From: Euzebya tangerina
GTDB taxonomy: Bacteria > Actinomycetota > Nitriliruptoria > Euzebyales > Euzebyaceae
Reading direction: 5' to 3'
NCBI RefSeq assembly: GCF_003074135.1
Contig: NZ_PPDK01000002.1
Coordinates: 1 to 64,000 of the forward strand
DNA: 64,000 nucleotides
Positions 1 to 64,000 of this stretch are shown in pieces. The position numbers and the translations under genes are program-made. The stretch's first letter is position 1. Each line of letters starts with the position of its first letter. The notes beneath the pieces were generated by a model. The model ran no database searches, was not told the origin of the DNA, and worked only from the letters and a program-made list of their open reading frames with translations.

Positions 1-74
1 GGTCAGGTTCCCCACGGGTCGGTCAGGTTCCCCACGGGTCGGTCAGGTTCCCCACGGGTCGGTCAGGTTCCCCA
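1..74. repeat. 20-bp tandem repeat array at window edge
   Basis: The unit GGTCAGGTTCCCCACGGGTC is repeated perfectly three times from position 1, and a fourth, partial copy runs to about position 74. The array probably continues to the left of the window. The unit is not a multiple of three, so one frame reads it as a 20-residue super-repeat with no stop codon. That frame stays open into the modB reading frame downstream. I cannot tell whether the array is intergenic or coding. Confidence 0.9.
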
Positions 75-139
75 CCCCGTCGGCCACGCTCCCCGACGTC
101 GCCCGCCGGCGCGCCAGCGACGGAGCGGCCGAGACCAGC

Positions 140-907
140 GTGGTCCTCTCCGGCTTGGCCATCCTCGGCCTTGCCCTGTTCATGATCCCGCTCGTCGGCC
201 TCATCGTCGCCGCACCCCTCGAGCGCCTGCCGGACCTGCTCCGCCAGCCCCAGCTGCTGGCCGCCACCCGACTCTCCCTGGTCACCTCGACGCTGAGTCT
301 GGTCATCGCCACCGTGCTCGGCGTGCCCCTCGCCTGGCTCTTCGCCCGACGTGACTTCCCCGGCAAGGCGATCCTGCGGGCCGTGGCCGTCCTCCCCATG
401 GTCCTGCCGCCGGTCGTCGGCGGGGTCGCCCTCCTCCTCGCCTTCGGCCGCAACGGCCTGCTCGGCAGCCCACTCGAACGGGCAACGGGGGTCACCCTCC
501 CGTTCACCACGGCCGGCGCGGTCCTGGCCGCCACCTTCGTCGCGATGCCCTTCCTGGTGGTCACCGTGGAAGCCGGCCTCCGACAGGCCGACCGGCGCGT
601 CGAGCAGGCCGCCGAGACCCTCGGCGCCTCTCGTTGGACCATCTACCGACGGATCACCCTCCCGCAGATCGCACCGGCCCTCGCCGCCGGCATGGCCCTC
701 GCGTGGGCGCGCGCCCTCGGTGAGTTCGGGGCCACGATCACGTTCGCCGGCAACTTCGAGGGACGGACCCAGACGATGCCGCTGGCCGTCTTCCAGCTGC
801 TGCAGTCCGATCCGGGCGGGGCCTACCTCCTCAGCCTGGTCCTGCTCCTGGTGAGCGTGGTGGTCCTCGTGGCGATGCGAGGCCGCTATCTCGGAGGCGG
901 GCGATGA
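140..907 (+). CDS. modB: Molybdate-type ABC transporter permease
   Basis: The gene encodes a 255-aa integral membrane permease of the ModB/CysW family. It would form the channel for molybdate (or tungstate) uptake, powered by the ATPase encoded next. Hydrophobic segments run through the protein. The cytoplasmic EAA loop that docks on the ATPase lies at about residues 154-175, with EQAAETLGASRW followed by RRITLP. The GTG at 140 is the first in-frame start codon in the window. The frame has no stop back to position 2, so the true start could lie upstream, across the tandem repeats. The binding protein ModA is not in the window and may lie to the left. Sulfate or another oxyanion cannot be excluded as substrate. 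Confidence 0.85.
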   Translation: MVLSGLAILGLALFMIPLVGLIVAAPLERLPDLLRQPQLLAATRLSLVTSTLSLVIATVLGVPLAWLFARRDFPGKAILRAVAVLPMVLPPVVGGVALLLAFGRNGLLGSPLERATGVTLPFTTAGAVLAATFVAMPFLVVTVEAGLRQADRRVEQAAETLGASRWTIYRRITLPQIAPALAAGMALAWARALGEFGATITFAGNFEGRTQTMPLAVFQLLQSDPGGAYLLSLVLLLVSVVVLVAMRGRYLGGGR

Positions 908-920
908 CCGCCAGACCATC

Positions 921-975
921 TCGCACGATCGTGCAGAAGCCGGCCTATGCATCGGTTAGGCCCCGATCGTGCACC
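921..975 (+). repeat. 55-bp dispersed hairpin element, copy 1
   Basis: This 55-bp element between modB and modC begins with the palindrome GCACGATCGTGC (923-934) and ends with GGCCCCGATCGTGCACC. It aligns without gaps to the reverse complement of 46723-46777, at about 43 of 55 bases. The arms GGCCTA (942-947) and TAGGCC (957-962) can pair. The second copy has different arms that also pair. It may be a mobile or structural intergenic repeat, or a regulator of modC. Its function is unknown. Confidence 0.7.
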
Positions 976-1016
976 AATCGGACGGCGCGACGGGACCCGA
1001 CCCTCAGGCTCGCAGG

Positions 1017-2129
1017 ATGAGTGGACAGCTCCAGCTCGCCGTCACACTCCGACGCGGCGACCTCGATCTCGACATCGGCCTCCAGGTCCAGCCCGGTGAG
1101 GTCGTCGCCATCGTCGGACCCAACGGCGCCGGCAAGTCCACCCTCCTCCACCTCATCGCCGGCCTGCTGTCCCCCGATGCCGGCGCCATCCAGATCGGTG
1201 CCCGAACCCTCGTCGACACCGCCCGCGACGTCCAGCTGCCGCCCGCCGCGCGCGACATCGGCGTCGTCTTCCAGTCCTACCGGCTCTTCACCCACATGTC
1301 GGTGCTCGACAACGTCGTCTTCGGGCCACGAACAGGCCGACGCCAGACCAGGGCCGATTCGCGGCGACGGGCGCTCGAGTGGCTGGACACCTTCGGGCTG
1401 GCGGAGCAGGCCGGCAAGAAGCCGACCAGCCTCTCCGGCGGTCAGCAGCAGCGGGTGGCGGTCGCCCGGGCGCTGGCCAGTGACCCTGCCTGTCTGCTGC
1501 TGGACGAGCCCCTGGCCGCCCTGGATGCCGAGTCGAGGGCGGACGCCCGCCGGGTGCTGCGGACACACCTCGCCGCGTTCGACGGCCCGGTGCTGATGGT
1601 CACCCACGAGCCGCTGGAGGCGCTGGCCCTCGCCGACCAGATCGTCGTGCTCGAGGAGGGCCGGGTCACGCAGACGGGCAGCCCCGCTGACGTGGCCCGA
1701 CGGCCGCGCTCGGAGTGGATCGCCCAACTGGTCGGGCTCAACCTGTTCCGCGGGCACCGGACTGGATCGCAGGTCGACCTCGCCGACGGCGGCACCATCC
1801 ACGTGCCCGGCCCCAACACCGGCCTGGCGGGGCGGACCGACCGCGAGGCCCCGCGGGATGCGACGGGGGAGGAGAGCGTCCTGGCCGCGGTGCACCCCCG
1901 GTCGGTGTCCCTGCATCGCGCCGAGCCGGCCGGCTCGCCGCGCAACATCTGGCGGGGTCACCTGGGCCAGGTCGAGTTTGCCGGAGACCGCGTCCGCGTG
2001 GAGGTGGAGGGGACGCCGCCCATCGTTGCGGAGGTCACCGCACAGGCCGTTGCTGACCTCGACCTGGCCGGCGGCGGAGCGGTCTGGGTGTCGTTCAAGG
2101 CCTCCGAAGTCGCCGTGTACCGAGCGTGA
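1017..2129 (+). CDS. modC: Molybdate-type ABC transporter ATP-binding protein
   Basis: The gene encodes a 370-aa ABC ATPase that would energise the ModB permease. Walker A (GPNGAGKST) is near residues 34-42, the signature LSGGQQQRVA near 139-148, and Walker B CLLLDEPLAALD follows directly. After the nucleotide-binding domain, about 90 C-terminal residues look like the TOBE/MOP oxyanion-sensing domain found in ModC. I chose the ATG at 1017. A GTG at 969 would also be in frame, but it falls inside the dispersed 55-bp repeat and would add 16 residues with no ABC similarity. The gene follows modB after about 110 bp, which are occupied mainly by that repeat. Confidence 0.88.
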   Translation: MSGQLQLAVTLRRGDLDLDIGLQVQPGEVVAIVGPNGAGKSTLLHLIAGLLSPDAGAIQIGARTLVDTARDVQLPPAARDIGVVFQSYRLFTHMSVLDNVVFGPRTGRRQTRADSRRRALEWLDTFGLAEQAGKKPTSLSGGQQQRVAVARALASDPACLLLDEPLAALDAESRADARRVLRTHLAAFDGPVLMVTHEPLEALALADQIVVLEEGRVTQTGSPADVARRPRSEWIAQLVGLNLFRGHRTGSQVDLADGGTIHVPGPNTGLAGRTDREAPRDATGEESVLAAVHPRSVSLHRAEPAGSPRNIWRGHLGQVEFAGDRVRVEVEGTPPIVAEVTAQAVADLDLAGGGAVWVSFKASEVAVYRA

Positions 2130-2175
2130 CCGTCAACACAGAGCAAACAGGCCCACCCGGTCGGCGTGGAGACCA

Positions 2176-2205
2176 TTGACGGGCACGCTCGGCCTGTCCT
2201 ACCGT
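2176..2205 (+). promoter_or_regulatory. Predicted sigma-70-like promoter for first beta-helix gene
   Basis: TTGACG (2176-2181) and TACCGT (2200-2205) are separated by 18 bp, about 70 bp upstream of the ATG at 2276. The paralogous gene downstream has the same arrangement (TTGACG, 18 bp, TACGCT), which supports the assignment. The -10 match is weak. Confidence 0.4.
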
Positions 2206-2275
2206 CAAGCTCAACGGGCGCCCGACATGAGGGTTGGGGCCGCTGCATCCGCTCCGAAGAAGGATTGAGGGTCCT

Positions 2276-5200
2276 ATGAGCATCTCGTGCCCAGGCCGCG
2301 TTCTCTCGACCGTCGCACTGGCACTGGTGCTGGCAGCGGCGACCCTGCTGGCGGTGCCCCCACCGGCGTCGGCCCAGCCCGAGGTCGCCCCTACCCTGTA
2401 CGTCAACAGCCAGGCCGATGGCGGGGCCATGCCGCGCGCGGCCGGTGTGCTGGACCCGGCAGCCTGCGAGAGCGAGGACGGCAGCGAGGGGGAGTGCACC
2501 CTCCGCAACGCAGTGGTGCTGGCCAACCTGGCCCCCGACCTGCAGACGATCGAGTTCCTCGACGGCGTGACCGACGTCGTCCTCACCATCCCGCCATCCG
2601 GGGACCCCGCTGACGCGTCGACCGGTTCCCTGGACGTGCTGGAGGACCTCGTCATCAACGGGGCCGGCGTGACGGTTCGACTCCTCGGGTCCCCGGCCCG
2701 GTTCACCGGCGGTCCCGGTGATCCCTGCCCGGTTGCGTTCTCCGGCTTCAGCGAATCCGAGGGTGGCATCTTCACGGTCGGGGCGGACCCGTGCGACGAG
2801 ACGGCCTTCACCGGAGGTGCAGGCATCACCCTCACCGTCAACGGGCTGACGGTTCGCGACGGCAACGCTGGCGCCGGCGGCGGATACCTGGTCTGGTCCC
2901 CCAACGAGCTCGTGCTGGACCAGCGCGCCAGGGTGCTGGACAACGCGGCCGACCTCGGTGGTGGCGTGTTCCTCGAGGGCATGGCAACCCTCCGCACCCG
3001 CGGCGACGTGCTGTTCGAGGACAACCTGGCGGATGGCGGCGGCGCCATCGGGGGCAGCAGCGGTGCCGTCGTCGATGTGCAGGACACCGACGTCCGCGGG
3101 AACGTGGCGTTCATCAGCGGGGGTGGGATGCTGGTCGACGGGGAGGTGACGCTTGCGCGCAGCCAGGTCGTAGCCAACATCGTTGCCCGGCCCGGGGAGG
3201 ACAAGCCCCGCTTCCTGGGCGGTGGTTTCCTCGACGGTGGCGGTGGCATCACCGTCGCCCCCCTCACCAGCGAGCCGGCGAGCCCGCGCAGCCTGCAGGT
3301 CATCGACTCGCTGATCGGCGGGAACTCGGCGGTCTCCCAGTTCGGCGGTGGGGTGCTCGCCGTGTCATTGACCGCTCTGGAGGTGACGGGAAGCAGCATC
3401 AGCGGCAACGGTGTCGCGCCAGCAGGAGGTACGGGGCCCTCGCCCACCACGCAGACCGCACCGCTCTTCGGCGGGGGCGTGGCGGCGTTCAGCTCACCCA
3501 CCACGATCGAGTCGTCGACCATCGCCGACAACGAGGCCACCTTTCTGGCCGGTGGCGTCGGTGGATTCCAGATCCCGACTGGTCCCATCGAGCCGGGTGA
3601 GGTGCCGAGGATGGACGTGAGCGTCCGCGACACCACCATCGCGGGCAATACGCTGGTGGAGCCGCCCGCTGACACCGGTCCTGAGTTCCTCGGCGAGGCA
3701 CCCCCGACGTCCGGCGGTGGTCTGTCGCTGGTGGCCGACGCAGGACAGGTCTTCGCCACGATCATCAACTCCACGCTGGACCGCAACGTCGCCCCCACCG
3801 GCGCGGCCATCGCCGCCGTCGCGCAACAGCGGTCTCCTCGCCCGGAACTGCGGTCCCTCGGCGGTGAGGATCCGCCCCCGAGCGAGGTGTCAGTGGCGCT
3901 GTTCCACACCACCATCGTCGACAACACCATTCTCGAGCTGACTGCGCCGCCACCGGACGCACCCCCCTCGAGCCACGCCCTCTATGGCGCCGGAAACACG
4001 GAGTTCCGACCCTGGAACACACTGATCCAAGGGGAAGGACTGGCGTGTGCGCTGCCGTCCGGCGACGATCCCGAGAGCAGCGATCCGGCGATCCGAAGCT
4101 TCGGCGGCAACAGCGCGAACGACGACTCCTGCGAACTGACCAACACCGGGGACGTCCAATCCCAGACCGACGACCCGCTGCTGCAGGACGACGGCCCGCC
4201 ACCGGTCCGGCCGTTGCCGGAGGGACACTCCGCGATCGACGCCGGCATCTCTAGCCCGGTCGCCCCCACGGGCACCGCTGCCTTCGCCGGAGAGATCAGC
4301 TGCGAGGGGCTGGCCGACCAGGTGGGCACCCTCCGGCCGATCGGTGAGGGCTGCGACCGCGGCGCGGTGGAGTACGACCCCGACCCGGATCCCGACCCCG
4401 ACCCGGATCCTGATCCGCCGCCGATGCCGGGCGACCCGAACCGGCCAGACCGGGTTGGCGGTCCGACCCGCCTCGAGACGGCCGTCCTGGGCTCGCAGGC
4501 ACTGTTCCTGGATTCCTCGGTCGACACGGTGGTCCTGGCCCGCTCGGATCTGTTCCCCGACGCGCAGGCTGGTGCGCCCCTGGCCGTCGAGCGCGGTGCT
4601 CCGCTGCTGTTGACCCAGCCGGACGTGCTGTCGACACCGACGGAGGCGGAGATCCGCCGGGTCCTGCAGGCCGCTGGGAACGTGGTGCTGCTCGGTGGTG
4701 AGGTCGCGATCAACCAGGTGGTGGCCGACCGGCTCTCCCAGCTCGGGTACACCACCACCCGGTACGGCGGGCTGAACCGCTTCGGCACGGCCGTGGCGAT
4801 TGCCGAGCAGGGGCTCGGCTCACCGGACGGCGTGCTGCTGGCCGATGGCGGAGACTTTCATCCCTCGATCGTGGCCGGTGCGGCCGCGGTCGTGGCCGGA
4901 GACAGCACGATCGGAGCGTCGGGCGGGCAGGTCGACACGGCGGTCCTGCTCACCTCCGGCGGGGACATGGCACCCGAGACTGCGGCCTATCTGACGGCCG
5001 CCTCGCCGTCAGTGACCACGATCGGGGCGGCGGCCCGGACGGCGATGCCGACGGCACCGAACGTCGGTGGCGACGCCGCCGATGATCCGGCGTTGTCGGT
5101 GGAGGTGGCCGAGTCGTTCTTCACGGCACCACGGGCCTTCGGCGTGGCCACCACGGCGGCATTCGCGGACGCGCTGAGTGGCTCCTCCATCGTTGGCTCT

Positions 5201-5377
5201 CCCCGCTACGGACCAGGCCCGATGTTGTTCAGCCAGCCCGACGGTCTGCCAGCGGTCGTCACCGCCTACATCACCTCGGTTGCCGACGGCGTCGAGCGCT
5301 CGCTGCTCCTCGGTGGAACGGCGGCGCTGACCGAGGATGTGGCGGATCAGGTCGAGGCGGCACTGACCGCCCCCTGA
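2276..5377 (+). CDS. Secreted beta-helix protein with C-terminal CWB2 repeats (paralog A)
   Basis: This 1033-aa exported surface protein starts at the ATG at 2276, which is preceded by GGATTGAGGG. The longer frame from 2234 lacks a signal peptide at its start. The N-terminus has a Sec signal that ends around ASA-QP. Residues of about 60-650 are Gly/Asn-rich and repeat in the manner of right-handed parallel beta-helices. Near their start is CTLRNAV, resembling the CSLREA motif of such proteins. An Asp-Pro repeat linker lies at about 700-720. Three CWB2 units follow to the C-terminus, with VGGPTRLETAV and RYGGLNRFGTAVAIA as typical signatures. In Gram-positive bacteria CWB2 repeats hold proteins non-covalently to wall polymers. 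No catalytic residues are evident, so an adhesive or structural role is inferred. Confidence 0.85.
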   Translation: MSISCPGRVLSTVALALVLAAATLLAVPPPASAQPEVAPTLYVNSQADGGAMPRAAGVLDPAACESEDGSEGECTLRNAVVLANLAPDLQTIEFLDGVTDVVLTIPPSGDPADASTGSLDVLEDLVINGAGVTVRLLGSPARFTGGPGDPCPVAFSGFSESEGGIFTVGADPCDETAFTGGAGITLTVNGLTVRDGNAGAGGGYLVWSPNELVLDQRARVLDNAADLGGGVFLEGMATLRTRGDVLFEDNLADGGGAIGGSSGAVVDVQDTDVRGNVAFISGGGMLVDGEVTLARSQVVANIVARPGEDKPRFLGGGFLDGGGGITVAPLTSEPASPRSLQVIDSLIGGNSAVSQFGGGVLAVSLTALEVTGSSISGNGVAPAGGTGPSPTTQTAPLFGGGVAAFSSPTTIESSTIADNEATFLAGGVGGFQIPTGPIEPGEVPRMDVSVRDTTIAGNTLVEPPADTGPEFLGEAPPTSGGGLSLVADAGQVFATIINSTLDRNVAPTGAAIAAVAQQRSPRPELRSLGGEDPPPSEVSVALFHTTIVDNTILELTAPPPDAPPSSHALYGAGNTEFRPWNTLIQGEGLACALPSGDDPESSDPAIRSFGGNSANDDSCELTNTGDVQSQTDDPLLQDDGPPPVRPLPEGHSAIDAGISSPVAPTGTAAFAGEISCEGLADQVGTLRPIGEGCDRGAVEYDPDPDPDPDPDPDPPPMPGDPNRPDRVGGPTRLETAVLGSQALFLDSSVDTVVLARSDLFPDAQAGAPLAVERGAPLLLTQPDVLSTPTEAEIRRVLQAAGNVVLLGGEVAINQVVADRLSQLGYTTTRYGGLNRFGTAVAIAEQGLGSPDGVLLADGGDFHPSIVAGAAAVVAGDSTIGASGGQVDTAVLLTSGGDMAPETAAYLTAASPSVTTIGAAARTAMPTAPNVGGDAADDPALSVEVAESFFTAPRAFGVATTAAFADALSGSSIVGSPRYGPGPMLFSQPDGLPAVVTAYITSVADGVERSLLLGGTAALTEDVADQVEAALTAP

Positions 5378-5390
5378 CGATGTGAAGCCT

Positions 5391-5429
5391 GTCCGTGTCC
5401 GGCCGCTCCCTCAACGGCCGGGCACGGAC
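5391..5429 (+). terminator. Hairpin terminator after paralog A
   Basis: GTCCGTGTCCGGCCG (5391-5405) can pair with CGGCCGGGCACGGAC (5415-5429) around a short loop. The stem has 15 pairs with one G-T wobble. It starts 14 bp after the stop codon. There is no T-run, as is common for high-GC hosts. Confidence 0.65.
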
Positions 5430-5494
5430 ACCCCTCAACAGGCAGGATGCACCATCACCGTGTGTCACACGAGCTGAGCAGCGTCCGGAGCTGT

Positions 5495-5524
5495 TTGACG
5501 CAGAGTGAGATCCGTGAGTACGCT
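5495..5524 (+). promoter_or_regulatory. Predicted promoter for second beta-helix gene
   Basis: TTGACG (5495-5500) and TACGCT (5519-5524) are 18 bp apart, about 216 bp upstream of the ATG at 5741. The gap 5378-5740 (363 bp) otherwise holds only the terminator hairpin and a long untranslated leader. I see no convincing gene in it. Confidence 0.4.
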
Positions 5525-5740
5525 ATCGGCACTCCGGTCACGGAGCTGCATCGGTAAGGAACTTGAGGGATTTGAGGGATCACACGCGCGACGTCCGAGG
5601 GGGATGCCCTGATGGCGTGCCCGCGCCGCCGTGTGGGACAGCCGATGAGGTCATGTCCGACCGCGACCCGGACCATCACGCAGCCTCCGCGACCGCCTCC
5701 ACGCAGTCCCACGCCTGACAACACAACAAGGAGCCAGTCC

Positions 5741-8700
5741 ATGTATGTCCTCCCCAGACGGGTGGCGCTCGTCGCCGTCCTCGCTCTGATCGCCGGGTTG
5801 CTGGCGTTCGCGGCAGCACCTGCTGCGGCTGGTGTGCCCGGCGTGTACTACGTCAGCCTCGACGACGACAGCTTCAACGACGGGCCGACGCAGGCCGCGA
5901 ACTGCACGGACACCGACCCGAGTACGGATTGCTCGATTCGTGACGCGGTCCATCTGGCGAACGGGACCCCGAGCTCCGACGGCGCCGACGAGATCAACTT
6001 CCTCGACGGCGTGTCGCTGATCACGATCGACGCCGAGCCGTTCGACACCCAGAGCTTCCCCGACGCGAGCCGGACATCCCTGGACGTGCTGACCGACACC
6101 GTCATCAACGGTGACGGCGTGACCATCCAGGCCGGCAGCAATGGCATCCCGGACAACTTCACCGGCCTCGGCGGCCCATGTGGCGTGTTCACCGGCATCA
6201 ACGGCATCGGCTTCTACGAGGAGGGCGGCGTGTTCACGGTTGGCGAGGGCTTCGTCAACTGCTTCAACAGCCCCGAACTCAACGGCAACGGCGAGGCTCT
6301 GCCCGCGACGCTGACCGTGAACGGTTTGACCGTCAGCGGTGGCTTGCGTGACTTTGGCGGCGGCTACCTGGTCCACGAGGGCAGCAGTCTGGTCCTGGAC
6401 CAGGGGGCGGTGGTGACCCAGAACCTGGCGGAGACCGCTGGCGGTGGCGTGTTCCTCCGCGAGCTGGCGACCCTCACCGCGACCGGTGGGTCGGAGATCA
6501 CTGAAAACCAGGCCGGCCTGATCCGCGAGCGCCGCGAATTCGCTGGCACCTCCGGCTTCGGTACCGGCGGCGGCGTCGGAGGCGACCGTGGAAGCCTCAT
6601 CGACCTCGACGACGCGTCGGTGTCGACCAACACGGCGTTCCGGACCGGCGGAGGCATCGCCACCAACAGCGACCTGACTGCCACGGACAGCACGATCGAC
6701 GGGAACACGGCAGGATCCTCCGAGTTCTTCCTCGGACGGATCCCCTTCAACACCGGTGCCGCTGACTTCGACGGGATCGGCGGCAGCGGCGGCGGCGGTA
6801 TTGCTGCCGGTCCGATCTTCTTCCCGACACCAGGTGACGAGTTCGCCGGTGGCCCCGAAGAACCAGAAGCGTTAGTGATCGTCGAGAGCTCGTCGGTGTC
6901 GAACAACACGGTGGCCGGCTTCGGCACCGGCGGCGGCATCGACGTGTTCTTCGGTGAGGAGTTGCGCGTCATCGACTCGACTGTCGCGGGCAACGTGCCA
7001 GCTGAGTTCGACGAGCCCGAACCACGCTTCGACGGGTTCCCGGGCAACGCGATCCTCAGCGGCGGCGGGATCGCAGCGATCAACACCCCGATGTTGCTGT
7101 CCAACTCTGACGTGACCGCCAACGAGGCGGCGCAGGGCGGCGCCGGGATATCGCTGCTGCAGTTCCCGGAACGACGGATGGAGGAGCCGGAACCCCTGCA
7201 GGCCGTGATCGAGAACAGCACGGTGCAGGACAACAGCCTGACGGGCTTCGACTTCTCACCGATCCCGGGGGCGGCCGGCGTGTTCGCCGGGGGCGGACCG
7301 GGTCCCCGCGTGGGGGCGGGACTCTACGTGAGCGGCGGTTTCGACTCGGACTTCGACGGCGAGCCCATCCCGCAGCCTGATCCAGCGCCCTACGAGGTCG
7401 GCATCTACAACTCGACCTTCGACGGCAACGTCGGCGAGTTCGGCGCGGCGATCGCCGCGTGTGACCTCAGCTTCGACTGCGTCGGCAGCGGCTTCTTCGG
7501 GCTCGAGGGCCCCGACCCTGCCCGGTCGCTGGTCCGCTTGGCGATCGGCCACGTGACCATCGTCGACAACGAGACCAACTCCCTGGAGCCCACAGTCGAG
7601 CTCCTGGGGGAGGTTGACGAGAGCGAAGGCGTGGCTCACGGCATCTTCACCGAGGGCACACCTGAGGTGAGCGTGTGGAACACCCTGATCCAGTCCGAGG
7701 ACGACTCGTTGGCCTGCTCCGGCGTCCAGTTCCCGCAGGACAAGCAGGGCGGCGTCGAGTTCATCACCTCGGCAGTCAGCTGGGGTGGGAACTCTGCGGG
7801 TGATGAGTCCTGTGGGTTCACCACCACCGGTGATGCTGAGAACCAGGTCGACGACGCTCTGCTCCCCAACCCGGCGGCGGATGTACCGGTTCGGCCGCTG
7901 CCCGAGGGTCACTCCGCGATCGACACGGGGATCGATGTTCCGGTGGCGCCGGATGCCGACGCCCAGTCGGCGCTGGCCGAGCTGGACTGCACGGTGGGCT
8001 TCCCGGATCAGGTCGGGACGGTGCGGCCGCAGTTGGAGGCGTGTGATCGGGGTGCGGTGGAGTTCACCGTTGAGCCGGTTGATCCGGTCGATCCGACCGA
8101 TCCGCCCAACCCGGGCCCGGGTGATCCGGACATGCCCGATCGTGTGGGTGGTCCGACCCGTCTGGAGACCGCGGTGCTGGGCTCCCAGTCGGCCTTCCCC
8201 GACTCCTCGACCGACACAGTCGTGTTGGCCCGGTCGGATCTGTTCCCCGATGCCCAGGCTGGTGCACCGCTGGCGGTGGAGCTGGATGCGCCCTTGCTGT
8301 TGACCCAGCCCAACGTGTTGTCGACGCCGACGCAGGCTGAGATCGAGCGCGTGACCGGCGGGGCCGGGACGGTGGTGCTGCTGGGTGGTGTGGATGCCAT
8401 CGAGCCGCAGGTTGATGACCGGCTCAAGGAGCTGGGTTATGACACGGTCCGCTACGGCGGTGAGAACCGGTTCGGCACGGCGGTGGCGATTGCTACCGAT
8501 GGGTTGGCCAGTCCGGACAACGTGTTGTTGGCTGATGGTGGGGACTTCCACCCCTCGATCCTGGCTGGTGCGGCGGCGGTGGTTGCTGGTGACAGCGACT
8601 TCGCCCAGGACGGCGGCCAGGTCGATGCGGCGGTGCTGTTGACCTCCGGCAGTGATGTGGCGCCAGAGACCGCGGCGTATCTGGAGGCGATGGTGACCGA

Positions 8701-9076
8701 CACCTCGTCGGTGACCACGATTGGTGCGGCTGCGGCCGCGGCCTACCCCCAGGCGGAGAGCGTGGGCGCCGACGCGGCGGATGATCCGACGTTGTCGGTG
8801 ATCGTGGCCGAGACGTTCTTCGAGGGTCCGGTGGCGGTTGGTATTGCCACCACGGTGGACTTTGCGGATGCGTTGTCGGGCTCGTCGGTGGTCGGCAACC
8901 CGCGGCTGGGTCCGGGGCCGATGCTGTTCAGCACCCCTGACGGGTTGCCTGGTGTGGTCGGCCGCTATCTGGAGGCCAACACCGGCACGATCGAGCGGAC
9001 GTTGTTGTTGGGTGGTGAGTTGGCGTTGTCGGCCCAGGTCGAGGACGACATCGAAGCCGCCCTCGGCGGCGGCTGA
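5741..9076 (+). CDS. Secreted beta-helix protein with C-terminal CWB2 repeats (paralog B)
   Basis: This 1111-aa protein is a tandem paralog of the preceding gene with the same architecture. It has a signal peptide ending near AAA-GVP, a CSIRDAV motif, a Gly/Asn-rich beta-helix region to about residue 770, a VDPVDPTDPPNP linker and three CWB2 units from about 800 to the end. The start at 5741 is well supported, with AAGGAG at 5728-5733 and 7 bp spacing. The longer frame from 5612 adds a Pro/Arg-rich segment with no export signal. The CWB2 part is much more alike between paralogs than the beta-helix part. This suggests a conserved anchor with a diversifying exposed domain. Wall attachment is known for the family, but a specific ligand is not visible. 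Confidence 0.85.
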   Translation: MYVLPRRVALVAVLALIAGLLAFAAAPAAAGVPGVYYVSLDDDSFNDGPTQAANCTDTDPSTDCSIRDAVHLANGTPSSDGADEINFLDGVSLITIDAEPFDTQSFPDASRTSLDVLTDTVINGDGVTIQAGSNGIPDNFTGLGGPCGVFTGINGIGFYEEGGVFTVGEGFVNCFNSPELNGNGEALPATLTVNGLTVSGGLRDFGGGYLVHEGSSLVLDQGAVVTQNLAETAGGGVFLRELATLTATGGSEITENQAGLIRERREFAGTSGFGTGGGVGGDRGSLIDLDDASVSTNTAFRTGGGIATNSDLTATDSTIDGNTAGSSEFFLGRIPFNTGAADFDGIGGSGGGGIAAGPIFFPTPGDEFAGGPEEPEALVIVESSSVSNNTVAGFGTGGGIDVFFGEELRVIDSTVAGNVPAEFDEPEPRFDGFPGNAILSGGGIAAINTPMLLSNSDVTANEAAQGGAGISLLQFPERRMEEPEPLQAVIENSTVQDNSLTGFDFSPIPGAAGVFAGGGPGPRVGAGLYVSGGFDSDFDGEPIPQPDPAPYEVGIYNSTFDGNVGEFGAAIAACDLSFDCVGSGFFGLEGPDPARSLVRLAIGHVTIVDNETNSLEPTVELLGEVDESEGVAHGIFTEGTPEVSVWNTLIQSEDDSLACSGVQFPQDKQGGVEFITSAVSWGGNSAGDESCGFTTTGDAENQVDDALLPNPAADVPVRPLPEGHSAIDTGIDVPVAPDADAQSALAELDCTVGFPDQVGTVRPQLEACDRGAVEFTVEPVDPVDPTDPPNPGPGDPDMPDRVGGPTRLETAVLGSQSAFPDSSTDTVVLARSDLFPDAQAGAPLAVELDAPLLLTQPNVLSTPTQAEIERVTGGAGTVVLLGGVDAIEPQVDDRLKELGYDTVRYGGENRFGTAVAIATDGLASPDNVLLADGGDFHPSILAGAAAVVAGDSDFAQDGGQVDAAVLLTSGSDVAPETAAYLEAMVTDTSSVTTIGAAAAAAYPQAESVGADAADDPTLSVIVAETFFEGPVAVGIATTVDFADALSGSSVVGNPRLGPGPMLFSTPDGLPGVVGRYLEANTGTIERTLLLGGELALSAQVEDDIEAALGGG

Positions 9077-9129
9077 GTCCAGGTCAGGCCCACATCCGGC
9101 CGTGACACCAGCAGCTAGGCTGTGACCTT

Positions 9130-9165
9130 CGACGGGCCGTCCCTTCCACCGGGGGCGGCCCGTCG
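9130..9165 (+). terminator. Hairpin terminator after paralog B
   Basis: CGACGGGCCG (9130-9139) and CGGCCCGTCG (9156-9165) form a perfect 10-bp stem with a 16-nt loop, 54 bp after the paralog B stop codon. The rest of the gap up to 9371 must hold the promoter of the leu operon. TTGCAC near 9286 followed 17 bp later by TTACAC is a weak candidate. Confidence 0.6.
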
Positions 9166-9371
9166 GCTGTCCGGTCCATCCGTCCACGGTCTCGCCAGCG
9201 ATGGGGTGTCGGGTACCTGACCGTTCGATACGCCTCACATCGGGCGCCGGATCAGCCGATGAACATTTCGATGCCGACGTTGGCTTTTGCACCCGTCATG
9301 CGTCACCCTTTACACCGGATTCCCCACGGACATCCGACCTTCCCACATCACCGCAGGCAAGGTGTCACCCG

Positions 9372-9569
9372 ATGACAACGATCAAGCTCACCGTTCCCCC
9401 TGACCAGACTCCCGCCGAAGAGGCGGAGCTGGTGGCCCGTGTCGCGGCCGCCATCGCCGAGTCGACCGGGGAGACCGACATCACATTCCAGCTCACCAAG
9501 ACCGAGGAGGTCAAGGTCGCCGGAGCCATCGGAGACCGCATGGCCGTGGGCTCCCGCTGGAACGCCTGA
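9372..9569 (+). CDS. 65-aa protein translationally coupled to leuC
   Basis: This small acidic protein begins [10 protein letters not shown] and ends GSRWNA. The ATG at 9372 has AAGGTG upstream. Its TGA overlaps the leuC ATG (TGATG at 9567-9571), so translation is probably coupled. The predicted order is a strand, a long Ala/Glu-rich helix (about residues 14-31), then a strand near ITFQL. This resembles the small beta-alpha-beta tautomerase fold, but proline-1 is absent. I do not recognise the family. It could be a real enzyme-associated peptide or simply a translated leader that helps leuC expression. High-GC codon use and the tight overlap favour a real gene. Confidence 0.6.
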
Positions 9570-11008
9570 TGGGGCGAACCCTCGCCACCAAGATCTGGGA
9601 CCGCCACGTCGTCGGCGAGGACACGGCTGCCGACCCGGGTGCACCATCCCTGCTCTACATCGATCTTCACCTGGTCCACGAGGTGACGTCACCGCAGGCC
9701 TTCGAAGGGCTGCGTCTGGCGGGTCGCGATGTTCGCCGTCCCGATCTCACGTTGGCCACGATGGACCACAACGTGCCCACCACGGACCGCTCGCTGCCCG
9801 TCACCGACGAGCTGTCGAAGAAGCAGATGGACGTCCTCCAAGCCAACTGCGACGACTTCGGCATCCGACTGTTCAACATGCAGTCGAGGCAGCAGGGCAT
9901 CGTCCACATGATCGGCCCCGAGATGGGCGTCACCCAGCCGGGGACGACGATCGTCTGCGGCGACTCGCACACCGCGACCCACGGCGCCTTCGGAGCGCTG
10001 GCCTTCGGGATCGGCACCAGCGAGATCGAGCACGTCCTGGCCACCCAGACGTTGACACAGGCCAAGCCGAAGATGATGGCCATCGAGGTCGAGGGCGACC
10101 TGCCGCCGGGCACGACGGCCAAGGACCTCATCCTCGCCATCATCGGACAGATCGGCGTGGACGGCGGGATCGGCCACATCATCGAGTACCGCGGCGACGC
10201 GATCGAGGCCCTCTCGATGGACGAGCGCATGACCGTGTGCAACATGACCATCGAGGCGGGCGCTCGTGCCGGCCTGATCGCGCCGGACGAGACGACCTAC
10301 GCCTACCTGAAGGGGCGACCGCACGCGCCACAGGGCTCCGACTGGGACGCCGCACTGGAGTCCTGGCGAGAGCTCGTCACCGATGACGACGCCGAGTTCG
10401 ACACCGTGGTCAGCTTCGACGCGACGCAGCTGATCCCGACGGTGACCTGGGGCACGACACCCGACATGAGCGTGCCAGTCACCGGGGCCGTGCCCTACCC
10501 GGATCAGACCGAAGACGCCGAGCAGACCCAGCGGGCCTTGGCGTACATGGGACTGGAGGCCGGGACTCCGATCACCGACATCCGGCCTGACCGGATCTTC
10601 ATCGGGTCCTGCACGAACGGCCGCATCAGCGACCTGCGCAGCGCCGCCCGCATCCTGCAGGGCAAGACCATCGCCGACGGGGTTCGCGGCATGGTGGTCC
10701 CGGGCTCTTACCCGGTGAAGATGCAGGCCGAGGCGGAGGGGTTGGACGTCGTCTTCACCGACGCCGGGTTCGAGTGGCGCGAGCCGGGCTGCTCGATGTG
10801 CCTCGGGATGAACCCCGACACCCTGGCGCCGGGGGAGCGGGCTGCCTCCACCTCCAACCGGAACTTCGAGGGTCGGCAGGGCAAGGACGGCCGCACCCAC
10901 CTGGTCAGCCCCGAGATGGCGGCCGCCGCAGCGGTCGCTGGCCACTTCGTCGACGTGCGCGACCTCGTGGCGGCCGACGGCAGCGCGGCAGGGGAGGAGA
11001 CCTCGTGA
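9569..11008 (+). CDS. leuC: 3-isopropylmalate dehydratase large subunit
   Basis: LeuC (479 aa) is the iron-sulfur subunit of isopropylmalate isomerase. With LeuD it converts 2-isopropylmalate to 3-isopropylmalate in leucine synthesis. It may also serve the citramalate pathway, since a cimA gene lies at 32282. The aconitase-family active-site elements are present: the early [10 protein letters not shown] segment, [12 protein letters not shown], and the cluster cysteines in GSCTNGR and [11 protein letters not shown]. Length matches the family. The gene overlaps the 65-aa ORF upstream by one base and leuD downstream by four, so the three form one coupled operon. Confidence 0.96.
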
Positions 11009-11595
11009 CGCCGGTCACCGTCGTGCAGGGGACGATGATGCCCCTGGACCGTGCCGACGTCGACACCGACCAGATCATGCCCAAGCAGTTCCTGAAGCGG
11101 ATCGAACGGACCGGCTTCGGCGAGTTCGTCTTCTTCGACTGGCGGCAGGACCCCGACTTCGTCCTGAACGCGCCCCAGCACCAGGGAGCCACGATCCTGG
11201 TCACCGGCCCCAACTTCGGGTCGGGCTCCAGCCGGGAGCACGCACCGTGGGGACTTCACCAGTACGGCTTCGACGCCATCCTCGCCCCCAGCTTCGCCGA
11301 CATCTTCAAGTCCAACTGCGCGAAGATCGGGCTGCTCTGCGTGGAGTTGCCGGAGAAGGTCTGTCGTGCCCTCGCCGACCTTGCGACGGAGGAACCGGAC
11401 ACCGAGTGCGTCGTCGACCTGCCCATCCAGAACGTGACGGCCGGGGAGATCGACCAGGACTTCGACTTCGACGCCCACACCAAGCACATGCTCACCAACG
11501 GGCTCGACCAGATCGGGCTGACGCTGGAACGGGACGCCGAGATCGCGGCCTTCGAGGCGGCACGGCCGTCGTTCATGCCGGTGACCCGCTCCTGA
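11005..11595 (+). CDS. leuD: 3-isopropylmalate dehydratase small subunit
   Basis: LeuD (196 aa) is the swivelling small subunit that completes the isopropylmalate isomerase active site with LeuC. The start is a GTG at 11005 that overlaps the leuC TGA (GTGA). It is followed by the typical segment [17 protein letters not shown]. The conserved substrate-loop segment [13 protein letters not shown] and the later [13 protein letters not shown] are intact. Longer frames upstream would overlap leuC heavily and are not needed. The gene ends 30 bp before the convergent CWB2 gene. Confidence 0.95.
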
Positions 11596-11604
11596 CCTGC
11601 GTCA

Positions 11605-11619
11605 GCGGCGGAGCGCCGC
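11605..11619. terminator. Small GC hairpin between convergent genes
   Basis: GCGGCG-GAG-CGCCGC is a perfect 6-bp stem in the 30-bp gap between leuD and the convergent CWB2 gene. It could terminate both transcripts. There is no T-run, so the call is weak. Confidence 0.35.
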
Positions 11620-11625
11620 CCGCGC

Positions 11626-13902
11626 TCACCGGGGGCAGTCGGGGATGATGTCGATCCCCGGGTTGTACGTGGGATCCTCGGGGAAGCCGGGGCAGTCGTC
11701 ACCGGGCGGCAGCGGTGGCGGATCGTCGTCCGATGGCGGCGGCTCGTCGGCCGCTGGAACCTCCGCGGTGTCGCCCCAGACGGCGATCGGACCGCGATCA
11801 CGGACGGCGTCGACACGGGTCTGTGACCGCACGGTCAGGGGCACGCCGAGCGCCATCACGAGTGCGTTGGGGGAGCCCGCGACGCCTGAGACCGTGCACG
11901 TCGTGCCCGCCGGCAGATCGAGGTAGACGGCCGCCGTCTCATCAGCACCGTTGAGGCAGAAGACCCGCGCCAGCGCGTCGCGCTTCCAGACCCGGATCGT
12001 GTCTCTGGCCGGTGCCGGCCAGCTGGTGTCGATCGCGGCGGTCTCCGCCACCTGCACGGCTGCGGTCACCTGCAACGGGTCGTGGTCGGTGCCGAGCGCG
12101 GCGATGTCGGCGGTGATCTCCGGGCCGGAACCCGTGGCCAGGACCGTCGTCGGGTCGTCCGCCGGGTGCATGGCCCAGGTGGTGATGGTCACGCCGTCGG
12201 AGTCGGCGGAGAGCGAGATCGTGCACGTCGCGGTGGCCTCCACCTCCTCGGAGGCTCGCATCGTGCTCCACGGCGCGACGGCCACCGCTTGACCGGTTGC
12301 CGCGTCCAGCGGCAGTTGTCCCGCGAGGACGACCCGGTTGCTCGGGCCGCCCGCGGCCGGATAGCGGTCACAGGAGGTCGCCGAGCGCAGGACGACCGGG
12401 TACGGCACGGGCCGCAGATCGGTGACGACGGGGACGACGTGGACGGCAACCGTCCCGCCCGGCGGGTTGGCGCTGGGGTCGGTACCAGGATTCGGGTCGC
12501 CGGAGTCCAGTCCGTCGGGCCGAACCCAGCTGCGGCTGACCGTCGTGGATTCACCGTTGGCGAACGTGACCCGCAGTGTGGAGTCGCAGAACTCCCGCGT
12601 GCCGTATGGCGGCACCTGCAGGACGACGTTGCCTCCGTCGTCGATCTCCACCGCGCCGGTCCCGTCGTCGGTTGCCGCTGCCAGACACCCGTCGACCTCG
12701 AGAGTTCGGCGGGACGCCAGGTCGATCGGATCGACGGCGATCAGGACGTTCGCGCCAGCGTCGACCGTGGCGCCGTTGCCAGGTCGGACCTGGACGATCG
12801 GCGCTGGCGGCAACCCCGCGCCTCGCCGGCCCAGCTCACAGGTCTCGGCCGACACGATGCAGATGATCGGCTGGTCCCGGTCCGGCGTGCGGCTCTCGAT
12901 CAGATGGGCCTCCGTCTCGGTCGGCAGCGCGTCCGGGGTCGCCAGCAGGACCGGTGAGTTGCGGGCAGCCGCCACCGACGCCACGGCGAAGCCAGCCGTC
13001 CAGGCTCCCTCGCGAGTCCCCTCGATCAAGGTCCAGCCGCTGTCCGAGGTGGTGTCAGCCACGACCTCGGCAGTGGTCTTGGCGATCTCGACCGCGGTGC
13101 CGAACCGGTTGGGGCCGGCGATCCGGGTGGCGGCCGACAACTCCTCCACCTGGTCCTCAACCGCGCTGCCGACCGCCGCGGTGCCGCCGACGATGTAGAC
13201 CTGCTCCACACCGTCGGCGATCAGCTCGCGCGTCCGACTGGACAGCACCCCCGAGTCGGTCAGCAGAATCGGCCAACCCGTCTCGGCCCCCATCGCCCCG
13301 GCGGCCAGCGCATCGGCGAAGGCCTGCGTGGGGTTGTCTGTCGACCCGTAGGCACGCGCCAGGATGACGGTGTCCGAGGCGCCCATGTGGCCGGCGATCT
13401 CCACGGCCGTCGAGATCCGATCCGGACCGAAGACCCGCTCGACCTGGACATCCATCGCGCCCAGGTCGGCCACGATCTGCTCGCCGACGGCGGCGGTGCC
13501 GCCGAGGACGACGGCACGGTCCACGCCGAGGCGGGAGATCTCGTCGGCAACGACCCGGGGCAGGGACTCCTGGCCCGGAACGAGCAGGAGCGGCCGGGTC
13601 CCCTGCATGCCCCCGGAGGCCAGTGCGTCGGCGAAGTCGTCGTCCCGGGCGATCAGCACCTCCGTCACGTCTGCGTCCGCGGGCAGTTCACGCGAGATGG
13701 CGACGCTCAACTCGGCGGCGGTGCCATAGGCGGCAGCGTCGATGGTGGTGGTCCCGGTCGGGGCGTCGGTGCTCGTGCCACCGCTACCGTCATCGTCCGG
13801 CGCCTGGCCGGCGGCCGGAGCCACCAACGCTGCCACCACCAGCAGCAGGGTCACCGCCAACGCGGTCGCGAACCGAGTGGTCTGGCTCCCCGTGATGCTC
13901 AT
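11626..13902 (-). CDS. Secreted protein with N-terminal CWB2 repeats
   Basis: This 758-aa exported protein starts at the ATG complement at 13900-13902. A 36-residue longer frame lacks signal features. The signal peptide ends around AAG-QAP. Three CWB2 units span about residues 47-350, with VERVFGPDRISTAVEIAG and RIAGPNRFGTAVEIAK as signatures. The remaining 400 residues are unlike the anchors of the other CWB2 proteins here. They hold several Cys residues (CELGRRG, DGCLAA, TSCDRYP, ATCTIS, FCLNG, TTCTVSG), beta-rich sequence and a Pro/Asp-rich tail ending in DCPR. I do not recognise that region. It may be a disulfide-stabilised Ig-like module exposed at the surface. The gene is convergent with leuD and divergent from 14009. 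Confidence 0.8.
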   Translation of the reverse strand: MSITGSQTTRFATALAVTLLLVVAALVAPAAGQAPDDDGSGGTSTDAPTGTTTIDAAAYGTAAELSVAISRELPADADVTEVLIARDDDFADALASGGMQGTRPLLLVPGQESLPRVVADEISRLGVDRAVVLGGTAAVGEQIVADLGAMDVQVERVFGPDRISTAVEIAGHMGASDTVILARAYGSTDNPTQAFADALAAGAMGAETGWPILLTDSGVLSSRTRELIADGVEQVYIVGGTAAVGSAVEDQVEELSAATRIAGPNRFGTAVEIAKTTAEVVADTTSDSGWTLIEGTREGAWTAGFAVASVAAARNSPVLLATPDALPTETEAHLIESRTPDRDQPIICIVSAETCELGRRGAGLPPAPIVQVRPGNGATVDAGANVLIAVDPIDLASRRTLEVDGCLAAATDDGTGAVEIDDGGNVVLQVPPYGTREFCDSTLRVTFANGESTTVSRSWVRPDGLDSGDPNPGTDPSANPPGGTVAVHVVPVVTDLRPVPYPVVLRSATSCDRYPAAGGPSNRVVLAGQLPLDAATGQAVAVAPWSTMRASEEVEATATCTISLSADSDGVTITTWAMHPADDPTTVLATGSGPEITADIAALGTDHDPLQVTAAVQVAETAAIDTSWPAPARDTIRVWKRDALARVFCLNGADETAAVYLDLPAGTTCTVSGVAGSPNALVMALGVPLTVRSQTRVDAVRDRGPIAVWGDTAEVPAADEPPPSDDDPPPLPPGDDCPGFPEDPTYNPGIDIIPDCPR

Positions 13903-14008
13903 CGTGCGGGCCAGTCTGGTCTCTGCGGAGGTCGACCACAAGCCGTCCCGCACGCCCGCCGGGCCGGTGATGCTCGCCCTCGCCCAGCATCCGTGCGACG
14001 ATTGCGGC

Positions 14009-14560
14009 ATGGCCTCCCCTCAGCCACGTCCTCAGGCCCCCCGGGCGAAGGTGCCTGCGCACGCCTGGACCTGGCTGCAGCGGTCCCGACCGGTGCTCTC
14101 CGAGATCGCCCAGCAGTTGTACGGCAGCGACGCCGACGTCGGCGTGATGGACCGGCTCAAGGCAGACCACGCCGCGGACCCCTTCGTGGAGGACCTGGTC
14201 GCTCGCGTCGTCTGCGATGTGGCGTTCAACGGTCGGGTGCCCACCCGCCGTCCGCCAGGAACCCGGTGGGACCGTGGGCTCACCTGGTGGGCGGCCCATC
14301 TCGCCGGGGTCGGGGTGGCGGAGTTCGACCGACGCTCGTCCGGCCCGTCGACCTCCCAGGAGGTGCTGTTCGGTCCAGAGCCCGAGCCGCCATCCGAACG
14401 CCCCGAGGTCCAGCCGACCCGGCGCAAGCCGCTGGTCAGCGTCGAGCGACGGGCCATGGTGCAGGCTCTGCGCGATCTGCTCTCCGCCGGGGACGGCCGG
14501 ACGGTCCCCGCGGACGCCGTTCGTGCCCTTCTGGACTCCCTCGGCGCTGACGAGAACTAG
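14009..14560 (+). CDS. Conserved-looking unknown protein upstream of SNF2 helicase
   Basis: This 183-aa soluble protein starts at ATG 14009 (MASPQPRPQ). A long in-frame extension upstream would overlap the divergent CWB2 gene. It has a Pro/Arg-rich start, then a mixed helical region (PVLSEIAQQLYG, VMDRLKADHAADPFVED). The variable middle is followed by a C-terminal helix pair beginning RRAMVQALRDLLSAG. No catalytic motif or transmembrane segment is visible. It sits 33 bp ahead of the helicase gene on the same strand, so it may work with it. I do not recognise a family. Confidence 0.6.
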   Translation: MASPQPRPQAPRAKVPAHAWTWLQRSRPVLSEIAQQLYGSDADVGVMDRLKADHAADPFVEDLVARVVCDVAFNGRVPTRRPPGTRWDRGLTWWAAHLAGVGVAEFDRRSSGPSTSQEVLFGPEPEPPSERPEVQPTRRKPLVSVERRAMVQALRDLLSAGDGRTVPADAVRALLDSLGADEN

Positions 14561-14593
14561 AACGGAGCGATAGGGTGGTCGGTCACCTTTTTG

Positions 14594-17587
14594 ATGCGAC
14601 CACAACTCACGTTCCGTCCCGACGCAGCCAGGCCACACCGTGGTCGCCTCCTGGTGTACGCCGGCGCGGAGGACGATCTGGCCACCGGGGAGTTCCTGCT
14701 CGACCACCTCGGCATCACCGACTACACGCCGGACACCGCGCTGCTGGGCGTGCCCCACGGCGAGCAGGTCGCCACCCAGACCCTGAAGGTCCTGTCGGTC
14801 GCGGTCGACGATGCGCTCGAGGCGTTGATGCTGGCAGCCCACGACCGCCAGATCGTTGCCTCCGTGCGCACCTACGGCCTGGCAGCGCGGATGGCTCTGT
14901 CAGCCCTGGCCTCCCACCGCGTCATGCCGCACCTGCACTCGCTCGTTCCCGACGGGCCTGAGGGTCCAGACGACACCGACGATCTCACCGACGACGAGCG
15001 CGAACTGGCCGAGATCTACAGCGAGGGGGACACCGGCCAGACGATCACCGGGTTGTGGCGCGTGGACCTGGATGCTGATGCGGCGCTGGCCGGGGCCGTC
15101 GACCGGCTGGCGGAGGTCGCCCCGCCGGCTGCCTCCGCGACCGCGGTGGACACCGATCACACCGCTGACCCGCGGCACCTGCTGGGCGACTTCATGGACG
15201 CGGTGGTCGACACCGTCATCAGGCGGCATGCCCCGGCGCCGTCCGGTCGGCCTCGCGAGCGGCTGCTGCCGTGGACGACACGCTGGTCCGAGGCGCTCAG
15301 CGACCCCGACAACCCGGTGGTGCCGCTCAAGCAGCAGGGCCCCGACCTCGCCGCAGCCATCGAAGGGTGGCAGGCGCGGACCGACTCCGACGCCGCCCTG
15401 GTGCTCGAGCTCGCCTCGCCGGAGGAGACCGGGGGCCTGTGGACCCTCGCCTTCTCCATCCGCGACGAGGAGGATGTGGTCCACGCGGCCGACGAGGTGT
15501 GGGAGTCCGACGACACGGGCCTGACCGAGGCGCTGTTGGCCGGCCTCTCTCGTGCCGCCCGCGTGTTCCCGCCACTGGACGCCGCCCTGACCGAGGCGCG
15601 ACCGGACACCGTCAGCTTGACGCTCGACCGGGCCTGGCAGTTCATCGCCGAAGCCGCGCCGCTGCTCACCGGCTCCGGCGTCGACGTCACGCTGCCGAGC
15701 ACCCTGGCCGACGACGGGATCGCCGCGCAGATCCGCCTTGACTCCGCCGAGGACGGCACCGTCGAAGCGGTCTGGGAGGTGTCGCTGGACGACCGGGTCC
15801 TGACCGACGCCGAGGTCGACGTCCTGTTGCAGGCCGACGACCCACTCGGCTTCTACGGCGGGCGCTGGGTCAAGATCGACGACGAGACCCGGGCGGCCCT
15901 CCAGGCGCGCGGCCATCGCGAGACCATCGGCCGCGCTGAGGCACTGGCGCTGGCGCTGGCCGGCACCACCTCCGACGACTGGTTCGGGCAGGGCACAGCT
16001 GCCGGTCGCGTGGTGGTGGACGACTCCCTGGGTGCGTTCATGGACGCGCTCCGCGGGGCGGGGGCGCTGGAGGAGGTCGCCGAGACCCCCGCGGGCTTCA
16101 CCGGTGAGCTGCGGCCCTACCAGCGGCGCGGTGTGTCGTGGCTGCGCGGCATGGCCGACCTCGGCATGGGCGCAGTCCTGGCCGACGCCATGGGGCTGGG
16201 CAAGACCATCCAGCTGATCGGCTTGATGGTCAGCCGGCCAGGCCCATTCATCGTCGTCTGCCCGACCTCCGTGGTCGGCAACTGGGAGCGGGAGGTCCAC
16301 AGGTTCGCGCCCGACCTCGAGGTCGTCCGCCACCACGGGACGGATCGGCCTGAGGAGCTGGACGGCTTCTCCGGCGTGCTCATCACCTCCTACGGCACCC
16401 TGCGACGGGACATCGACCTGCTCGAGACGGTCCCGTGGGATGTGGTCGCGCTCGACGAGGCGCAGCAGGTCAAGAACCCCAGCACCGCGGCCGCCCAGGC
16501 GGTCAGGCGGTTGCCTGCCCGGTCGGTCTTCGCGCTGACGGGCACACCGCTGGAGAACCGTCTGGCGGAGCTGTGGGCGATCATGGACGCGACCAACCGC
16601 GGACTGATGGGAACCCGGAGCACGTTCACGCGGCGGTTCGTCGGCCCGGTCGAGGTTCGTCACGATGCCGACGCCGCCGCGCGCCTGCGGCGGCTGGTCA
16701 GCCCCTTCATCATGCGCCGGACCAAGGACGATCCCGAAGTAGCGAAGGACCTGCCCGACAAGATCGAGCGGACTGTGATGTGCCAGCTCACCCCGGAGCA
16801 GGCGGAGCTGTACACCACGACCACCGACGAGGCGCTGGCCAAGCTCGGCACCACCGACGGGATCGGCCGCCGGGGGAGCATCCTGGCGCTGCTGACTGCG
16901 CTCAAGCAGATCACCAACCATCCCGCCCAGTACCTCAAGCAGGACGGGCCGATCGGCGGGCGATCCGGCAAGCTGGCGCTGCTCCGCGAGATCGTCGAGG
17001 CCGTCGTCGACGCCGGCGATGCGATGCTCGTGTTCACCCAGTTCACGCGCATGGGGGATCTGCTCAGCGAGCAGCTGGAGGCCGACCTCGGCCTCCCCGT
17101 CCCCTTCCTCCACGGCGGTCTGTCGCTGGGCCAGCGGGACCGCATGGTCAGCGAGTTCCAGCAGGGGATGGGGTCCCCGGTCCTGCTGATCTCCACACGA
17201 GCGGGCGGGACGGGCCTGAACCTGACGGCCGCGACCCACGTCGTCCACTACGACCGCTGGTGGAACCCCGCGGTGGAGGACCAGGCGACCGACCGGGCAC
17301 ACCGGATCGGGCAGGACCGCACCGTCGAGGTCCACAAGCTGGTGACGACCGGGACGCTCGAGGAGCGGATCGCCGAGATGCTCGACCGCAAGCGCGCGCT
17401 GGCTGACGCCGTGGTCGGCAGCGGGGAGACCTGGATCACCGAGCTGGACGACGCCGCCCTCGCCGAGCTGGTCCAGCTGTCCGCGGACGTGCCGCTGCAG
17501 GAGGTCGATGCGCCGGAGCTGGATGGGCAGGAGCAGGATGAGCCCGGGGGCATGGCCTCGGGCGAACCCGCGGAGGTGGGAGCATGA
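14594..17587 (+). CDS. SNF2/HepA-family DEAD/DEAH-box helicase
   Basis: This 997-aa superfamily 2 ATPase probably translocates on nucleic acid to remodel protein-DNA or RNA polymerase complexes. Residues of about 1-480 include the SNF2-associated region typical of bacterial HepA-like proteins (LDRAWQFIAEAAPLL). Motif I ADAMGLGKTIQL is near residue 530, motif II DEAQ near 621, and motif III LTGTPLENRLAELW after that. The C-terminal helicase half has STRAGGTGLNL and DRAHRIGQDR near residue 900. The ATG at 14594 was preferred to the TTG three bases earlier. The downstream gene overlaps by four bases. In actinobacteria such helicases often neighbour a SWIM zinc-finger protein, which matches the next gene by position. 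Confidence 0.9.
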   Translation: MRPQLTFRPDAARPHRGRLLVYAGAEDDLATGEFLLDHLGITDYTPDTALLGVPHGEQVATQTLKVLSVAVDDALEALMLAAHDRQIVASVRTYGLAARMALSALASHRVMPHLHSLVPDGPEGPDDTDDLTDDERELAEIYSEGDTGQTITGLWRVDLDADAALAGAVDRLAEVAPPAASATAVDTDHTADPRHLLGDFMDAVVDTVIRRHAPAPSGRPRERLLPWTTRWSEALSDPDNPVVPLKQQGPDLAAAIEGWQARTDSDAALVLELASPEETGGLWTLAFSIRDEEDVVHAADEVWESDDTGLTEALLAGLSRAARVFPPLDAALTEARPDTVSLTLDRAWQFIAEAAPLLTGSGVDVTLPSTLADDGIAAQIRLDSAEDGTVEAVWEVSLDDRVLTDAEVDVLLQADDPLGFYGGRWVKIDDETRAALQARGHRETIGRAEALALALAGTTSDDWFGQGTAAGRVVVDDSLGAFMDALRGAGALEEVAETPAGFTGELRPYQRRGVSWLRGMADLGMGAVLADAMGLGKTIQLIGLMVSRPGPFIVVCPTSVVGNWEREVHRFAPDLEVVRHHGTDRPEELDGFSGVLITSYGTLRRDIDLLETVPWDVVALDEAQQVKNPSTAAAQAVRRLPARSVFALTGTPLENRLAELWAIMDATNRGLMGTRSTFTRRFVGPVEVRHDADAAARLRRLVSPFIMRRTKDDPEVAKDLPDKIERTVMCQLTPEQAELYTTTTDEALAKLGTTDGIGRRGSILALLTALKQITNHPAQYLKQDGPIGGRSGKLALLREIVEAVVDAGDAMLVFTQFTRMGDLLSEQLEADLGLPVPFLHGGLSLGQRDRMVSEFQQGMGSPVLLISTRAGGTGLNLTAATHVVHYDRWWNPAVEDQATDRAHRIGQDRTVEVHKLVTTGTLEERIAEMLDRKRALADAVVGSGETWITELDDAALAELVQLSADVPLQEVDAPELDGQEQDEPGGMASGEPAEVGA

Positions 17588-18351
17588 CCTGGCCGGAGCG
17601 CTGGCGGGCGGTCCTCGGTGACGGTGGGCACGAGCTCGAGCGACGGGTGCGACAGGGCGTGGCCACCTACCGGTCGGGTCGGGTCAGCGACGTGCGGCTG
17701 GACATCGGCCGGGTCAGCGCGCGGGTGCAGGGCTCCCGGGCCACCCCGTTCTTGGTCGAGATCGGCATCCCCACCCTGACGCGGGAGGAGTGGGAGATCG
17801 TCCTGGACCTGCTGGCCTCCACCGTCCGGTACAGCGCCCGGCTGCTGGCCGGGCAACACCCCGAGGGGCTGGAGGAGGAGGCCGAGGCGGCCGGTGTCCG
17901 GCTCTTCCCCCGCCGGGACGAGATCAGCGTGGCGGCCGGTCATTCAGGTGAGGACCCGTTCCCCGTTGCCGGGGCCGCGGTCTGGGAGGCCGTCGGGGTG
18001 CGCTTGGACTCGGGGCCCTTCCCGCTGCTGCAGCTGCGGGGGAGGGGGCGTGACCGGATCCTGCGTGACATCGCCCGGCGTCGCCGGTCCTCGGACGACA
18101 CCGCCGCAGCGGGTGTGCCGGTGGAGCAGGTGTCGCCGCGGGGGTGGACCCAGCCCTCCGCGTCCCTGGACAGCATCTCCATCCCACGGGTCACCGTGCC
18201 GCGGCTCAGCGTGCCGGGCCTGCGCGTGCTCGGGGAGCCCGACGGGTGGGCCGGGGCGCTCTCGCCCGCTGACCTGTTCGGACCGCTGGTGACGGACGGC
18301 GCGGACGCCGCCGTCGACCTGCTCGAGGGTCGGCCGGCTGAGGAGGAGTAG
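17584..18351 (+). CDS. SWIM-family-like protein lacking zinc ligands
   Basis: This 255-aa protein starts inside the helicase stop (ATGA at 17584-17587), so the pair is translationally coupled. The N-terminal half follows the pattern of actinobacterial SWIM proteins (GVATYRSGRVSDVRLDIGRV, then SARVQGSRATPFLVEI), and PFPLLQLRGRGRDRILRD matches the region after the finger. Where the finger CxCx6CxH should be (about residues 119-133), the sequence reads AAGHSGEDPFPVAGA, so none of the Cys/Cys/Cys/His ligands is present. It is therefore a SWIM-type fold without a visible metal site. The last 80 residues are Arg/Pro-rich and variable. DNA binding or helicase partnering is inferred from position only. 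Confidence 0.7.
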   Translation: MTWPERWRAVLGDGGHELERRVRQGVATYRSGRVSDVRLDIGRVSARVQGSRATPFLVEIGIPTLTREEWEIVLDLLASTVRYSARLLAGQHPEGLEEEAEAAGVRLFPRRDEISVAAGHSGEDPFPVAGAAVWEAVGVRLDSGPFPLLQLRGRGRDRILRDIARRRRSSDDTAAAGVPVEQVSPRGWTQPSASLDSISIPRVTVPRLSVPGLRVLGEPDGWAGALSPADLFGPLVTDGADAAVDLLEGRPAEEE

Positions 18352-18429
18352 GCCCGAAGGGGAGGAGTAGGCCCGGATGGGAGTAGGCCCGAAGGGGAGG
18401 AGTAGGCCCGGATGGGAGTAGGCCCGGAC
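18349..18429 (+). repeat. 35-bp tandem repeat starting at a stop codon
   Basis: TAGGCCCGRA occurs at 18349, 18368, 18384, 18403 and 18419, with spacings of 19, 16, 19 and 16 bp. This makes two 35-bp periods and a partial third. The first copy supplies the TAG stop of the preceding gene, which is itself preceded by GGAGGAG as in the other copies. The array probably grew by slippage from the 3' end of the gene. Confidence 0.85.
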
Positions 18430-18481
18430 AGCTGGTGCTCGGACCGGCCGTGGGCGCGATCCTCTGCCTGTCAGACCTGGC

Positions 18482-18520
18482 GGGTGGACTTCACACGCCC
18501 AGGACCTGCGAGGTCCACCC
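18482..18520. terminator. Inverted repeat between convergent genes
   Basis: GGGTGGAC (18482-18489) and GTCCACCC (18513-18520) can pair around a 23-nt loop. The site lies between the end of the SWIM-like gene and the end of the convergent DUF4235 gene, so it may terminate either transcript. The long loop lowers confidence. Beyond this and the tandem repeat, 18352-18573 shows no gene. Confidence 0.3.
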
Positions 18521-18573
18521 ACCCCGCCCGGGCAACGACCCGGACGCAGCGGCAGCCGTGCGGGTTCACGGCG

Positions 18574-18987
18574 TCAGCGCTTGGCCTTGCCCTCGAAGGG
18601 TGGGGGGACGTGGCCGGTCGCCTTCGACCACCCCGACGCCGCCGCACGCTGGGCCAGCACCGTCGCCACACCGACCCCAAGGCCCGTGAGCGCGGTCCAG
18701 ACGATCGCATCCTTGGCGCTGGTGCTGGGGTCGGTCGGGTCGTCCGGCGGCGTGGTGTCGGGGATCAGCTTGGCCCACACCTGGCCGAGCACCTTCGTCG
18801 CGGCAAGACCCGCGACGGCCGCGGACACGCCGGCTACGGCCTTCCAGGCAAAGCTCTCCATGCGGTACAGCACCTCCAACCGGACCTCACGGTCCAGGAC
18901 ATCGATGTCGGCGACGAGCTTGTTCCGCGCGGCCTCGACGGCCGCGATCTGGTTGCTCAACTCGTCGTTCGCCTTCTCGGGCTTCAT
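18574..18987 (-). CDS. DUF4235 family membrane protein
   Basis: This 137-aa protein resembles the actinobacterial DUF4235 family. A charged N-terminal helix (NQIAAVEAARNKLVADIDVL) is followed by a first membrane segment around AVAGVSAAVAGLAATKVLG. A Pro/Asp/Thr loop comes next, then a second membrane segment near TALTGLGVGVATVLAQRA. Its ATG overlaps the stop of the upstream holin-X-like gene (ATGA at 18984-18987), so both are translated together. DUF4235 genes commonly sit beside holin-X and DUF3618-type genes in actinobacteria. Their function is unknown and may concern the envelope. Confidence 0.75.
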   Translation of the reverse strand: MKPEKANDELSNQIAAVEAARNKLVADIDVLDREVRLEVLYRMESFAWKAVAGVSAAVAGLAATKVLGQVWAKLIPDTTPPDDPTDPSTSAKDAIVWTALTGLGVGVATVLAQRAAASGWSKATGHVPPPFEGKAKR

Positions 18988-19697
18988 TGACTGCTCTCTG
19001 ACTGCTCGGGTGTCGTCGTGACGGGTGTGGTCGCCTGGGTCGTGGCCGGCGTCGCGTCTGGCGTTGCGGTCGGGCTGGTCGGTGGCGTGGTCGGCGGTGC
19101 CAGCGGCGGAGCAGGTGGCTCACCCCGCAACTCGGCGACCTTCCGCTGGACCCGGTTCTTCACATCGTCGGCGGCGACCTTCACCTCGGCCTTGGCCTCC
19201 TCGACACCCTCCTGGAAGTGCTCCTGCGCCTGGGCCACGGCAACCGTGGCAGCCTCCTGGCTCTCGGTGACCGTCTGCTTGGTGGTCTCCAGGTTGGCCT
19301 CGGCCTGGAGCTTGCGGTAGCCGAGGAAGCCCAGGATCCCCATCATCAGGATCAGGACCAGCAGCACCAGGCCGACGGCGGCCCAGCCCGGCAGGAACAG
19401 TGCGAAGAGGAATCCGAGGAAGACCAGGAACACCTGGATGGCCAACCACCCGATGACGGCGACGCCGATGAAGAAGCCAGCACCAAGGACTTTGGACTTG
19501 ACGCCGTCGGCCACCTCGGCCTTGGCCAGTGCCACCTCGGCCTTGACCAGCGCCCGGACGTCGTCGATGACGGTCTTGGCCGCCGGGGCAGCGCCGATGA
19601 CCGGTCGACGACCGACGAGACGCCGGAGCGGAGGATCGTCGCTGCGGGGGGTCACGACTCCCGGTGGGCGGTCGGTAGGTGTCTCGGTCGAACTCAT
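18984..19697 (-). CDS. Holin-X/phage-holin-3_6-like membrane protein
   Basis: This 237-aa protein starts at the ATG complement near 19697 (MSSTETPTDRPP). A 22-residue longer frame has no obvious extra domain. After an Arg-rich segment comes an amphipathic helix (ALVKAEVALAKAEVADGVK), then two membrane helices (near AVIGWLAIQVFLVFLGF and AVGLVLLVLILMMGILGF). A charged coiled-coil-like region follows, and the tail is Pro/Thr-rich. This order is typical of actinobacterial proteins annotated as putative holin-X. The name does not imply a phage origin, and no phage gene is nearby. An envelope or stress role is inferred. It is coupled to the DUF4235 gene and divergent from a sigma factor. Confidence 0.7.
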   Translation of the reverse strand: MSSTETPTDRPPGVVTPRSDDPPLRRLVGRRPVIGAAPAAKTVIDDVRALVKAEVALAKAEVADGVKSKVLGAGFFIGVAVIGWLAIQVFLVFLGFLFALFLPGWAAVGLVLLVLILMMGILGFLGYRKLQAEANLETTKQTVTESQEAATVAVAQAQEHFQEGVEEAKAEVKVAADDVKNRVQRKVAELRGEPPAPPLAPPTTPPTSPTATPDATPATTQATTPVTTTPEQSESSQ

Positions 19698-19892
19698 GGG
19701 CTCCACAGGGTAGTCGACGGATCGCGGACGGGTTTCCCAAGGCGGCTGACCTGCACAAATCAATCAAATTGGGGCTTGATCCGCAGGTCTGGCTCCGTCA
19801 TGGTGAGCTTCACGTGATGAGCCGCGTTCAGATTGCGTTCATGTTCTCGGTGGTGCAACTGAGGCACTCCATCCGTGGCCGACGAGTCCTGA

Positions 19893-19910
19893 TGCGCCTA
19901 CGGTGGCGCA
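19893..19910. promoter_or_regulatory. Inverted repeat upstream of sigma factor gene
   Basis: TGCGCC-TACGGT-GGCGCA is a perfect 6-bp inverted repeat with a 6-bp spacer. It ends 54 bp before the sigma factor GTG, in the 267-bp divergent region 19698-19964. It could be an operator or part of a leader structure. The AT-richer stretch at about 19755-19785 may hold promoters. Confidence 0.4.
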
Positions 19911-19964
19911 AGATCGTCGGCTCTTCCGCAGCCAGCTGTCCGTCAAAGGAGTGGTGACCAGAAC

Positions 19965-20903
19965 GTGGCCCAGATCATCGAGGAAATGCCGTTGCACGAC
20001 CACGTGCAGCTGTATCTGCGGGAGATGGCCCGCACCGCGCTGTTGACAGCCGAGGAAGAAGTCGATCTGGCCAAGCGGTACGAAGCCGGTCTCGAGGCCG
20101 AGCGGGTCCTGGCGACCTTCCTGGACGCCAAGCCGCCGATGAAGCGGCGCCGGCAGCTCCACCGAGTGCGAGGCGACGGGCGGCGAGCCAAGGAGCGGCT
20201 GGTCCAGGCGAACCTCCGGCTGGTGGTCAGCGTCGCGAAGCGGTACCAGGGTCAGGGCCTGCCCCTGCTCGACCTGATCCAGGAGGGCAATCTGGGGCTC
20301 TTGCGGGCCGTCGAGAAGTTCGACTACCGGCGGGGGTACAAGTTCTCCACCTACGCGACGTGGTGGATCCGGCAGGCGGTGGGACGCGGGGTGGCGGACA
20401 AGGGGCGGACCATCCGGCTGCCCGTGCACATGATGGAGCGGGTGCGGCGGGCACTGTCGATGCAGCGGGACCTGGCGGAGTCCCTGGGGCGGGAACCTCA
20501 GATCGAAGAGCTGGCGGAGGAGCTCGGCGAGGACGTCGAGACCGTGGAGGAGCTGCTGACCTACGCGCGCACCCCCACGTCGCTCGAGACGCCCGTCGGG
20601 GAGGACGGCGACGCCGAGCTCGGGGACTTCATCGAAGACCGCAACGCCGACGACCCGATGGAGGTTGCGGCGAAGGGCCTCGCGCGCCAGGAACTGCTGG
20701 ACGTCGTGGCGGGCCTGCCCGAGCGCGAGCGGATCATCCTGGAGCTTCGCTTCGGCCTGCTGGACGGCGAGGCCCGGACGCTGGATGATGTCGGCCGGTA
20801 CTTCGGCCTGACCCGTGAGCGGATCCGGCAGCTGGAGGCACGAGCGCTCTCGAAGCTGCGCCACCCGTCCCGCGGCCGCGCACTCAGCGACACCGCCGCG
20901 TAG
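19965..20903 (+). CDS. RNA polymerase sigma-70 factor, primary-like (group 1/2)
   Basis: This 312-aa sigma factor binds core RNA polymerase and recognises -10/-35 promoters. Region 1.2 (DHVQLYLREMART) starts the protein, and the long acidic region 1.1 is missing. Region 2 has the core-binding and -10 segments GNLGLLRAVEKFDYRRG and KFSTYATWWIRQA. Region 3 (PVHMMERVRR) and region 4 with its helix-turn-helix (LDDVGRYFGLTRERIRQLE) follow. The size and missing N-terminus fit an alternative group 2 factor such as actinobacterial SigB/HrdC types rather than the housekeeping sigma. The GTG at 19965 has AAGGAG about 13 bp upstream, slightly far. Confidence 0.88.
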   Translation: MAQIIEEMPLHDHVQLYLREMARTALLTAEEEVDLAKRYEAGLEAERVLATFLDAKPPMKRRRQLHRVRGDGRRAKERLVQANLRLVVSVAKRYQGQGLPLLDLIQEGNLGLLRAVEKFDYRRGYKFSTYATWWIRQAVGRGVADKGRTIRLPVHMMERVRRALSMQRDLAESLGREPQIEELAEELGEDVETVEELLTYARTPTSLETPVGEDGDAELGDFIEDRNADDPMEVAAKGLARQELLDVVAGLPERERIILELRFGLLDGEARTLDDVGRYFGLTRERIRQLEARALSKLRHPSRGRALSDTAA

Positions 20904-21040
20904 GGCCGCGGCGGCAGAGGGTCGCCGCGTCGCCTCCCGCAAGGTGGCGGGGCGGCCAAAGTGGCGGTGCGGCCTGGCGGTGCGGGCCCGACTGGCTGGC
21001 TGCAGCCCCAAGCCCAGGGCCGAGGAGCGTGGCGGCTCGC

Positions 21041-22861
21041 TCAGTGCGGCGAGACCCGGCTCGCCTCGACGGCCTCCCGGGTCGCCGTCGCCACCAGCTC
21101 GCGGGCTTCAGCCGCATCCACCTCGGCCACCGTTGGGCCAGCCAACCCACCCGACCGGGCGATCCCTATCTCGATGTCGGTCAACTGACGGCGCCGTTGG
21201 AACGGGCTGGCGGTCATGCTCATCGTCTGGATGCGCGCCACCGGCACGTGCACCCGACGGCGGACCAGCACGCCGCTGCGCGAGACCAGGACCCCATGCA
21301 CCTCCGCACGTCCCAGCGCCCGCCACGCGGCCAGGTTCAACACCAGAGCGACCACGCCGACCGCGACACTCGCGATCGGGATCACCCACCACGGCCAGCT
21401 GAGGGGCGGTAGCAGCACCCACACGACGCTCGCCGCCGCGATGAGGACCCACCACAGCGCCCGGATGGCGAAGCGTCGACGAGAACGAGGTGGAGCGGGC
21501 TGCAACTCCGCGCCGACGGGTCGGTCATCACCGAGCAGGTCGGCAACCAGTACCCGCGCCTCCTCGAGTGTGCCGATGGGCAGCAACAGCCCGCTCGCGC
21601 TCGCGCTGTCCCCCACTCGTCCGGCCAGGTCAGCGTGGACCGACGCCAGCCCGAGCCACCGCCGAACCAGGTTCTGCTCGATCCGCAGTGCCTGGATCCG
21701 GCGGAGGGGCACGGTCTCCAGCCGCTGCTCCAGCAACCCGCGCGACACTCGAAGTTCGCCGGACAACGTCGCGCGGCCCTCGGGCCCTGGGCCGGTCGGA
21801 CTCTCGCCCGACCGCGGTCGGGCGGCCCCATCACGCATCACCGTGAAGTCCCAGTACGACACCGCCGTGGCGACCACCGAGATGGCGAAGATGACCGCCG
21901 CACCCGCCACCACTGCCAGCGCGCCGACGACGACCCCGGCCCCTGCGGCCAAGGACTCGGCGCGTTCGGCGAGCGCCTCGCCCACCGGGTTGCTCCCGAA
22001 CGAGAACCCGCCGAACCACTGATCTCCGAACACCTGGGACAGACCGCCGAAGATGACGGCTGCCACGCCGACCCGCCCTCCCGTCAACCCGGCCAGGACC
22101 AACTGCTTCGGCGCAACCTTGGCCAGGAGTCGCGGCGCCGAGCGATCCGTCGCCGTGCCGGTCTCGGCGGTGGGCGCCACACCGGACGGGACTGGCGAAC
22201 CGTCGTGCGACCGACCGATCTGCTCCACGGCATCCGGCCCACGTGGGACCACGACACCGTCCGGCGCTGCCGGTGCGCGGTCACCCAGCAGGGCCTGCTG
22301 GATCCCGTACGCGGTCGGCGGGTCCAGCGCCTCCAGCAGCCCCTCGGTGTCGTCACCGCCGATGGCTTCCACCCTGACCTGGACGACCCCGAAGACCCGA
22401 TGGCCGATGGAGCGGATCAGATCCACCGACTGGATGCGGTCCGCCGGGATGACCCGGCGCTTCCGTTGGAGGAGTCCCTGCTCGATCACCAGGGTGCCGC
22501 CCTCGACCACCCAGCTGAAGCGCGACCACCGGACGAAGGAGGCCACGGCCGCGAAGATCACGCCGCCGATCACGATGAATCCGCCGAAGGCCGCGAACCC
22601 TCCGAAGATGGCGAACAGCACGATGCCGAACGCCTGTCGGAGCGGCCACAGCACCATCACCGACGGATGCAGCCGATTGGTGACCGGACCGGTCGGCTGC
22701 GTTGGCGGTTGTGGGCCCACCGGTGGCTGGCCCGTGGGTGGCTGGCCCGGTGGCTGCTGGCCGAGTGGCGGCTCCTCGGGGATGGCCGGCTGTGTTGGTT
22801 CCTGCCCGGAACCCGGCGGCTGCTGTGGCGCGGGGGGTGGTGCAGGCTGCTGGTCAGACAC
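21041..22861 (-). CDS. Membrane protein with bacterial PH domains (YdbT-like)
   Basis: This 606-aa protein starts at a GTG, just 8 bp after the stop of the upstream PH-domain gene. About 60 N-terminal residues are Pro/Gln-rich and cytoplasmic. Paired hydrophobic segments follow (AIFGGFAAFGGFIVIGGVIF and others). Between them are beta-rich modules with repeated signatures such as RRIQALRIEQNLVRRWLG, PADRIQSVDLIRSIGHR and PVARIQTMSMTASPFQRR. These three 'xxRIQ' modules are the hallmark of DUF304/bPH_2 proteins of the YdbT type. Several studies link YdbS/YdbT to membrane physiology or resistance to bacteriocins, but the mechanism is not settled. It is probably an operon with the next gene upstream. 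Confidence 0.8.
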   Translation of the reverse strand: MSDQQPAPPPAPQQPPGSGQEPTQPAIPEEPPLGQQPPGQPPTGQPPVGPQPPTQPTGPVTNRLHPSVMVLWPLRQAFGIVLFAIFGGFAAFGGFIVIGGVIFAAVASFVRWSRFSWVVEGGTLVIEQGLLQRKRRVIPADRIQSVDLIRSIGHRVFGVVQVRVEAIGGDDTEGLLEALDPPTAYGIQQALLGDRAPAAPDGVVVPRGPDAVEQIGRSHDGSPVPSGVAPTAETGTATDRSAPRLLAKVAPKQLVLAGLTGGRVGVAAVIFGGLSQVFGDQWFGGFSFGSNPVGEALAERAESLAAGAGVVVGALAVVAGAAVIFAISVVATAVSYWDFTVMRDGAARPRSGESPTGPGPEGRATLSGELRVSRGLLEQRLETVPLRRIQALRIEQNLVRRWLGLASVHADLAGRVGDSASASGLLLPIGTLEEARVLVADLLGDDRPVGAELQPAPPRSRRRFAIRALWWVLIAAASVVWVLLPPLSWPWWVIPIASVAVGVVALVLNLAAWRALGRAEVHGVLVSRSGVLVRRRVHVPVARIQTMSMTASPFQRRRQLTDIEIGIARSGGLAGPTVAEVDAAEARELVATATREAVEASRVSPH

Positions 22862-22869
22862 GGAGATGC

Positions 22870-23346
22870 TCAGACGCTGATGACGTCAGGGTCCACGTCG
22901 GAGAGGCGGCTGCGGAGCCCCTCCGCCTCCGCGGTCGGCAGGCCCGGGATCGCCGTCGAGGAACCAACAGCCGCGGTGTGCAGGACCAGACTCGACAGAC
23001 CGAGCATCCGGTCGATCGGCCCCTGCGTGGTGTCCACGAACTGCAGCCGGGAGAACGGGATCACGGTCGTGGTGATCCAGACGAGGCCACGCCGCACCCA
23101 GATGTCGTCCTCGCGGACCACGTATCGCCACCGTCCGTAGCGCAGGATCGGCAGCAGCACGGCTGCCGTGATCGCTGCCAGGAGCACCCCGCCTCCGATG
23201 ATCCAGCCCCAGCCGCCGACCACGACGCCGAGCACGATGGCGCCGACGAGGATCGGCAGCAGACTGACGGCCGACCCCACCCACCAGACGACGCGGACCT
23301 TCGGATCGAGGAATTGCATCTGCTCCTCACTGGGCGCGGTGTCCAC
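22870..23346 (-). CDS. Small bacterial PH-domain membrane protein (YdbS-like)
   Basis: This protein of about 158 aa has two hydrophobic helices (VWWVGSAVSLLPILVGAIVL and WIIGGGVLLAAITAAVLLP) and one bPH_2 beta-sandwich (VREDDIWVRRGL, TTTVIPFSRLQFVDTTQGP). This is the YdbS layout. The start is uncertain. A GTG at 23346 is used here. An ATG at 23319 lies only 3 bp after GAGGAG. A much longer frame to 23580 runs into the divergent oxidoreductase gene and is unlikely. The partner YdbT-like protein follows directly, and such pairs are thought to act together in the membrane. Confidence 0.7.
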   Translation of the reverse strand: MDTAPSEEQMQFLDPKVRVVWWVGSAVSLLPILVGAIVLGVVVGGWGWIIGGGVLLAAITAAVLLPILRYGRWRYVVREDDIWVRRGLVWITTTVIPFSRLQFVDTTQGPIDRMLGLSSLVLHTAAVGSSTAIPGLPTAEAEGLRSRLSDVDPDVISV

Positions 23347-23444
23347 CCGTCCCAATATGCCCGCTGCCACCGTCGCCGCCGCAGCACCAACGGGGCCCGT
23401 CAGCACGAGACGGTCGCCTCGGCCGACGTGTAGCCTCCAGCGCC

Positions 23445-24386
23445 ATGCTCCGTTGGGGAATCCTTGGTGCCGGCGGCGTCGCCGAGTCGTCGGTTGCGCC
23501 CGCGATGCGCATCGTGGGGCACGACCTGGCGGTCGTGTCGGCTGCGACGTTGACCGATGCCCAGCAGTTCGCCGCCACACAGGGTGTTCGACGCGCCCGC
23601 AGGCAGCACGAGGAGGTGCTCGGCGCCCGGGACGTCGACGCCGTCTTCGTGGCGTTGCCGACCAGCGACCGCGAGCACTGGGTCATCGAGGCCCTGAACG
23701 CTGGCAAGCACGTGTTGTGCCTCAAGCCGTTGTCCACCGACGCCGATGGCGCGGCCCGGATGGCGGCCGCCGCGGCCGGGAACGGCAACCTGGTGCTGAT
23801 GGAGGCGCTGCCCCTCCGCTTCCACCCCCGGACTGCCGCGCTGCTCGAGCTGGTGCGGTCCGGCGGGATCGGTGCCGTGCGGCTGCTCAGCGCCACCAGT
23901 GCCTACCCCATGACCGACGCCGACAGCTACCACGCCGACCCCTCCCGAGGCGGCGGTGCACTGCTGGACGTCGGTGCGGACCTGGTCAGCCTGATCCGCT
24001 GGATCGTGGGGGAGGAGCCCGACGTGGTTCGGGCCGTGGACCGACGGTGGGCCTCAGGGGCGGACGCGACCACCTCTGCGGTCATGGCGTTCCCCTCCGG
24101 TGCCACAGCCACCCTGCACGCATCCTTCGACTCGGCCCGTCACTCGACGGTCGAGATCGTCGGTACCGACGGGACGCTCCGGATGCCACGTCCGTTCACG
24201 GCGGGCCCCGGCGACCAGGCCGCCCTCTTGCGATCCGATGAGGTGATCGGCACCTGGCGTGCCGACCCCTGGGAGCGGCTCCTGGAGGCGTTCGAGCAGG
24301 CCACCACGGGCGTCCGTCCCGTCATCGACGTGGAGGACGCGGTCGCCACCGCCCACGTGATCGACTGGATCGCCGCCTCGTCCTGA
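23445..24386 (+). CDS. Gfo/Idh/MocA-family oxidoreductase
   Basis: This 313-aa NAD(P)-dependent oxidoreductase has an N-terminal Rossmann fold with GILGAGGVAES at the start, and a C-terminal alpha/beta dimerisation domain. The family usually carries an EKP motif whose lysine contacts substrate. Here it reads CLKPLS, so the lysine is kept but the glutamate is a leucine. The GGGALLDVGADLVSLIRWI segment gives the aspartate usually found at the active site. Substrates of this family are sugars, inositols or related polyols. None can be named here. The gene stands alone, divergent from the PH-domain pair, with a short gap on each side. Confidence 0.85.
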   Translation: MLRWGILGAGGVAESSVAPAMRIVGHDLAVVSAATLTDAQQFAATQGVRRARRQHEEVLGARDVDAVFVALPTSDREHWVIEALNAGKHVLCLKPLSTDADGAARMAAAAAGNGNLVLMEALPLRFHPRTAALLELVRSGGIGAVRLLSATSAYPMTDADSYHADPSRGGGALLDVGADLVSLIRWIVGEEPDVVRAVDRRWASGADATTSAVMAFPSGATATLHASFDSARHSTVEIVGTDGTLRMPRPFTAGPGDQAALLRSDEVIGTWRADPWERLLEAFEQATTGVRPVIDVEDAVATAHVIDWIAASS

Positions 24387-24417
24387 GGCGGGACACCCTT
24401 GCCCCGCGTCGGCCGAC

Positions 24418-24837
24418 CTAGCGGCCTCGAATGCGTCGGAGCAGCGGTCGGATCACCAGGATGCCGACACCCAGTGCCACGCCCACCGCTCGTGCGCCCG
24501 TCTTGATCCGCTCGGCCGTCTCCGGCGACGTGAGCTGCGCCAGTGCGGAGTCCGCCTGGTGCCGGGCTGCCGCCTGCCGCTGCGCAGCCTCTCGCGCCCG
24601 CTCACCCTGGGGGTCGGGCTCGTCGATCCCCAGCTTCGCGGCCATGGCATCGAGATCCGGCTTGTCCTGATCCTCCGACGGTGACGCGCCCGGGCGGTTC
24701 TCCGGCGGGACATGGCGACCGTCAGGCCCATCGCGGCCTGGCCGGTCGCTAGCTGCCAGATCACCTTCGATGGCGTCGGGGTTGAGTGACGCGGCGTCAC
24801 CGCTCCGACGAAGTTCAGGTTGCTGAGGATTGGCCAT
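24418..24837 (-). CDS. Unknown protein with C-terminal membrane anchor
   Basis: This 139-aa protein starts with a hydrophilic, Pro/Asp-rich region of about 70 residues (MANPQQPELRRSG). An Ala/Gln/Arg helix follows (ERAREAAQRQAAARHQADSA), and the protein ends with one hydrophobic helix (AVGVALGVGILVIRPLLRRI). It could be a tail-anchored protein. No catalytic motif is visible and I do not recognise a family. It is divergent from the NUDIX gene, with only 35 bp between the two starts, so they probably share a control region. Confidence 0.55.
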   Translation of the reverse strand: MANPQQPELRRSGDAASLNPDAIEGDLAASDRPGRDGPDGRHVPPENRPGASPSEDQDKPDLDAMAAKLGIDEPDPQGERAREAAQRQAAARHQADSALAQLTSPETAERIKTGARAVGVALGVGILVIRPLLRRIRGR

Positions 24838-24872
24838 ACAGTTGCCATTCCCCGATGCCGGAGAGGTGACAC

Positions 24873-25367
24873 GTGTCCGAACGCCAAGCTGGAGCCCAGG
24901 GCCTGGTCGTGCCCGCAGCCGTCCTGGGCGCCGACCGGGTGGCCGCTGTGGAGGTGCACGCGGCGGGCGGGGTCGTGTGGCGACCCACGTCGTCCGAGGC
25001 CGAGGCCGAGACCGGGGTCGAGGTGCTGGTCATCCATCGGCCGCGATACGACGACTGGTCGCTGCCCAAGGGGAAGTTGGACGAGGGGGAGAGCTTCCAG
25101 GATGGCGCCATTCGCGAGATCCACGAGGAGACCGGGGTGAGCGGATCCCTGGGTGCCGATCTCGGAGCGGTCTTCTACACCGATCACAAGGGCAGGTCGA
25201 AGGTGGTTCGTTGGTGGGCGGTGCGGGCCGGAGTGGTGGGTGAGCCGACCGACACCGAAGAGGTCGACGAGTTCCGCTGGGATTCGCTGGATGCGGTGGA
25301 CGAGCTGCTCAGCTACGACACCGACCGTGCGGTCCTCGAGGTGTTCCGCGGTACCGTTGCCGCGTGA
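24873..25367 (+). CDS. NUDIX hydrolase
   Basis: This 164-aa protein carries a full Nudix box, GKLDEGESFQDGAIREIHEE followed by TGV, matching GX5EX7REUXEEXGU. It hydrolyses a nucleoside diphosphate linked to another moiety. The surrounding PRYDDWSLPKGKLDEGE and the short length resemble MutT/Ap4A-type or diadenosine-polyphosphate hydrolases. A C-terminal phosphatase domain, present in some actinobacterial MutT1 proteins, is absent. The start is a GTG at 24873 with GAGAGGTGA just upstream. The next gene on the same strand begins 37 bp after its stop. The exact substrate is not determined. Confidence 0.88.
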   Translation: MSERQAGAQGLVVPAAVLGADRVAAVEVHAAGGVVWRPTSSEAEAETGVEVLVIHRPRYDDWSLPKGKLDEGESFQDGAIREIHEETGVSGSLGADLGAVFYTDHKGRSKVVRWWAVRAGVVGEPTDTEEVDEFRWDSLDAVDELLSYDTDRAVLEVFRGTVAA

Positions 25368-25404
25368 GCAACGGCATCCTGATCGATGGCAGGTGCGTGA
25401 CGGC

Positions 25405-26544
25405 ATGGTGAACCACGGATCCCTGGTGGCCGCGTGTCGAGGTCGGCGTGGCGCCCCCACCGCCGCCGTTCGGATCCTCGCCACGCTGCTCCTGGCGGGG
25501 ACGATGCTGGCCCTCATGGCCGCGCCCGCCTGGGCGCACGGTCGAGGCTCCGATGCCAGCAACTTCCTCTCCACCATCACGTCGACGGGCGGGGTGGACA
25601 CGCTGGAGTGGCGGATCGTCAACTCCGATGAGTACCTGCAGTTGACCAACAACGGCGACGAGCCGGTCATGATCCCCGACTACGAGAATCTGCCCTACCT
25701 GCGGATCGAGCCCGACGGCGTCTACCGGAATCGGAACTCCCGGGCCACCTATGTCAACGAGGACCGCTTCGGACAGACCCCGATCCCGACCGACATCGAG
25801 ATCGGCGCCGAGCCCGACTGGGAGAAGCTGGACGACAGCAACTCCTACGCCTGGCACGACCATCGGATCCACTGGATGGCGCAGGCTGAACCGCCGGGTG
25901 TCGCCACCGAGCCGGGCAGTCGTCAGCTGGTGAACCGGTGGCAGGTCCCGTTCGTGATCGACGGGAACACCCGGGCCGTGACCGGCGAGCTGGAGTGGGT
26001 TCCGGGCGGCTCGCCGTGGGTGTGGCTGTTGCCGGCACTGCTCGTGACCGCGCTGCCGGTGATCTATGGCCTGGCGACCAGCGAGCCGGACATCGAGGCG
26101 TTCGAGTGGCGGGGACTGTCGGCCCCGGCCGGGATGATGCTGCTGGTCATCGCTGCAGGCAACCTGCTGCACCTGTGGGACGACCTGTTCGCCACCCCCA
26201 TCCCCTTCAGTCAGTCCGTCGTGTCGGCTGCCCAGACCGCGTTCTTCATCGCCATCGCCGCGTTCGGCGCGATCAAGGCGATCGAGGGCAAGGAGGGTGC
26301 GTTCACCGCGCTCGGCGTGGCCTCCGGTGCCACCTTCATCGGACAGGGCCTGCTGTACTTCGGGGTCCTCGGGGCCTCACAGACCGCCAGCCTGTTCCCC
26401 GGCTGGTTGACCCGCCTCGTCGTCGCCCTGAGCGTGGCGCAGGTTCTCCCGATGGCCGTGGCTGCCGTGATGGGCACCCGCGCACTGCTGCCGGAGTTCG
26501 ACGACAGCGAGCTGCGGGAAGAGGCGGCGGGCGCCGGTACCTGA
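25405..26544 (+). CDS. Exported multi-pass membrane protein of unknown function
   Basis: This 379-aa protein starts at ATG 25405. Its signal peptide ends around AWA-HGRGS. An extracytoplasmic domain of about 170 residues includes the His-rich segment AWHDHRIHWM and the Tyr-rich LRIEPDGVYRN. At least five hydrophobic helices follow (WVWLLPALLVTALPVIYGL onward), and the C-terminus is acidic. Histidine-rich export domains near the membrane are seen in metal-handling proteins. There is no CopC/CopD signature that I can confirm, so a metal role is only a guess. The longer frame from 25153 overlaps the NUDIX gene and was rejected. Confidence 0.65.
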   Translation: MVNHGSLVAACRGRRGAPTAAVRILATLLLAGTMLALMAAPAWAHGRGSDASNFLSTITSTGGVDTLEWRIVNSDEYLQLTNNGDEPVMIPDYENLPYLRIEPDGVYRNRNSRATYVNEDRFGQTPIPTDIEIGAEPDWEKLDDSNSYAWHDHRIHWMAQAEPPGVATEPGSRQLVNRWQVPFVIDGNTRAVTGELEWVPGGSPWVWLLPALLVTALPVIYGLATSEPDIEAFEWRGLSAPAGMMLLVIAAGNLLHLWDDLFATPIPFSQSVVSAAQTAFFIAIAAFGAIKAIEGKEGAFTALGVASGATFIGQGLLYFGVLGASQTASLFPGWLTRLVVALSVAQVLPMAVAAVMGTRALLPEFDDSELREEAAGAGT

Positions 26545-26641
26545 TCACATCGCGGCGTGACCGTCTGGCTGTGTCCTCACTGGTGGTCCGGGGGACAGCA
26601 GGCATCGATTGCGTCGGCCAGGTGACGCAGCAACGACGGGC

Positions 26642-26878
26642 GTGACGTGGGTTTTCCGGCAACCCTTCGATCCGATCACCGAAGCGGGGGAGATCGCGGT
26701 GATGGCCGGTGTGGGGGCAGCGCTGGTGGCCACCGGCATCATGCTCGCTCCGATCCTCTGGCTGGTGCAGCGTTCGACCCCCACCCCTGGGGGCCATCTC
26801 GCTCGCTGCTGCGGCTGCTGCACCGCCGAACACGGTGCCGAGTCCGCGGCGTCGACGCCGCCTGCCGCGACCGGCTAG
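26642..26878 (+). CDS. Possible 78-aa single-pass membrane protein
   Basis: A GTG at 26642 opens a 78-codon frame. It encodes a short N-terminus (VTWVFRQPFDPITEAGE), one hydrophobic helix (AVMAGVGAALVATGIMLAP), a Cys-rich CCGCC segment and an Ala/Thr-rich end. It ends inside the convergent GNAT gene by four bases. It fills most of the 330-bp gap between 26545 and 26874. No homology is recognised. The small size and GC-rich composition mean it could be a chance frame. Confidence 0.35.
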   Translation: MTWVFRQPFDPITEAGEIAVMAGVGAALVATGIMLAPILWLVQRSTPTPGGHLARCCGCCTAEHGAESAASTPPAATG

Positions 26879-27402
26879 GTGAGCTCGTCCTTGAGGACCT
26901 CGAGCATCAGGCAGTCGTGCCAGCGACCGTCGGGGCCCCGCTCGTAGGCCCGCATCAGGCCGACCTTGCGGAAGCCGACTGACTCGTAGCAGCGGATCGC
27001 CGCCTCGTTGGTGACCTGTGGGTCGATCACCAGCCGGTGGTGCCCGCGATCGTGGATCAGGTGTCGGGCCAGGGTGCGGACGGCGTCACTGCCGTACCCG
27101 CGTCCGTGGCGGTCGCTCGACAGGAACAGGTCCATGCCGGCGTGCCGGTAGTCGGGAGCGGGCTCCTCGTCGTACTGGATCGAGCCGATCACCTCGCCAT
27201 CGACCTCGACGGCGTACGCGGGCAACTCGCTCTCCAGCAGCTCCTTGCGCACCCGGGCAGCGTCGTAGACGCCCCACCAGCGCGCGATCTCCGGCTGGGC
27301 CAGGATCGCGGTCAGTGGTTCGACATCGTCCTCGGACAGCAGGCGCAGCAGCACCTGTGTCCCGTGGAGCTTCTCGATCGGATCAAGTGAGCTTGTGGGC
27401 AC
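26875..27402 (-). CDS. GNAT-family acetyltransferase, AAC(6')-like
   Basis: This 175-aa protein starts at a GTG complement (27400-27402) with AGGAGG four bases upstream. It has a GNAT fold with acetyl-CoA-binding DRHGRGYGSDAVRTLA, followed by HRLVIDPQVTNEAAIRCYES and VGFRKVG. The order LRLLSEDD, WWGVYDAARV, then GEVIGSIQYDE is like the aminoglycoside 6'-N-acetyltransferase branch of the family. Many such relatives are chromosomal enzymes of unknown substrate. It is divergent from ilvE with 148 bp between starts. Drug resistance is not implied by sequence alone. Confidence 0.8.
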   Translation of the reverse strand: MPTSSLDPIEKLHGTQVLLRLLSEDDVEPLTAILAQPEIARWWGVYDAARVRKELLESELPAYAVEVDGEVIGSIQYDEEPAPDYRHAGMDLFLSSDRHGRGYGSDAVRTLARHLIHDRGHHRLVIDPQVTNEAAIRCYESVGFRKVGLMRAYERGPDGRWHDCLMLEVLKDELT

Positions 27403-27550
27403 TGTTCCTCCTACCGCCCATCCTGCCAGCACCAGTCCACCACGGCCTCGGTGCACCCTGTCCGTCCGCGTCAGCCGACGGCCGGTGCTCTACCATCACG
27501 GCCAGACCATCCCCGGACCAGCCACGGCAAGCCACCACGAAGGACCACCG

Positions 27551-28474
27551 ATGCCCATACCCCGCATGGCCAAGATCTGGATGGATGGCGAGCTGGTCGA
27601 CTGGGAGGACGCCAAGATCCACGTGCTGAACCCCAGCCTCCACTACGGCTGGGCCGTCTTCGAGGGCATCCGGGCGTACGCCACCGAGCGGGGACCCGCC
27701 ATCTTCCAGCACCGCGCCCACATCGAGCGCATGTTCAAGTCCGCACAGGTCCTGACCATGGAGATCCCGTTCAGCCCCGACGAGCTGATGGAGGCCAGCC
27801 GCGAGCTGTGCCGCATCAACGGCCAGGAGAGCTACTACATCCGTCCGCTGGCCTACCTCGGGTACGGCGAGATGGGCCTCAATCCCCTGCCCTCCGCGGT
27901 CCACGTCATGGTTGCCGTGTGGCCCTGGGGCGCCTATCTCGGCGCCGACGGCATCGCCAACGGCGTCCGTGCCAAGATCTCCTCCTGGCAGCGGATCAAC
28001 GCCAACGTCATCCCCACGGGCACCAAGGCCAGCGGCGTCTACATCAACTCCTCCCTGGCCAAGATCGACGCCGTCCGGGCGGGCTACGACGAGGCGATCC
28101 TGCTGAACGAGCACGGGCGCGTCGCCGAGGGGTCCGGCGAGAACGTCTTCGTCGTCCGCGACGGGGTCCTCGTCACCCCACCCACGTCGGAGGGTGTGCT
28201 GCAGGGCGTGACCCGCGACGCGGTGCTGAACTTCGCCCGTGACGCCGACATCCCGATCGACGAGGTGCCCATGCTCCGCCACGACCTCTACACCGCCGAC
28301 GAGGCCTTCTTCACCGGGACGGCAGCCGAGATCGTCCCGATCAAGTCCGTCGATGATCGGCTGATCGGTCCACCCGGCCCGGTGACCAGACAACTCCAGG
28401 ACATCTTCTTCAGCGTGGTCCGCGGCAACGAGCCCAAGTACGACCACATGCTCGACTACGTGAGCGGGAGCTGA
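27551..28474 (+). CDS. ilvE: Branched-chain amino-acid aminotransferase
   Basis: This 307-aa class IV PLP enzyme carries out the last step of leucine, isoleucine and valine synthesis. It transfers an amino group between glutamate and branched-chain 2-oxo acids. Visible signatures are the HYGWAVFEGIRAY start, IPTGTKASGVYINSS with the likely PLP lysine, and the class IV segment EAILLNEHGRVAEGSGENVF. The ATG at 27551 follows AAGGACC. A longer frame reaches 27395 but would overlap the divergent GNAT start. The size matches the family. It is not next to leuCD or cimA, so these genes are dispersed. Confidence 0.93.
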   Translation: MPIPRMAKIWMDGELVDWEDAKIHVLNPSLHYGWAVFEGIRAYATERGPAIFQHRAHIERMFKSAQVLTMEIPFSPDELMEASRELCRINGQESYYIRPLAYLGYGEMGLNPLPSAVHVMVAVWPWGAYLGADGIANGVRAKISSWQRINANVIPTGTKASGVYINSSLAKIDAVRAGYDEAILLNEHGRVAEGSGENVFVVRDGVLVTPPTSEGVLQGVTRDAVLNFARDADIPIDEVPMLRHDLYTADEAFFTGTAAEIVPIKSVDDRLIGPPGPVTRQLQDIFFSVVRGNEPKYDHMLDYVSGS

Positions 28475-28512
28475 GCGGTGGTCCCGACGACAGGAGACAG
28501 GTTGGTGGGCCG

Positions 28513-29802
28513 GTGACGCCGCTCGGGCGGGTGGTGGTCGTCGGTGCCGGCTTCGGCGGGCTGTCCGTGGCGCGGGAGCTGGCCAAGGACCTGGCCCACG
28601 TGCAGATCATCGACCGACGCAACCATCACCTCTTCCAACCGCTGCTGTACCAGGTCGCAACGGCAGGCCTGGAACCTTCCGACATCGCCTACGCCGTCCG
28701 CGGCATCACCAAGCGGCTGCAGTCCGTCGACTTCACCTTCGCCGAGGTGACCGGCGCGGACCTCGATGCCAAGGTGCTGCACACGAGGACTCGTGGGACC
28801 GTGCCGTACGACACGTTGGTCCTGGCGGCCGGCGCGAGGACCGCCACCTTCGGGGTCCCCGGGGTGGAGGAGCACGCGTTCGGTCTGAAGTCGCTCGACG
28901 ACGCCCTGGACTTCCGGGAACACCTGCTCGGGCAGTTCGAGAGCTGCGCTGTCGACCCGGGCCTCGTGGCCCGGGGGGCGCTCAACGTCGTCGTGGTCGG
29001 CGGCGGCCCGACCGGCGTCGAGATGGCCGGTGCCACTGCCGAGCTGTACGCCCGCGTCATGCGACACGACTTCCCCGAACTCGACGTGTCGGCGGCTGAG
29101 GTGACGCTCGTCGAGATGGCCCCGCACCTGCTCGCGCCCTTCCACGAGAAGCTGCAGGCCAACGCGGCGGAGGAGTTGCGTCTCCGCGGTGTGCAGGTCC
29201 GGCTGGACACCTCGGTGGCCGAGATCACCGCTGAGGGGGTCGTCCTCGAGGGCGGCGACCTGCTGCCAGCGGCCACCTGCGTCTGGGCTGCGGGTGTGGA
29301 AGCCGTCCCGCTCGGTGACGTCCTCGGACTCAAGACCGATCGTGCAGGGCGGATCACGGTCAACCCGGATCTGACCGTGCCTGGCCATCCCGACGTCTTC
29401 GCCATCGGTGACATCGCCAGCGTCGAGGGCCCTGATGGCCGACCCCTGCCGCAGCTGGCACCGGTTGCCCTGCAGCAGGGCGAGTACGTCGCGAAGCGGC
29501 TGGCGGACCGGGCAGCCGGCCGTCAGACCGGGTCATTCACCTACACCGACAAGGGGTCGATGGCCACGATCGGGCGACGCTCGGCCATCGCGCAGCTGCC
29601 CGGTGGCATCCGCTTCACCGGCAGCCTGGCGTGGCTGTCCTGGCTGGTCCTGCACATCTACTTCCTGGTGGGCTTCCGGAACCGCATCAGCGTCATGCTG
29701 AACTGGGCCTGGAACTACCTGACCTGGGACCGTGCCGCCCGGGTCATCGTGGGGCAGGTCGACCCCCTGGATCGCCTCGACGTGCCCGAGGACGGCCCGT
29801 AG
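28513..29802 (+). CDS. ndh: Type II NADH dehydrogenase (NDH-2)
   Basis: This 429-aa peripheral membrane flavoprotein passes electrons from NADH to quinone without pumping protons. Two dinucleotide folds are visible: FAD-binding VVVVGAGFGGLSVARELA near the N-terminus and NADH-binding VVVVGGGPTGVEMAGATAEL at about residue 157. The later segment GHPDVFAIGDIAS positions FAD. The C-terminal helix region WLSWLVLHIYFLVGFRNR likely attaches it to the membrane. The GTG start at 28513 follows ilvE by 38 bp, so the two could be co-transcribed. Confidence 0.9.
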   Translation: MTPLGRVVVVGAGFGGLSVARELAKDLAHVQIIDRRNHHLFQPLLYQVATAGLEPSDIAYAVRGITKRLQSVDFTFAEVTGADLDAKVLHTRTRGTVPYDTLVLAAGARTATFGVPGVEEHAFGLKSLDDALDFREHLLGQFESCAVDPGLVARGALNVVVVGGGPTGVEMAGATAELYARVMRHDFPELDVSAAEVTLVEMAPHLLAPFHEKLQANAAEELRLRGVQVRLDTSVAEITAEGVVLEGGDLLPAATCVWAAGVEAVPLGDVLGLKTDRAGRITVNPDLTVPGHPDVFAIGDIASVEGPDGRPLPQLAPVALQQGEYVAKRLADRAAGRQTGSFTYTDKGSMATIGRRSAIAQLPGGIRFTGSLAWLSWLVLHIYFLVGFRNRISVMLNWAWNYLTWDRAARVIVGQVDPLDRLDVPEDGP

Positions 29803-29965
29803 CACCAGCGCGCGGCGGCACGGCTTTGGGGGTCGTCCTGTCGGACAGGTGCGGACAGGTCAGCGATTGTTCAAGGGCGGCCGATACTCGCCCCGCACGC
29901 GGGCAGTCTCCGCGCACCGCTTGCCCCGACAGCCGGACGGGGCTCGTCTCACATCGTGATCTGCC

Positions 29966-31072
29966 ATGCGCACTCTTCTGCACCGGTCCGGTTCGGCCGT
30001 CGCCTCCCGCATCACCACCTCACTCGCCACCCTGCCGGTCCAGACCGTCGGTCGGGGCCTGGTCCTGATCGCCTTCGTGACCGGCGGGCTCGGCAGCGTC
30101 CTGGCCAAGGTCACGTTCGACCTCGGCGCCACACCGCTCAGCTTCCTGTTCGTGCGACTCGTCGCCGCCGTGGCCGTACTTCGCCTGCTGACCGGCAGGG
30201 ACATGTGGGCCATTCCGCTGCACCGGCAGGCGCGACTGGTTGGACTCGGTGTGCTCTTCGGCTGCCAGTCGCTGTCGTACTTCTCCGCGGTCGCCATCTC
30301 ACCGGTGGCGCTGGTGGTCGTGACCGTCGCGAGCTACCCGGTGGCGCTGCTGGTGATGGACGCCGTCGCGGTCCGGACGATGCCGAGCCCCGGCCGTCTG
30401 GCGGCCTTGGTCGTCTGTCTCGGGGGGCTGTGGCTTGCGGCCGGGAGTCCGGCCGCGACGCTCGACCCGGGACTGCTGCTGGCGCTCGCCTCCTCGGTCG
30501 GCTACGCGGTGTACCTCCGCGTCTCCGCGTCGACGCTGGCGGCCCGCCACCCCGGCAAGCGCAACACCCACGTGTGCGACCTGGCGATCCCGCCGATGGT
30601 GGCCACGCTCTGGGTGCTGGTCGGAGCGCTCGGTCTGGTCACGGCCGCGATGCTGATCACCACCTCTGCGCTGCCGTCCCTTGCTGGCGCCGGGCTGTCC
30701 GTCGTCCACGGCCTCGTATCCACCACCCTGCCGCTGGTGGCCATCTACGCTGCCCTGTCACGGCTCCGGGCGGAGGACGTCGCTGGACTGGGGCCACTCG
30801 AACCGATCGTGGCCAGTGGGGTCGCGGTCCTCGCGCTGGGTGAGACGCTCACCCCGTCCCAGGTGGCCGGCATCGCCGTCGTGATCACGGCAGTGGCCTA
30901 CATGGCGGGGGCCATCCGTCTGGGCAAGGCCGTCGGGCCGATGCGGCCGCGCGTCGGGCTGCCCCGCCTGCCGTTCGTGGTGGACAAGGTCGTCCGTCCC
31001 GAACGTCGCCGTCCAGCAGCAACGGCGGGTCGGGTCGAGATCGCCCGACTGTGGGGGCAGGCGCAGTCCTGA
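29966..31072 (+). CDS. DMT/EamA-family transporter
   Basis: This 368-aa membrane protein has about ten hydrophobic segments arranged as two EamA repeats. The first repeat begins GLVLIAFVTGGLGSVLAKV and the second SVGYAVYLRVSAST. Such proteins export metabolites or amino acids. The substrate is unknown. The C-terminal tail after AGAIRLGKAVG is Arg-rich and cytoplasmic. The ATG at 29966 was used. The preceding gap contains CCTGTCGGACAGG, a 13-bp palindromic sequence followed by another GGACAGG, which may be an operator. Confidence 0.82.
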   Translation: MRTLLHRSGSAVASRITTSLATLPVQTVGRGLVLIAFVTGGLGSVLAKVTFDLGATPLSFLFVRLVAAVAVLRLLTGRDMWAIPLHRQARLVGLGVLFGCQSLSYFSAVAISPVALVVVTVASYPVALLVMDAVAVRTMPSPGRLAALVVCLGGLWLAAGSPAATLDPGLLLALASSVGYAVYLRVSASTLAARHPGKRNTHVCDLAIPPMVATLWVLVGALGLVTAAMLITTSALPSLAGAGLSVVHGLVSTTLPLVAIYAALSRLRAEDVAGLGPLEPIVASGVAVLALGETLTPSQVAGIAVVITAVAYMAGAIRLGKAVGPMRPRVGLPRLPFVVDKVVRPERRRPAATAGRVEIARLWGQAQS

Positions 31073-31140
31073 TCGTCGGCTCCCGCGCGGTCTAGCCTTG
31101 CCGACGACCACAGCCATCAGCCGTCGAGGAGTCTGACCAC

Positions 31141-32136
31141 ATGCACACACGCACCCTGGGACGAACGGGTCTGGAGGTGTCGGAGGTCGGCCTCGGCGCC
31201 TGGGCCATCGGTGGGGACTGGGGCGAGGTGAGCGAGACCGATGCGATGGCGACCCTGCACGCGGCGGTCGACGCCGGCGTCACCCTCATCGACACCGCGG
31301 ACGTCTACGGGGACGGCCGCTCGGAGCGCCTCGTGGGGCAACTCCTGCGCGATCGGCCCGAGGTCGACCTCGTGGTCGCCACGAAGGCAGGCCGCCGTCT
31401 GGACCCGCACGAGGCGTCCGGCTACGACCGCACCAACCTGGAGACCTTCGTCGATCGCAGCCTGACCAACCTCGGGGTGGACCAGCTGGACCTGGTGCAG
31501 CTGCACTGTCCGCCCTGGGAGACCTACTACCAGCGCTCCACCTACGAGGCGATGGAGGCCATCACGGCTGCGGGCAAGGTCGCTCACTGGGGTGTGAGCG
31601 TGGAGAAGGTCGAGGAGGCCCTGAAGGCGATCACACATCCGGTCGTCGAGACTGTCCAGGTCATCTTCAACGCCTTCCGACAGCGACCCGCCGAGCTGCT
31701 CTTCCGTGAGGCCGCCGCCCGCGACGTCGGCATCCTGGCGCGTGTCCCGCTGGCCTCGGGCCTGCTGACCGGCAAGATGTCGGCCGAGACGACGTTTGCG
31801 GAGGACGATCACCGCAACTTCAACGCCGACGGCGAGGCGTTCGACGTGGGGGAGACGTTCGCCGGCGTGCCCTTCGAGGTCGGGCTCGAGGCCGTCGAGC
31901 GCATCCGTGCGATCCTCGGAGATGGCGCTGACACCGACGCCATGGTCTCCTTCGCCCTGCGCTGGATCCTCTCCTTCGACGCCGTCTCCACCGTCATCCC
32001 CGGTGCGAAGCGGCCCGAGCAGGCGATGGCCAATGCCGCGGTATCCGGCGAGGGGCCGCTGCGCGGGGACCACCTGCCCCGCGTCAAGGCGGTCTACGAC
32101 GAGCTGATCGCTCCGCACGTGCACCACCGCTGGTAG
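31141..32136 (+). CDS. Aldo/keto reductase (first copy)
   Basis: This 331-aa TIM-barrel oxidoreductase uses NADPH. The catalytic tetrad is visible: Asp and Tyr in DTADVYGDGRSE, Lys in VVATKAGRRLD, and His in VQLHCPPWE. The C-terminal nucleotide-binding region contains VIPGAKRPEQAMANAA. The sequence start GRTGLEVSEVGLGAWAIGG is typical of the AKR group related to L-glyceraldehyde-3-phosphate and aryl-alcohol reductases. The substrate is unknown. It stands 145 bp ahead of cimA on the same strand. Confidence 0.88.
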   Translation: MHTRTLGRTGLEVSEVGLGAWAIGGDWGEVSETDAMATLHAAVDAGVTLIDTADVYGDGRSERLVGQLLRDRPEVDLVVATKAGRRLDPHEASGYDRTNLETFVDRSLTNLGVDQLDLVQLHCPPWETYYQRSTYEAMEAITAAGKVAHWGVSVEKVEEALKAITHPVVETVQVIFNAFRQRPAELLFREAAARDVGILARVPLASGLLTGKMSAETTFAEDDHRNFNADGEAFDVGETFAGVPFEVGLEAVERIRAILGDGADTDAMVSFALRWILSFDAVSTVIPGAKRPEQAMANAAVSGEGPLRGDHLPRVKAVYDELIAPHVHHRW

Positions 32137-32281
32137 GAGACCGGAGGACGTCCGGACGACGCTGTCGAGAACGGCGGTCGGCTCAACGCCCACGGTGCCG
32201 AGCGGCTGGGTTGGCCCGGGCGATGGGTCGCGGCCCAACCTGGTGGCCAGACCCTGACGTCGGCAACTACCCTTGTCGGTG

Positions 32282-33877
32282 ATGAGCACGACGGCCGCGA
32301 TCGACACCCGTGTCGAGTTGTACGACACCACCCTCCGCGATGGAACGCAGCAGGAGGGCATCTCCCTCTCCGTGGCCGACAAGCTCAAGGTGGCGCGGAC
32401 CATCGACAGCCTGGGCCTGCCCTACATCGAGGGGGGCTGGCCCGGTGCCAACCCCAAGGACACCGAGTTCTTCAAGCGCTGCGCCGAGGGTGAGCTCGAT
32501 CTGGATCACGCCCAGCTCGTCGCCTTCGGGATGACCCGCAAGCCCGGTCGAGAGGCGGCGGGTGATGAGAACCTGGCCGCGCTGCTGGAGGCCCGGACGC
32601 CGATCGTCACGCTGGTCGGCAAGTCCGACATCCGACACGTGACCGAGGCGATCAACACGACGGGTGAGGAGAACCTGGCGATGCTGCGGTCCTCCTTCGA
32701 GCTCATCCGGTCAGAGGGCCGTCGTGCGTTCTACGACGCTGAGCACTTCTTCGACGGGTACCGGCGTGATCGCACCTACGCACTGGAGGCACTCCAGGCC
32801 GCCGTGGCCGGCGGGGCCGAGTGCGTCGTCCTCTGCGACACCAACGGCGGGATGTTGCCCGACGAGGTCAGACAGGTCGTGACCGACGTGGTGGCGACCG
32901 TCGGCCCGCACGTGCAGGTCGGCATCCACGTCCACAACGACACCGACTGCGCCGTCGCCAACTCGCTGGTCGCGATGGAGTGCGGGGTCACCCACGTCCA
33001 AGGGACCATCAACGGGCTGGGGGAGCGCGCCGGGAACGCCAACCTCTCCTCGATCATCCCGAACCTGACGCTGAAGATGGGTATGGAGGGGCTGGTCGCC
33101 GACGGCGCCGTGGCACGCATGAACCACGTCGCCCATCGGGTCGCCGAGATCATGAACGTCGCCGTCCCACCGTCCGCGCCCTACGTCGGCCACGCCGCCT
33201 TCGCCCACAAGGCCGGCCTGCACGCCAGCGCCCTGGCCAAGAACACCGATCTGTACCAGCACATCGAGCCCGCCCGCGTCGGCAACGAGCTCCGGATGCT
33301 GGTGAGCGAGCTCGCCGGCCGCGCGACGGTGGTGATGAAGGGTGCCGACCTCGGTCTCGACCTGGACGGCGACGTGGCCAATCGGGTGCTGCAGCAGGTC
33401 AAGGACCTCGAACACCTGGGCTACTCCTTCGAGGCCGCTGACGCGTCGTTCGAGCTCTTGGTCAGGCGTGAGAGTGGCGACATAACCGAGCGCTTCCGTC
33501 TCGAGTCCTTCCGGACGATCGTGGAGCGACGCGAGGACGGCACGGCGATCGCCGAGGCCACCGTCAAGGTCTGGGTGGGCGAGGAGCGGCTGATCGGCAC
33601 CGGCGAGGGCAACGGGCCGGTGGACGCCCTCGACCACGCCTTCCGGGCCGCCGTGGAGGGCAGGCTGCCGCTCGACGCCCTGCACCTGGCCGACTACAAG
33701 GTCCGGATCCTCGATGCCGGCGCCGGGACCGGCGCCACCACGCGGGTGCTCATCACCTCCTCCGACGCGGACAACGAGTACGTGACGGTCGGGGTTGACT
33801 CCAACATCATCGAGGCCAGCTGGAAGGCGATGCAGGACGCCTACGACGCGTCACTGCAGGCGACGGCAGGACACTGA
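32282..33877 (+). CDS. cimA: (R)-citramalate synthase
   Basis: This 531-aa enzyme condenses pyruvate and acetyl-CoA to citramalate, which feeds isoleucine synthesis without threonine. It has an HMGL-like TIM barrel with the entry segment DTTLRDGTQQEG and metal ligands in GIHVHNDTDCAVANS. A C-terminal LeuA-type dimer/allosteric domain extends to the end. The barrel order and the FKRCAEGELDLDH segment are closer to CimA than to isopropylmalate synthase, but LeuA cannot be excluded by eye. The ATG at 32282 was preferred to a TTG nine bases earlier. LeuC/LeuD in this window could process its product. Confidence 0.88.
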   Translation: MSTTAAIDTRVELYDTTLRDGTQQEGISLSVADKLKVARTIDSLGLPYIEGGWPGANPKDTEFFKRCAEGELDLDHAQLVAFGMTRKPGREAAGDENLAALLEARTPIVTLVGKSDIRHVTEAINTTGEENLAMLRSSFELIRSEGRRAFYDAEHFFDGYRRDRTYALEALQAAVAGGAECVVLCDTNGGMLPDEVRQVVTDVVATVGPHVQVGIHVHNDTDCAVANSLVAMECGVTHVQGTINGLGERAGNANLSSIIPNLTLKMGMEGLVADGAVARMNHVAHRVAEIMNVAVPPSAPYVGHAAFAHKAGLHASALAKNTDLYQHIEPARVGNELRMLVSELAGRATVVMKGADLGLDLDGDVANRVLQQVKDLEHLGYSFEAADASFELLVRRESGDITERFRLESFRTIVERREDGTAIAEATVKVWVGEERLIGTGEGNGPVDALDHAFRAAVEGRLPLDALHLADYKVRILDAGAGTGATTRVLITSSDADNEYVTVGVDSNIIEASWKAMQDAYDASLQATAGH

Positions 33878-33933
33878 CCCCCCACGGGGGCGGCTAGTCA
33901 CAATTGATGATGCGAGATGCACGAGTCTGACTC

Positions 33934-33952
33934 TGAGTGATACCTACACTCA
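33934..33952. promoter_or_regulatory. Inverted repeat upstream of LuxR gene
   Basis: TGAGTG-ATACCTA-CACTCA is a perfect 6-bp inverted repeat with a 7-bp spacer. It ends 14 bp before the GTG of the LuxR-type gene. It is in the right size range for a dimeric LuxR/NarL-type binding site and may serve autoregulation. Confidence 0.45.
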
Positions 33953-33966
33953 CTGCGTAGTGTCCC

Positions 33967-34731
33967 GTGGTGCCGATCGGCAACCAGGACCGCAGTCGAT
34001 TGGAAGGGTCGGTCATCTCGCAGACGGAGTCTGGTGCGGGTCCACGTGTTCTCGTCGTGGGTCCGACTCGGCTGTTCGTCGAGGGCGTCGTCGCGATCTT
34101 CGCCGAGAGCAACGTCCCGACGCGGGGTGTGCTGAACGATCGCCCTCGGCGGGTGATGCATGAGTTCCGGCAGCACGAACCGGCGGTCGCCGTTGTGGCG
34201 TTCGATGTCTCGACTCACCACGGCGAACTCGAGTTCCTGCTGGAGTTGGTCAGGACGGAGGTTCCGATCCTGGTCCTGACCCGGGCCGATGATCATCGCT
34301 CCGCGGTCATCGCGCTCGACTGCGGCGCCGTGGGCTTCGTGAGCCAGTCCGAGTCCGCCACCGTCCTGCGAGCGGCCACGCGGCGGGCACTTCGAGGGCA
34401 CGCGGTCAACGCCGGCCGGGATGTCGAACGGCTCCGCGCCCGCAAGGACGCTGAGGATCGACGCCGCAGTGAGCACATGGAGCGCTTCATGGACTTGTCC
34501 CCACGAGAGTCCGAGATCCTCGGTGATCTGATGCGGGGCTTGACCGCGGAGCGCATCGTCTCACTTCGCGGAATCACGCTGCACACGGTCAGAAGCCACA
34601 TACGAAGTGTCTTGAAGAAGCTGAACGTCTCCAGTCAACTCGAAGCGGTCGTGATGGCCTACCACGCCGGTTGGCGTGCTCCTGACCGGCAGATTCCGGC
34701 GTTCGAACGACATCTGGGCTCCGCCGGGTAA
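33967..34731 (+). CDS. LuxR/NarL-type regulator with degenerate receiver
   Basis: This 254-aa protein has an N-terminal receiver-like domain and a C-terminal GerE/LuxR helix-turn-helix (LSPRESEILGDLMRGL, then ITLHTVRSHIRSVLKKLN). In the receiver the acidic pair usually at the first strand reads VLVVGPTRLF, and the conserved lysine position reads GFVSQSES. An Asp in VVAFDVSTHHG sits at the usual phosphorylation position. Mg2+-dependent phosphorylation is therefore doubtful, and ligand- or partner-driven control is more likely. A basic helix (DVERLRARKDAEDRRR) joins the domains. No sensor kinase is adjacent. The giant surface-protein gene follows 135 bp downstream and is a candidate target. Confidence 0.82.
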   Translation: MVPIGNQDRSRLEGSVISQTESGAGPRVLVVGPTRLFVEGVVAIFAESNVPTRGVLNDRPRRVMHEFRQHEPAVAVVAFDVSTHHGELEFLLELVRTEVPILVLTRADDHRSAVIALDCGAVGFVSQSESATVLRAATRRALRGHAVNAGRDVERLRARKDAEDRRRSEHMERFMDLSPRESEILGDLMRGLTAERIVSLRGITLHTVRSHIRSVLKKLNVSSQLEAVVMAYHAGWRAPDRQIPAFERHLGSAG

Positions 34732-34738
34732 CTAGTTC

Positions 34739-34795
34739 GTCTCGAACTTCCTCGTACGCATCCCCAGTATTGGGGAGGAAGTCGGAGGTCGAGAC
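34739..34795 (+). promoter_or_regulatory. 57-nt nested hairpin before the giant gene
   Basis: Three nested paired blocks are visible: GTCTCGA (34739-34745) with TCGAGAC (34789-34795), ACTTCC (34746-34751) with GGAAGT (34777-34782), and TCCCCA (34761-34766) with TGGGGA (34771-34776). Internal bulges separate them. The structure begins 8 nt after the LuxR stop and ends 72 nt before the next start. It could be a terminator, attenuator or other cis-acting RNA. No T-run follows. Confidence 0.6.
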
Positions 34796-34866
34796 CGACA
34801 GGGTCTGTGATACCGCTTGCACCGTGCGGGCGGGTCTGACGCAGTTGCCCGGGGAGGGCATGACCT

Positions 34867-37800
34867 ATGGTCTCGCAGTCGCTTTTTCGATCCTGGATGT
34901 CGTTGACCGCCGTTGTCGGCCTGGCATTCGCAATGCTCATGGCGCCGATGGGCGTCCACGCTGACGCGCAGGAAGCCCCAGCCTCACCGGCCTCCGGTGT
35001 CTTCGAGATCGGCGATCGCCGGTTCCCGGCTGACCAGCCCGGGACCGTCGACCTGTCTCTCCGTCTGGAGGATGCCGACGAGGTCGACCCGGACGCTCCC
35101 ATCAGGGCGGTCGTCACGCTGACCGATCAGACCGGGGCACCGCTGGGCGGGGTGGATGCCACGATCGGCCTGTCGGATGGCCCGGAGATCCCGACCGCAC
35201 TCGACGCGGGCGGCGCCGTGGTCCTGCCGCCGGTCGACGAGCCCGCCTTGACCGTGCGCGATCAGCCGTCCCTGACCGAGGACGGTGTGGCACTGAGCGT
35301 CACCCTGAGCCTTCCCGCCGGCGAGTACGGCCTGTCAGCCCAGGCAATCGCCGAGGTCCCGGGTGTCACCCGCCTGGCTGGTGCCAATCGGTTCGAGACC
35401 GGCGCAGCCGTGGCGGGGCTGGCTCCGGCGCCGGCAGATCAGGTCTTCGTCGCACGCGCTGACCAGTTCCCGGACGCCCTGACCGGGGGGCCGGCCGCTG
35501 CCGTCGCTGACGCCGCCGTCATCCTGGTCAACTCCGACAGCATCCCGGCCGTCAGTGCCATCCAGCTGACCCGCCTGGCCCCACGACAGGTTGTGGTGCT
35601 CGGTGGGGAGAACGCCATCTCCTCGGGAGTGGAGGCCGAGCTCGCCGCGTTTGCCTCCGACGCAGTTGAACCGGTGGTCCGGCTCGCCGGCGCGTCCCGC
35701 TTCGAGACCGCGGCGACCATCGCGCTGTCGTCCTTCGACACGCCCACCGACACGGTGTACCTGGCCACCGGTGGCAACTTCCCGGACGCGCTGGCTGGAG
35801 CCGCTCTCGCGGGGACGACCGGCAGCCCCATCCTGCTGACCGAGACCGCGAGCCTGCCCGGCGCGACAGCAGATGCGCTGGTCGCGTTGGCTCCCTCCAC
35901 CGTGGTGATCCTGGGCGGGGAGGCCGTCGTCAGCGCCGACGTGCAGGCCGAGGCGGGCCAGATCACCGGTGCCGACGTCAGTCGGATTGCCGGTCCTGAG
36001 CGCATCGCCACCGCCGTCGCTGTCGCCCAGCAGTTCGAGCTGCCGGTCGAGGAGATCTTCCTCGCCACCGGCGACAACTTCCCCGACGCCCTGACGGCTG
36101 CGGCGATCGCTGGAGCTCGCGGCGCGCCGTTGCTGTTGGTCCCGTCCACCGGCCCGCTCCCCGAGGTCGTGCGGACCGAGGTCGACCGGTTGGCTCCGAA
36201 TCGGGGCTGGGTCGTCGGTGGCACCGCCGTCGTCAGCGCCGAAGCCGAAGGTGACCTGCGGACCCTGATCCCGCTGCTGGCCGCCAACCCGCTCGGCGAG
36301 CCCTTCGCGGCGACGCTCGAGTGGACCACCGATCTGGTCGGCGGTGAGCAGACCGAGCAGCCGACCCCGGAGCCCACGGACGAGCCGACCGAGCAGCCCA
36401 CGGACGAGCCGACCGAGGAGCCCACGGAGGAGCCGACCGACGAGCCGACGGAGGAGCCAAATGAGGCGCCGGTCCTGACGCCGGTGGGTGCGCAGACCGT
36501 CGATGAGGACGCCGCGGTGTCCATCACGCCGGTCGTGTCGGACCCCGAAGGCGACACGCTGACCTTCGAGGTGACCGGTCTGCCTGCGGGCCTGTCCCTC
36601 GATGAGGCCACCGGCGCGATCACCGGTTCGGTCGGCACGCCTGGGGAGTACCCCATCACGATCACCGTTTCCGATGGTGAGCTGACCGATCAGGACACCT
36701 TCACCCTGACCGTGAACGAGGCGGTCAACGACGCACCCGTCGTGGACACCCCGTCGGACACCGAACTGGTCGAGGACCAGCCGATGGCGCCCATCCAGAT
36801 CGTGGTCACCGATGAGGACGACGACACCTTCACCTTCGAGGCCACCGGTCTGCCCGCGGGTGTGACGATCGACGCCGACTCGGGCGAGATCTCCGGCACC
36901 CCCACGACCGATGGGGTCAACGAGGTCACCATCACCGTCAGCGACGGCAGTGGTGGCTCGGCGACCGTCCAGTTCACACTGACGGTCACAGGCTCCAACG
37001 ACGCCCCAGTCATCGAGCCGATCGATGACGTCGAGGTCGATGAGGGCGAGGCTGTCGAGATTCCGTTCTCCGTCTCGGACGAGGATGGTGGGGCGCTGAC
37101 CGTCTCCGCCGAGGGCCTGCCTGCAGGTCTGACCATCGACGTCGAGTCCGGCACGATCAGCGGTGTGGTCGACGTACCGACCACCGCCGCGGTGACCGTC
37201 ACCGTGACCGACACGGTCGGCGCGAGCGACTCCACCACCTTCACCCTGACCGTCGTCGAGGCCGTCAATGACGCCCCGACCGCAGACGACGCGACCTTCA
37301 CGGTGGCCGAGGACACCCCGACCGGCACGGTCGTGGGGACGGTCATCGCCGACGATGAGGACGGCGACACCCTGACCTTCTCGATCGCCGGTGGGAACAC
37401 CGGCGAGGCCTTCGCGATCGACGGCGCGACCGGTGAGATCACGACCGCGACGGCACTGGACTTCGAGACCACCCCGCAGTACGTGCTGACCGTCGAGGTC
37501 TCTGATGGTGACCTGACCGGCACGGCCGCGATCACGATCGATGTCACTGACGTCGACGAGGTCGAGCCCTGCTCGCCCCTCTCGACCCTGCCGTGTGCAG
37601 AGCTACCTGTGACCCTGCCCTACGACCTGGACTTCGACGGGACCGAGGGTGGCCTGGCAGACACCGGCTTCACGCTGGTGGATCCGCCGTCCAACCGCGG
37701 CGACACCGCCGACACTGCTGACGGCCCGTTGGCCACGCCGACCTTCCCCGACGTCCCGGGCTACGAGCCCGGACTGCTCACGGTCGACGGCTCACTGACG

Positions 37801-40800
37801 ATCGAGGCGACGCAAGGCATCAACTTCGCCCAGCTAGCCGCCGACGCCGATCCCGGTGAGGCCACCAGCACCAACGTCAACAGTCAGCTCAACGCGCTCG
37901 GCGTCGCCGTCCCCGTCGCCGGTGAGACCGTCGAGCTCGAGACCACGCTGGTGGCACCCGAGTTCGCTGGGAACAACAACTCCCAGCAGGCCGGCCTCCT
38001 CTGGTTCGCTGACGAGGACACCTTCGTCAAGCTGGTCGTCGCCCGGACTGGCCCGACCACCAACCGGATCCAGTTGGCGGTGGAGTCACTGGACGCCCCG
38101 ACCGCCGATGACAGCGACGGGATCGCCGAGATCAACTCCGGCAACGTCCCTGACGGCCAAGACGTCGCCCTCCGCATGGTCGTCGACACCGACACCGGCA
38201 TCGTCACCGCCTTCTACAGCGTCGACGGCGGCGCCGAGCAGGCCTTGACCGACGCCACCTTCACCCAACTGCTCCTCCCGGCCGCACTGACTGACGGCGC
38301 GGTGATCGACACGGGTCTGGACCCGACGGTCAGCGCCGGACTCTTCGCCACCAAGCGGCGGGCCACCCCTGCCACCGACGTCACCGCCACGTTCGCGGAC
38401 TGGAGCGTCCAGGTCGCGGAGGCTCCGGCCGAGCCGTGCTCACCCCTCTCCACCCTCCCCTGTGCCGACGTGCCGGTCGAGCTGCCCTACGAGCTCGACT
38501 TCGACGGCAGCGAGGGTGGCCTGGCCGACACCGGCTTCACCCTGGTCGACCCCCCGTCCAACCGCGACGAGCCGAACATCAGCCAGGATCCGGCCCCGGC
38601 CGACCCGACGTTCCCCGACGTCCCCGGCTACGAGCCCGGTCTGCTGACCGTCGACGGCGGCAGCCTGACCATTGATGCCACCAAGGGCATCCAGTACGCC
38701 ACACCCGACCCCGAGCCAGGCCAGCAGACCTCGGGCACTCCGGGCCTCAACGCGCTGATCAACGGCCTCGGCGTCGCCGTCCCCGGCGGCCTGCCGGCCT
38801 ACGAGCTCACCACCACCGTGGTGGCTCCGAACTTCAACACCAGCAGCGGTGGATCTCAGCAGGGCGGCCTGTCCTGGTTCGTCGACGAGGACACCTACAT
38901 CAAGCTGGTCGTCGTCCGGGTGAACAACAGCGACAACCGGGTCCAGTTGGCCGTCGAGTCCCTCGATGATCCGACCGCCGATGCTGCAGACGGCTTCTTC
39001 GAACTCAACGGGTCGACCTTCGCCAACGGCCAGGACGTTGCGCTCCGGATGGAGATCGACGCCGCCAGCGGCACCGTGACCGGGTTCTACACGGTCGACG
39101 GCGGCACCGAGCAGCAGGTGGAGGATGGCGGCGACGACAGCCTCATCGTCCCCGCGGCGCTGCTCGCGGGCACGGCCATCGACGACGACTTCGACCCGAC
39201 CGTGAACGCCGGGCTCTTCGCCACCAAGCGCAGCGCCCCGGCCGCCGACGCGATGTCGGCCACGTTCGCCGAGTTCTCCGTCACCACGCCCGACGCGGCC
39301 AACACGCCGCCGACGATCACGCCCATCGGTGACGTCGAGGCGGTCGAGGGGACGGCCATCGACCCGATCGCGGTCTCCGTGGCCGACGACGACGGCGACG
39401 AGATCACCGTGACCGTCGAGGGCCTGCCAACTGGCGTGGCCTACGACGACACCGACGGGACCATCGTCGGGACCCCGGTGGCCGACAGCGCCGGCGCCTA
39501 CACCGTCACCGTGACGGCCGACGACGGCACCGATACGACGACGGCCACCTTCACCCTCACGGTCATCGAGGAGGCGGACCTCTTCGCGACCAACGTCAAC
39601 TTCTCCGACGCGGGCACCGTCCCGCCTGCGGACTACCTCCGTGACTTCGGTGAGGCCTATGGTCCCCGTACCGGCCCTGAGCAGGGGAGCGACCTGACCT
39701 ACGGCTGGATCGCCGTCGATGACGGCAGCCCCCTCTCGCTGGTCGGACAGGGCCGCAACCGCAGCGCCACGGGTCAGACCAACCTGCTGCTCGCCACCAC
39801 CATCAACATGGAGCACCCCTCCACGCCGCCGACCGGCTTCTGGGAGATCGCGGTGCCGGACGGGACCTATCAGGTCACCGTGGCAGCTGGCGATGCCAGC
39901 GGCGGCACCGACCCGGAGATCCACCGCGTCAACGCCGAGGGCGTCACCATCATCGACGACTTCACGCCGACGGGCCCGAACGGCAGCGACACCCGTCACA
40001 CGACAGCCAGCGGCACGACCGTCGTGACCGACGGCGCCCTGACGCTGGACTACCTCGGTGGCAACGGCGTCAACACCAAGCTCAACTACGTCGAGATCGT
40101 CCAGACCTCGACCGACACCGGGGCTGGCAACACCGCCCCCGAGCTGCTGCTGACGGGCGACCGCACCCTGTTCGTCGGCCAGGACACCATCATCCCCGTC
40201 GAGACGTTCGACGAGGATGGCGACACCGTCACCGTCGACGTCACCGGCCTGCCCGACGGGCTGGCCTTCGACGGCTCTGACATCACCGGAACCGTGGAGG
40301 CCACCGCCCTGGCAGCAAGCCCGTTCACCGTCGAGGTGACGGGCGACGATGGCGAGGCCACCGATACCGAGACCTTCGAGATCGCGGTCATCGACGAGGT
40401 CGCCATCGACGTCAACTTCCAGGACGAGGACTTCGGCACGCCCCCGGCCGGCTACCTGGCCGACATCGGTGAGGCCTTCGGACCACGGACGGGGCCGAAC
40501 CAGGGCAGCGGACTCAGCTACGGCTGGGTCGCCGAGGGCACGACCACGCCCCTGAGTCTGGTCGGCAACGCCCGTGAGCGCGGCCGCGCCGCCATCGATG
40601 ACCTCAATGACACCTTTATCCACATGCAGTACGGGGACATCGGCACCGTCTACGGCGGCAACCCGAACTGCACCAGCAACGTGTGTGAACCGGGCGCCTG
40701 GGAACTCGAGGTGCCGAACGGCCTGTACGAGGTGACCCTCGGGGTCGGCGACCAGCCCGGCAACGGCGGGGTCTACGACTCGCTGCACGCGATCAACATC

Positions 40801-43800
40801 GAGACGGGCCTGGCGATCCTGGCGTTCCAGGCCGACGCCGGCCAGGAGTACCTGCAGGTCACGGCACAGGCCGGTGTTGAGGACGGTCGCCTGACCATCA
40901 ACGCGATCGGCGGCGCCAACACCAAGCTGAACTACGTGCAGGTGCGCAGCCTGGGCACCCAGCCCTTCGCCACGCAGATGATCCCGCCCAACCGCGCCAC
41001 GGACGTGGCGATCGACAGTGCCGTCTCGGCATCGGTCAGCGTGCCCGGCACGGGCCTCGGTGTCGACCCCGATCGCGACACCTCCCTGACCGACGACGCG
41101 GTCAAGCTGTTCGAGGTGACGGCCACGGGCGAGGAGGAGGTCACGGGCAACCGCGGCTCCACCGGCGGCAACGACACGATCGCGTTCAGCGCCCAGCCGG
41201 CGCTCGAGTACGACACGACCTACCGGTACGTCATCGACGGCGTCCTGGACGAGGCCGGCAACACCTTCGGCACCTTCCAGTCCACCTTCACCACGGAGAC
41301 CGAGCCCGACGACCCCGATCCCGGCGTCTGCGCGGACAACCCGACGCTACCCGAGTGCCAGTTCGACGAGATCGACGGCGTCGACTTCGAGCGCGTACTG
41401 CTGCCCACCGCCTCTGGCGACAACGGCAAGTTCATCGCCTCGATGCAGGTCCACCAGGGGCACCTCTGGTACACGACCATCGGTCAGGGCATGTACCGCC
41501 ACGAGATCCTCCCCGACGGCACCCTCGGCGCACAGCAGGACCTCGGCGTGCTGGTCGGCCGGGCGGCAATCGGTCTGGTCTTCGACCAGGGCGACCCGGA
41601 CATGGCGTGGGTCACCCACGCGACGCCCAACCTGGGCAACGAGTCGGCCCGGATCGGGTCGAAGGTCTCGCGGATCGACTTCTCCGACCCCGCCAGCCCG
41701 ATCGTCCAGGACATCTTCGTCAACCTGCCGCGCTCGCAGAAGGACCACCTGTCCAACTCGATGATCTACGGACCATCGGGTGACGGCGGGGGCGACTGGC
41801 TGTACTTCCTGCAGGGCTCCAACCAGGCCGCCGGTGACACCGACGGCGCCTGGGGCAACCGCGGCGAGACGCAACTGACCGCAGCACTGCTGCGCTTCGA
41901 CCCACAGGACGTGCTGGCCGAGGTGGCCGCCAACGGTCCGATCGACGTCGCGACCGTCGAGGTCGGCGGCAGCTACGACCCGTTCGCGCCCGGCGCCCCG
42001 CTGGAGGTCTATGCGACGGGCATCCGCAACGCCTTCGACCTCGTGTGGCACTCCAACGGCCAGATCTATGTGCCGACCAACGGGACCGCTGCCGGCGGCT
42101 CGAGCCCCGGCGTCTTGGAGGTCGATGGCAGCCTGATCATGCAGTCGGATGACCCCCGCGACGCCCAGACGGGCTTCGACCAGGGCACCGACGTGACCGA
42201 TGTGTGCGCCACCCGGCGTGCCGACGGCGGCTACACCGGCGGCGACGTGACCGCCCACACGGGCTTGCCGACCCAACTCGACTACATCTTCACCGTCGAG
42301 GAGGGCGGCTACTACGGCCACCCCAACCCCACCCGCTGCGAGTGGGTGATGAACAACGGCTCCGACTCGCTGAACGGCACGGGCAACTTCTACCCCGCCG
42401 GCACCGACGCCGACCCCAACTACGACCTGGATGGGGCCTACAGCCTCGACTTCAACAAGAGCCCGAACGGCGTCATCGAGTACACCTCCGAGACCTTCGG
42501 TGGTGCGCTCCAGGGCCGCGTGATGATCGTGCGCTTCTCCAACAACGACGACATCCTGACCATGCAGGTCGCGCCAGATGGCACGATCCTGGGTGAGCAG
42601 GCCGGAACCACCATCGGTGGCTTCTCCGGCGGGTACGCCGACCCCTTGGAGGTCATCGAGGACACCACGGTCAATCCCGGCAACCTCTACCTCAACCAGT
42701 ACAACCGGGCCGGCGAGCCACAGCAGCTCTACCTGCTGCGCGTGCCGGACGGCCAGCAGGCCAGCGGCATCGACGTCACCAACGATCAGGACGCCGTCAC
42801 CACCGACGACCTGATCATGTCGGCCACGCTCAACGGCGAGCAGCCCACGGACAGCGAGACGATCACGGTCACCAACACCGGTGCCGAGGACGTCGCGGTG
42901 ACGGGCCAGGTCAGCGGGGCCGACGCCGGCCAGTTCACGCTGGACACCGTCGGGACGGTTCCGGCCGGCAGCAGCGTCGAGGTGACGCTGACGTTCGACC
43001 CCTCGGGCACCCCCGGGGTCCGCACCGCGACACTCGAGTTCAGCACCGCCGAGGCCACCGAGACCCTCGACGTCCGCGCCCTGGCGCACCAAGGTCAGGA
43101 GGGCGGCGAGGAGCCGACGCTCCAGCAGGTCATAGACACCTTCGAGTGGGGCCTGGACTCCGGCTGGAGTGGCCTTGCCGGCGGGACCGATCCGGCTCCC
43201 GTGGGCGATGAGATCGCCATCGACTTGTTCGAGCGTGCCGACGACGGCCCGGTCACGATGACCCCGGTCGCCGGATTCGCCCCCTTCGAGGCCTTGCCGT
43301 TCGGCTGGTACGCCGACACCGACGGGCCGGCCAACCTCACCGAGCTGGCCGTGGTCGACAACGGCCAGCAGCAGACGCTGATCCCGACCTACACAGGGGC
43401 CACCCTCGAGTTCGACCCCGGCACCGAGGCGTTCGGGGTGTACTACGACTCGAACTTCTTCAACCGGGTCGGCTACACCGAGGACGCCCGCAACACCGAC
43501 GGTGTCGCCCACCGGGCCCGGATCTACCCGCTCCCCGGCGACACGTTCCTGGTCGGCTTCGAAGACGCCTCCAACGGTGACTACCAGGACTACGTCTTCG
43601 TCCTAGAGAACGTCGTAGCGGCCGGTGACGGTGGAGGTGGCGAGCCGACCGGCGACCCGATCCAGGTCAACTTCCAGTCCGAGACCGCGACGGTGCCCGA
43701 CGGCTACCTGCGGGACTTCGGCCAGCCCTACGGCGCTCGGACCGACGCCGACCAGGGCACGGGCCTGACCTACGGCTGGATCGATGACGAGACCTTCGAT

Positions 43801-46698
43801 CCGCTCTCGCTGGTCGGCAACGGCCGTGACCGAGACAGCAACGACGATCAGCGCCTGGACACCCTGATGCACATGGACCTGCCACCAGAGGGCCAGGGCG
43901 GCGTCCTGGCCGACGGGTCATGGCAGATCGCCGTCGTCGACGGCAGTTACGAGGTCACCGTCTCCGTCGGCGATCCCAACCTGGGTGGTGCGGACGAGAC
44001 CCACACGATCAACGTCGAGGGCATCACCGCAGTCGACGCCTTCGGAAAGTCGACGGCCCCGAACGGCTCCGACGCACGGCACACGACCAGCACGGTCCAG
44101 GTGGAGGTGACCGACGGCGCCCTGACGGTCGACCAGATCGGCGGGACGAACACCAAGATCAACTACATCGAGATCACCCCGCTCGACGGCGGGATCGGTG
44201 AGACGATCGGGCAGGTCAACTTCCAGCCAGCCGGCTCGCCCACCCCACCTGACTGGGTCGCCGACATCGGCGAGCTCTTCGACGCCGGCCGAGGCTACGG
44301 CTGGGTCGACACCGAGGGCGGCGCGGACAAGACCGACGACACCCGTGACCGTGCCCAGGACACCGACCCGCTGGACGGCACCCTGATCATCGTCGACGAC
44401 GACACCGTCGACAGCGTGGTGAACGGCACCTGGGAGTACACCCTCCCGAACGGCGACTACGTGATCGAGGCCTCAGCCGGCGACCCCGGCTTCGCCGACT
44501 CCACGCACGCCTTCACCGCGGAGGGACAGACGCTGATCCCGGCCACGACGCCGGGCAGTCCGTCGGAGTACACCACCGGGAGTGCCACCGTGTCGGTGGC
44601 CGATGGCGCCCTGACCGTGGTCTCGACCGGCCTCAACGCCAAGCTCCAGTGGCTGCGCATCTCCTCCACCGGCGGGCAGGACGTCGTCCCGCCACAGGTC
44701 GGCATCGACCTGTCCGGTGACGGCGACGGCACCACGTTCACCGGTCCGGTGACGGTCACGGTGAGCGCCACGGATCGAACCCTCGAGTTCGTCGACATCG
44801 TCGTCGACGGCACCCCCCGAACAGTCGACCTGACCAACTACGACGAGCCGTTCGAGGTGACGGGCACCGGCGAGCACACCGTCGAGGTGACCGCCACCGA
44901 CGGCGCCGGGAACGAGACGGTCGAGACCGCCACCTTCACCATCGTCGAGTTGGGCGACGGGGCGCTGACCATCACCAATCCCGAGGCGGCGCCCTTCGAC
45001 GACCGGCTGGTCATGAGCCGGATCGAGTCGCCGGTGAGCGACCCGGCCACGAATGAGACCGCGCAGGTGATCCTCGGCAACGACGGCAGCGAGACCATCA
45101 CCGTGTCGGCGCTCGCCATCGACGGAGACGACTTCGAGGTCAGCGACGGTCCGACGCTGCCGGCCACCATCCCGGTCGGCGACGAGGTCACCGTCGAGGT
45201 GACGTTCGTCGGCACCGGGACCGGCAACAACACCAACTTCGACAGCGTCCTCCTCGTCTCCCACGACGGTGCCGACGGCCCGACGGCGACGATCGAGCTG
45301 GGCGCCATCTGGCAGGAACAGTCCGAGGGCGGCAACGAGCCCAACGTCGAGGAGATCGCGCAGGCCTTCGGGTTCGGCACCACCATCCGCAACCCGGGCG
45401 AGGCCATCAACAACCAGGGTCGGTTGGAGACCATCGGCGACGAGATCCTGACCCGCAGCTGGGAACTGGCTGACCCCAGCCAGCCTGCGACCGTCCGGCA
45501 GTTGGCGGCCTACCACACCTGCTGCAACAACACGGCGTCCTTCGGCTGGCACCCGGTGGGCCAGAAGAACAACTGGACCCAGGTGCTGACCCACGACGGG
45601 CAGTGGGCCCAGAGCCTGCTGCCGCGGATCTCGGGCTCCGACACCCAACCCGCGTTCACCACGTTCGACCCGGCACCGGATGAGTTCACGCTCCGGATCG
45701 ATCCTGAGTCGGGCGACTGGACCCTCAACAACACGGGACCGGACAGCTGCGGGCCCGGCAACGACGGCTGCCAGCTGGGCCACCACCTACGGGTGTGGCC
45801 CGTCGAGGACCGCGACGGCGTCCCGATCCCCGGCTCCTACCTAGTCGTGATGGATTACTCGGGCATCAACTACGACTTCAACGACAACGAGTACCTGGTC
45901 ACCAACATCCGTCCGGCGACGCCGGAGGAGACGACCGCTCCGGCCGTGCCCGCCGGGCTGGCAGGGACCGCGGTCGACGGTGAGGTCGAGCTCACCTGGG
46001 ACGGTGTGGCCGACGCCGACCTCACCGGCTACCAGGTGGAGCGCGCCACCAGCCCCACGGGCCCCTGGACCTCCCTCACCGGGATCGCCGTCAGCGGGAC
46101 GACCTTCGTCGACGCCCCTCCGGCGTCGGGCACCTACTCCTACCGGGTCCTGGCAGAGGACGTCTCCGGCAACCTCTCTGGCCCCTCAGCCGTCGCGACG
46201 GTCGAGGTCACCGGGGTGGCGGCGCCAGCGATCCGGATCAACGCCGGGGGTGGTGCCGTGACATCAGGCGGGATCGCCTGGGAGGCCGACCGTGACTTCA
46301 TCGGCGGCTCCACCTACAGCAACGGCAATCTGACGGCGAACGAGATCACCGGGGCCCAGAGCCCGGCGATCCACCTGACCGAGCGCAGCGGCGCCGGTGG
46401 GCACGCCTACGAGATCCCGCTGACCAACGGCACCTACGACGTGACCCTGCACATGGCGGAGATCTACTTCGGCGCCGAGGGCGCCGGGCCCGCCGGGGCC
46501 GGGAACCGGATCTTCGACGGCACCGTCGAGGGTCAGCTGGTGGTGGACGACCTCGACATCTTCGCCGAGGTCGGTGCCCAAACGGCGCTGACCCGGTCCG
46601 CGACGGTGACGGTCACTGACGGCTCGCTCTCGATCGATATGCAGGCCTCGGTGAACCAGGCCAAGCTGTCGGGCATCGAGATCGTCCCCGCCGGCTGA
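34867..46698 (+). CDS. Giant secreted mosaic surface protein (3943 aa)
   Basis: The start is ATG 34867, behind GGGGAGGG. A signal peptide is followed by a short beta-rich region. Three CWB2 units lie at about residues 165-470 and a Glu/Pro/Thr repeat linker at 496-535. The order is then: Ig/cadherin-like repeats (534-900), two Cys-containing modules (901-1475, each with CSPLSTLPCA), an Ig-like unit, malectin-like domain 1 (1571-1748), another Ig-like unit, malectin-like 2 (1845-2031), a SbsA-type Ig unit, a sugar-dehydrogenase-like beta-propeller (2154-2632; ATGIRNAFDLVW, GGYYGHPNP), a Hydin-like unit, a DUF4114-like unit, malectin-like 3 and 4 (2926-3268), an Ig-like unit, second Hydin-like and DUF4114-like units, FN3 (3688-3783) and a final malectin domain (3785-3943). 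The protein is very acidic and carries several carbohydrate-binding folds. Attachment or polysaccharide capture is inferred. Confidence 0.88.
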   Translation: MVSQSLFRSWMSLTAVVGLAFAMLMAPMGVHADAQEAPASPASGVFEIGDRRFPADQPGTVDLSLRLEDADEVDPDAPIRAVVTLTDQTGAPLGGVDATIGLSDGPEIPTALDAGGAVVLPPVDEPALTVRDQPSLTEDGVALSVTLSLPAGEYGLSAQAIAEVPGVTRLAGANRFETGAAVAGLAPAPADQVFVARADQFPDALTGGPAAAVADAAVILVNSDSIPAVSAIQLTRLAPRQVVVLGGENAISSGVEAELAAFASDAVEPVVRLAGASRFETAATIALSSFDTPTDTVYLATGGNFPDALAGAALAGTTGSPILLTETASLPGATADALVALAPSTVVILGGEAVVSADVQAEAGQITGADVSRIAGPERIATAVAVAQQFELPVEEIFLATGDNFPDALTAAAIAGARGAPLLLVPSTGPLPEVVRTEVDRLAPNRGWVVGGTAVVSAEAEGDLRTLIPLLAANPLGEPFAATLEWTTDLVGGEQTEQPTPEPTDEPTEQPTDEPTEEPTEEPTDEPTEEPNEAPVLTPVGAQTVDEDAAVSITPVVSDPEGDTLTFEVTGLPAGLSLDEATGAITGSVGTPGEYPITITVSDGELTDQDTFTLTVNEAVNDAPVVDTPSDTELVEDQPMAPIQIVVTDEDDDTFTFEATGLPAGVTIDADSGEISGTPTTDGVNEVTITVSDGSGGSATVQFTLTVTGSNDAPVIEPIDDVEVDEGEAVEIPFSVSDEDGGALTVSAEGLPAGLTIDVESGTISGVVDVPTTAAVTVTVTDTVGASDSTTFTLTVVEAVNDAPTADDATFTVAEDTPTGTVVGTVIADDEDGDTLTFSIAGGNTGEAFAIDGATGEITTATALDFETTPQYVLTVEVSDGDLTGTAAITIDVTDVDEVEPCSPLSTLPCAELPVTLPYDLDFDGTEGGLADTGFTLVDPPSNRGDTADTADGPLATPTFPDVPGYEPGLLTVDGSLTIEATQGINFAQLAADADPGEATSTNVNSQLNALGVAVPVAGETVELETTLVAPEFAGNNNSQQAGLLWFADEDTFVKLVVARTGPTTNRIQLAVESLDAPTADDSDGIAEINSGNVPDGQDVALRMVVDTDTGIVTAFYSVDGGAEQALTDATFTQLLLPAALTDGAVIDTGLDPTVSAGLFATKRRATPATDVTATFADWSVQVAEAPAEPCSPLSTLPCADVPVELPYELDFDGSEGGLADTGFTLVDPPSNRDEPNISQDPAPADPTFPDVPGYEPGLLTVDGGSLTIDATKGIQYATPDPEPGQQTSGTPGLNALINGLGVAVPGGLPAYELTTTVVAPNFNTSSGGSQQGGLSWFVDEDTYIKLVVVRVNNSDNRVQLAVESLDDPTADAADGFFELNGSTFANGQDVALRMEIDAASGTVTGFYTVDGGTEQQVEDGGDDSLIVPAALLAGTAIDDDFDPTVNAGLFATKRSAPAADAMSATFAEFSVTTPDAANTPPTITPIGDVEAVEGTAIDPIAVSVADDDGDEITVTVEGLPTGVAYDDTDGTIVGTPVADSAGAYTVTVTADDGTDTTTATFTLTVIEEADLFATNVNFSDAGTVPPADYLRDFGEAYGPRTGPEQGSDLTYGWIAVDDGSPLSLVGQGRNRSATGQTNLLLATTINMEHPSTPPTGFWEIAVPDGTYQVTVAAGDASGGTDPEIHRVNAEGVTIIDDFTPTGPNGSDTRHTTASGTTVVTDGALTLDYLGGNGVNTKLNYVEIVQTSTDTGAGNTAPELLLTGDRTLFVGQDTIIPVETFDEDGDTVTVDVTGLPDGLAFDGSDITGTVEATALAASPFTVEVTGDDGEATDTETFEIAVIDEVAIDVNFQDEDFGTPPAGYLADIGEAFGPRTGPNQGSGLSYGWVAEGTTTPLSLVGNARERGRAAIDDLNDTFIHMQYGDIGTVYGGNPNCTSNVCEPGAWELEVPNGLYEVTLGVGDQPGNGGVYDSLHAINIETGLAILAFQADAGQEYLQVTAQAGVEDGRLTINAIGGANTKLNYVQVRSLGTQPFATQMIPPNRATDVAIDSAVSASVSVPGTGLGVDPDRDTSLTDDAVKLFEVTATGEEEVTGNRGSTGGNDTIAFSAQPALEYDTTYRYVIDGVLDEAGNTFGTFQSTFTTETEPDDPDPGVCADNPTLPECQFDEIDGVDFERVLLPTASGDNGKFIASMQVHQGHLWYTTIGQGMYRHEILPDGTLGAQQDLGVLVGRAAIGLVFDQGDPDMAWVTHATPNLGNESARIGSKVSRIDFSDPASPIVQDIFVNLPRSQKDHLSNSMIYGPSGDGGGDWLYFLQGSNQAAGDTDGAWGNRGETQLTAALLRFDPQDVLAEVAANGPIDVATVEVGGSYDPFAPGAPLEVYATGIRNAFDLVWHSNGQIYVPTNGTAAGGSSPGVLEVDGSLIMQSDDPRDAQTGFDQGTDVTDVCATRRADGGYTGGDVTAHTGLPTQLDYIFTVEEGGYYGHPNPTRCEWVMNNGSDSLNGTGNFYPAGTDADPNYDLDGAYSLDFNKSPNGVIEYTSETFGGALQGRVMIVRFSNNDDILTMQVAPDGTILGEQAGTTIGGFSGGYADPLEVIEDTTVNPGNLYLNQYNRAGEPQQLYLLRVPDGQQASGIDVTNDQDAVTTDDLIMSATLNGEQPTDSETITVTNTGAEDVAVTGQVSGADAGQFTLDTVGTVPAGSSVEVTLTFDPSGTPGVRTATLEFSTAEATETLDVRALAHQGQEGGEEPTLQQVIDTFEWGLDSGWSGLAGGTDPAPVGDEIAIDLFERADDGPVTMTPVAGFAPFEALPFGWYADTDGPANLTELAVVDNGQQQTLIPTYTGATLEFDPGTEAFGVYYDSNFFNRVGYTEDARNTDGVAHRARIYPLPGDTFLVGFEDASNGDYQDYVFVLENVVAAGDGGGGEPTGDPIQVNFQSETATVPDGYLRDFGQPYGARTDADQGTGLTYGWIDDETFDPLSLVGNGRDRDSNDDQRLDTLMHMDLPPEGQGGVLADGSWQIAVVDGSYEVTVSVGDPNLGGADETHTINVEGITAVDAFGKSTAPNGSDARHTTSTVQVEVTDGALTVDQIGGTNTKINYIEITPLDGGIGETIGQVNFQPAGSPTPPDWVADIGELFDAGRGYGWVDTEGGADKTDDTRDRAQDTDPLDGTLIIVDDDTVDSVVNGTWEYTLPNGDYVIEASAGDPGFADSTHAFTAEGQTLIPATTPGSPSEYTTGSATVSVADGALTVVSTGLNAKLQWLRISSTGGQDVVPPQVGIDLSGDGDGTTFTGPVTVTVSATDRTLEFVDIVVDGTPRTVDLTNYDEPFEVTGTGEHTVEVTATDGAGNETVETATFTIVELGDGALTITNPEAAPFDDRLVMSRIESPVSDPATNETAQVILGNDGSETITVSALAIDGDDFEVSDGPTLPATIPVGDEVTVEVTFVGTGTGNNTNFDSVLLVSHDGADGPTATIELGAIWQEQSEGGNEPNVEEIAQAFGFGTTIRNPGEAINNQGRLETIGDEILTRSWELADPSQPATVRQLAAYHTCCNNTASFGWHPVGQKNNWTQVLTHDGQWAQSLLPRISGSDTQPAFTTFDPAPDEFTLRIDPESGDWTLNNTGPDSCGPGNDGCQLGHHLRVWPVEDRDGVPIPGSYLVVMDYSGINYDFNDNEYLVTNIRPATPEETTAPAVPAGLAGTAVDGEVELTWDGVADADLTGYQVERATSPTGPWTSLTGIAVSGTTFVDAPPASGTYSYRVLAEDVSGNLSGPSAVATVEVTGVAAPAIRINAGGGAVTSGGIAWEADRDFIGGSTYSNGNLTANEITGAQSPAIHLTERSGAGGHAYEIPLTNGTYDVTLHMAEIYFGAEGAGPAGAGNRIFDGTVEGQLVVDDLDIFAEVGAQTALTRSATVTVTDGSLSIDMQASVNQAKLSGIEIVPAG

Positions 46699-46722
46699 GG
46701 ACTGTCTCGCCAGTCCGGCACA

Positions 46723-46777
46723 GGTGCACGATCGGGGCCCAACCCACACATGGGCCCCGATCTGCACGATCGTGTCG
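46723..46777 (-). repeat. 55-bp dispersed hairpin element, copy 2
   Basis: On the minus strand this matches copy 1 (921-975) over 55 positions without gaps, at about 43 identities. ATCGGGGCCC (46731-46740) and GGGCCCCGAT (46752-46761) form a perfect 10-bp stem with an 11-nt loop. The element lies 25 bp after the giant gene stop and 21 bp before the next start. It may act as a terminator here. Confidence 0.75.
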
Positions 46778-46797
46778 AACTGCGATGATGCAGGACC

Positions 46798-47571
46798 ATG
46801 CGCTTCCTCCGAGTCTCTCGCCCTGACGGTCCCGCCTACGCCGCCCTCCATGCCGATGGCGACCACGCCATCCTGGTCGAGGGCAACCCGTTCAGCGAGT
46901 ACGCCCTCACCACGCAGGCTGCACCGCTCGAGGCGCTGACCGTCCTCCCGCCGGTCCTGCCGAGCAAGATCCTCTGCGTGGGCAAGAACTATGCCGCCCA
47001 CGCGGCTGAGATGGATGGCGAGGTGCCGGCCGAGCCGCTCATCTTCTCCAAGCCCTCGACCAGCGTCATCGGCATCGGGGAAGCCATCCAGCTGCCCTCC
47101 CTCAGCCAGGAGGTCCATCACGAGGCCGAGCTCGCCGTCGTCATCGGCAGGATCTGCAAGGACGTCCCCGCCGGGCAGGCGGCTGACGTGATCATGGGGT
47201 ACACCTGCGCCAACGACGTCACCGCCCGCGACCTTCAGCGGCGAGACCAGCAGTGGACCCGTTCCAAGGGGTTCGACACCTTCTGCCCGCTGGGCCCCTG
47301 GATCGACACGGACTTCGACCCCGCAGCCGGCGGCGACGTGATCTGCCGCGTGGACGGAGAGGAGCGGCAGCGGGGCTCTCTGGACGACCTGGTCTTCGAC
47401 GTCGGCGAACTGGTCGCCTGGTGCTCCGCCTTCGCCACGCTGCTCCCCGGCGACGTCATCCTGACCGGCACACCCGCCGGTGTCGGGCCCATCGCGGCCG
47501 GCCAGACCGTCGATGTCGAGGTCGAGGGGCTGGGGACGCTGCGGAACCCGGTCGAGGACGCCGGGCCCTAG
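46798..47571 (+). CDS. Fumarylacetoacetate hydrolase (FAH)-family protein
   Basis: This 257-aa enzyme belongs to the FAH superfamily, which includes 2-hydroxyhepta-2,4-diene-1,7-dioate isomerases and acylpyruvases. The signature ILCVGKNYAAHAAEM and the metal ligands in HHEAELAVVIG (Glu-x-Glu) with the later Asp in YTCANDVTARDLQ are present. The substrate-binding RSKGFDTFCPLGPWI and the C-terminal GDVILTGTPAGVGP complete the active site. The ATG at 46798 was used. It cleaves or isomerises a 2-oxo acid. Aromatic-compound breakdown or oxaloacetate clearing are both possible. No pathway partner is adjacent. Confidence 0.87.
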   Translation: MRFLRVSRPDGPAYAALHADGDHAILVEGNPFSEYALTTQAAPLEALTVLPPVLPSKILCVGKNYAAHAAEMDGEVPAEPLIFSKPSTSVIGIGEAIQLPSLSQEVHHEAELAVVIGRICKDVPAGQAADVIMGYTCANDVTARDLQRRDQQWTRSKGFDTFCPLGPWIDTDFDPAAGGDVICRVDGEERQRGSLDDLVFDVGELVAWCSAFATLLPGDVILTGTPAGVGPIAAGQTVDVEVEGLGTLRNPVEDAGP

Positions 47572-47583
47572 GACGACTCGCAG

Positions 47584-47598
47584 CAGGGCCTGGCCCTG
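47584..47598. terminator. Palindromic hairpin between convergent genes
   Basis: CAGGGCCTGGCCCTG is a 15-bp near-perfect palindrome in the 66-bp gap between the convergent FAH and beta-glucosidase genes. It can form a short stem and may terminate transcription from both sides. Confidence 0.45.
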
Positions 47599-47637
47599 AG
47601 GCGGCCCCGCGAGCACTCGATCGCAGGGCGCGCCGGA

Positions 47638-49029
47638 TCAGGACTGGCTGCGGTTCGCGGCGATGACCTGGGCGTACCACCGGGCGCTGGCCTTCGGGGT
47701 GCGCTCGAGCGTGTCGAAGTCGACCCGGACGATGCCGAACCGCTTGCTGAACCCCAGTGCCCACTCGAAGTTGTCGAGCAACGACCAGACGTGATAGCCG
47801 ACCACGTCGATGCCATCGCGACTGGCGGCTGCGACCACCTGCAGGTGGTCGTGCAGGTAGGCGATCCGGTCCTGGTCGTCGATCGACCCGTCGTGTTGGA
47901 CGACGTCGGGGAACGCCCCGCCGTTCTCACTGATCACGATCGGTAGGTCACGGTAGGCCGCGCCGACACGCCGCAGCACCCGGTCCAGACCCTGGGGCTC
48001 GATGCCCCACCCCATCTCAGTCCGTGGAGGCGGCGGCTCCACGCCGATGGTCTCGGTCGCTCCCGGGAAGCCCAGGAGCGAGGGTGCTCCGTCCTGGTGG
48101 GCGACGTGGGTGACGTTGTAGTAGTTCACCGCCAGCCAGTCGATCGGCTGGGCGATCGCCGCCAGCTCGTCGGTGTCGATCTGGTCAGCCACGCCGAAGG
48201 TGTGATGGTGCTCCCTGATCTGGTCGGGATAGCGGCCCTGCAGCACGCCGTCGAGGAACAGCTGGTTCTGGACCATGTCGGCCTTGGCAGCAGCCGCCGT
48301 GTCCGCCGCCGAGTCCGTCGCCCCGGTCGCGGGGATCAGGTTCAGCGCGATCGTGACCTCGTCATCCGGATTGGGCTCGGTCGACCGCAGCACCGCCGCG
48401 GCGCGGTGATGGGCCAGCAGCATGTTGTGGGCAGCCAGGTAGGCGGTCCCTGCGTCGGTGACGCCGGGTGCGTGGACACCGCTGTGGTGCCCGAGGAAGG
48501 CGGCGCAGTACGGCTCGTTCAGGGTCATCCACGTCGTGGCCAGGTCCGCCAACGTCTCCTTGGCGCGGGTGGCGTACTCGGCGAACCACTGCGACGACTC
48601 GGGGTTGGCCCACCCGCCCTGGTCCTGCAGGCGTTGCGGCAGGTCCCAGTGGAACAGGCAGACGACTGGGCGGATCCCGTGCTCGACCAGCTCCTCGCAG
48701 ACCGAGCGGTAGAAGGTCGCACCCAGCGGGTTGACCGTCTTGTCGTCCTCGGGCAGCAGCCGTGACCACGACAGGCTGAAGCGGTAGGTGTCGACTCCGA
48801 GCTGTGCCATCAGGGCGATGTCGTCACGGAACCGGTGGTAGTGGTCGCAGCTGACGTCGGCGTTCTCGCCGCGATCGACCTTGCCGGGGGTGTGGCTGAA
48901 GGTGTCCCAGATGGATGGGGCGCGACCATCGACGGCGACGGCTCCTTCGATCTGGTGGGCCGAGGTTGCAACGCCCCAGCTGAAGCCCGCTGGCATGCGC
49001 AGCGAGGTCGGATCCGGTGTGGTCGTCAC
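47638..49029 (-). CDS. GH1-family beta-glucosidase
   Basis: This 463-aa enzyme hydrolyses beta-glucosides such as cellobiose in the cytoplasm. It starts at a GTG that overlaps the permease stop (GTGA at 49026-49029). Glycoside hydrolase family 1 signatures are FSWGVATSAHQIEGA near the start, the acid/base glutamate in TWMTLNEPYC (about residue 171) and the nucleophile in VISENGGAF (about residue 368). The conserved tail WSLLDNFEWALGFSKRFG is intact. There is no signal peptide, so substrate must be imported by the ABC system encoded just upstream. It is the last gene of the sugar operon. Confidence 0.93.
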   Translation of the reverse strand: MTTTPDPTSLRMPAGFSWGVATSAHQIEGAVAVDGRAPSIWDTFSHTPGKVDRGENADVSCDHYHRFRDDIALMAQLGVDTYRFSLSWSRLLPEDDKTVNPLGATFYRSVCEELVEHGIRPVVCLFHWDLPQRLQDQGGWANPESSQWFAEYATRAKETLADLATTWMTLNEPYCAAFLGHHSGVHAPGVTDAGTAYLAAHNMLLAHHRAAAVLRSTEPNPDDEVTIALNLIPATGATDSAADTAAAAKADMVQNQLFLDGVLQGRYPDQIREHHHTFGVADQIDTDELAAIAQPIDWLAVNYYNVTHVAHQDGAPSLLGFPGATETIGVEPPPPRTEMGWGIEPQGLDRVLRRVGAAYRDLPIVISENGGAFPDVVQHDGSIDDQDRIAYLHDHLQVVAAASRDGIDVVGYHVWSLLDNFEWALGFSKRFGIVRVDFDTLERTPKASARWYAQVIAANRSQS

Positions 49030-50129
49030 TTGCTCACTCCTGACAGGTCGATGCCCTTCAGGAAGACCCGTTGGGCGAAGAAGAAGATCACGAGGGGGAT
49101 GGCCAGAGCCAGCAGTGCGCCGGCCTGGATGAGGTGCGGGGAGGTGTCGAAGAGCGTGTTGAACACCTGCAGACCGACGGCGATGGGTTGCAGGTCCCGT
49201 CGCGTCGAGAGGTAGACCAGCGGCTCGAAGAAGTCGTTCCAGGCGTAGAAGAAGTGGAAGATCCCGACCGCGACCAACGCCGGCCGGGCCTGGGGAAGCA
49301 GGACCGACCACAAGGTCCGCAGCGGGCCGGCACCGTCGATCGCGGCGGCCTCGTCCAGGTCCTTCGGCAGGGTCAGGAAGTACTGGCGCAGCAAGAAGAC
49401 GTTGTAGGCGTTGCCGAAGAAGTGGGGGATGATCAGCGGCAGCCAGGTTCCGACCCAGCCGATCTTGAAGAACAGCGCGTAGGTCGGCACGAGGGTGACG
49501 AAACGTGGGAGGATGATCGTCGCGACGAGGACGATGAAGATCGTTCGCTTGAACGGCATCTGGAAGCGCGACAGGCCGTAGGCGACCAACGTCGAGGCGA
49601 TCAGCGTCCCGATCATCCCGAGTCCGGCGATCGCCACGGTGTTGCGCAGCAGGACCAGGAAGTCCATCTGCTCCCATGCGGCCGAGAAGTTGTCGGTCTG
49701 CGGACTGAAGGTGTAGGCGGGCTCCAACTGCCGCCAGTTGCCTTCCCACTCGATCGGCGCAGCCTCGAGGTCATCGGGATCGACGTACATCGACGCCTGC
49801 CGGCCCGGCTGCAGCAGCGCCAGATTGGCGGTGCTGCCGTCGGGCAGGGAGACCTCGTAGAGGTCGAGCTCTTCACCGTCGTAGGCCACCTGACCGGGCG
49901 CCGCCGGATAGAGCGGTGCGCGGAAGTCCTGGATCATCGCCTCGGTCTTCAGCGCCGTCGCACCCATGTACGCCAGCGGAGAGAGGTACACGATGGCGAT
50001 GCCCGTCGCGACCATCGTGACCAGCCCGGCTGCCAGGATCTTGCGGATCCCCCCGTCGGTGTCGCCGAATCGCCGGGTCGGCTCGCCGCTGGACTGCAGG
50101 CGCTCGACCGTTGATGTCAACGAGCTCAT
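49026..50129 (-). CDS. Sugar ABC transporter permease, MalG/CebG-like
   Basis: This 367-aa permease is the second membrane component of the importer. It starts at ATG (50127-50129), overlapping the first permease stop. Six hydrophobic segments and the ATPase-docking loop LDEAAAIDGAGPLRTLWSVLLP are visible. Between the first and second membrane segments there is an unusually long extracytoplasmic insertion of about 75-100 residues (from MIQDFRAPLYPAAP to the EPAYTFSPQTDNF area). Ordinary MalG proteins of about 280 aa lack this size. It could contact the binding lipoprotein. The gene is coupled to the GH1 gene downstream. Confidence 0.9.
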   Translation of the reverse strand: MSSLTSTVERLQSSGEPTRRFGDTDGGIRKILAAGLVTMVATGIAIVYLSPLAYMGATALKTEAMIQDFRAPLYPAAPGQVAYDGEELDLYEVSLPDGSTANLALLQPGRQASMYVDPDDLEAAPIEWEGNWRQLEPAYTFSPQTDNFSAAWEQMDFLVLLRNTVAIAGLGMIGTLIASTLVAYGLSRFQMPFKRTIFIVLVATIILPRFVTLVPTYALFFKIGWVGTWLPLIIPHFFGNAYNVFLLRQYFLTLPKDLDEAAAIDGAGPLRTLWSVLLPQARPALVAVGIFHFFYAWNDFFEPLVYLSTRRDLQPIAVGLQVFNTLFDTSPHLIQAGALLALAIPLVIFFFAQRVFLKGIDLSGVSK

Positions 50130-51109
50130 GACCGCTCCCCGAACTCGTAGTGCACCCAGTACTTGGCCGACCAGAAGAGCACCCCGGTGACGACGACGCC
50201 GGCGATGAACAGCATCCAGGCCAGCGTCGCGGCGTAGCCCATGTTCTGGAGCCGGAACAGGGTTCGGTAGAAGTACATCGAGTAGAAGAACGTCGAGCCG
50301 TTCGGATCACCCGAGCCGTTCTTCAGCACGAACGGCACGAGGAAGTACTGGAACAGCCCGATCAGCGCAACGACGATGTTGTAGAAGAGCACGGGGGAGA
50401 TGAGCGGAATCGTCACGTGCCGGAACATCGCCAGCGAGCCGGCACCGTCCACAGCCGCTGCGTCGTAGAGATCCTCTGGCACCGAGTTCATGCCGGCGAT
50501 GAAGATGATCATCGCGTTGCCGACGCCCCACAGCGCGATCAGCGTGAGGGTCGGGTAGATCCAGACCTCGGAGTTCAGCCAGTTCGGGCCGGGGATGCCG
50601 ACGGCGCCGAGCGCCCGGTTGGCCCAGCCGGTCTGGGAGTTGAGCATTCCGTTGAACACGAGCACCGCGGCGACGAACGGGATGACCGACGGCAGATAGA
50701 ACAGCGTCCGGAAGAACGAGCGGCCCCACAGGTTCTTCGAGGTCAACAGGTAGGCGAACCCCAGTGGCACCAGGATGGTGAAGGGGAGGGAGAGAACACC
50801 GAACTTCACGGTCACCCAGGCCGAATTGATGACCTCGGGGTCGCCGAACAGGCGGCGCCAGTTGTCCAGCCCGACGAAGGACGTGGGCTCGGCCGAGGTG
50901 AGGTTGAAGTCGGTGAAGGAGAACCACAGCGACGCGGCCATCGGCAGCGCGTAGAGCACGAAGAAGCCGATGACCCAGGGGGAGGCGAAGACAAGTCCGA
51001 TGCGCCCCTGTCGGCGATGCAGGCGCGATGGGGGAGGGGGATCAGGCTCATCCTCCGGAAGGGCCGGCGGTGGGCCGACCCTCCCGGTGGGCGCAGACGC
51101 GACGGACAT
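50126..51109 (-). CDS. Sugar ABC transporter permease, MalF/CebF-like
   Basis: This 327-aa permease starts at the ATG complement at 51107-51109 (MSVASAPTGRVG). A 50-residue longer frame is Arg-rich and lies on the solute-binding gene's 3' part. Six hydrophobic segments and the docking loop LYDAAAVDGAGSLAMFRHVTIP are clear. It forms the first half of the membrane channel with the following permease, whose start overlaps its stop. It lies 20 bp after the binding-protein gene. No ATPase gene is in the operon. Confidence 0.91.
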   Translation of the reverse strand: MSVASAPTGRVGPPPALPEDEPDPPPPSRLHRRQGRIGLVFASPWVIGFFVLYALPMAASLWFSFTDFNLTSAEPTSFVGLDNWRRLFGDPEVINSAWVTVKFGVLSLPFTILVPLGFAYLLTSKNLWGRSFFRTLFYLPSVIPFVAAVLVFNGMLNSQTGWANRALGAVGIPGPNWLNSEVWIYPTLTLIALWGVGNAMIIFIAGMNSVPEDLYDAAAVDGAGSLAMFRHVTIPLISPVLFYNIVVALIGLFQYFLVPFVLKNGSGDPNGSTFFYSMYFYRTLFRLQNMGYAATLAWMLFIAGVVVTGVLFWSAKYWVHYEFGERS

Positions 51110-51129
51110 GGGCGGCGTCGGGGCCGTGT

Positions 51130-52701
51130 CTACTCCGCCGCGGCGAAGATGCCGTCCAGTTCGGCTTCCAGCTCGCCAGCCGCGGCCGCGATGTCGAGGT
51201 CGGGGTCGGAGAGTTGAGCACTCTCGAAGTCGGCCATGGCCAGCTTGTACTCGTCCCACGCCGGGGTCGCCTGCTCGTGACTCGGGACGTCGGAGAACTG
51301 CGCGGAGTCCCGGGCGACCTGCCAGTTGACGCCCTGGGGAAAGGTCTCATCGAGGTCGGCGTAGAAGGCCTCGGTCAACGCCGGGTCGGCCGGTGCGGCG
51401 CCGTAGGCGTTCAGCAACGGAAGGGCGGCGTCGTCCAGCAGGTAGGTGAGGACCTCGAAGGCCTCGTCCGGATGCTCGGTCGACTCGAAGATGCGGAACG
51501 TGTCACCGTGCATCTTCGCGGTGACCGTGCCCTGGTGGGAGGGGAAGACGGCGATGTCGAAGAACTCGAGGCCGTTGCCGTCCTCGTCGCGGACGCAACA
51601 GGTGTACCAGAGGTGGGAGTTGGCCATCGCCACGTTGCCGGAGCTGAACGGGTTGCCGCTCAGCAGGTCGGAGTCGAACTGCTCCTGGCTCGGCGCCGCC
51701 CCGACGTCCCACACCAGGTCGTGGTACCACTGCCACTCGTCCACCCACTGGTCGGGGATGTCGGCGCTACCGTCGTCGGCCACCGGGTAGCCGGCGCCGA
51801 ACGCCGTGCCCTGGGCGTACATGAGGCTGACCCACTGGTGGACGAAACCCCACTGGACGGTCTGGGTCCGGTCGAAGGCATCGTCGGTGGCATCGACCCC
51901 GTTCGCGTCCACGGTCAGGAACGCCGCCAGCTCCGCGACCTTGTCCCAGTCCCAGGTGCCCTCGAACTCCGTTCCCTCGCCGTAGATCGCGGTCCCGTCC
52001 TCGCCGTACTCCTGCGGCGGGTAGGGCAGGCCGGCCTCATCGAACAGCTCGGTGTTGTAGTAGATGAAGGAAGGGAAGGACGCGAACGGCAGTCCGGGCA
52101 GGGTCCCGTCCTCCTCCCGGAAGTTCTCCACGGTCTCCTCGTCGAAGCGGGTCAGATCGACGCCCGTCTCCTCGACGAACGGCTCGAGGTCGAGGTACAG
52201 GCCGGCGTAGGAGTTCGAGCCGTCCCGTCCCACCGGGCCGACGATGTCGGGCGCGTTGCCGCCCGCGATCTGGGTCGAGAGGGTGTCGTAGGCGACGTCG
52301 TTCTCCACGATCTCGAGCACGACCTCGATCTCGGACTGGCTGTCGTTGAACTCGGCCACGACCTCCTCCTGCGCCGCGATCTGCTCCGGCTGCCCGCCGG
52401 ACCCGAGGCCGACGAACCAGCGGATCTCGACCCGGTCGCCGGAGCTGCTGTCCTCGCCGCCCGTGGCGTCCTCCGTGGCTTCGTCGTCGTCGATCTCCTC
52501 CGACATGGCCTCGTCGTTGGCCTCGTCGGACTCGGTGTCCTCCTCGGCTGCTCCCGCCGCGGCGTCTGCGGCGTCGTCGCTGGTGGCGGCCTCCGAGCCG
52601 GTGTCACCCCCCTCCGCGGTGTCCCCGCCGCCGCACGCGGCTGCGATCAGGACCAGAATCAGTGCCACGGCCACATGGGCGCGGCGGTCTATTGTTGTCA
52701 T
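51130..52701 (-). CDS. Sugar-binding lipoprotein of ABC importer
   Basis: This 523-aa extracellular solute-binding protein has a lipobox LIAAAC with Cys23 as the lipidation site. The ATG at 52699-52701 follows AAGGAGAAGG at ideal spacing. Residues 24-95 form an unusual Asp/Glu/Ala-rich low-complexity tether. The mature domain then begins at VEIRWFVGLGSGG. The fold is the type 1 (MalE-like) family, with conserved segments such as GNAPDIVGPVGRDG and PGLPFASFPSFIYYNTELFD. The ligand is predicted to be a beta-glucoside from the GH1 gene in the operon. Confidence 0.9.
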   Translation of the reverse strand: MTTIDRRAHVAVALILVLIAAACGGGDTAEGGDTGSEAATSDDAADAAAGAAEEDTESDEANDEAMSEEIDDDEATEDATGGEDSSSGDRVEIRWFVGLGSGGQPEQIAAQEEVVAEFNDSQSEIEVVLEIVENDVAYDTLSTQIAGGNAPDIVGPVGRDGSNSYAGLYLDLEPFVEETGVDLTRFDEETVENFREEDGTLPGLPFASFPSFIYYNTELFDEAGLPYPPQEYGEDGTAIYGEGTEFEGTWDWDKVAELAAFLTVDANGVDATDDAFDRTQTVQWGFVHQWVSLMYAQGTAFGAGYPVADDGSADIPDQWVDEWQWYHDLVWDVGAAPSQEQFDSDLLSGNPFSSGNVAMANSHLWYTCCVRDEDGNGLEFFDIAVFPSHQGTVTAKMHGDTFRIFESTEHPDEAFEVLTYLLDDAALPLLNAYGAAPADPALTEAFYADLDETFPQGVNWQVARDSAQFSDVPSHEQATPAWDEYKLAMADFESAQLSDPDLDIAAAAGELEAELDGIFAAAE

Positions 52702-52716
52702 TGCCTTCTCCTTCGG

Positions 52717-52730
52717 TGGTAACGCTCTGG
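52717..52730 (-). promoter_or_regulatory. Degenerate LacI-type operator near binding-protein gene
   Basis: On the minus strand CCAGAGCGTTACCA matches 9 of 14 positions of the perfect operator TGAGAGCGCTCTCA found before the regulator. It ends 15 bp before the start of the binding-protein gene. It could be a weaker regulatory site for the sugar operon. Confidence 0.35.
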
Positions 52731-52743
52731 CGGGGAGGTAGTG

Positions 52744-52774
52744 GGACCACCGGACTCGAACCTCCGGTGGTTCC
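52744..52774 (-). terminator. Hairpin between LacI regulator and binding protein
   Basis: ACCACCGGA (52746-52754) and TCCGGTGGT (52763-52771) form a perfect 9-bp stem with an 8-nt loop, extended by GG/CC with a one-base bulge. It lies after the regulator stop and before the operon. It probably terminates or attenuates read-through from the regulator gene. The loop resembles a tRNA T-loop, but no cloverleaf fits. Confidence 0.55.
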
Positions 52775-52805
52775 ACGCTGGCTTCGTTCGTCGGGGATAG
52801 CTGGG

Positions 52806-53816
52806 CTAGGTGCTGGCGCCTCCGTCCGTGGAGGCGCGGATGATCAGCTCGGTTGGCAGCAGGACCCGTTGGGGCGCCCCGTCGGGGTCGTCCAGCAGAG
52901 CCAGCAGACTGGCCGCAGCCTGCATGCCGACCGCCCGGACGTCCTGCCGGATCGTGGTCAGCGGTGGCGGCAGGGTGGCCGCGAACTCGAGGTCGTCGAA
53001 GCCCGCGACCGCGACGTCGCCCGGGATGTCGACGCCGCGCTCCTGCAGTGCCAGGTAGGCGCCGTGCGCCACGAAGTCGTTGACGCAGAAGATCGCCTCG
53101 ACCCCACGCTCCAGCAGTTCAGGGGCCACCCGCTGCCCGTCGTGGCGCTCATAGTTGCCCACGGCGACGTAGCGGTCGGGGTCGAGGCCAGCGTCGAGCA
53201 TGGCCAGGCGGTAGCCCTCGAGCCGATCGTCAGCAGCCACCGTGCCCGGCCGCCCGGTGATGTGGCCGACCCGGGTCCGACCCGACTCGATCAGGTGCCG
53301 GGTGACGGTCCGGGCCGCCTCGACGTTATCGATGTCGACGTAGCTGGCGTCTGCATCCTCGCGCCGGTGACCGATGAGGACCGTCGGGATCGGAGCGGCC
53401 CGAAGCCCGTCGACCAGCGGGTCGTCGCGGAAGTGTGCGGTGACGATGATCCCATCGGCGATGCCACTGGAGCGGATGTGCTCCAGCGTGTCGGCCTTGG
53501 AGCGATTGCCCAGCCACAGCATCATGCCCGTGGCCTGCTCGGCCAGACCGTCACTGATGCCGTGCATCAGGTCGGCGAAGTAGGCGTCCTTGAACAGCAC
53601 CGTCGGCTCTTCGTGCATCACGACGCCGACGACGCCCGAGCGACCCGTCACCAGCGTTCGGGCGGCCCGGTTGGGTCGAAAGCCGGTCTCGTCGAGGACC
53701 TGCTGAACGCGCCTGCGGGTCCGCTCCGACACCGAGCCGCCGTTGACCACCCGCGACACGGTCGCTCGGGACACACCGGCCAACGCTGCCAGGTCCTCGA
53801 GTGTCTTCGGCTTCAC
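52806..53816 (-). CDS. LacI-family transcriptional regulator (CebR-like)
   Basis: This 336-aa repressor has an N-terminal LacI helix-turn-helix (TLEDLAALAGVSRATVSRVV) and a periplasmic-binding-protein-like effector domain (GVVMHEEPTVLFKDAYFADL through VAVAGFDDLEFAATL). It precedes the binding-protein, permease and beta-glucosidase genes on the same strand. It is therefore likely to repress them until a glucoside is present, as CebR does in Streptomyces. The palindrome TTGAGAGCGCTCTCAA (53830-53845) lies 13 bp upstream of its start and fits a LacI-family operator. This suggests autoregulation. Confidence 0.92.
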   Translation of the reverse strand: MKPKTLEDLAALAGVSRATVSRVVNGGSVSERTRRRVQQVLDETGFRPNRAARTLVTGRSGVVGVVMHEEPTVLFKDAYFADLMHGISDGLAEQATGMMLWLGNRSKADTLEHIRSSGIADGIIVTAHFRDDPLVDGLRAAPIPTVLIGHRREDADASYVDIDNVEAARTVTRHLIESGRTRVGHITGRPGTVAADDRLEGYRLAMLDAGLDPDRYVAVGNYERHDGQRVAPELLERGVEAIFCVNDFVAHGAYLALQERGVDIPGDVAVAGFDDLEFAATLPPPLTTIRQDVRAVGMQAAASLLALLDDPDGAPQRVLLPTELIIRASTDGGAST

Positions 53817-53829
53817 CTCGACCTCCGTG

Positions 53830-53845
53830 TTGAGAGCGCTCTCAA
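53830..53845. promoter_or_regulatory. LacI-type operator, perfect 16-bp palindrome
   Basis: TTGAGAGCGCTCTCAA is perfectly self-complementary with the central CG typical of LacI-family sites. It resembles the CebR consensus TGGGAGCGCTCCCA known from Streptomyces. It lies just upstream of the regulator start. Confidence 0.85.
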
Positions 53846-53965
53846 TCTAGCCTGCTGGCGAATCGCGAATCAAGGGGGTTCTGCGCCAGCCGCAGCACAG
53901 TGACGGCACAGCAGCCCCTGCAACCTCTGGTCCATCTGACCACCGCACCACAGCAAGGAGCTGTC

Positions 53966-54478
53966 ATGGGCCTCGAGATCACCAACCAGTACATCATCAA
54001 CGCACCGGTCTCCCGCATCTGGGAGGTCCTGGTCGACGAGTTCACCGACGTCGCCACGTGGGTGTCAGGGCTGGACGCCTCCGGCCCGAACCCGCAGGCC
54101 ACGCACATCCCGGAGGGTGCTCCCGCAGCCGGACGCTCCTGCGTCATCCCGGGCCTTGGTGCCACCGACGAGCGATTCACCGTATTCGACCCGGACAACC
54201 ACCGGTTCGGCTACTCCGTCGACGCCGAGAAGCTGCCCTCGTTCGTCTCCAACATGGAGAACGTCTGGACCTTGCGCAGCCGTGGACCGCGGACGACCGA
54301 GGTCACCCAGCGTCTGACGGCGGACGTCTCCGGGCCCCTCGGTGTCATCATGAAGCCGATGATGAAGCTGCAGTTCAACCGCCTGCTGAAGACCATCAAG
54401 GGCGATCTGGCCGCGTACGCCGAGACCGGCCGGGTCAGTGAGGCCAAGGCCAAGGAGTTGGCCAAGGCCGGCCGGTAG
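53966..54478 (+). CDS. SRPBCC (START-like) family protein
   Basis: This 170-aa protein begins GLEITNQYIINAPVSRIWEV, the usual opening of SRPBCC/polyketide-cyclase-like ligand-binding proteins. The ATG at 53966 has AAGGAG 5 bp upstream. It shows a predicted helix-grip pattern with WTLRSRGPRTTEVTQRL strands and a long C-terminal helix ending in a Lys/Ala-rich tail (KAKELAKAGR). The ligand is unknown. Members act as lipid binders, cyclases or activators. It is divergent from the LacI gene and separated from the next gene by a strong terminator. Confidence 0.8.
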   Translation: MGLEITNQYIINAPVSRIWEVLVDEFTDVATWVSGLDASGPNPQATHIPEGAPAAGRSCVIPGLGATDERFTVFDPDNHRFGYSVDAEKLPSFVSNMENVWTLRSRGPRTTEVTQRLTADVSGPLGVIMKPMMKLQFNRLLKTIKGDLAAYAETGRVSEAKAKELAKAGR

Positions 54479-54504
54479 CGGGCGTGACGGGTTCCTCCGG
54501 TCCT

Positions 54505-54525
54505 CCACCGGCGCTGCGCCGGTGG
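54505..54525 (+). terminator. Hairpin terminator after SRPBCC gene
   Basis: CCACCGGCG-CTG-CGCCGGTGG is a perfect 9-bp stem with a 3-nt loop, 26 bp after the SRPBCC stop. It probably ends that transcript before the regulator gene at 54597. Confidence 0.65.
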
Positions 54526-54596
54526 CGGCCTGATCGCCGGCGTGCCATCCCATACTGGATTGCACGCCGGTCCCCGACCGTGGATCGTTCGGTGGC

Positions 54597-57413
54597 GTGA
54601 CCATCTCGCTGGCCATCCTCGGCCCGCCCCTGCTTCGCGTGGACGGCCAGGCGGTCCGGGTGCCGGCAGGTCGACAGAGCCGGACACTGCTGCACCTGGC
54701 CATCCGACGTGACCAGGTCGTCAGCCAGGATCGGTTGGTCGACATGCTCTGGGCAGACGATCCGCCGAAGGATCCCGACAACGCGGTGCAGTACGTGATC
54801 GCACGGCTCCGACGGCTGCTGGAGCCCTCCCGCGGGCGAGGAGACCCCCCCGAGGTGCTGCAACGAGTGGGGGAGGGGTACCGGCTGCGACTGCCGGTAC
54901 AGGCCATCGACGCGGCCGTGCTCGACCAGACCGTGGCCTCCGGCACGCAGGATGCAGCGACCTACCGCGAGGCCATCGATAGCTGGCGTGGCCGGCCATT
55001 CCTCGACCACCCGGACGACCCAGTCCTGCAGAGCGAGTCCGCCCGGCTCACACAGCTGTACACCAGAGCCCTGGGTCGCTGGGCCGAGTTGGCACTGGAG
55101 GATGAGCAGGTCGACCGGGTCGCGGAGGAGGTGGGGGCGGCCTTGGCCCCCGGCGGCCCTGGCGGCCTGGATGAGGCGTTGCACCGACCGTTGATGATCG
55201 CCCTGTACCGGCAGGGCCGTCAGACCGAGGCACTGGCGGTGTACGACCGCCTCCAGGAGCGGCTCGTCGAGGAACTCGGGTTGGATCCCAGTCCGGCGCT
55301 CGCGACCATCCGCGACGCGATCCTGCGGCACGATGTCGCCGTGCTCGAGCCCAGAGCCGTCGGACGTCCATCGGCGCCACGAACGGGCCGAGCGTCAGCC
55401 CGTCCAGCGGCGCCGGTCGACACCTTCGTCGGGCGGGAGACCGAGCTCGCGGGACTTAGTGAGGCCGTCGACCGAGCGCGCCTGGTCACCCTGACCGGAC
55501 CGAGCGGCGTCGGCAAGACACGCCTGGCCCAGGAGTTCGGCTGGCAGCGTCACGCCGGTGCCATACCAGGTGAGCACGATCCGACCGATCCAGCCGTCGT
55601 GATCTGGGTATCCCTGGACCCGGTCCGGGACCCGCAGTTGGTCCTTCCCGCCGTCGCCGACGCCGCCGGGCTGCGTGAGAACCTGCAACGTCCCGCCGTC
55701 GACGTCCTCGCTGAGCAGCTCGGCGCCGCTGTGCTGATCCTGGACAATGCCGAGCACGTACTCACCGGGGTTGCCGATCTTCTCGGAGGACTGCTGGCGC
55801 GGCAGCCCGAGCTGCGTGCGGTGGTCACCAGCCAAGCCCGCCTCGGAATCCGCGGGGAGCAGGTGCTGACCCTCGATCCGTTGGAGCCACCCTCGGCCGC
55901 CGACCAGTCCTGGGCCTCGACGGCGGTGCAGCTCTTCTGTGATCGCGCGGCAGCCATCGACGGGACCTTCGAGGTCGACGACGCCACGGTGGAACACGTC
56001 TCCTCCATCGTCACCAGCGTGGACGGGTTGCCGCTGGCCATCGAGTTGGCCGCCGCCTCAGCCCGGACCGTCGGGGTGGCCGAGCTGGCCGCCCGGGTCG
56101 CGGAGTCGTTCGACTCCCTGGGTCGTGGAGGCAGCGACCGGCCCGCTCGACACCGCACGCTCGAGGCCGCATTCGAGTGGTCGCTGGCGACGTTGGATCC
56201 GGCAGACCGCGCCGCGCTCGACGGGCTCAGTGTCTTCGCTGACTTCAACCTCGACGGCGCCGAGGCCGTCGCTGGCGTGTCGTCGCTCTCGCCACTGCGC
56301 CGCCTCATCGACCGGTCGATGGTGCGGCGTGACCACAGCGGCCGCTATCGGATGTTGGCGACCATGCGGCGGCACGTCTGGTCGGGGCTGGAGGACTCGC
56401 GCCAGGTGGAGCTGACCACGGCGCTCGTCAGCTGGGTTCGGGGCGTGCTGGCCACACACGGCGCAGCCCTGCGCGGCGCGAAGCAGCTGGAGGCGATGAA
56501 GGCCCTCGATGCGGAGGCCGAGAACCTGCACGCCGTGCTGGACCACCTCATCCGGTCTGCCGATGAGCCTCAGACGATCGTCGAGGTCCTGACCGTCGCC
56601 AACCGCTACTGGGACTGGCGAGGTCGATTCGCCGAGGCCCTGCACTACAACGGTCGTGCTCTGGCGGCCTTCGAGGCGGCCGGCCTGCCGGCCAGCGGGC
56701 CACTGCTCGGCTGGCAGGCGTTCGCAGCCAGTCAGGAGGGCGAGTACGAACGGGCACTCGCCGCGGTCGATGGCGCGGTGGACAGCGGCTGGATCGAGAC
56801 CTCGACCAACCTCCCTGGAGGCTTGGTCATCAGGGCCATCCTGCGACGCCAGATCGGCGACCTGGACGGGGCCATCGAGGACGCGCAGGCCGTTCTCGAG
56901 CACGCCCGACGAGTGGGGAGCCCGTGGGGCCGTGGGTGGGCGCACGATGCCCTGGCGCACGCCTTCGCCGCTGTCGCCGACATCCGTCGAGCGCGAGCCC
57001 ACGCTGCGGCCTCCCTGGAGGAGTTCTCCGATCTGGGCGATCAGCGCGGCGTGGCATGGGCGCTGACGGGATTGGCCGACGTCGCCCGGGCCGACGGCGA
57101 CCCTGCCGAGGCCGTCGCGCAGGCGACCGCGGCGGCACGGATCGCGGCGGCGCTGGGCGACGCCCGGAATCTGGCGTGGGCGCTGGAGATCATGGCGTGG
57201 GGGCGCACGGAGGTCGAGCCGACTCGAGCGCTGACGCTGGTGGCTGCGGCCGCACGGCTGCGGGGCGAGCCACGGCCGGTCCCAGCGTCGGTCGATCGGC
57301 TGCTCGGGTCGGCCGAGGCTCCTCCCGTATCGGCGGAGGCAGTGAGCGCCGCACTCTCCGCAGGGTGGTCGGCTGCTGGCAGCCACGAGGCGCTGATGGA
57401 CCTGGCGGGATAG
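54597..57413 (+). CDS. SARP/AfsR-type regulator with BTAD, NB-ARC and TPR
   Basis: This 938-aa transcription factor starts with an OmpR-type winged helix (residues of about 1-95; RTLLHLAIRRDQVVSQDRLV). A bacterial transcriptional activation domain follows (about 100-245; LHRPLMIALYRQGRQTEALA, VEELGLDPSPALA). A STAND/NB-ARC ATPase comes next, with P-loop TGPSGVGKTRLAQE near residue 298, Walker B VLILDNAEH and the GLPLAIELAAASART motif. Degenerate TPR-like helices fill the rest. This is the AfsR-like layout that controls secondary metabolism or development in actinobacteria. No biosynthetic cluster is next to it, so its target is unknown. The GTG at 54597 is the first good start. Confidence 0.88.
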   Translation: MTISLAILGPPLLRVDGQAVRVPAGRQSRTLLHLAIRRDQVVSQDRLVDMLWADDPPKDPDNAVQYVIARLRRLLEPSRGRGDPPEVLQRVGEGYRLRLPVQAIDAAVLDQTVASGTQDAATYREAIDSWRGRPFLDHPDDPVLQSESARLTQLYTRALGRWAELALEDEQVDRVAEEVGAALAPGGPGGLDEALHRPLMIALYRQGRQTEALAVYDRLQERLVEELGLDPSPALATIRDAILRHDVAVLEPRAVGRPSAPRTGRASARPAAPVDTFVGRETELAGLSEAVDRARLVTLTGPSGVGKTRLAQEFGWQRHAGAIPGEHDPTDPAVVIWVSLDPVRDPQLVLPAVADAAGLRENLQRPAVDVLAEQLGAAVLILDNAEHVLTGVADLLGGLLARQPELRAVVTSQARLGIRGEQVLTLDPLEPPSAADQSWASTAVQLFCDRAAAIDGTFEVDDATVEHVSSIVTSVDGLPLAIELAAASARTVGVAELAARVAESFDSLGRGGSDRPARHRTLEAAFEWSLATLDPADRAALDGLSVFADFNLDGAEAVAGVSSLSPLRRLIDRSMVRRDHSGRYRMLATMRRHVWSGLEDSRQVELTTALVSWVRGVLATHGAALRGAKQLEAMKALDAEAENLHAVLDHLIRSADEPQTIVEVLTVANRYWDWRGRFAEALHYNGRALAAFEAAGLPASGPLLGWQAFAASQEGEYERALAAVDGAVDSGWIETSTNLPGGLVIRAILRRQIGDLDGAIEDAQAVLEHARRVGSPWGRGWAHDALAHAFAAVADIRRARAHAAASLEEFSDLGDQRGVAWALTGLADVARADGDPAEAVAQATAAARIAAALGDARNLAWALEIMAWGRTEVEPTRALTLVAAAARLRGEPRPVPASVDRLLGSAEAPPVSAEAVSAALSAGWSAAGSHEALMDLAG

Positions 57414-57501
57414 GGCCACGGGCATCGGTCCATCGCCGCGAATCCGTCGCCGGGAGGGCGAACGAGTGTCAGCGAGCGCAGCGTCTGCAAGGCTGGCCGC
57501 C

Positions 57502-59196
<1,695 letters not shown>

Positions 59197-59255
59197 ACCC
59201 CGCTCCCGCCATGCCTATCGGCCCCGATCGGGAGACGTGCACGGCGCTGCGGGGT
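59197..59255. terminator. Nested inverted repeats between convergent genes
   Basis: ACCCCGC (59197-59203) pairs with GCGGGGT (59249-59255), and CTCCCG (59203-59208) with CGGGAG (59229-59234). They lie right after the glnS stop and just before the end of the convergent AraC gene. This is probably a bidirectional terminator. The inner part also contains TCGGCCCCGATCG, reminiscent of the 55-bp dispersed repeat. Confidence 0.5.
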
Positions 59256-59265
59256 GAACGGACCA

Positions 59266-60090
59266 CTAGTCCGCCCGTTGGTCCGCCAGGTACTCGCCCG
59301 GTGTCAGACCGGTCACCCGCTTGAAGTCCCGCCCGAAGTGGGCCTGGTCGGTGTAGCCGAGGTCCGCCGCCAGGTCGGTGAGGCGGAGCGCGGAGGTGGC
59401 GCCGTCCTTCAACCCCTCCACCGCATCGTGCAGCCGCCGGCGCTGGATCAGCCACTTCGGCGTCACACCCAGCCGGTTACGGCACACGCGACCGAGGGTG
59501 CGCTCACTGACGGCCGCCAGCGAGGCCAGCTGGCTCACGCGGGTGATCGAGGAGTCGGTCTCGACAGCATCGACCAGCCGATTCATCAGCGCCCCCTCGG
59601 CATCGATTGGCAGGAAGCGCTGCAGCGCCGCAGCGTAGGTCGCGATCACCGCTCGGTGGGTGTCCGGCGACGTCGGATCCAGATCCATGGTCCGTCGCAC
59701 CCGTTCGCGGAGCGCAGTCCCGTCAAGGGTCGTCAGCGCGGCAAGGTCGACATGTCGGTCGGTGATCCGCTCGACCGGTGCGTCGAGGATCAGCCGCCCG
59801 GCGGCGGGCTGCAGCATCACCCCGGCCGCCCAGCCGGTGCCGGACAGCTCCACCGTCGAGACGCTGGTGGAGGGACCGTAGAAGCGTGCGTAGCTGTCTG
59901 CGACGACGATCAGACAGACGGGGTACTGCAGGACACGCTGCGTCCACACCTGCCCGTCTGCCAGCCGCCAGACAGGTAGCCAGAACCGCCGCGCGACCGC
60001 CTGGATGTCGGGCGGCGCTGGGTAGGTCGTGACGGGCGGCGTCGGTGCACTCGATCCCGTGAGGTGAGCGCGTCGAATCGGGTCCTGCAT
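59266..60090 (-). CDS. AraC-family transcriptional regulator
   Basis: This 274-aa regulator starts at the ATG complement at 60088-60090. The C-terminal DNA-binding domain has two helix-turn-helix units (SQLASLAAVSERTLGRVCRN and LRLTDLAADLGYTDQAHFGR) and ends with the usual FKRVTGLTPGEYLADQ. The N-terminal effector domain contains a DUF6597-like region (VLQYPVCLIVVADSYARFYG). It is divergent from the gene at 60142, with only 51 bp between starts, which suggests that it controls that gene. A TTGTACAA palindrome lies in that gap. Confidence 0.87.
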   Translation of the reverse strand: MQDPIRRAHLTGSSAPTPPVTTYPAPPDIQAVARRFWLPVWRLADGQVWTQRVLQYPVCLIVVADSYARFYGPSTSVSTVELSGTGWAAGVMLQPAAGRLILDAPVERITDRHVDLAALTTLDGTALRERVRRTMDLDPTSPDTHRAVIATYAAALQRFLPIDAEGALMNRLVDAVETDSSITRVSQLASLAAVSERTLGRVCRNRLGVTPKWLIQRRRLHDAVEGLKDGATSALRLTDLAADLGYTDQAHFGRDFKRVTGLTPGEYLADQRAD

Positions 60091-60141
60091 GCTGTCCGAT
60101 TTGTACAAGGCCGAGCGATGGGGCGGCCGTACGGTGCAGCC

Positions 60142-60693
60142 ATGACCACACCGATCGACCAGCAGTTCCGCACCCTCGCCGACCCCTTCATCGCCCTCGC
60201 GCGCACGCTCACCCCCGAGGAGTGGCAGCAGGACTCGCCATGCGACGGCTGGACCGCCGCTGACGTGGTGGACCACGTCATCACCACCCAGCAGGCCTTC
60301 TTCGATGGACATGAGATCGACCTGCCCGCCGCCTCCGGCAACCGCGACCCGGCCGCCACGCTGGAGGTGCACGTCGAGCGCGTGGTCAACTCCCTCTCGG
60401 ATCCGGCAGTGCCCGCGACCACGTTCGACGGGTTCTTCGGCCCGACCACCGTCGGCGACACCCTCCTGCGCTTCTACGGCTTCGACATGGTCGTGCACCG
60501 CTGGGACGTCGGCCGGGCGACCGGTCGCGAGGTCACCTTCGACGATGCGGAGCTGGACCTGCTCGAGACCGCCATCGAGGGGTTCGGCGAGAACCTGTAC
60601 CTGGAGGGCATCTGCAAGCCGGCGATGGAGGTGGCACCCGGCGCCGGCCGCCAAGAACGGCTGCTGGGGAGGCTGGGCCGCGCCATGGTGTGA
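60142..60693 (+). CDS. Maleylpyruvate-isomerase-like (TIGR03086/DinB-type) protein
   Basis: This 183-aa protein has the four-helix DinB/MDMPI layout of the mycothiol-dependent maleylpyruvate isomerase family. It has a metal-site histidine in VVDHVITTQQAF and the later DMVVHRWDVGRATG, which matches the family's second ligand region. Such proteins bind a divalent metal and often use mycothiol. The substrate is unknown. The ATG at 60142 follows the shared control region with the divergent AraC gene. It is followed 39 bp later by gltX. Confidence 0.82.
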   Translation: MTTPIDQQFRTLADPFIALARTLTPEEWQQDSPCDGWTAADVVDHVITTQQAFFDGHEIDLPAASGNRDPAATLEVHVERVVNSLSDPAVPATTFDGFFGPTTVGDTLLRFYGFDMVVHRWDVGRATGREVTFDDAELDLLETAIEGFGENLYLEGICKPAMEVAPGAGRQERLLGRLGRAMV

Positions 60694-60731
60694 CATGTTG
60701 CTCGATACCGCGGGGCCTACCATGCGCCCCC

Positions 60732-62297
60732 ATGCCCCAGTCGACATCCAGTACGCCACCACGCCTCCGGTTCTGCCCCGCACCCTCAGGCTGGCTGCAC
60801 GTCGGGAGCGCCCGCGCCGCCCTGTTCAACTGGCTCGTCGCCCGTCGCGATGGTGGCGCGTTCGTCCTGCGGATCGAGGACACCGACGCCGAGCGGGCCA
60901 CCATGGAGTCCGCCGTCGGCATGATGGAGGGCCTGGCCTGGCTGGGCCTGGAGTGGGACGAGGGGCCCGCGATCGGTCGCTTCGAGCAGCGAGGCGCCCT
61001 CGGCCCCTACCTCCAGAGCCAGCGCCGCGACCTGCACGAGTCGGTCGTCCGTCTGCTGCTGCGGGACGGCCACGCCTACGAGGCGTTCGAGACGGCTGAG
61101 GAGCTGCAGGCCCAGCGCGAAGCGGCGGGCGGTGGTGCCCGCGGTGGCGTCTACAAGACCGGCCATCGCGACCTGACCGAGGAGCAGCGGCAGGCCCTCC
61201 GCGATGAGGGTCGGACCCCCGTCATCCGGGTCCGCACTCCGGACGCCGGCACCGTGTCCTTCGACGACCACGTCCGCGGTGAGGTCTCGTTCGAGTGGGA
61301 CCAGATCGGCGACTTCGTGATCAGCCGTGCCGATGGGTCGCCGACCTACATGCTGGCCAACATCGTGGACGATCTGGCCCAGGGCATCTCCCTGGTCGCT
61401 CGTGGCGAGGACCTGCTGAGCGCCACTCCGCGACAGGTCCTGATGACCCAGGTGCTGCTCGACACCGGGATCCTGGCCGAGGCGTTGGATCAGGTCGGCT
61501 ACCCAGTCCGCCCGGACGGTGCGCCGGACCGCCTGACCTACGCCCACCTTCCCCTGCTGATCGGCGAGGACAAGAAGAAGCTGTCCAAGCGACACGGCGA
61601 CGTGTCCCTGGAGTCCTACGCCCGAGCGGGGATCATCCCCGAGGCGATGGTCAACTTCCTGGCGCTGTGCGGCTGGTCAGCGGGCGACGACCGGGAGGAG
61701 TACCCGGTGGACGAGCTCATCGAGGCGTTCTCCCTGGACCGTGTCAATCCCGCTCCCGCGGTGTTCGACAACACCAAGCTGCGTTCGATGAACGGATCCG
61801 CGATCCGGGCGCTGGAGCCCGAGGACCTCGCCGAGCGGCTGGTCCCTGCCTTCCAGCGCGCCGAGTTGGTAGGCGATCCGGTCGACCCCTCAGACCGTGA
61901 CCTCATCCGCGGATTCGCCCCGTTGGTCCAACAGCGGATCGACACCCTGGACGACGCGCCGCCCTTCGTCTCCTTCGCCTTCGCCGACGAGATCGAGTGG
62001 GATGAGAAGGCCGTCAAGAAGTGGCTGAAGCCGGCGGCCGGGCCGGTGCTCGACAGGATCACACCAGCGCTGGCGGGTTTGGATGCCTGGACCGCAGAGT
62101 CGATCATGCCGGTCTTCGAGGAGGCCAAGGAGGCGCTCGACCTCGGCATGGGCAAGGTGATGCAACCGGTCCGTGTCCTGGTGACCGGCACGGCCGTCAG
62201 CCCACCGCTTCCGGAGACCTTGGAGCTGCTGGATCAGCAGTGGGTGGTCGATCGCCTGGTCAGCGGACGCGACCGGGTGGCGGCGCCCGCTGATTGA
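60732..62297 (+). CDS. gltX: Glutamyl-tRNA synthetase
   Basis: This 521-aa class I synthetase charges tRNA-Glu. Its HIGH-type region reads CPAPSGWLHVGSARAALFNW, a variant of the usual SPTG-x-LHIG, and the KMSKS-type motif is KKKLSKRHGDVSL. FVLRIEDTDAERATMES is the conserved Glu/ATP pocket region. The C-terminal half is all-alpha, the anticodon-binding domain of GluRS. The ATG at 60732 is 39 bp after the upstream gene. A 14-residue longer frame from 60690 is not needed. With glnS 1.5 kb upstream, both aminoacylation routes are encoded close together. Confidence 0.93.
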   Translation: MPQSTSSTPPRLRFCPAPSGWLHVGSARAALFNWLVARRDGGAFVLRIEDTDAERATMESAVGMMEGLAWLGLEWDEGPAIGRFEQRGALGPYLQSQRRDLHESVVRLLLRDGHAYEAFETAEELQAQREAAGGGARGGVYKTGHRDLTEEQRQALRDEGRTPVIRVRTPDAGTVSFDDHVRGEVSFEWDQIGDFVISRADGSPTYMLANIVDDLAQGISLVARGEDLLSATPRQVLMTQVLLDTGILAEALDQVGYPVRPDGAPDRLTYAHLPLLIGEDKKKLSKRHGDVSLESYARAGIIPEAMVNFLALCGWSAGDDREEYPVDELIEAFSLDRVNPAPAVFDNTKLRSMNGSAIRALEPEDLAERLVPAFQRAELVGDPVDPSDRDLIRGFAPLVQQRIDTLDDAPPFVSFAFADEIEWDEKAVKKWLKPAAGPVLDRITPALAGLDAWTAESIMPVFEEAKEALDLGMGKVMQPVRVLVTGTAVSPPLPETLELLDQQWVVDRLVSGRDRVAAPAD

Positions 62298-62372
62298 GCC
62301 ATACGACCCAACGCAACCCCTTCCCGCAGCGCCTGAGACCGACGGCCGACGGTCAGGCCGGTCGGCTGCACC

Positions 62373-63365
62373 TCAGGTCCACGACCGCTCACCGCGCTGG
62401 TGCCAGTACACCTCCGGATCCATGGCCTCGGGACGGGTCGCCGGTGCTGCGTTCCGGGCGTGCAGGTTCGAGCGCAGGTGGTCCTCGGTGAGCACGCCGA
62501 GCAGGACGACGTCGGCCACGCCGTCGCGCATCGCCGCGGATAGCGCCGCCGCGTCCGGAGACGGGTCGCGGGGGGCCACGTCTGTCGCGTGATCCCCGGC
62601 GGGGGTCAGCCGGCCGTTGGCCAGCGCCTCCTTGACGACGACCAGCAAGCCCGCCTCCCGGGCTCGTCGGAGGGCTGGGCCGGTTGACCGCTCCAGGAGG
62701 TTCCACGTGGTCTGGACGGCATCGAACAGCGGCACTCCGCCGACCTCGACCTCGATGGCACGATCGATGATCGTCGGCTGGGACGGCCCGCTGGTGCTGA
62801 GGCCGAGTGAGACACCCTGTTCCCGGAGTTCGGCCAACTCGGTGAGGACCGCCTGGTCATCCAGGACCGGGCTGTCCGGGGTGACCGAGTGGATCTGGTA
62901 CAGGTCGGGCAGTCGACCGAGGGCGGCCAGGGTCTCGGTCCGCTGGCGTCGCAGGGTTTCGACGCCGTGATCTTTGACCTCATGCTCCTCGGCATCGACC
63001 TGCCAGTCGGCGACGTAGGTGTAGCCCCACTTGGAGGCCACGGTGATGTCGGTGGGTTGGCGGGTTTCCAACCAGCTGCCGAGGAACTCCTCGGCAGCTC
63101 CGTAGGAGCGCGCGGCGTCGACGTAGGTGATCCCGGCGCCGTAGGCGAGGTTCAGGATGTGGTGGGCGTGCTCCCTCATCGCCGCGCGATCGGTGTCCGG
63201 CAGGTCGGTGCCATGGCCGGTGGTGATGTAGCCCGGGCGGCCAAGTGCGGCCAGCCCGAGGCCCAGCCTGGCCGGCCCACCATCGAGGGCGCGGTTCGTC
63301 ACGACGAAGGGCGAGCGCGCCGGCAGGTCACCCGTCGCTGGTGCCCTGAGGGTCTCCTCATCCAT
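62373..63365 (-). CDS. Aldo/keto reductase (second copy)
   Basis: This 330-aa TIM-barrel oxidoreductase has its catalytic tetrad visible in YVDAARSYGAAEEF (Asp, Tyr), TVASKWGYTYV (Lys) and LYQIHSVTPDS (His). It is quite different from the copy at 31141. It resembles the group that includes L-glyceraldehyde-3-phosphate reductases and D-threo-aldose dehydrogenases. The ATG complement at 63363-63365 was used. It is convergent with gltX, with a 75-bp gap that contains no obvious hairpin. Confidence 0.85.
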   Translation of the reverse strand: MDEETLRAPATGDLPARSPFVVTNRALDGGPARLGLGLAALGRPGYITTGHGTDLPDTDRAAMREHAHHILNLAYGAGITYVDAARSYGAAEEFLGSWLETRQPTDITVASKWGYTYVADWQVDAEEHEVKDHGVETLRRQRTETLAALGRLPDLYQIHSVTPDSPVLDDQAVLTELAELREQGVSLGLSTSGPSQPTIIDRAIEVEVGGVPLFDAVQTTWNLLERSTGPALRRAREAGLLVVVKEALANGRLTPAGDHATDVAPRDPSPDAAALSAAMRDGVADVVLLGVLTEDHLRSNLHARNAAPATRPEAMDPEVYWHQRGERSWT

Positions 63366-63386
63366 TGGATGTCACTCTGCCACGCC

Positions 63387-63400
63387 CGTCCGAACGGACG
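63387..63400. promoter_or_regulatory. 14-bp palindrome upstream of second aldo/keto reductase
   Basis: CGTCCG-AA-CGGACG is a perfect 6-bp inverted repeat in the 161-bp divergent region between the aldo/keto reductase and the M14-type gene. It starts 22 bp from the reductase start, a likely operator position. Confidence 0.4.
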
Positions 63401-63526
63401 ATCGAGATATCCACAGGGCGCTTGCTCGGTGTCACAGATTGCCTCTACGGTTCATCATGCCGCACACGGGGTGCGCCACGGGGAGTTGGTCCGGGTGCAA
63501 CCACGCCGAAACCGATCGGAGAACCG

Positions 63527-64000
63527 ATGGAACAGCTGACATCTGGACACCTGGGACGCCTGCTGGGGGTGGTCCTGCTGGTGGGCCTCCTCCTTCCAGG
63601 GATCGCCGTCGCGCAGCAGCCGGACGAGGGGCCCGACTCCGACCGACTGAACCCCGAGCTGCAGGCCGGTGTTCGCGCCGATGACATTCCGGATGTGCCC
63701 CAGCGCGACGCAACGGCCCCTGCGTCGTCGGAGTTCGCGCAGCCGGTGGCGGCCTTCGCCGGCGAGGGGTGCCCCCTCAGCCTGTACCCGGAGGATCCGG
63801 CCGATGCCGCAGCGGCGCTGGGCATCACGCCGTACCACGAGCTGGCGCCTCGCCTGTGTGAGGCGGCCGGCGCCTCGGCTCGTATCAGCCTCGAGGTGGG
63901 CGGCACCAGCGTCGAAGGCCGCGAGGTACCGGTCGTGACGATCACCCGGTCGTGGTCCGAGGAGTTGCGTGCGGCCAACGATGCGCTGCGAGACCTGTTG
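63527..64000 (+). CDS. M14-like zinc carboxypeptidase, start only
   Basis: The reading frame begins at ATG 63527, behind GGAG with good spacing, and is open to the window end (158 codons). A signal peptide ends around AVA-QQP. After an acidic linker with one Cys (GEGCPLSLYPE), the sequence TPYHELAPRLCEAAGAS leads into ISLEVGGTSVEGREVPVVTI. This is the usual beginning of the M14 metallocarboxypeptidase domain (GxSxEGR...V). The zinc ligands HxxE would lie beyond the window and cannot be checked. Confidence 0.7.
   Translation, partial: MEQLTSGHLGRLLGVVLLVGLLLPGIAVAQQPDEGPDSDRLNPELQAGVRADDIPDVPQRDATAPASSEFAQPVAAFAGEGCPLSLYPEDPADAAAALGITPYHELAPRLCEAAGASARISLEVGGTSVEGREVPVVTITRSWSEELRAANDALRDLL

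Follow-up and report, generated by a model that had tools for sequence, protein, structure and literature searches.

A giant CWB2-bearing mosaic protein of Euzebya tangerina with lectin-like modules and an embedded propeller of the PQQ sugar dehydrogenase superfamily

The gene at positions 34867-46698 (+) of the window (the whole stretch of 64,000 nucleotides that was analysed) encodes a giant protein whose mosaic architecture is real and well supported. The β-propeller embedded in it is confirmed, by profile alignments and modelled structure, as a member of the soluble PQQ sugar dehydrogenase superfamily, with an sGDH-type fold and the His and Arg-Asn positions aligned. The reading that we prefer, tentatively and with something short of even confidence, is that of a wall-anchored polysaccharide-binding protein whose propeller may carry out sugar oxidation, and whose core would have been acquired as a unit and joined to a resident CWB2 anchor. 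Its features, and the gene directly upstream, are these:

33967..34731, +, response regulator of LuxR type, orphan, immediately 5' of the giant gene (Pfam GerE 1.4e-11, Response_reg 1.4e-4)
34867..46698, +, giant secreted protein, 3943 aa (open frame, GC3 pattern, domain order common to relatives)
34867..34965, +, signal peptide, aa ~1-33 (by eye: basic n-region, hydrophobic core, HADA cleavage-like site)
35359..36291, +, three CWB2 repeats, aa 165-475 (PF04122 E=1.3e-50; PDB Cwp6/Cwp8 matches)
36346..36462, +, Pro/Thr/Glu-rich linker, aa 494-532 (PF04886 PT repeat)
36463..37566, +, He_PIG / Big_9 / cadherin stalk, aa 533-900 (Pfam)
37567..39291, +, tandem concanavalin A-like domains, aa 901-1187 and 1188-1475 (PF17851; hhalign E=2e-70; DNA repeats D4, D5, D7, D9)
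39292..39573, +, Ig domain of He_PIG type, aa 1476-1569 (Pfam; domain mapping of relatives)
39574..40110, +, malectin-like a, aa 1570-1748 (no Pfam match alone; one family with b, c and d)
40396..40956, +, malectin-like b, aa 1844-2030 (hhalign; AlphaFold model; AGA-YXIM_GBD weak in relatives)
40960..41301, +, Big_5 Ig-like domain, aa 2032-2145 (PF13205 E=5e-7; present in 44/44 relatives)
41344..42771, +, GSDH / PQQ-sugar-dehydrogenase-like β-propeller, aa 2160-2635 (family profiles, AlphaFold, Foldseek; His2294, Arg2387, Asn2388)
42760..43086, +, HYDIN/ASH-type Ig 1, aa 2632-2740 (PF22544 E=1.1e-6)
43090..43632, +, DUF4114-like 1, aa 2742-2922 (weak PF13448 match; homologous to copy 2)
43654..44676, +, malectin-like c and d in tandem, aa 2930-3106 and 3112-3270 (AlphaFold; Foldseek FERONIA/ANXUR)
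44689..44952, +, OmpL47-type Ig, aa 3275-3362 (NF047446 E=1.3e-7, under its cut-off)
44962..45324, +, HYDIN/ASH-type Ig 2, aa 3366-3486 (hhalign to copy 1, probability 94.5%)
45328..45930, +, DUF4114-like 2, aa 3488-3688 (hhalign to copy 1)
45934..46218, +, fibronectin type III-like domain, aa 3690-3784 (by eye; the same segment is found again in relatives)
46222..46695, +, canonical malectin, C-terminal, aa 3786-3943 (PF11721 E=1.1e-28; PDB malectin matches)

The frame runs from ATG to stop with no internal stop codons, and the protein has a predicted mass of about 407 kDa and a pI of about 4.05 (~4.1). GC3 lies between 0.81 and 0.95 across all 200-codon blocks. That the frame joins unrelated genes through an error of assembly or annotation, a danger raised for assembly in an earlier note on this DNA, is very improbable. 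It would fit a fusion that GC3 is slightly lower over the first ~1000 codons (0.81-0.89, as against mostly 0.91-0.95 later), and that CWB2 was found in none of the mapped propeller-family relatives, some of which are without their 5' end. However, frame and GC3 are unbroken, and the order from the Ig region onward is found also in an Acidimicrobiia MAG (L021) and in Nocardioides (L023-L026); since other genera keep the same domain order, the frame is not taken to be an assembly fusion. The CWB2-to-stalk junction is the only part of the giant without an independent copy in relatives. The description of a single-gene mosaic is thus upheld by the unbroken frame, the coding GC3, and profile and structure support for the main domain classes.

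The whole protein and, separately, its segments were scanned against Pfam, with Big_5 appearing only in the latter. The domains over cut-off are three CWB2, five He_PIG, a cadherin, Big_9, one malectin, one HYDIN-type Ig and one GH43_C2 concanavalin-like domain, so that both the CWB2 anchoring and the cadherin/Ig-like repeats of the earlier note hold good; three domains that it had missed are the Big_5, the OmpL47-type Ig and the FN3-like domain. The three CWB2 repeats (Pfam, 170 bits) are arranged in tandem behind a signal peptide read from the sequence, as three tandem repeats are likewise found in the C. difficile Cwp proteins (PDB 5j72, 5j6q), which require all three to bind the wall polymer (PMC5842191); the difference is in the cargo, which here is a lectin/propeller mosaic. 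The N-terminal anchor resembles other proteins of the genus (42% over aa 36-464 in genome G002), and G000, G001, G002 and G003 each have more than 150 CWB2 matches (lower bounds), with 50 in an Egibacteraceae genome. The genome that carries the giant (G000) has a further open frame of about 3941 aa with CWB2 (G000:C2:122590-123786). The CWB2-anchored form of the propeller/lectin core looks special, being apparently new and seen only in this protein.

The earlier note counted five malectin-like domains. One of these, at the C-terminus, is canonical (100.8 bits against a Pfam cut-off of 23, PF11721). The inner four form a single family, with mutual hhalign E values of 1e-47 to 1e-73; scanned alone, none of these segments matches PF11721 in Pfam, and their kinship with canonical malectin is remote (hhalign probability 91-96% over ~80-90 residues). 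An AlphaFold model of aa 2632-3272 (pLDDT 82) was matched by Foldseek to the tandem malectin-like ectodomains of FERONIA/ANXUR, HYDIN-type Ig and CBM-bearing glycosidases, the whole-model TM-scores being low because the model is multidomain. What had been called paired Cys-rich modules are in fact two concanavalin A-like domains in tandem (PF17851), each with a CSPLSTLPC head; cysteine makes up 0.4% of the entire protein. With 83-87% DNA identity in its best blocks, this pair is a tandem duplication. The DUF4114-like assignment survives in part: the match to PF13448 is weak (E=0.033, 15.6 bits) and under the cut-off of 27, but hhalign shows copies 1 and 2 to be homologues (E=1e-33). The proposed modular duplication is borne out by the DNA identity of the concanavalin-like pair and by hhalign for the HYDIN plus DUF4114-like pairs; self-BLAST of the giant for repeats returned nothing, and the repeats were found by profile comparison.

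Searches with the single propeller sequence were uninformative. Alone, aa 2145-2635 gave no meaningful Pfam or PDB match; the giant's own sequence did not pass the Pfam cut-off for GSDH (PF07995) in either the whole or the segment scan, and against NCBIfam only a weak TIGR02604 match was found. The propeller was therefore assigned through its relatives. A 7-sequence family profile identified A. calcoaceticus sGDH in the PDB (E=1.1e-8), aligning Asp143-His144 with Asp2293-His2294 and Arg228-Asn229 with Arg2387-Asn2388, and a 40-sequence profile also matched sGDH (E=1.3e-7). Of 40 relatives, 29 matched PF07995 at E<=0.1, the best of them at 2.8e-10, and profile-profile comparison by hhalign with seven canonical GSDHs gave E=2.5e-12 over nearly the whole propeller. 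The catalytic His and Arg-Asn pair (the His2294, Arg2387 and Asn2388 positions) is invariant in 40/40 relatives, as are two further basic residues, His2485 and Arg2490. Residues 1842-2640 were modelled with AlphaFold (pLDDT 86.8, pTM 0.85), and the 12 best PDB matches of this model in Foldseek are all PQQ sugar dehydrogenases, among them the fungal AA12 enzyme 6jt5. The sugar-dehydrogenase-like propeller of the earlier note is thus borne out through these relatives' profiles and the structural model.

The fold and the His144/Arg228/Asn229 positions are common to sGDH (PDB 1c9u/5min) and the aldose sugar dehydrogenases (3das, 3a9g; PF07995), although identity in the structural alignment is only ~13%, there are large insertions, and the propeller here is one part of a multi-domain surface giant. 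The corresponding residues of the fungal enzyme CcPDH, His363, Arg430 and Asn431, contact PQQ (PMC6881789). For Lys377 of sGDH and its C-terminal arginines that bind the PQQ carboxylate no counterpart was matched, the alignment being uncertain there as it is at the Ca2+ ligands, and PQQ binding is therefore graded as plausible and no more.

A genome scan, for which the query was four closer sequences, the 7-sequence alignment being too diverse for this use, found the propeller family at no fewer than 346 loci, spread over Actinomycetota, Bacteroidota, Chloroflexota and other groups. The best 80 of these were kept, and 86 ORFs were domain-mapped. The minimal form is ML-Big_5-propeller (ML, malectin-like) of ~730-1060 aa, for example in Streptomyces, Actinoplanes and Segetibacter. 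About 20 actinobacterial giants have the core order ML-Big_5-propeller-HYDIN-DUF4114-like-ML-ML; the order of this protein is found in the Acidimicrobiia MAG, Desertihabitans (L022), Serinicoccus (L027) and Nocardioides, and also in Georgenia, Arthrobacter, Microbacteriaceae and Demequina. The Nocardioides, Serinicoccus and Desertihabitans giants gave no CWB2 match. The view that few bacterial genes combine such modules was therefore overstated. Many Bacteroidota members have a T9SS-like C-terminus and Chloroflexota members end in a T/P-rich tail (both by eye), and database plasmid proteins named 'malectin domain-containing carbohydrate-binding' or 'NPCBM' belong to the same propeller family. 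In the library of papers that was searched, none pairs malectin with sorbosone dehydrogenase; the core is apparently a broad family, with a function so far undescribed in the literature.

Several members deserve mention in their own right. The genome of our giant encodes a second one (L015:5574-17960 (-), G000:C3; stop-to-stop 4129 aa), which combines three malectin, three LamG-like and HYDIN domains and has relatives in G028 and G040. Its GSDH-like propeller is more divergent, with Asn at the Asp143 position (SEENH motif). A giant relative in an Egibacteraceae MAG (L041/L016) has two nearly identical concanavalin-like repeats, and its frame becomes non-coding-looking inside a C-terminal kelch-like stretch, which suggests a frameshift. 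A locus labelled Bacillota (L036, Planococcus sp. APC 4015) falls within the actinobacterial clade beside Serinibacter/Microbacterium, reflecting a mislabelled record, contamination or transfer.

In the propeller tree, this protein pairs with L021 (support 100/98), followed by Desertihabitans and Serinicoccus, and the copies from Egibacteraceae, of the same order as the host, fall elsewhere. L021 (WHTL01000193.1), to which the propeller is most closely related, lies on a contig of 7.5 kb that was binned as Acidimicrobiia in MAG Dino_bin35, an assignment that is uncertain at such a short length. A close copy of the giant was found in 1 of 60 related genomes (G018, inferred to be an Egibacteraceae MAG). 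Among the best 80 of the 346 loci, the nearest cores (~70-75%) are in other actinobacterial orders. Locus comparison shows that in three sister species both flanking genes, the 2-isopropylmalate-synthase-like one and that for FAA hydrolase, are still in place, with the giant gene absent at the syntenic site. These two observations together suggest that the core was horizontally transferred into this lineage, and from tree, synteny and patchy presence the simplest reading would be that the transferred core was fused to a resident CWB2 anchor of the genus type. A phage origin was rejected, the search having found no phage match.

The LuxR-type gene has no close copy in the three sister species, and its product is a possible regulator of the giant gene. 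On the other side, and on the opposite strand, the giant gene adjoins a sugar-uptake operon (47638-53816 (-)) of a GH1 beta-glucosidase, two ABC sugar permeases, a solute-binding protein and a LacI regulator. Two partners were looked for and rejected: own PQQ synthesis, there being no PqqE over cut-off in this genome, and an AA10 LPMO, of which the genome has none.

Capture or modification of polysaccharide, as the earlier note proposed, is a plausible if putative role. By analogy with the C. difficile Cwps, the CWB2 repeats would hold the protein on a wall polymer, with the PT linker and the Ig/cadherin stalk presumably pushing it outward, as family knowledge suggests. The concanavalin-like, malectin-like and malectin modules may then capture glycans, and the propeller could oxidise reducing sugars of the bound glycan or released from it, using PQQ/Ca2+ drawn from the surroundings. 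The core would have come from other Actinomycetota. The CAZy AA12 enzyme CcPDH of Coprinopsis similarly combines a PQQ-dehydrogenase propeller, with the same His/Arg/Asn, and a carbohydrate-binding module (PMC6881789), and in one AA12 enzyme a CBM enhances function (PMC5960967); in contrast to CcPDH, the giant is bacterial, has no recognised AA8 cytochrome domain, and carries many CBM-like modules rather than one CBM1.

The main rival to an oxidising propeller, and one with a substantial though less than even chance of being right, is that the propeller serves for binding only, as a scaffold without catalysis, and that the protein is purely a wall adhesin or lectin. Hedgehog-interacting protein, a binding protein with the GSDH fold, is also among the matches of the propeller, both by the 40-sequence profile and by Foldseek; a single GSDH-like domain sits amid many binding modules; and PqqE over cut-off is absent not only here but in 12 of 13 tested genomes of propeller-family relatives. 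However, this genome also has canonical GSDH genes, equally without PqqE, and PQQ can be scavenged, for example for E. coli Asd. The invariance of the catalytic His and Arg-Asn in 40 diverse relatives also speaks for catalysis. It is improbable, if less so than a fusion, that the propeller acts on a substrate other than free sugar or with another cofactor, in the manner of the remotely similar SSL/SGL lyase- or lactonase-like propellers: weak SSL_N, SGL and Vgb_lyase matches were found in the relatives' propellers, but the whole-length profile match and the top structural matches are all to PQQ dehydrogenases.

Our preferred reading of a wall-anchored, putatively oxidising protein may be extended to the whole family, although we regard the extension as rather unlikely. 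The family would then be a widespread and undescribed group of PQQ sugar dehydrogenases armoured with lectins, the equivalent in bacteria of the AA12-CBM enzymes, which oxidise the ends of surface polysaccharides with scavenged PQQ, and whose core spreads between lineages and is re-mounted on local anchors (CWB2, T9SS-type C-termini and others). If the propeller is active, this would be a large family of surface-tethered sugar dehydrogenases missed by stock profiles (Pfam gives no score for the propeller of this giant), and would illustrate how a giant enzyme/lectin core switches anchors between wall types after transfer.
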